Virus record (IMG/VR): IMGVR_UViG_3300032238_000182
Span: 1 to 20,519 of that record
Direction: 5' to 3' (one strand)
Source of the DNA: a virus
DNA length: 20,519 nt
Made by a program: the position numbers and the translations under genes
The notes under the pieces: model-generated
The model's input: only the letters and a program-made list of their open reading frames with translations
Told to the model about the DNA's origin: nothing
The model's database searches: none
Shown here: positions 1 through 20,519 of the stretch, piece after piece
Numbering within the stretch: position 1 is the stretch's first letter
Layout of the letters: each line of letters starts with the position of its first letter

Positions 1-114
1 GTATTAGCGGACGAGTTGGTAATACCATTATCAACCGTTCAATATCACCTGCGTAAAGTTAAGAAGATAATAAGAGAAAATTGGAATAAAAATAAAGGAA
101 ACTATGGGTTGTAA
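1..114 (+). CDS. C-terminal end of an HTH-like protein (5' partial)
   Basis: The frame is open from base 1 and ends at TAA 112-114, so only the last 37 residues are visible. They read like the end of a helix-turn-helix: LADELVIPLSTVQYHLRK followed by a basic helix (KVKKIIRENW), the pattern of sigma-region-4 or LuxR/FixJ-type DNA-binding domains. Role is inference only: a late-gene regulator or another DNA-binding phage protein. The stop overlaps the next gene, whose ATG is at 104, so the two are probably co-transcribed and translationally coupled. The true start and the rest of the protein lie outside the window. Confidence 0.55.
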   Translation, partial: VLADELVIPLSTVQYHLRKVKKIIRENWNKNKGNYGL

Positions 115-355
115 CTGTAAAGGTAATAATTCACCCAAACCATTAGATGAGTTGGTTGGGTATGAATTGATAAATAAAGGGATAATAAATGAAGAGGTTT
201 TAAGTAACAACGAGAAGGAATTACTATATAGGTTCTATAATGAAAAGTTTAACGAACAGGTTAGATTTACTTGTGGTAATTGTTGGGAGGTGTTTATTAA
301 AGATAAATTAAAAGAATTATGGATAAAAGAGAGTTTAAGAAGAGCACAAAGTTAG
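104..355 (+). CDS. Small protein with N-terminal CxC and C-terminal CxxC pairs
   Basis: An 83-residue protein of unknown function. It begins MGCNCKGN and has a second pair in CGNCW near residues 57-61, so CxC plus CxxC could together bind one Zn2+ or Fe, but this is inference. The middle is a short charged helical region (NNEKELLYRFYNEKFNEQ). The start is backed by one of the few good Shine-Dalgarno-like sequences in the window (AAAGGAA, 94-100, a few bases before ATG 104). It overlaps the preceding gene by 11 bases and the following one by 37 bases. Position just before the probable small terminase suggests a packaging or DNA-handling role, unproven. Small proteins starting MGCNC occur, as I recall, in other phages of Bacteroidota. 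Confidence 0.7.
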   Translation: MGCNCKGNNSPKPLDELVGYELINKGIINEEVLSNNEKELLYRFYNEKFNEQVRFTCGNCWEVFIKDKLKELWIKESLRRAQS

Positions 356-714
356 AACTTGAAAAGAGGCTACAAGTGTGTATTGAAAAGATAGTTAAAG
401 ACCATTTGAACTATACTATGTTTATTGATTGGTTTGTAGATGAATATGATATGTCTAAACACAACGCCTATAAAGAGTGGAACAAGTGTTGGAATATTAT
501 TAAGTCCCGTTTCTCATTAGAAACAGACCAACTGATAAACAAACAGATATACGAGATGTATGACCTATACAAAGAAGCAAGAGAGACAGGTGACTTTGGA
601 ACATCAAGGAAACTATTGGAGGATATAAGAAAGATACAAGGGATTGACGCACCTGAAAAGATAAACATAAAACACGAGGGAACAATCACAGTATCCTTTG
701 GGGACGAAGAATAA
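319..714 (+). CDS. Probable terminase small subunit
   Basis: 131 residues, mostly helical and charged. The first 60 residues (basic helix, then MSKHNAYKEWNKCW) fit a DNA-binding domain. The middle (LYKEARETGDFGTSRKLLED, about residues 84-103) fits the helical oligomerisation core, and the last part (IQGIDAPEKINIKHEGTI) is the kind of beta tail seen after that core in small terminases. In this family the protein forms a ring that recognises viral DNA and stimulates the large subunit. The large terminase gene lies one gene downstream, which supports the call. The stop overlaps the methyltransferase ATG as TAATG (712-716), a re-initiation arrangement. The start at 319 lies within the preceding gene; a later in-frame Met would remove the basic helix. 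No motif is diagnostic, so another DNA-binding function remains possible. Confidence 0.65.
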   Translation: MDKREFKKSTKLELEKRLQVCIEKIVKDHLNYTMFIDWFVDEYDMSKHNAYKEWNKCWNIIKSRFSLETDQLINKQIYEMYDLYKEARETGDFGTSRKLLEDIRKIQGIDAPEKINIKHEGTITVSFGDEE

Positions 715-1415
715 TGAATATAATACAGGGAGATAGTTTAGAGGTATTAAAAACATTACCAGATAATTTCTGTGATTTAGTGGTAACATCACCACCGTAT
801 AATAAAAATTATTGGTTAAGGAATAGAAACCAAAAGGGTAAAAGAATTATCACATACGATAGTTTTAATGATAGTTTAGACCCACAGGAATATATCCAAC
901 AACAGACAGATATATTAAATGAACTTGTAAGGGTTATAAAACCGACTGGTTCAATCTTTTATAACCACATAGACATATTACATAAACATAACACAATACA
1001 CCCGTCATATGTCTATAATTTTAATGTTAAACAAGTTATAGTTTGGGATAGAGGTAACACACCAAAGTTAGATAAGAGTTATTTTCTACCCACAACAGAA
1101 TGGGTGTTTTGGATTAAGAAGAGTTGGGACGCAATACCTTATTTTGATAAATCACAAGCACAACACAAGAAAAGTATTTGGAGGATTAACAAGGAAAAGA
1201 ATAACCCACACCCCGCACCATTTCCACAGGAATTAGTAGACAACATAATTAAGAGTTGTTCGGTTGAAGGGTCAGTTGTAATGGATTGTTATATGGGTAG
1301 CGGGTCAACCGCTTTAAGTTGTAAAAGAAATAACAGAGAGTTTGTCGGTATAGAAATAAGTGAGACCTATATTGATATGACTAAAAAAAGATTAGATGAA
1401 TATAAAACTATTTAA
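714..1415 (+). CDS. Beta-class DNA methyltransferase (N4-cytosine or N6-adenine)
   Basis: A 233-residue S-adenosylmethionine-dependent amino-methyltransferase. The catalytic motif TSPPYN is at residues 25-30, just after GDSLEVL. The AdoMet-binding motif DCYMGSGSTA (about 191-200) lies near the C terminus. Catalytic motif before AdoMet motif, with the recognition region between them (about 40-185), is the beta-class order. An S in (S/D)PPY is commoner in N4-cytosine enzymes, but some N6-adenine enzymes share it, so the base is undecided. The family's reaction is methyl transfer to an exocyclic amino group in a specific site, protecting DNA from restriction. No cognate endonuclease gene is adjacent, so it is probably an orphan phage enzyme. 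Unusually, it sits between the two terminase genes and overlaps both neighbours: TAATG before, and the terL ATG inside its last codons. The target site cannot be read from sequence. Confidence 0.93.
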   Translation: MNIIQGDSLEVLKTLPDNFCDLVVTSPPYNKNYWLRNRNQKGKRIITYDSFNDSLDPQEYIQQQTDILNELVRVIKPTGSIFYNHIDILHKHNTIHPSYVYNFNVKQVIVWDRGNTPKLDKSYFLPTTEWVFWIKKSWDAIPYFDKSQAQHKKSIWRINKEKNNPHPAPFPQELVDNIIKSCSVEGSVVMDCYMGSGSTALSCKRNNREFVGIEISETYIDMTKKRLDEYKTI

Positions 1416-2619
1416 GCCACACGCCAAACAGAGAGAATGTATCAACCAGATTGAAAGTTCTTTGGCAAAGTATATCATTATTGATTGTGGTAGACAGTTT
1501 GGTAAATCTTTATTGGCACAGAACCTAATTTTAAAATGGTGTTTAGAAAATGATAATAGTGTTGGGTTTTGGGTTAGTCCTATCTACTCACAAGCAAAGA
1601 AAGTGTTTGATGAGTTGGTTAAGGCGTTAAAAGATACGGGTCTAATTAAGACCACAAACAGGAGTGAGGTATGGATTAAACTAACAAACGGTTCAACCAT
1701 ACACTTTAAGTCAGGAGAGAAACCAGACAACCTACGAGGTTATACATTAGATTTTCTCGTAGTAGATGAAGCTGCGTTCATTAGGGACGAGGTATGGAAT
1801 GAGGTATTAAGACCAGCAACATTAGTAAGAGGTAAGAAGATATTGTTTATATCCACACCAAAGGGTAAGAACTATTTTTATAACCTATATAACAAAGGTG
1901 TAAGTGAAGAGACACCTGATTATCTATCATTAAAATATACAAGTTATGATACACCCTTTATTACGGAAGATGAAATTAACGAGGCGAAGAATAGCCTACC
2001 TGATGATATTTTTAGGCAGGAGATTATGGCAGAGTTTATTGAAGATGGTGGGGAGGTGTTTAGACACTATCATCAGGCGCAACTAATAAACAGATGGCAA
2101 GAACCTGTGGAGAGTGAAAGGTATTGGGCGGGAATAGATTTGGGTAGACAGAATGACTTTACAGTATTAACCATAATAAATAATTTCAATCAGGTAGTTT
2201 ATATATACAGAGAGAGAAGAAATAATTGGACGAACATAGTAGACGAGATTGTAAGGATATTACAGAAATACAACGCACGAGCAATAGTGGAGGTGAATAG
2301 TATTGGTGATGTAATATACGAACAGATATTCCAAAGATACAGGAAGATAGAAGCGTTCCACACAACCAACCAAAACAAGGAAGAGATTATAGGAAACCTT
2401 ATAGTTCAAATAAACGAACAGACAATACTATTACCAACTAAACAATTATTTGAACCATTAGACACAGAGTTAAGGGTATTTACATTTGAATATTCAACAA
2501 AGAGTAGGAAGATTAGATACTTTGCGCCAGCAGGGTTTCACGATGATTGTGTAATGAGTTTAGCGTTCGCAGTAGAAAGTAAGAGAAATAATGTCCCTAA
2601 AAAGTTTGTAGTAGCCTAA
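1396..2619 (+). CDS. terL: Terminase large subunit (packaging ATPase and nuclease)
   Basis: 407 residues with both domains intact. ATPase: Walker A-like CGRQFGKS (31-38), Walker B LVVDE (121-125) with catalytic E125, and motif III STPKG (153-157). Nuclease of RNase H fold: GIDLGRQNDF with D248, an acidic strand VEVNSIGD (E299/D305) and HDDCVMSLA (D383/D384). In the cell it docks on the portal, pumps DNA into the prohead and cuts the concatemer. Length is typical to slightly short. The ATG at 1396 lies inside the methyltransferase gene, and an in-frame TAG stands directly before it (1393-1395), so the frame cannot extend upstream. The stop overlaps the next ATG as TAATG (2617-2621). A portal gene would normally follow but is not seen. 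Confidence 0.96.
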   Translation: MNIKLFKPHAKQRECINQIESSLAKYIIIDCGRQFGKSLLAQNLILKWCLENDNSVGFWVSPIYSQAKKVFDELVKALKDTGLIKTTNRSEVWIKLTNGSTIHFKSGEKPDNLRGYTLDFLVVDEAAFIRDEVWNEVLRPATLVRGKKILFISTPKGKNYFYNLYNKGVSEETPDYLSLKYTSYDTPFITEDEINEAKNSLPDDIFRQEIMAEFIEDGGEVFRHYHQAQLINRWQEPVESERYWAGIDLGRQNDFTVLTIINNFNQVVYIYRERRNNWTNIVDEIVRILQKYNARAIVEVNSIGDVIYEQIFQRYRKIEAFHTTNQNKEEIIGNLIVQINEQTILLPTKQLFEPLDTELRVFTFEYSTKSRKIRYFAPAGFHDDCVMSLAFAVESKRNNVPKKFVVA

Positions 2620-3407
2620 TGATAAAACAGATTGATATTGAAATAGATGGTATAGATTATACTTTGCCAGAGAATATTACGGTGAGCCACTACGGTGAGA
2701 TGATGAGACGAATGTCTTTGAGTGAAGATATAATAGACAAAGCACACGATGTAATAGGTGTGTTACTGAATATACCATATACTATACTACGAGAGTTAGA
2801 CCCCGAACAGATGGCGGAATTATCCATATATCTTCAAAATAAGGTCAATTCTCACGATGTTGGATACATACCCTCATTTACTTATAAAGATGTAAATTAT
2901 GTGGGTGTAACCTTTAATAAAATGACTTTTGGTGAGTATGTAGATATAATCAATTTGATTAGGAACGAAGCGTCCATATATATGAATATACATAAGATAT
3001 GTTCTATACTATACAGACCAGAAATAAATGGTAAGATAAGTCCATATAACATAGAACAACAGGAAATACAGAGTGAGTTATTTAAAGAACTACCACTACA
3101 ATATTTCTTTGGGATATTCAAGAACCTATTTACCTTTTTAGCACAGATGAAAAAGGATTTTGTGGTGTTATTTGGTGAAGATGATTTACCTGAAAAACCA
3201 AAGGAAGAGAAACAGGAAGAGGAAGAACAAACCAATTTACCCTGGTATAAGATGATTATGACTTTAACAGGTGATGATTTTACAAAAATAGATTATGTAA
3301 CGGGTCGTCCATTAGTTGAATGTTTCAACCATCTTACATATATTAAATTAAAGATAGAAGATGAGAAACAACTTATTCTTCAACAACAAAACAAGATGAA
3401 CTTATGA
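2619..3407 (+). CDS. Phage structural/assembly protein, possible tail assembly chaperone
   Basis: 262 residues, no catalytic motif, no membrane segment. Three parts can be seen: a beta/helical N-terminal region; a central helical domain (about 100-180) containing MTFGEYVDII and HKICSILYRP; and, after an acidic hinge (about 185-205, KPKEEKQEEEEQ), a short C-terminal domain (NLPWYKMIMTL... DYVTGRPLVECFNHL). The central FGEYVDI/ILYRP pattern and the small W-containing end recall tail assembly chaperones (G and GT proteins), which coat the tape measure before tube assembly. If so, both parts are encoded in one frame instead of by programmed frameshift. The gene is far from the tape measure, which weakens the call. 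The stop and next start overlap as ATGA (3404-3407). Confidence 0.4.
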   Translation: MIKQIDIEIDGIDYTLPENITVSHYGEMMRRMSLSEDIIDKAHDVIGVLLNIPYTILRELDPEQMAELSIYLQNKVNSHDVGYIPSFTYKDVNYVGVTFNKMTFGEYVDIINLIRNEASIYMNIHKICSILYRPEINGKISPYNIEQQEIQSELFKELPLQYFFGIFKNLFTFLAQMKKDFVVLFGEDDLPEKPKEEKQEEEEQTNLPWYKMIMTLTGDDFTKIDYVTGRPLVECFNHLTYIKLKIEDEKQLILQQQNKMNL

Positions 3408-3895
3408 GTAGTAAATTAAAAACATTTAGGGGGTTTGTGAAAGACCTGAAAAAGATATATGAAAAACATCAACAGATTAAGGACTTTGGGTTTGGATTTA
3501 TAGAAGATGTTACATTCAAAAATCAGGGTGATACAACAACACAATACCCATACCTATTTGTAATACCAGATACATCGGTAGTAGATGAAAGAGAATTAAG
3601 TTATTCAATTAGATTGGTGATGATGGATAGAGTTGTTAATTATACAGACGACAACTTATTAGATATTATGAGTGATATGAACCAAATACTACAAGATGTG
3701 GTAAGTCAGTTCGCTTATTCATACACAGCAGAAAATGGTGATTATACAGGGACATATCAAATAGATTTACCAGTTCAATTACAACCCTTTGCTGATAAGT
3801 TTGACGACTATGTAGCGGGTTGGTTCGCCACCATAAACATCACATTAGGTCAAGCACTTGATAGATGTGACGCACCATTTGATAGTTTTGAGTAA
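3404..3895 (+). CDS. Probable tail terminator/completion protein
   Basis: 163 residues, alpha/beta. The run QYPYLFVIPDTSVVDERE, then SIRLVMMDRV, then a helix DIMSDMNQILQDVVSQF fits the tail-terminator fold (lambda gpU/gp17-like): a strand-rich core with a helix that lines the ring capping the tail tube where it meets the head. The C-terminal part (VAGWFATINITLGQALDRC) is a last strand and short tail. It overlaps the upstream gene by four bases (ATGA) and the downstream gene as TAATG (3893-3897). The next gene is a connector candidate, which suits a head-tail joining cluster. The assignment rests on pattern and context, not on a catalytic motif. An inner neck protein is an alternative. Confidence 0.5.
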   Translation: MSSKLKTFRGFVKDLKKIYEKHQQIKDFGFGFIEDVTFKNQGDTTTQYPYLFVIPDTSVVDERELSYSIRLVMMDRVVNYTDDNLLDIMSDMNQILQDVVSQFAYSYTAENGDYTGTYQIDLPVQLQPFADKFDDYVAGWFATINITLGQALDRCDAPFDSFE

Positions 3896-4467
3896 TGGCA
3901 ATACCTGAAAGATTATTATTAAGACAATCCCTACAAAGGTCAGCACGAGAGTGGTTGAAGATATATAGGGAAGAGTTAGGAAAGAATAGACCACACGGGT
4001 TAGGAAAGGACGGACAAGCAAAAAGTAGTTTTAGTCCTGTGACCGCAAATAGTATTGCGTCAGGTAGAGCGTTAGACGCAGGTTATGAGATTGTAACCAA
4101 CGATGATGGAACATACGAGATTATATTTGGACTACCTGATTATATATATTATTTAGACCAGGGAGTAAGAGGTGGTAGGTTTCAAGAAGGAAGACGAAGA
4201 GGTGGCGGTGGTTCATCACCATTTCTTAAATCAATAATGAATTGGATAGAAACCAAACACATTAGAACAGAATTATCCACTATGAGTTTAGCGTTCGCAA
4301 TAAGAACGAATATACTTAAAGAGGGTATTGAAGCAACTAATATAATTTCTACTATTAATGAAAGATTTATAGAAGAGTTTGGGGAACAAATAGCGGACGA
4401 TTATATGGTTAATATAGAAGATTATATAATAGATAATATGAAAAGAGTTTTAGAAAAATACAATTAA
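3895..4467 (+). CDS. HK97 gp10-like head-tail connector/tail component
   Basis: 190 residues. The diagnostic-looking stretch is DYIYYLDQGVRGG (about 80-92), then a Gly/Arg-rich loop (RRRGGGGSSPFL), then a helix INTO WIETKHI and LAFAIRTNILKEGIEATN. This order (a strand ending in a G-containing turn, a disordered basic loop, then a helix with an 'aIa..I..kGi' pattern) is that of HK97 gp10-like proteins, which join neck and tail tube. The N-terminal 60 residues are helical and basic with a flexible middle (GLGKDGQAKSSF). The start directly follows the previous gene (TAATG), and one base separates its stop from the next ATG. Host toxins and unrelated proteins are unlikely in this context. Confidence 0.6.
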   Translation: MAIPERLLLRQSLQRSAREWLKIYREELGKNRPHGLGKDGQAKSSFSPVTANSIASGRALDAGYEIVTNDDGTYEIIFGLPDYIYYLDQGVRGGRFQEGRRRGGGGSSPFLKSIMNWIETKHIRTELSTMSLAFAIRTNILKEGIEATNIISTINERFIEEFGEQIADDYMVNIEDYIIDNMKRVLEKYN

Positions 4468-4468
4468 T

Positions 4469-5758
4469 ATGGCAATAACAATAACACAGACACCCCAATA
4501 TATAAAACCATCTTATAGTGATAATGTATTAACAGTATCATCAAATCAAGTGGTATCAAAATATAAGTTCAAGTATGTATTTGATTTATTTGCTAAACCA
4601 CAAAATGGTGACCCATACACTTATTTAGGTAGGGTAAAACAAACACCTAACCCATCAGGAGTGGGTATGTTAGATTTAGGTAGATACTTACAGAATGTAG
4701 TATCACAGGATTTATATAACGGATATATGTATGATTTAGGTTGGGTGCCAGATACATTAAAACAAACATTAGGAGATTATTATGTAATGTGTGGTGAAGA
4801 ATATTCAACATCATTATCAGGTGCTACAACACTATATAACGGGTCAGGAACAGTATGTTCTACATCAACACTAACAGGAACAACCACAGGAGTTAAAGTT
4901 ACATTTAATGGTGTAAATCAATTTGAGTATGGATATTATTGGCCTGGTAATGATTTTTTTAAGGCTACAAATAGATTTTTATTATCTAACCAACCTTTAA
5001 CACAATACAGAGAAGCAGATGAGTTTATTTGTATTGGAGTATTAGCGGGTGATAATCAACAAGGATATGACGCGAATATATCAAGATTAGGATATACAGC
5101 AAAGTTCTATTTTACAGATGGAACAAACGCAACATATTATCAAGATTATGGAAATTATACAGGAGCAACTATTAATGGATATTATATGTCGGGAACTTTA
5201 CAAACTATATTAGATATTGAAGGACAGACAAAGGATTGGACGAAGGTTGAATTATCTATGTCTACGGAATATGAAAAGAGAATTATATATAAAAAGGTTT
5301 GTCCTTGGCAGAAATATAATCCCAAAGATGTTATATTCTTAAATAGATATGGAGCGTGGGATACATTTAGATTTTATGGTAGTAAAGATGAGGTTACCAA
5401 AATACAAAGAGGAACATATGAAAGAGCGTATGGCACCTGGTCTTCTTATTCATACAACTATGAAACATACGAAAGAGGAACAGATAATATATCAACTGAA
5501 TTACAAGTAGAGGGTGAGGTAATGAGTGATTTTTTAGATAGGGATATGGTAAATTGGTTGGGAGAATTATTAACATCACCACAGGTATATCTTGTGGCAA
5601 ATAACGAATTACCACATATTATTACAGGTGGGGTTCAATTATTGCCAATCAATATTACCAGTAGTGATTTTAAGAAACAAATTAAAGGAAATGTGAAATT
5701 AAGACAAGTTAGTTTCAAGTATAAATATTCAACACCGACCAGAACACAACAGTTTTAA
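4469..5758 (+). CDS. Beta-rich tail or baseplate structural protein
   Basis: 429 residues, rich in Tyr, Thr, Gly and Asn, with almost no helix-forming stretches. No signal peptide or membrane segment is seen. The N terminus (about 10-45, PSYSDNVLTVSS ... YKFKYVFDLF) looks like an immunoglobulin-like strand set. The C-terminal third (about 275-425) contains KVCPWQKYNPKDVIFLNRYG and ends in a strand pair (VKLRQVSFKYKYS), reminiscent of distal-tail-type proteins that start the baseplate. It lies immediately upstream of the giant tail-tip protein (2 bases apart), the usual place for a distal tail protein. Function is inference from position and composition; I recognise the family only as phage structural. 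Confidence 0.55.
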   Translation: MAITITQTPQYIKPSYSDNVLTVSSNQVVSKYKFKYVFDLFAKPQNGDPYTYLGRVKQTPNPSGVGMLDLGRYLQNVVSQDLYNGYMYDLGWVPDTLKQTLGDYYVMCGEEYSTSLSGATTLYNGSGTVCSTSTLTGTTTGVKVTFNGVNQFEYGYYWPGNDFFKATNRFLLSNQPLTQYREADEFICIGVLAGDNQQGYDANISRLGYTAKFYFTDGTNATYYQDYGNYTGATINGYYMSGTLQTILDIEGQTKDWTKVELSMSTEYEKRIIYKKVCPWQKYNPKDVIFLNRYGAWDTFRFYGSKDEVTKIQRGTYERAYGTWSSYSYNYETYERGTDNISTELQVEGEVMSDFLDRDMVNWLGELLTSPQVYLVANNELPHIITGGVQLLPINITSSDFKKQIKGNVKLRQVSFKYKYSTPTRTQQF

Positions 5759-5760
5759 TT

Positions 5761-8700
5761 ATGATTGATACTCTCATACAAGTAACCAATTTAAGTGGTT
5801 CAACTATATACCTTGACTTATACGATGATTTATCAGTAAATCTAAATATGTCCTTTGCGGAGATACAAGATATTACAAGTCGTAATAGTGGATACTCACA
5901 AACTTTCAGGGTGCCAGGAACACCTATTAACAATAGTTTCTTTAACTATATGTTTAATGTGAACGCAGATAATCTATCATTTGATATACAAAAATCTGTG
6001 GTATGTTCTGTGAATTACAAAGGTAATACGGTATTAGATGGTATATTAAGATTATTAAAAGTTATTATTACAAATAACAAGGTAGAATATGAGGTGAATA
6101 TACAAGATGAGGTTGGGGTGTTTATTAATAATATCAGTAACAAATTACTTACAGATATAAATTATGACGATTTAAACCATACATATAACGCAACAAATGT
6201 TAAAGCAAGTTGGGACGCAGTATATACAGGTTCAACAACAACAGGAGGATTAAAGAACGGACAGATATTATATCCGTTTCAACACATAGGTTATTTATAT
6301 GACGATACAGGTAAGATAATTACATCTGGTTCAACATCATCACCTACATTAGAATTGTATGGTAATAAAGGTTCTATCTCTCACCCTGATACACCGATGA
6401 AGACAACTGGTTTCAAGCCATCAATACAAATCAAATCGGTGGTTGATAGAATATTCAATCAAAACGGATTTACATTAGTAAGTAACTTTTTTAGTAGTGA
6501 ATATTTCAGGAGGTTATATATGCCACTCATATTCAACAACGATGGATACTTTATATCAGCAACGGGAAACACAGCGGGAACATCACAAGTATTTCAACAA
6601 ATTACAAGTCAACCATCAGGATTTAGTTTCTCTGGAACAACTTGTATGGTGATAGATGGATTTGTGGAAGTAGACGCTTATACATATAATAATGGTTCGG
6701 TATATCCTCCATATGGTTGGAACTTTACTAATGGTAGATTTATAGCACCACAAAACGGAACATATACATTTACATATTCAATTACATTACAAGTTCCAGA
6801 TGGTTACCAAAATGTTACTACTGGAATAGAAGGTTCGGTATTTTTATATAAGAATAGAACAACACAATATCTTAATAAGGATTTTATTACCTATCCTGAT
6901 ATATACGATTTTCAGGTAACAGTATCATCTACTAATTCAGTTTCAATACCATTAGTTCAAGGTGACTATATTGAAATGGTTGTTAGATGGAAACAAGGAG
7001 CAATTTATACCTGCCAAAGTTATACATTAGTAGCACCTGAAATTGTAAAAGATATTTCTGTTGTAACAATTACAGACGCACCAAATAATATATTAGGTTC
7101 AACGGTAGATGTTAATAATCAGTTTGAGGTTCCAGGAACTTATAAACAATTAGAGTTTCTAAAAGGTCTAATAACACAATTCAATCTGGTGATGGTTAAA
7201 CACCCTTATTTATCCAACACATACATAATGGAGCCGTATAGTGATTATGTAGGACAAGGGGACACATTAGATTGGACTGATAAATTAGATATGTCTAAAT
7301 CTATTGAAATATCACCATTAACTAATTTGATTGGTAAGGCGATAGATTTTGTTTATGAAGAAGATGGTGATGAGATAAACAACTATACCAAAACTATTAA
7401 CAACAATAGAAACTTTGGAACATATAACTTTATTCCATCAGGGGTAACCTTAAATGATAAACCATTAGAGTTTAAGTCGTTCTTCTCACCTTCACCAGGA
7501 AACTTTCTACCATCATACAATACCTCTAATCCTTTAATATGTCCCCAATTTTACGGGACAAAACAAGTTACTATAAGTGGTTCAACAATCACACAACTCC
7601 TTCCTATGAGGATTAAACCTCGTATATTACACTATTGTGGAAGACAAAGTATATCAGGTGTATGGTATTTTAGGGACGAGGTATTAAACGAAACTACACA
7701 ATATACAGATTATCCGTTCTTACACCATCAAGAGTTATTACCTTCAACACCAGCACAACAAGCGGTAGACCTTAACTTTGGTAATAGTAATTCACCACAG
7801 GACGCAGTAGTTCCTTCATTTACAAACCTTACAGCGTATAACTTATATTACGCAGATTATATAGATGATTTATTAGACGCTGACGCAAGAATGGTTAGTG
7901 CTAATTTCTTCCTTAATATTCAAGATGTAACCAACTTAAAGTATAGTGATTTAATATTTGTTAAGGACGCTTATTATAGAATTAACAAAATAAAAGATTT
8001 TAATTTAATTAATAATTCAACAACCAAAGTAGAGTTAGTAAAGTTATTGACTGTTGATATACAACAATTACCACCAACTCCTACTCCAACTCCAACAAGT
8101 AGTCCTACACCTACTCCAACGAGCACACCAACTCCTACGCCTACAAGCACTCCTACACCTACTCCAACAAATACACCAGCACCGATAGGGCAGTGTTATT
8201 GTTTTGAAATATGGGTTACAGGAACAACACAAGGTGGACCAGAGCCAGGAATTATTGCTACACTTGATTATAATGATTGTTATGGTGTAAGAACAGGTAG
8301 AGCGTTTTTTAATGGACCAGGTATATACAAGCAGTGTATCCAGGTCTTTGATAATGTCCCACAAGTATTTGGGGGAACAACAGGAATAGACCAAAGTAAA
8401 ATAACTATACCTGGAACAGGAAATTGTAACACAGGATATGTATGTAGTGGATATACACCAATCACTCCAACACCAACTCCTACGGCTACAAGCACTCCTA
8501 CTCCTACACCAACTCCTACACCAACTCCTACTGCTACACCAATACCTGTAAGTTTAATTGTATATACAGGAGCAACATTAAGTGCTGCTTGTGGTAATAA
8601 TATATCAACAACAGTTTGGTATATTGGTTCATTAGGAATAGGAACAGATTTATATACAACATCAGGAATGACTATTGCGGTTCAAACGCCAGGTTATTAC

Positions 8701-10242
8701 AAGTATGACGACGCAACAGTTTATGTGGTAGGTGTTCCATCAGTTCAAAATGGTAGAATTACAAGTATAGTTGCTTGTCCTACTCCTACTCCAACACCAA
8801 TACCTTCATACGAGTTTAATGTATATGTAAGTGAAACAAGTGCTAATGTCGCTTGTAATGGTGGTGATACTCCTGCGGGATTATATCATCAATTTGTTAT
8901 TACAGGTGATACAACAACATTATGTTCGTCAAACTCATTCACTTGTAGTTTTATACCTACATATGATTTTGATACTTTTTGGGTTAGTGATGGAACAAAT
9001 AGTAGACAATTACATAGAACAGGACCAGCTGGTAGTGTAGACGCAGTTCCAGATGGTGCTTGTGTATCTTGTGCTACTCCAACTCCAACTCCTACTCCTA
9101 CGGGAACACCAACTCCTACTCCAACGAGCACACCTACTCCAACTCCAATACCAAAGTTCACAGCGAGTTGGGGAAATACTTGTGAAGAAGCGAACGCTAA
9201 ATGTAGTGGTGGAGCAATACCTGTTTATGATTTTATTAGATATAGTGGAACAGGAACGACTATGTGTGATATGGAATGGGTTACTTGTGATAGTTTATTT
9301 AATAGTGGTTTAATAACAGGTTCTACTTTCTTCACAGTTCAGTGCGGAACAAATCCACAAGTGTTAAGAGAATGGCACTTATATCTACCGCCAGGTGGTG
9401 GTTCATTTAGAGCGTATCAATATGGGTCTTGTAGTTTATGTCCTACACCAACTCCAACTCCTACTGCTACTCCAACGAGCACACCTATACCACCAACATT
9501 TACTCCAACCCCAACTCCTACTGCGACAGGAACACCAACTCCTACGCCAACTAATACACCAGAACCACCAACTCCTACACCAACGAGCACACCAACCCCT
9601 ACACCTTCACCAATACCAACTTATACATACACAGTATATTTGAGTGATACATCAGCAGGAGCAGCTTGTGCGGGTGGTGATACATCATATGGTTCATATT
9701 ATTTATTTCAAGTAACAGGAAATACTACTAATATGTGTAGTTCAACAACATATAAAATTAGTGAATTACCTGTATTAGATTTTGGAACTTTCTGGATGAG
9801 TGATGGAACAAATAGTAGACAGGTTCAAAGAAATGGTGGACCAGCAAGTATAAACGCAAGTCCAATAGGTGCTTGTTCTGTTTGTCCTACCGCTACTCCT
9901 ACACCAACTCCAACGAGCACACCACAACCACCAACTCCTACTCCTACGAGCACACCACAACCACCAACACCAACTCCTACGAGCACACCAACTGGTCCAA
10001 CATATGAAATATATACGGCGGATAGATATGAGTGTGATACTCCAACTGGACCTTGTGTATATGTTGAAACAATAACAATAGCGAACCCAATTGCTGTATC
10101 TTCATATGGTAAGTTTTATTTAGATAATACATATGGTTACATATTTAATATTGTATCAAGTGGAGGGTCTGGTCCTTATTTGTATGTTGATATTACAAAT
10201 ACAACAGGAACTAATAACTGTAAATCGTTATGTAATATATAA
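5761..10242 (+). CDS. Giant tail-tip protein with Pro-Thr-linked Cys modules (putative adhesin)
   Basis: 1493 residues in two halves. The first 770 have no repeats; residues 41-68 (RNSGYSQTFRVPGT then N-rich, F-rich text) match, from memory, the N-terminal domain of tail-tip or baseplate proteins in phages of Bacteroidota. This half is probably the virion anchor. From residue 771 six globular modules alternate with six Pro-Thr linkers: linkers 771-808, 900-929, 1007-1016, 1106-1131, 1228-1286 and 1376-1413; modules 809-899, 930-1006, 1017-1105, 1132-1227, 1287-1375 and 1414-1493. Modules carry paired Cys, often ACxGG near the start and CxxC at the end; modules 3 and 5 are duplicates. A chain of small disulphide-capable domains on extended linkers suggests carbohydrate or surface binding, by analogy with PT-linked enzymes and adhesins. 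No hydrolase motif was recognised. It precedes the tape measure, against the usual order. Confidence 0.75.
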   Translation: MIDTLIQVTNLSGSTIYLDLYDDLSVNLNMSFAEIQDITSRNSGYSQTFRVPGTPINNSFFNYMFNVNADNLSFDIQKSVVCSVNYKGNTVLDGILRLLKVIITNNKVEYEVNIQDEVGVFINNISNKLLTDINYDDLNHTYNATNVKASWDAVYTGSTTTGGLKNGQILYPFQHIGYLYDDTGKIITSGSTSSPTLELYGNKGSISHPDTPMKTTGFKPSIQIKSVVDRIFNQNGFTLVSNFFSSEYFRRLYMPLIFNNDGYFISATGNTAGTSQVFQQITSQPSGFSFSGTTCMVIDGFVEVDAYTYNNGSVYPPYGWNFTNGRFIAPQNGTYTFTYSITLQVPDGYQNVTTGIEGSVFLYKNRTTQYLNKDFITYPDIYDFQVTVSSTNSVSIPLVQGDYIEMVVRWKQGAIYTCQSYTLVAPEIVKDISVVTITDAPNNILGSTVDVNNQFEVPGTYKQLEFLKGLITQFNLVMVKHPYLSNTYIMEPYSDYVGQGDTLDWTDKLDMSKSIEISPLTNLIGKAIDFVYEEDGDEINNYTKTINNNRNFGTYNFIPSGVTLNDKPLEFKSFFSPSPGNFLPSYNTSNPLICPQFYGTKQVTISGSTITQLLPMRIKPRILHYCGRQSISGVWYFRDEVLNETTQYTDYPFLHHQELLPSTPAQQAVDLNFGNSNSPQDAVVPSFTNLTAYNLYYADYIDDLLDADARMVSANFFLNIQDVTNLKYSDLIFVKDAYYRINKIKDFNLINNSTTKVELVKLLTVDIQQLPPTPTPTPTSSPTPTPTSTPTPTPTSTPTPTPTNTPAPIGQCYCFEIWVTGTTQGGPEPGIIATLDYNDCYGVRTGRAFFNGPGIYKQCIQVFDNVPQVFGGTTGIDQSKITIPGTGNCNTGYVCSGYTPITPTPTPTATSTPTPTPTPTPTPTATPIPVSLIVYTGATLSAACGNNISTTVWYIGSLGIGTDLYTTSGMTIAVQTPGYYKYDDATVYVVGVPSVQNGRITSIVACPTPTPTPIPSYEFNVYVSETSANVACNGGDTPAGLYHQFVITGDTTTLCSSNSFTCSFIPTYDFDTFWVSDGTNSRQLHRTGPAGSVDAVPDGACVSCATPTPTPTPTGTPTPTPTSTPTPTPIPKFTASWGNTCEEANAKCSGGAIPVYDFIRYSGTGTTMCDMEWVTCDSLFNSGLITGSTFFTVQCGTNPQVLREWHLYLPPGGGSFRAYQYGSCSLCPTPTPTPTATPTSTPIPPTFTPTPTPTATGTPTPTPTNTPEPPTPTPTSTPTPTPSPIPTYTYTVYLSDTSAGAACAGGDTSYGSYYLFQVTGNTTNMCSSTTYKISELPVLDFGTFWMSDGTNSRQVQRNGGPASINASPIGACSVCPTATPTPTPTSTPQPPTPTPTSTPQPPTPTPTSTPTGPTYEIYTADRYECDTPTGPCVYVETITIANPIAVSSYGKFYLDNTYGYIFNIVSSGGSGPYLYVDITNTTGTNNCKSLCNI
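8809..9075 (+). repeat. Adhesin module 3, paralogue of module 5
   Basis: Encodes residues 1017-1105 of the tail-tip protein, exactly 267 bases, the same length as the copy at 9619-9885. Aligned by eye with no gap, about 47 of 89 residues match, including ACxGGDT, TGxTT, CSS, FWxSDGTNSRQ and GACxxC. Silent positions differ in many codons, so the duplication is old. Confidence 0.85.
9619..9885 (+). repeat. Adhesin module 5, paralogue of module 3
   Basis: Encodes residues 1287-1375. It lines up residue for residue with module 3 (8809-9075). The best conserved DNA is a 23-base identical run coding SDGTNSR (begins AGTGATGGAACAAATAG). One Cys of module 3 (in SFTCSF) is replaced by Ile here, so the disulphide pattern is not identical. 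Confidence 0.85.
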
Positions 10243-10282
10243 TGATTAAACAATAAAAGATATATAATACAAAGAGAATAAT
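10243..10282 (+). promoter_or_regulatory. Short AT-rich intergenic leader before the tape measure
   Basis: Forty bases contain ATTAAACAATA (10245-10255), a TATAAT hexamer (10263-10268) and a weak purine tract AAAGAGAA before ATG 10283. The same ATTAAACAATA followed by TATAAT occurs in the gap after the tape measure (12737-12753). It could be a promoter or merely an AT-rich translation leader. No clear -33 TTTG / -7 TAnnTTTG pair of Bacteroidota type is visible. Confidence 0.3.
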
Positions 10283-12736
10283 ATGGCGTCATTTAAAGAG
10301 TTTAAGGTAAAAGTAACGGTTGATACAAAAGACGGGAACGAACAGTTAGAAAAAACTATCAATACCTTATCTGGATTTGAAGAACAGATTAGTGCGTTAA
10401 GAACAAAATTAGCGTCAACACCAATAGGAACAAAAGAGTTTAAGGAACTATCAAATGAATTATCAAGAACTGAAAAGGCGTTTGGTAAAGCACAAGATAG
10501 TGGTAAGAGTTGGTTACAATCAATATCGTCAGCACCAGGTATTGTAGGTCAATTAGGACAGTCAATTCAAGGTGCGGGTAAGTTGTTCGGTTCATTTGAT
10601 ATGGCGTTAAAAACATCTGTTGTAGGGTTTATAGCAACTCTTATAGCAAAACTTGTAGAAAAGTTTAGTCAAATGGAAGGTGTGTTAGACCCTTTAAATA
10701 AAATCACAGCAATATTCTCCGCAACAATCGGTAAGTTGGCTGATTTTATATTACCTCCAATATCAGCACTACTTGAAGGTATTGCGTCAGGAGCAGAAAA
10801 GGTTGTTAATTTCTTTGGCAAGTTGACGGGTGATAGTGGTAATTTAGGAGACGCGTTAGGTGATTTAGCGGACAGACAAGACGCACTAAACGATAGTCAA
10901 GCAGAATATGAGTTAGGTTTATCTAAATCAAGTAGAGCGTTGGCGGAAGCAAGGGAAGCCGCAGCAGATGGGACAAAATCAGTTAAAGAAAGAAAAGAGG
11001 CACTACAAAACGCGGATAAGATTGAAAGAGAAATTGCGGCACAAGGTAAAGCGAGAGCGTTAGAACAGGCGAGAATTAAGGCGGGTGAATTGGCTGCGTC
11101 ATTAGGATATACAACAGAACAAATTGAGAATATCAAGAAATATGATAAAGCACAATTAGAAAGTTTTGCGGCAGAGATTAAACAAAGGAAAGGATTAAGT
11201 GCGGAACAAAGAAACCAATTACTACAACAATTAGGAACGATAGAAGAGATTGACGCCAACACAGCAAAGATTGGTAAGAAGACAGCAGCAGCAATTAAAG
11301 GAATTGATAGTGAGGTTGCGGCACAAAGGAAACAAGCGGCAGCAGATGAATTAGAAAGACAAAAGAATAAATTAAACGCACAGATTGAATTAGAAAAGAA
11401 CAAGGTTAATACAGATGAAAAAACATTAAGAGCCTATCTTGAAAAGAAAGATGAGTTAGAAAATAAAGGAACTAAAAAATCAGCAGAAGAATTAGAGTTA
11501 CAGAAACAGAACAGGGATAAGGCGGTAAAAGACGCACTTAAAACAGACACAGACGCAAGTGAAGCAAAGACAAAGAAAGACAAGGAAGACCAACAGAAGA
11601 GAGATGATGATTATATCAAAGGTGTTAAACAAAGAGATACTAATGAAATAACAGAAGCAGAGATATTATTAGAAAAGAAAAAAACATTATACGGAGCGGA
11701 AAGTCAGGAGGTTAAGACCCAACAAGAGGTAATATACGCTGCCAAACAAAAAGCAATAAAAGATGAGATTGACGCAATTGCGTTAAAGAAAGACCAAACC
11801 GAAGCAGACAAACAAAGATTAATTGATTTAGGTAATGAAAATCTTAAATTAACTAATACCATATTGGCTGGTAAGAAGGCGGAGACAGACGCAGAAAAGA
11901 AGAAACAAGAAGATAAAATAGCGTTAGACGCAGCCAAACTTGAATATGAATTAGGACAAGAACAAACCACATATGATAGAAAGGTTGAAATATTACAGAA
12001 AGAACAGGATTTAGCCAAAGAAGATTATGATAAAAAATTGGCGTTGGCGGGTGACGACGCAGTTAAGAAGGGTAATATTGAATTAGAATATACAAAGAGA
12101 AAGGCGGAGTTAGGTAAGAAGAGAGAAGATATTGATAATAAGGAATATGAGAATAAGATAAAAATAGCACAAGGGACAGCAAATATGTTAGGTGCGTTGG
12201 CTGACCTTGTTGGTAAAGATACATTAGCGGGTAAAGCGTTAGGTATATCACAAGCGTTAATCAACACCTATGTCGGTGCGAGTGAGGCGATAAAACAAAA
12301 ATCTACATTACCATCACCGTTTGATGTTATTGCGAAAGTTGTGAATGTGGCAACAGTAATTGCGACAGGTCTTAAAACGGTTCAAGCCATCACAGCGGTT
12401 ACCGTTCCTGATAATCAAGTTCCAGAGGTTAGAATAAGAAAGGCGATGGGTGGTATATTACAAGGGCCAACACACGCTATGGGTGGTATAGCAACTCCTT
12501 TTGGTGAATTAGAAGGTGGTGAGTTTGTGGTGAATAGAGCGTCAACACAGATGTATAGACCACAATTAGAAACAATAAACGCGTTAGGTGGTGGAGCAAG
12601 GGACTACAACTATTCAGGATTTAATGGTAATATTACTAATAACGAACCACCAATATTCAAGACCTATGTTGTAGCAAGTGAAATGTCGTCCCAACAAGAG
12701 GTAGACAGAATAATACAATCAAGGTCTAAAATCTAA
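10283..12736 (+). CDS. Tail tape measure protein
   Basis: 817 residues. Residues 1-80 are a charged helical head; about 111-128 (VVGFIATLIAKLVEKF) and 141-177 are hydrophobic or amphipathic segments, as usual in tape measures. About 195-635 is a long Lys/Glu/Ala/Gln coiled coil (for example ELERQKNKLNAQIELEKNK). About 640-720 is a second hydrophobic region. The C terminus carries the typical Gly-rich end MGGILQGPTHAMGGI and GELEGGEFVVNRAS. The family sets tail length during tube polymerisation and may later reach the host membrane. At the usual rule of about 1.5 angstrom per residue, it predicts a tail somewhat over 100 nm (inference). No peptidase or lysozyme domain was recognised. The start is after AAAGAGAATAAT. 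Antisense reading frames within it are by-products of its repetitive codons. Confidence 0.92.
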   Translation: MASFKEFKVKVTVDTKDGNEQLEKTINTLSGFEEQISALRTKLASTPIGTKEFKELSNELSRTEKAFGKAQDSGKSWLQSISSAPGIVGQLGQSIQGAGKLFGSFDMALKTSVVGFIATLIAKLVEKFSQMEGVLDPLNKITAIFSATIGKLADFILPPISALLEGIASGAEKVVNFFGKLTGDSGNLGDALGDLADRQDALNDSQAEYELGLSKSSRALAEAREAAADGTKSVKERKEALQNADKIEREIAAQGKARALEQARIKAGELAASLGYTTEQIENIKKYDKAQLESFAAEIKQRKGLSAEQRNQLLQQLGTIEEIDANTAKIGKKTAAAIKGIDSEVAAQRKQAAADELERQKNKLNAQIELEKNKVNTDEKTLRAYLEKKDELENKGTKKSAEELELQKQNRDKAVKDALKTDTDASEAKTKKDKEDQQKRDDDYIKGVKQRDTNEITEAEILLEKKKTLYGAESQEVKTQQEVIYAAKQKAIKDEIDAIALKKDQTEADKQRLIDLGNENLKLTNTILAGKKAETDAEKKKQEDKIALDAAKLEYELGQEQTTYDRKVEILQKEQDLAKEDYDKKLALAGDDAVKKGNIELEYTKRKAELGKKREDIDNKEYENKIKIAQGTANMLGALADLVGKDTLAGKALGISQALINTYVGASEAIKQKSTLPSPFDVIAKVVNVATVIATGLKTVQAITAVTVPDNQVPEVRIRKAMGGILQGPTHAMGGIATPFGELEGGEFVVNRASTQMYRPQLETINALGGGARDYNYSGFNGNITNNEPPIFKTYVVASEMSSQQEVDRIIQSRSKI

Positions 12737-12756
12737 ATTAAACAATATATAATAGT
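12737..12756 (+). promoter_or_regulatory. Short leader before the protease gene, shares motif with the tape-measure leader
   Basis: The 20-base gap is ATTAAACAATA (12737-12747) running into TATAAT (12748-12753) and then ATG 12757. The same two words precede the tape measure gene at 10245-10268. It marks the boundary between tail and head genes. Whether it is a promoter is unknown. Confidence 0.3.
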
Positions 12757-14052
12757 ATGAAGATAGTAGAATTATTTATAGACGATACAGAAGATATGGC
12801 GGGTGGTGAAGCCATCGCTATGGTTCAACGACCAGCACACGAGAGTGACTTTGTGGCGTTTAATGATGAAAAGAAATGTGATAATTTCTTCGCAGCGTTT
12901 AGTGATAAACAGGAAGAGATTGTCTTAACAGAGGAAGAACAAGAGAAAGTATTACATCAGTTCAGTAGTATGGGTGAAGACCACCAGTCATTTATGATGA
13001 AGGGTTATTACATCAAATCAGTTGAACCTATTAATTTTACTCCTAACTATGTTAAAGAAAAGTTCGCAGCAACTGATATTAACGCAAGACCTATTACAGA
13101 TGTATTAAACGATAAATCAGTAATGGATTATAGTGATGGTGAAGGTAAGTATAAAGTAAGATTTAGATACGCAGTAAGACCTGGTCGTCCAGCAATTATC
13201 AATACAACTCGTAAGTTTTGTAAAGAGATGATTAACGCTAATAAGACCTATCGTCTTGAAGATATAAATAAAATCCTAAACGGTTTCCAACAATACGGAC
13301 AATCAAGTTGGGGTAGTGCGTTCTTCAAGTTCGGTGGCCCTAACTGTAACCATATATGGGTTAAGATAGTTTATCAACAAATATTTGATAAGAAAGGTGT
13401 TCCAACAGGTAAGTATAAGACCATTAGCGAACAAGACAGAGGAGACGCAGCGAACATCGCAGGTTCTAATTTAAACCAAAAAACTATGGATAATCCATCA
13501 CCTCAAACTATTAGACGAGCAGGACAAGGTATGTTTAGTGCGGAGGATATACAAAAGTTTAATGAAGAATTAAAGAAACAATACTTAATGGCGGGGTGTG
13601 TTCTAATCCCCGACAAGTTGATATACAGAGTAGACCCTAATACCAAAGAGGAATATTATGTATATTTTTCAAAAGAAAGTGTAAAGAAAATAGCGTTCAA
13701 GTATATGAGAGACAAGAACACTACTAACACTAATATAGAACATAACCCCAATCAACCAATAGATAATGTAACTCTTGTTGAAAGTTGGATTGTTGACGAC
13801 CCTGAAAATGATAAATCAAATCAATATGGTTTCAAGTGTGAACCTGGAACCTGGTTCGGTGTTGTGGATTGTAGTAAAAATCAAAAGTTTTGGAACGACT
13901 ATGTTGAAAATGGTAAAGTTCAAGGATTTAGTTTAGAAGGATATTTTGAAAGTAAATTAACAAAGTTTTACGAAAATCAAAAAAAACACTCCAATATAGA
14001 TGTAGATACATATATATTGTTAGAGATTGAAAATCTATTAAATAAAGAATAA
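12757..14052 (+). CDS. XkdF-type prohead protease with an embedded head-morphogenesis-like module
   Basis: 431 residues. The C-terminal part has the XkdF-like serine protease pattern: a helix KIAFKYMRDK, then IEHN (H329), VESWIVDDP (341-349), GTWFGVV (364-370) and KVQGFSLEGYF (387-397) with the putative nucleophile S392. The N terminus (VELFIDD ... GGEAIAMVQRPAHESDF) is the start of the same protease family. Between them lies an extra region (about 130-205): VRFRYAVRPGRPAI, TTRKFCKEM and GGPNCNHIW. It looks like the C-terminal Cys/His segment of Mu gpF-type minor head proteins. In the cell this protease would cleave scaffold and other prohead parts before packaging. It lies just before scaffold and capsid genes, the normal place. 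Start and catalytic assignment are by pattern only. H329 and S392 are the residues to test. Confidence 0.75.
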   Translation: MKIVELFIDDTEDMAGGEAIAMVQRPAHESDFVAFNDEKKCDNFFAAFSDKQEEIVLTEEEQEKVLHQFSSMGEDHQSFMMKGYYIKSVEPINFTPNYVKEKFAATDINARPITDVLNDKSVMDYSDGEGKYKVRFRYAVRPGRPAIINTTRKFCKEMINANKTYRLEDINKILNGFQQYGQSSWGSAFFKFGGPNCNHIWVKIVYQQIFDKKGVPTGKYKTISEQDRGDAANIAGSNLNQKTMDNPSPQTIRRAGQGMFSAEDIQKFNEELKKQYLMAGCVLIPDKLIYRVDPNTKEEYYVYFSKESVKKIAFKYMRDKNTTNTNIEHNPNQPIDNVTLVESWIVDDPENDKSNQYGFKCEPGTWFGVVDCSKNQKFWNDYVENGKVQGFSLEGYFESKLTKFYENQKKHSNIDVDTYILLEIENLLNKE

Positions 14053-14053
14053 T

Positions 14054-14905
14054 ATGACCCCTACACAAAAATTACAACAAATTAAGAATTGGATATTCAG
14101 TTGGAACAGTCAACACTCTTTCAAGAGAGTTACTGATTTAAGTGGAAACCAATTTGAGGTAGATGGTGAATTAGAAACAGGTAAGGAGTTTTACGCAATA
14201 CAAGAAGATGGTATGATTAAACCCGCAGGAGATGGCGAGTATCATATTGACGGAAAAGTATTAAATGTTATTGAAGGTTTAATCGCCGCAGTAATATCAG
14301 GTAACAGAGACCTTACCGAAAAACAAATAAACCCAGAAGGAAATAAAAAAGAAACTATGGCAGAAAATGTAAAAATGGTTACAGACAGTTTGTTAGACGG
14401 AACTGAAATTAGTATCACAGGCGACAAAGTTGTTGCGGGTGCTGATATTCGTATTATGAAAGACGGACAAGAGTTGTTACCAGCAGCAGGAGAATTAGAA
14501 TTAAAGTCAGGTTCAGTTGTTATTGTTGATGAGAATGGTAAAATCACAGAGGTTAAAAGCGATGTGGAACCAGCGAACACCGATGAAACACAAAGTGAAG
14601 CTGATGAAGCTACTGAAATGGCGGCAAAAGATGTTATACCAGATACAGGTGTAGTTAATATTGAAACTATACACGGTATGATGAAACAAATGATGGAAGC
14701 AATTAGCGACCTTAAAAATAAAGTAGGTTCAGTTACAGACAAGCAAGAAAAAATGAAAGAAGAGTTTAATTCATTTAAGAAGGCACCAGCAGCAGAACCA
14801 CTAAAAAGAAATACTATAACAGGTAAAGATAATTACCGTTTTGGTTCAGGTGAAAATCCAAAAGTAGCGATGTTAGAAGCACTTAAAGGACATTTCAACA
14901 AATAA
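14054..14905 (+). CDS. Capsid scaffold-like / assembly protein
   Basis: 283 residues. It contains two related beta-type repeats, about 26-80 (VTDLSGNQFEVDGEL ... KPAGDGEYHIDG) and about 109-167 (VTDSLLDGTEIS ... LPAAGELELKSG). These share the order VTD, G, DG, PA, GE, G. They are followed by an acidic linker (SDVEPANTDETQSEADEA) and a helical C-terminal end (residues about 205-283: MMKQMMEAISDLKNKV, then KMKEEFNSFKKAPAAEP). The helical, charged tail directly upstream of the capsid gene is typical of scaffolds that nucleate capsid assembly and are removed by the protease. The Ala/Pro-rich AAEPLKRNT could be a cleavage or capsid-binding region (inference). An in-frame ATG at codon 102 has a strong-looking A-rich leader, so a shorter product may also be made. 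Decoration/cement function for the N-terminal repeats is an alternative. Confidence 0.6.
   Translation: MTPTQKLQQIKNWIFSWNSQHSFKRVTDLSGNQFEVDGELETGKEFYAIQEDGMIKPAGDGEYHIDGKVLNVIEGLIAAVISGNRDLTEKQINPEGNKKETMAENVKMVTDSLLDGTEISITGDKVVAGADIRIMKDGQELLPAAGELELKSGSVVIVDENGKITEVKSDVEPANTDETQSEADEATEMAAKDVIPDTGVVNIETIHGMMKQMMEAISDLKNKVGSVTDKQEKMKEEFNSFKKAPAAEPLKRNTITGKDNYRFGSGENPKVAMLEALKGHFNK
14338..14359 (+). promoter_or_regulatory. Possible internal translation start in the scaffold-like gene
   Basis: GAAGGAAATAAAAAAGAAACT precedes an in-frame ATG (14357, residue 102). It combines a GGA core with an A-rich stretch like those before the capsid gene. Starting here would give a 182-residue protein lacking the first beta repeat, comparable in logic to lambda Nu3 nested in C. 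Not demonstrated. Confidence 0.3.
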
Positions 14906-14934
14906 TAAATAAAAAAATAAAAAAAAAGAAAAAA
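14906..14934 (+). promoter_or_regulatory. A-rich translation leader of the capsid gene
   Basis: The 29 bases before the capsid ATG are nearly all A, with a few T and one G, and have no Shine-Dalgarno sequence. A-rich unstructured leaders are associated with high translation in Bacteroidota. It is the most A-rich leader in the window, as expected for the most abundant virion protein. Confidence 0.55.
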
Positions 14935-15888
14935 ATGAGTAATTTAAAAAAATACGATTTTACTTTTAACTTATCAGGGTTACAAGATTATACAGAACAA
15001 AAAACATCTACCTTGATTAGTGAAACAGTTTTAACAGGAGATTTTGCGCAACAAGTTGTTGTTGTGCCTAATGTGAAGGGCGTTCAAGAATTGAATGTGT
15101 TGTCTTCACACTTACAAGAATTAGATGGTGGTTGTGGTTGGAACCCAGCGAATAGCGGTCAAACTACAACATTCACACAAAAATCAATTACATCTGTAAA
15201 GAAGCAGTATCAAGAGAGTTTGTGTGTAGACCAATTAGAAGGTTACTGGTATCAAACTTTATTGAAGCCAGGTCAATACTACGATAGTCCTAATGATATT
15301 CCATTTGCGGAATATTTGGTGAACTACAAAGTAGAACAAGTTAAAGAAGCAATTGAATTAATGTTATTCTCTGCGACAGAAGGTTCAACAGGATTTGATG
15401 GTTTCATCGCTTTAACAGGTGCGGACTACACAGGAGCAACTGGTAATGTAACAATCGTTCCAGCGGCGTCAGGTCATACAGCAGCGAACATCGGTGATAG
15501 TATTGATTTGATGTTGGCAGAAGCACCAGATTATTTAGCGGCAGCAAAAAATGGTGCCATCTTTATGAGTTGGTCTAATTTCCGTAACTATACAGTTTGG
15601 GTGAGAAACAAAAACTTTTTCTACTTACAAACTCCTGGTGACGGTCAAGCAAAAATCTTACATCCGGGTTCTAATTTTGAAGTAATTCCAGTTCACGGTT
15701 TAACGGGGTCTAATCGTATCTTCATCGGTAAGAAAGATAATTTCTTTATTGGAACAGATTTAGTTAGTGACTACTCACAATTCAAAATGTGGTATAGTTT
15801 AGACAATCAAGAGACAAGAATGAAATGTCAGTTCCGTATTGGAGCACAAACAGGTGTAGACCAAATTATATCAAACGGTTTAGCGTAA
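14935..15888 (+). CDS. Major capsid protein (HK97 fold)
   Basis: 317 residues. The pattern is that of HK97-fold capsid proteins of this phage group: an N-terminal arm; a spine-helix region (PFAEYLVNYKVEQVKEAIEL, about 124-143); a central GATGNVTIVPAAS loop region; and the C-terminal part IFIGKKDNFFIGTDL ... FKMWYSLDNQETRMKCQFR, resembling the P-domain end strands. It probably self-assembles with the scaffold into the icosahedral shell. Context is strong: protease and scaffold genes upstream, the most A-rich leader of the window, and an intrinsic terminator 14 bases after the stop, all signs of very high expression. No delta-domain propeptide is obvious, which agrees with a separate scaffold. 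Fold assignment is by pattern and context, not by structure. Confidence 0.85.
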   Translation: MSNLKKYDFTFNLSGLQDYTEQKTSTLISETVLTGDFAQQVVVVPNVKGVQELNVLSSHLQELDGGCGWNPANSGQTTTFTQKSITSVKKQYQESLCVDQLEGYWYQTLLKPGQYYDSPNDIPFAEYLVNYKVEQVKEAIELMLFSATEGSTGFDGFIALTGADYTGATGNVTIVPAASGHTAANIGDSIDLMLAEAPDYLAAAKNGAIFMSWSNFRNYTVWVRNKNFFYLQTPGDGQAKILHPGSNFEVIPVHGLTGSNRIFIGKKDNFFIGTDLVSDYSQFKMWYSLDNQETRMKCQFRIGAQTGVDQIISNGLA

Positions 15889-15902
15889 ATATAACTTTAA
15901 TT

Positions 15903-15927
15903 GGGGAGATTAATTTCTCCCCTTTTA
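15903..15927 (+). terminator. Intrinsic terminator after the capsid gene
   Basis: A perfect 7-bp stem GGGGAGA / TCTCCCC (15903-15909 with 15916-15922) closes a 6-base loop TTAATT and is followed by TTTTAAT. The downstream T tract is short (four), so partial read-through to the tail-tube gene is likely. On the other strand there is no T tract, so it acts on rightward transcripts only. Confidence 0.85.
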
Positions 15928-15964
15928 ATAAACAAATAAATAGAAAAAATAAAAATATAAAAAT
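15928..15964 (+). promoter_or_regulatory. A-rich leader of the tail-tube gene
   Basis: Thirty-seven bases, almost all A and T, from the end of the terminator to ATG 15965, without a Shine-Dalgarno sequence. It resembles the capsid-gene leader. A separate promoter would have to lie in or across the terminator; none is evident. Confidence 0.45.
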
Positions 15965-16525
15965 ATGGCTTGTAGTGTAAGTTCAGCGTATGGTTTAGGT
16001 TGTAAAGGTGGTGTTGGTGGTATCCAAACCCTTTATATCTTTTCAGCGCCAATCACAGGTATTACTTACTCTGGTTCAGGAGATACTCAAATCATTACCG
16101 ATATTGCTGGTAGTGGTTCATTAGTAGAGTTTCAATTATACAGAGGTGGTAGTAACTTTACAGAAAATATGGCTGCTGACCCTGCGACGGGAACAGTAGT
16201 ATATACTCAAACAATCACAGCGTTGTTTAGAGATTATAGCGCACAATTAAGAAACCAATTTTCTCTTTTAGCGAAGAGTGGAACGGTTCAAGCGTTAGTA
16301 AGAACGAATAGAAACCAATACATTTTATTCGGTGCTGATTTTAATGGTGGTGACGCAACAGCAATTAACTTGGCGTCAGGAACTGCTTATACAGATAGAC
16401 AAGGTTACGATGTAACTTTGACTTTCTTACAAGCAAATCCTGCCTCATTTGTTAATATCTCTGCCCCAACATCAGCGGGTTTAGACGCAGCTTTAACAGG
16501 TATCACTCCTGTTTTACCAGCGTAA
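15965..16525 (+). CDS. Probable major tail tube protein
   Basis: 186 residues, beta-rich. It begins MACSVSSAYGLGCKGGVGGI, two Cys and a Gly-rich turn, a start I associate with tail-tube proteins of phages infecting Bacteroidota. Central text (TITALFRDYSAQLRNQFSLL) is the usual single helix between strand pairs. The end (VNISAPTSAGLDAALTGI) is a flexible tail. In tubes of this fold the protein forms stacked hexameric rings around the tape measure. It has its own A-rich leader and its own terminator, as expected of an abundant virion component directly after the capsid gene. A second decoration protein is an alternative. Confidence 0.62.
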   Translation: MACSVSSAYGLGCKGGVGGIQTLYIFSAPITGITYSGSGDTQIITDIAGSGSLVEFQLYRGGSNFTENMAADPATGTVVYTQTITALFRDYSAQLRNQFSLLAKSGTVQALVRTNRNQYILFGADFNGGDATAINLASGTAYTDRQGYDVTLTFLQANPASFVNISAPTSAGLDAALTGITPVLPA

Positions 16526-16544
16526 TAAAAAATAAAAACACAAT

Positions 16545-16577
16545 AAGGGTGGAGCGTAAAGTTCCGCCCTTTTTTTT
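16545..16577 (+). terminator. Strong intrinsic terminator after the tail-tube gene
   Basis: An 11-bp stem, AAGGGTGGAGC (16545-16555) with GTTCCGCCCTT (16561-16571), closes a 5-base loop GTAAA. It includes two G-T wobbles and is followed by six further T. This is stronger than the one after the capsid gene. It ends 8 bases before the next ATG (16586), so the following genes depend on read-through or on a promoter that is not evident. Confidence 0.9.
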
Positions 16578-16585
16578 AATTAGAT

Positions 16586-17158
16586 ATGTTACACTTAAAT
16601 ATTAACGCTTTAAACTCTTGTGATGTTACGGTTAGTAATGAAAGTGAATTAACTAATCCTACATACCTGTGGGTCTTAACTAATTTGGAAACAAAAGTTA
16701 AAAAGTATTTTATACCTTATAACGCAACAGTTCCACACGCAGGTAGATATGATACATTTACATTCACATCTTATCCATTACAACCAGAGGTATTAACAGG
16801 TTCAACTTGTAATATACATTTACAACAAGGACAATATAGATATACTATATACGACCAGGTTAGTCAAACTAATCTTGACCCATTACTTTCAAATAGTATG
16901 GTTGAAACAGGATTAGGAAATGTTCCACAAGCGGAGATTTGTTTTACTGAATATACAGACAACAACCCTTTTAGCGAGGCGGTAGTTTATAATGACCCAA
17001 CTTGTTTTATATCCTACATAAGTCCTAATGATGAAACAATAATGGTTGTGTATTACAACCCTGGTATTTGTAGAGACCCAATAAAATGGAACACTGCGAA
17101 TGTTGATTGGCAATACGCGAACTTTAATTGGGAAAATGAATATCCAATTTATAATTAA
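16586..17158 (+). CDS. Structural protein of unknown function (tail-associated family)
   Basis: 190 residues, beta-rich, no signal peptide. Features: an N-terminal strand with CDVTVSNESELTNPTYLWVL; a middle GQYRYTIYDQVSQTNLDP (about 92-109), followed by VETGLGNVPQ; and a Tyr/Asn/Trp-rich end (NVDWQYANFNWENEYPIYN). I recall proteins with this 'yTIYeQ.S..NLDp ... VE.G' pattern next to tail fibre genes in phages from gut and water, with no established function. The start follows the tail-tube terminator by 8 bases without a Shine-Dalgarno sequence. Fourteen bases separate it from the fibre gene, so it is probably a fibre-attachment or accessory tail protein (inference). Confidence 0.55.
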   Translation: MLHLNINALNSCDVTVSNESELTNPTYLWVLTNLETKVKKYFIPYNATVPHAGRYDTFTFTSYPLQPEVLTGSTCNIHLQQGQYRYTIYDQVSQTNLDPLLSNSMVETGLGNVPQAEICFTEYTDNNPFSEAVVYNDPTCFISYISPNDETIMVVYYNPGICRDPIKWNTANVDWQYANFNWENEYPIYN

Positions 17159-17172
17159 AATATACAAGATAG

Positions 17173-20100
17173 ATGAGCACATTATTCGGTAATAATATTT
17201 CACAAACCTATCAAGGGTTAATAAAGTTGGCAGACAGCACAACAGGGGTTACATCAACCACACAATCATTTCAAGATGGTTTGGGTAATAATATCCCTAT
17301 TCAAGTTTCCAACACAACAGTTAATATATCAGGTTCATTTTTAGTGAATGGGAAACCTGTTGAAATTGATACAGGTTCACTTGTGTCTAATGTTAATGGA
17401 TACAATTATCCAACAAAGACAGATAAAATTAAAGTAACTTTCGGTGATGGAACAACCCAATCTTTTGTGGTTGATAATGTTGTAAGTTCATCTTACGCAC
17501 TAACATCATCATTCGCGTTAAATGTGCCAGACAATTTAATTACAACTGGTTCATATGGAACAAGTCAATCAATATCAGGTTCACTTATATTAGATAATGT
17601 TACAGGAAATACATTAATAGTATCAGGTGGTTATATAGATACAGAAATAGGTATGGCTTATCCATCAGCAAAGTTTCAAGGAGGAGTTGAATTATATGAA
17701 ATGATTGATATTAGTGGCAACACATTATCACCATATATTTCATTAGTAGGTGGAGTTAGTGGAGCAACAAATCCAGGTATTAATATTAGTATGGATACTA
17801 CTAATGGTGGTTTTGGTGGAGTTTTAATTAATGACCCAACATTAGGACATACAGTTGGTATGGCTTTGTCTAAATATAATTTAGATGGAGAGCAATTAGG
17901 AGGATTTTATTATGGATTTGGTTCAAGTAATAATACTCCATATGGTCCAGGTTCTAATGATAATTCAATATTATATACAAAACTTAATAGTAATAAATTA
18001 TACATAACAAGAGATACAGATTTAACTGGTTCATTAAAAGTATCAGGTGGAGCAAATATAACAGGTTCGTTAATTGTAAGTGGAAATATTACAGCAAATA
18101 GTGGTTCTTTCAAATATCTACAAACGATATATGAAACAGCGTCAATTATATATTCAAGTGGTTCTAACCAATTAGGTGACGCAAGTAATGATACACAAAC
18201 TTTATGGGGAACAGTTAATTTACCATCTGGGCCATTATCTATTACAGGTTCATTATATGTTTCATCTTCACAACAAAGAGATGTTATTGTTGAAGGTCAA
18301 GTATATATTACAGGTTCAGCAATAGCGTCAGGTTCAGCAACACAACCACGACTTATTATATCAGGAGCAGTAGCGGGAACAACAAACGGTTCAAGAAGCG
18401 GTTCAGTTACAATACTACCATCAAGTATTTCTATTATAAGAGGAGATAGTAATGTATCTTTTACACAAAGTGGATTTGCTGCGTTTGGGACTAATTCAAG
18501 ATTAGCAACCAATTCAACAACAAGTAGTTTATTAAGTTTATTACAACTTGATAATAGTGTAAGTCCATTAGGTAGTGGGTTTCAAATAAATACAACTAAT
18601 ACAGGAACAGTATTTCAAGATTATGATAATCAAACTGGTTTAGATAGTAGTTGGTTAAGTATTGGTGTTAATAAATTAGGAAACCAAAATCCTATTCCAC
18701 AAATGTTAAGAGGTTTAGGAGTTACAGGTTCATTATTAGTAAATGGTTCACCAATAACATCAGGTTCAAGTGGAACATCTGGAACGAGTGGTTCAAGTGG
18801 TTCTAATGGTTCTAATGGTTCGTCAGGAACAAGCGGTAGTAATGGTAGTGATGGTTCAAGTGGAACATCTGGTATAGATGGAACATCAGGAACAAGCGGT
18901 AGTAATGGTAGTAGTGGAACAAGTGGAACATCAGGTTCATCAGGTAGTGATGGAACAAGTGGAACATCAGGTAGTTCAGGTATATCAAACTCATTCTTTA
19001 ACTATCAAGCAAAGACAAACTCACAAGCAGGAGACCCTGGTTCAGGACATATCATTTGGAATAATGTAATACAATCAGGTTCAACACAAATTAATATTAA
19101 TGATTTAGACCAACAAGGAAATAACCTTGATGTATTTTTATCACAATTAAAGAGTGGTTCAAGAATTACTTTTCAAGACAAAGCAAATCAAGGTAACTAT
19201 CAAGTATGGGATATTGGAACATCAGTAGATAATACTACTTATTGGTCTTATCCTGTTACATTAGTTTCATCAACACACGAGTTTAGTAATAACGACCAAA
19301 TATTATTTATCATCACAACAACACCATCAGGAACATCAGGTAGTTCAGGAACGAGTGGTATAGATGGAACATCAGGCACAAGTGGAACATCAGGTTCTAA
19401 TGGTAGTTCAGGAACTGCTGGTTCGTCAGGAACAAGCGGTAGTAATGGAACATCAGGAACATCAGGTTCAAGTGGGTCTAATGGTTCGTCAGGAACATCA
19501 GGTTCTAATGGTAGTTCAGGAACATCAGGTTCTAATGGAACGAGTGGTAGTAATGGTAGTAGTGGAACATCAGGTAGTTCAGGTTCAACAGGAACATCAG
19601 GAACAAGTGGAGTTGGTGTTGGTTTAAATACAAAACAATATTATTTTACAACAACAGGTTGGACGGGAAATAATCCATATACAAGAGATATAGTATTTAA
19701 TATACCTTTTAATGACGACACATATATGATTGATGTTGTTTGGAGGATAGGTGGAATTACTACAACAAACGGAGGTAGAGATTGGAACTATTCAACAGTT
19801 GCTGGAACACAAGTATATTATACAAGTAAAACAGCGTCAGGATTTACATTAAACTTTGGTTCATCTAATAATGTTACATCTGCTGGTAGTGAGGTATGGG
19901 TTCAATTAACCGCTAATGGTGAGTTAGGTGTTCCAGGAACATCAGGAACATCTGGTAGTAATGGTTCATCAGGAACAAGTGGTTCTAATGGAACATCAGG
20001 TTCTAATGGAGCACAAGGTAACCCTGGAACTAATAGTGGATTTGTTTATACATTTTCAACTAATACAGGTTCAACTAATCCAGGTGCTTCTACATTCAAG

Positions 20101-20519
20101 TTTAATAATGTTGCGTCAACAGGAACAACAATAATTTACATTAATCAAAATGACGCAGTTAGTAATGATTTAAACTTATGGTTACAAAGTTTTTCAGGTT
20201 CAACAAGCACTATGAAAGGATATTTACAAATCCTTATACCTGGAAATGGTAACCAATATAATTATCAAGTTACAGGTATTTCAAAAAGTGGAACAACAGG
20301 TAATTTTTATTATTCAGTTAATGTAACATATTCAGGTGGATATGGAATATACGCAGATATTCCTAATATAACAAATTGCCAGTTAAGTTTTATACCAACA
20401 GGTAATATCGGTGCGTCAGGTTCATCAGGAACAAGTGGTTCATCAGGTATATCAGGTTCATCAGGAACAAGTGGTATATCTGGTTCATCAGGAACAAGTG
20501 GTGTTGGAACATCAGGAAC
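17173..20519 (+). CDS. Collagen-like tail fibre (3' partial, runs off the window)
   Basis: The frame is open from ATG 17173 to the last base with no stop: at least 1115 residues. Residues 1-70 (LFGNNISQTYQGLIK, then a TTQSFQDGLGN stretch) fit the virion-attachment start of fibres in this phage type. Residues about 80-530 contain SSYALTSSFAL, repeated 'ITGSLxVSG' strands and LGDASNDTQTLWG (334-346), typical of trimeric beta fibres. Then four Gly-X-Y arrays (531-605, 720-812, 919-954, 1077 to the edge) alternate with globular domains (606-719, 813-918, 955-1076). X and Y are mainly Ser, Thr, Asn and Asp, with almost no Pro. Fibres of this kind form extended trimers that carry receptor-binding knobs. 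The receptor is unknown, the real C terminus is missing, and a chaperone gene may lie beyond the edge. Confidence 0.85.
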   Translation, partial: MSTLFGNNISQTYQGLIKLADSTTGVTSTTQSFQDGLGNNIPIQVSNTTVNISGSFLVNGKPVEIDTGSLVSNVNGYNYPTKTDKIKVTFGDGTTQSFVVDNVVSSSYALTSSFALNVPDNLITTGSYGTSQSISGSLILDNVTGNTLIVSGGYIDTEIGMAYPSAKFQGGVELYEMIDISGNTLSPYISLVGGVSGATNPGINISMDTTNGGFGGVLINDPTLGHTVGMALSKYNLDGEQLGGFYYGFGSSNNTPYGPGSNDNSILYTKLNSNKLYITRDTDLTGSLKVSGGANITGSLIVSGNITANSGSFKYLQTIYETASIIYSSGSNQLGDASNDTQTLWGTVNLPSGPLSITGSLYVSSSQQRDVIVEGQVYITGSAIASGSATQPRLIISGAVAGTTNGSRSGSVTILPSSISIIRGDSNVSFTQSGFAAFGTNSRLATNSTTSSLLSLLQLDNSVSPLGSGFQINTTNTGTVFQDYDNQTGLDSSWLSIGVNKLGNQNPIPQMLRGLGVTGSLLVNGSPITSGSSGTSGTSGSSGSNGSNGSSGTSGSNGSDGSSGTSGIDGTSGTSGSNGSSGTSGTSGSSGSDGTSGTSGSSGISNSFFNYQAKTNSQAGDPGSGHIIWNNVIQSGSTQININDLDQQGNNLDVFLSQLKSGSRITFQDKANQGNYQVWDIGTSVDNTTYWSYPVTLVSSTHEFSNNDQILFIITTTPSGTSGSSGTSGIDGTSGTSGTSGSNGSSGTAGSSGTSGSNGTSGTSGSSGSNGSSGTSGSNGSSGTSGSNGTSGSNGSSGTSGSSGSTGTSGTSGVGVGLNTKQYYFTTTGWTGNNPYTRDIVFNIPFNDDTYMIDVVWRIGGITTTNGGRDWNYSTVAGTQVYYTSKTASGFTLNFGSSNNVTSAGSEVWVQLTANGELGVPGTSGTSGSNGSSGTSGSNGTSGSNGAQGNPGTNSGFVYTFSTNTGSTNPGASTFKFNNVASTGTTIIYINQNDAVSNDLNLWLQSFSGSTSTMKGYLQILIPGNGNQYNYQVTGISKSGTTGNFYYSVNVTYSGGYGIYADIPNITNCQLSFIPTGNIGASGSSGTSGSSGISGSSGTSGISGSSGTSGVGTSG
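18763..18987 (+). repeat. Gly-X-Y array 1 (25 triplets)
   Basis: Seventy-five residues in perfect Gly-X-Y phase, with only Ser, Thr, Asn, Asp and Ile in X and Y and no Pro. DNA is made of 9-base blocks such as GGAACATCA, GGTAGTAAT and GGTTCAAGT. Confidence 0.95.
19330..19608 (+). repeat. Gly-X-Y array 2 (31 triplets)
   Basis: Ninety-three residues in phase, again without Pro. GTS, GSS and GSN dominate. It links the globular domains at residues 606-719 and 813-918. One GTA triplet (coding Gly-Thr-Ala) breaks the Ser/Thr/Asn monotony. Confidence 0.95.
19927..20034 (+). repeat. Gly-X-Y array 3 (12 triplets)
   Basis: Thirty-six residues in phase between the second and third globular domains. 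It contains two Pro (GVP at the start, GNP near the end) and a GAQ, so the ends look more like classical collagen than the middle does. Confidence 0.9.
20401..20519 (+). repeat. Gly-X-Y array 4 (continues past the window)
   Basis: Starts GNI GAS GSS GTS and continues to the last base with one phase slip (GVGTSG). Its end, and whatever domain follows, are not in the window. Confidence 0.9.

Follow-up and report, generated by a model that had tools for sequence, protein, structure and literature searches.

Restriction-site avoidance in phages and other mobile elements

Restriction-site avoidance is already known, and the closest described cases are dsDNA phages in which type II-like sites were wholly lost despite large expected numbers (Rusinov 2018, PMC6286503). 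In that study, 7.1% of the hosts' orthodox type II sites and less than 0.5% of other site types were counted as eliminated, at an observed/expected ratio below 0.1 (PMC6286503). Lineage-specific motif loss in environmental phages has been described for pelagiphages, which are depleted in GANTC (PMC9516812). In plasmids the set of hosts shapes the avoidance of restriction targets, and the carriage of methyltransferases is the other route (PMC10359461).

The sequence described here is an extreme variant of this phenomenon, with an exceptional breadth. It is a 20,519-base virus record (IMGVR_UViG_3300032238_000182, positions 1-20519; hereafter the window, meaning the whole stretch of DNA that was analysed), an incomplete fragment of an uncultured phage. 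In contrast to the phages of Rusinov 2018, at least 23 words are lost from it at once, asymmetric words are among them, amino-acid changes were forced, and the word list shifts between close relatives. Pelagiphages are depleted in one motif, whereas the window is depleted in more than twenty. In plasmids the effect is a statistical shift that concerns 6-bp words, and for 4-bp words there was no correlation with host range, whereas 4-bp words are nearly eliminated here.

Phage KHP30 of Helicobacter pylori avoids mainly GTAC, TCGA and ACGT. Its host species possesses a repertoire of many short-site restriction systems (PMC3936762). The words of this repertoire are similar in number and style to those found here (GTAC, CATG, TGCA, ACGT, TCNGA, GANTC). 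The window differs in that TCNNGA, CCWGG and GTNAC are not avoided.

Gene content of the window

The window has a GC content of 0.348 and encodes 16 genes, all on the plus strand according to the ORF list. It is derived from a tailed dsDNA phage lineage, as indicated by the terminase large subunit, the phage protease families and the origin of the record as a virus contig. No integrase was found in this incomplete 20.5-kb fragment. The main features are:

319..714, plus strand: probable terminase small subunit, by position and by conservation ahead of TerL in relatives; no family match in PHROG and Pfam searches
714..1415, plus strand: DNA methyltransferase (PF01555) with a TSPPY motif, probably N4-cytosine (Pfam 5e-38; PHROG 67 1e-58)
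1396..2619, plus strand: terminase large subunit, TerL (PHROG 2 5e-56; Terminase_6N 1e-24)
5761..10242, plus strand: large protein of 1493 aa with PTPTPTSTP repeats (ORF), the first gene of the stretch in which the first-pass annotation had noted a codon-pair pattern
10283..12736, plus strand: probable tape-measure-like protein of 817 aa, by length and composition; no match in family searches including PHROG and Pfam
12757..14052, plus strand: protein with a phage serine protease (XkdF-like) domain (PF14550 2e-11; PHROG 24921 1e-38), with weaker PHROG matches to portal/protease families
14935..15888, plus strand: putative major capsid protein, by position after the protease; no family match, IMG/VR relatives 77-96% identical
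17173..20519, plus strand: fibre-like protein with SGTSGSSGSNG repeats (1115 aa; the ORF stays open where the window stops)

An A-rich leader (14890-14955) precedes the putative capsid gene and gave weak matches across many Bacteroidia genomes, which are probably a matter of low complexity.

The best PDB match of the methyltransferase at 714-1415 was the DNA cytosine-N4 methyltransferase 8s9m (6e-44), and the 8s9m and 8s9n chains were the closest solved structures. The TSPPY sequence of this PF01555 protein contains the SPPY catalytic motif, and methylation of cytosine at N4 would be its putative activity. The interval between the terminase genes (714-1396) is a variable cassette, occupied by this N4C-type methyltransferase in the window and by other methyltransferases and a GT2-like glycosyltransferase in the relatives L002, L004, L006, L007, L011-L014 and L032.

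Words missing from the window

The first-pass annotation had claimed that certain codon pairs are forbidden within positions 5761-20519, and a tabulation of codon pairs pooled over the 16 genes bore this out, with every named pair at zero. Asp was encoded by GAC and never by GAT before C (30 cases) and before GCA (22 cases), Asn, Tyr and Phe before GCA ended in C (8, 5 and 4 cases) and never in T, and His before G was always CAC (12 cases, CAT 0). Val before C was GTA in none of 34 cases, compared to 155 of 355 elsewhere, and Gly was never GGT before AC of Thr (0/86) and never GGA before TC (0/76). The uniform choice that had been proposed for all other contexts did not hold, as GAC occurred 83 more times there and CAC and CAT were used 21 and 22 times. 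The pattern was indeed present in the proposed stretch, but this was drawn too narrowly, since the absence of the words spans positions 1-20519.

Across this whole window GATC, GTAC, CATG, CTAG, ACGT, TGCA and TCGA had zero occurrences, with Markov expectations for the seven tetramers of 71, 54, 44, 42, 36, 31 and 14. Summed, they were found 0 times versus 320 expected, and the lowest of 200 synonymous shuffles, which preserve the protein, the codon counts and the codon-junction dinucleotides, still contained 286. A greedy search over words with 4-6 specified bases and gaps, in which the words already found were masked at each step, yielded about 20 independent words, and refinement of degenerate positions resulted in 23:

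1..20519: eliminated tetramer palindromes GATC, GTAC, CATG, CTAG, ACGT, TGCA, TCGA
1..20519: eliminated gapped or degenerate palindromes GANTC, CTNAG, TCNGA, CAWTG, AGWCT, TGWCA, CTNNAG, GANNTC, TGNNCA, GTWWAC, RAATTY
1..20519: eliminated asymmetric words ATGC, GATNAC, GAAGT, GGATG, CCAAG
6520..6523, plus strand: the sole ATGC in the window, from the listing of residual sites

Together the 23 words were present at 10 sites versus 912 expected from synonymous shuffles of the whole window, each with an expectation of at least 17 and an observed/expected ratio of at most about 0.1. Their absence extended to all codon phases and to either strand. Eighteen are symmetric with restriction-type degeneracy and five are asymmetric. 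The non-palindromic ATGC/GCAT was found once versus 66 expected, and asymmetric words were depleted in both orientations (observed/expected: ATGC 1/35 and GCAT 0/30; GATNAC 0/22 and GTNATC 0/12; GAAGT 2/38 and ACTTC 0/18). Sharp boundaries separated the eliminated words from similar ones: RAATTY was missing (0/42) while other AATT sites were normal, GTWWAC was missing (0/26) but GTWSAC was not (30/33), and TGWCA was nearly lost (1/35) but TGSCA was not (27/19). Fixed, W, R/Y and N positions that are so sharply delimited form the signature of recognition by proteins.

These results were reproduced outside the sequence on which the words had been defined. Words learned on positions 1-10242 were observed 15 times versus 306 expected in the held-out half. 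The 23 words of the window gave observed/expected counts of 58/1147 in L002 (a record of 25.6 kb), 6/254 in L003 and 11/747 in L090, a very close member of the same lineage whose homologous region overlaps in part with the window. The agreement between the held-out half and the relatives contradicts a selection effect from picking words on the same data, and an assembly or library artefact is contradicted by the same zeros in contigs from several metagenomes. Eight known phages used as controls each showed 0-1 eliminated elementary palindromes versus 14 in the window, and the method recovered avoidance of GATC in T7 and phage K and of GGCC in SPO1. In seven control phages (first 20.5 kb each) the 23 words reached 85-98% of expectation.

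Silent and protein-changing routes of removal

We compared the window to L004, a relative that keeps many of the words and whose homologous sequence is 78% identical. None of 104 aligned avoided tetramers survived in the window versus 277 of 534 control tetramers, in agreement with the earlier proposal of a selection on DNA words that acts mostly via synonymous choice. Silent changes accounted for 57 of 100 scorable cases at avoided sites versus 43% for controls, with third codon positions dominating, and the route of removal is mainly silent. Changes away from avoided words consisted of about as many transitions as transversions in most pairs.

The further statement of the first-pass annotation that the selection does not act via protein change was not supported. 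About 43% of the aligned avoided sites also altered an amino acid, and dipeptides that force a word were depleted. Met-Gln and Met-His, both of which force TGCA, occurred once versus 66 expected in 19 TGCA-avoiding loci, compared to 224 versus 250 expected in 65 TGCA-keeping loci. For Met-Pro, which forces ATGC, the same comparison gave 5 versus 25 and 245 versus 183, and control dipeptides showed no shift between the two groups of loci. This shows that where a word is forced by two residues, as in Met-Gln and Met-His, the protein changes instead.

Lineage-specific word lists among relatives

Among TerL relatives in IMG/VR a nearly identical list was common to the window, L090, L002, L003, L005, L009 and L021. 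Other close relatives carried different lists. L004, with a TerL 96% identical, lacked CATG, CTAG and ATGC but kept GTAC, ACGT, TGCA and part of GATC; L032, with a TerL 98% identical over the 199 residues present, kept GTAC, ACGT and TGCA; and in L006 only few words were missing. Additional words were avoided by L007 (GTNNAC, TTATAA, TTTAAA) and L049 (GTNAC, AATATT, TTATAA, AGCT). On the TerL tree at least 9 changes were counted for GTAC and 11 for TGCA, which is fewer than with shuffled labels yet many. The state of a word is thus lineage-specific with repeated switches, and the list changes by lineage.

The record of L032 contains GTAC 103, ACGT 52 and TGCA 22 times. Within it, these three words are almost missing from some 1.6 kb that surround the terminase genes, and likewise from the stretch 8700-10599; the TerL DNA there is 94% identical to that of the window. 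The presence of a stretch nearly free of words that the rest of the record holds suggests a module swapped by recombination.

Some further observations were made in relatives. L049 (1-21155) represents another branch with a long list of its own, and AATATT, TTATAA and GTNAC, avoided there, are retained by the window. In L018 (1-11239) CANNNNNNTG was found once versus 28 expected, and the same word has been reported as methylated in Mycoplasma dispar (PMC6385981). The distant TerL relatives L055, L056, L062, L069, L070 and L074 showed an over-representation of GATC (in L056, for example, 247 sites versus 192 expected), contrary to the window, and these sites are perhaps protected by methylation.

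Restriction pressure as the proposed cause

Very probably, many type II-like restriction systems of the hosts have exerted purifying selection against the missing words, with methyltransferases of the phage as a backup. Unmethylated DNA containing a word would be cut on entry and the word would thereby be purged, for the most part via silent codon changes and, at forced dipeptides such as Met-Gln and Met-His, via a change of the protein. On this account, which is the simplest, each eliminated word might be targeted, now or in the past, by a restriction system of hosts met by the lineage, and we infer the presence of such enzymes in these hosts. Word lists would track the systems met per lineage, which might be why close relatives differ. 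As twenty or more systems are too many for most single hosts, the list probably adds up the systems of different strains or of different times.

About half of the 23 words are sites of known type II enzymes, namely RsaI, DpnII, NlaIII, BfaI, HpyCH4IV, HpyCH4V, TaqI, HinfI, DdeI, Hpy188I, ApoI and FokI. To our knowledge, no restriction enzyme matches AGWCT, CAWTG, GTWWAC, ATGC, GATNAC, GAAGT or CCAAG. Methylation motifs have been described in unrelated organisms, namely CTAG, CTNAG, CTNNAG, GTNNAC and TGNNCA in an algal giant virus (PMC12700378) and CTNNAG in Mycoplasma dispar (PMC6385981). The five asymmetric words count against this explanation, as elimination in the phages of Rusinov 2018 concerned almost only orthodox type II sites (PMC6286503). 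The near absence of both orientations of these words points to enzymes for which a single site suffices for cutting and not to type III enzymes, which need head-to-head pairs.

The methyltransferase at 714-1415 is probably a second anti-restriction route, and the methyltransferases of the variable cassette would probably protect words that could not be purged or are not yet purged. Comparison of methyltransferase type and kept word across relatives revealed no simple match; the same 181-aa methyltransferase type was encoded by L002, which avoids GTAC, and by L032, which keeps it.

We suspect that the hosts belong to the Bacteroidota. Matches of TerL in Chitinophagaceae genomes were 33-36% identical, which is a weak hint to the host. 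A CRISPR spacer search with the whole window against 396 genomes of the family of Pollutibacter and 395 genomes of its class gave no clear spacer, and the matches in these about 800 Bacteroidia genomes were low-complexity and repeat matches only.

Alternative explanations

Some of the words, mainly the asymmetric ones, might be avoided due to other defences, such as CRISPR PAMs or BREX- or type III-like systems. We know of no type II enzyme for ATGC, GATNAC, GAAGT and CCAAG, and motif depletion related to CRISPR has been the subject of a study in phages (PMC4246573). Both orientations are nearly absent, however, unlike what is expected from orientation-dependent type III cutting, and a full elimination of PAMs would not be expected, so that we consider this explanation unlikely.

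It is more doubtful still that sequence-specific nucleases of the phage itself destroy the host DNA and that its genome is free of their sites. Exact zeros and lineage-specific lists would likewise be expected, and the window is a 20.5-kb fragment beyond which the gene content is unseen. Yet about 23 specificities would require about as many nuclease genes, whereas the 16 genes of the window comprise one methyltransferase and otherwise only structural genes, and family searches of the window gave no restriction nuclease.

A mutation bias, for example by decay of methylated sites, is highly improbable. Methylated cytosines are prone to mutation, but the zeros are exact over 20 kb and the words have no common cytosine context. 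The substitution spectrum, with its similar share of transitions and transversions, and the loss of dipeptides where a word is forced contradict this explanation.

There is hardly any case for a general avoidance of short inverted repeats, hairpins or other DNA structures, even though many of the words are palindromes of the 2+2 type whose halves are 0-2 bases apart. The claim of the first-pass annotation that palindromes never form was too general, as the avoided set is a discrete list that includes five asymmetric words. Relative to the shuffles, AATT, TTAA, ATAT and TATA occurred at normal or almost normal levels, the counts of GCGC and CGCG matched or approached expectation, and AGCT was partially reduced (6/31). 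Gapped palindromes were retained (observed/expected: TCNNGA 64/60, CANNTG 107/117, GTNAC 70/79, ACNNGT 105/110), as was CCWGG (28/26). These kept palindromes and the eliminated asymmetric words contradict a generic avoidance, as do the sharp R/Y and W/S boundaries and the relatives that keep the same words.

An ordinary codon or codon-pair bias for translation, considered because the signal was first noticed as codon pairs, is next to impossible, being contradicted by the absence of the words in all codon phases and on both strands, by shuffles that hold codon counts and junction dinucleotides fixed, and by relatives whose homologous proteins are encoded with the forbidden words.

Implications for uncultured phages and their hosts

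Avoidance usually concerns one or a few sites, whereas here a 20-kb coding stretch falls about 900 sites short of the expectation for 23 words. This shows the reach of silent change in a virus, and where proteins must alter. In our estimate the chances are about even that the restriction repertoire of uncultured hosts can be read off the list of missing words, and that some lineages answer more than 20 systems by sequence alone, banning dipeptides. If true, undescribed specificities would be part of this repertoire, with AGWCT, CAWTG, TGWCA, GTWWAC, ATGC, GATNAC, GAAGT, CCAAG and GANNTC as candidates. Since close relatives carry different lists, these lists amount to a natural experiment in which the pressure from restriction in wild communities can be followed. 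The restriction enzymes used by the hosts of this phage may have left their record in the fragment, and the lists name testable and partly undescribed recognition words for these uncultured hosts.
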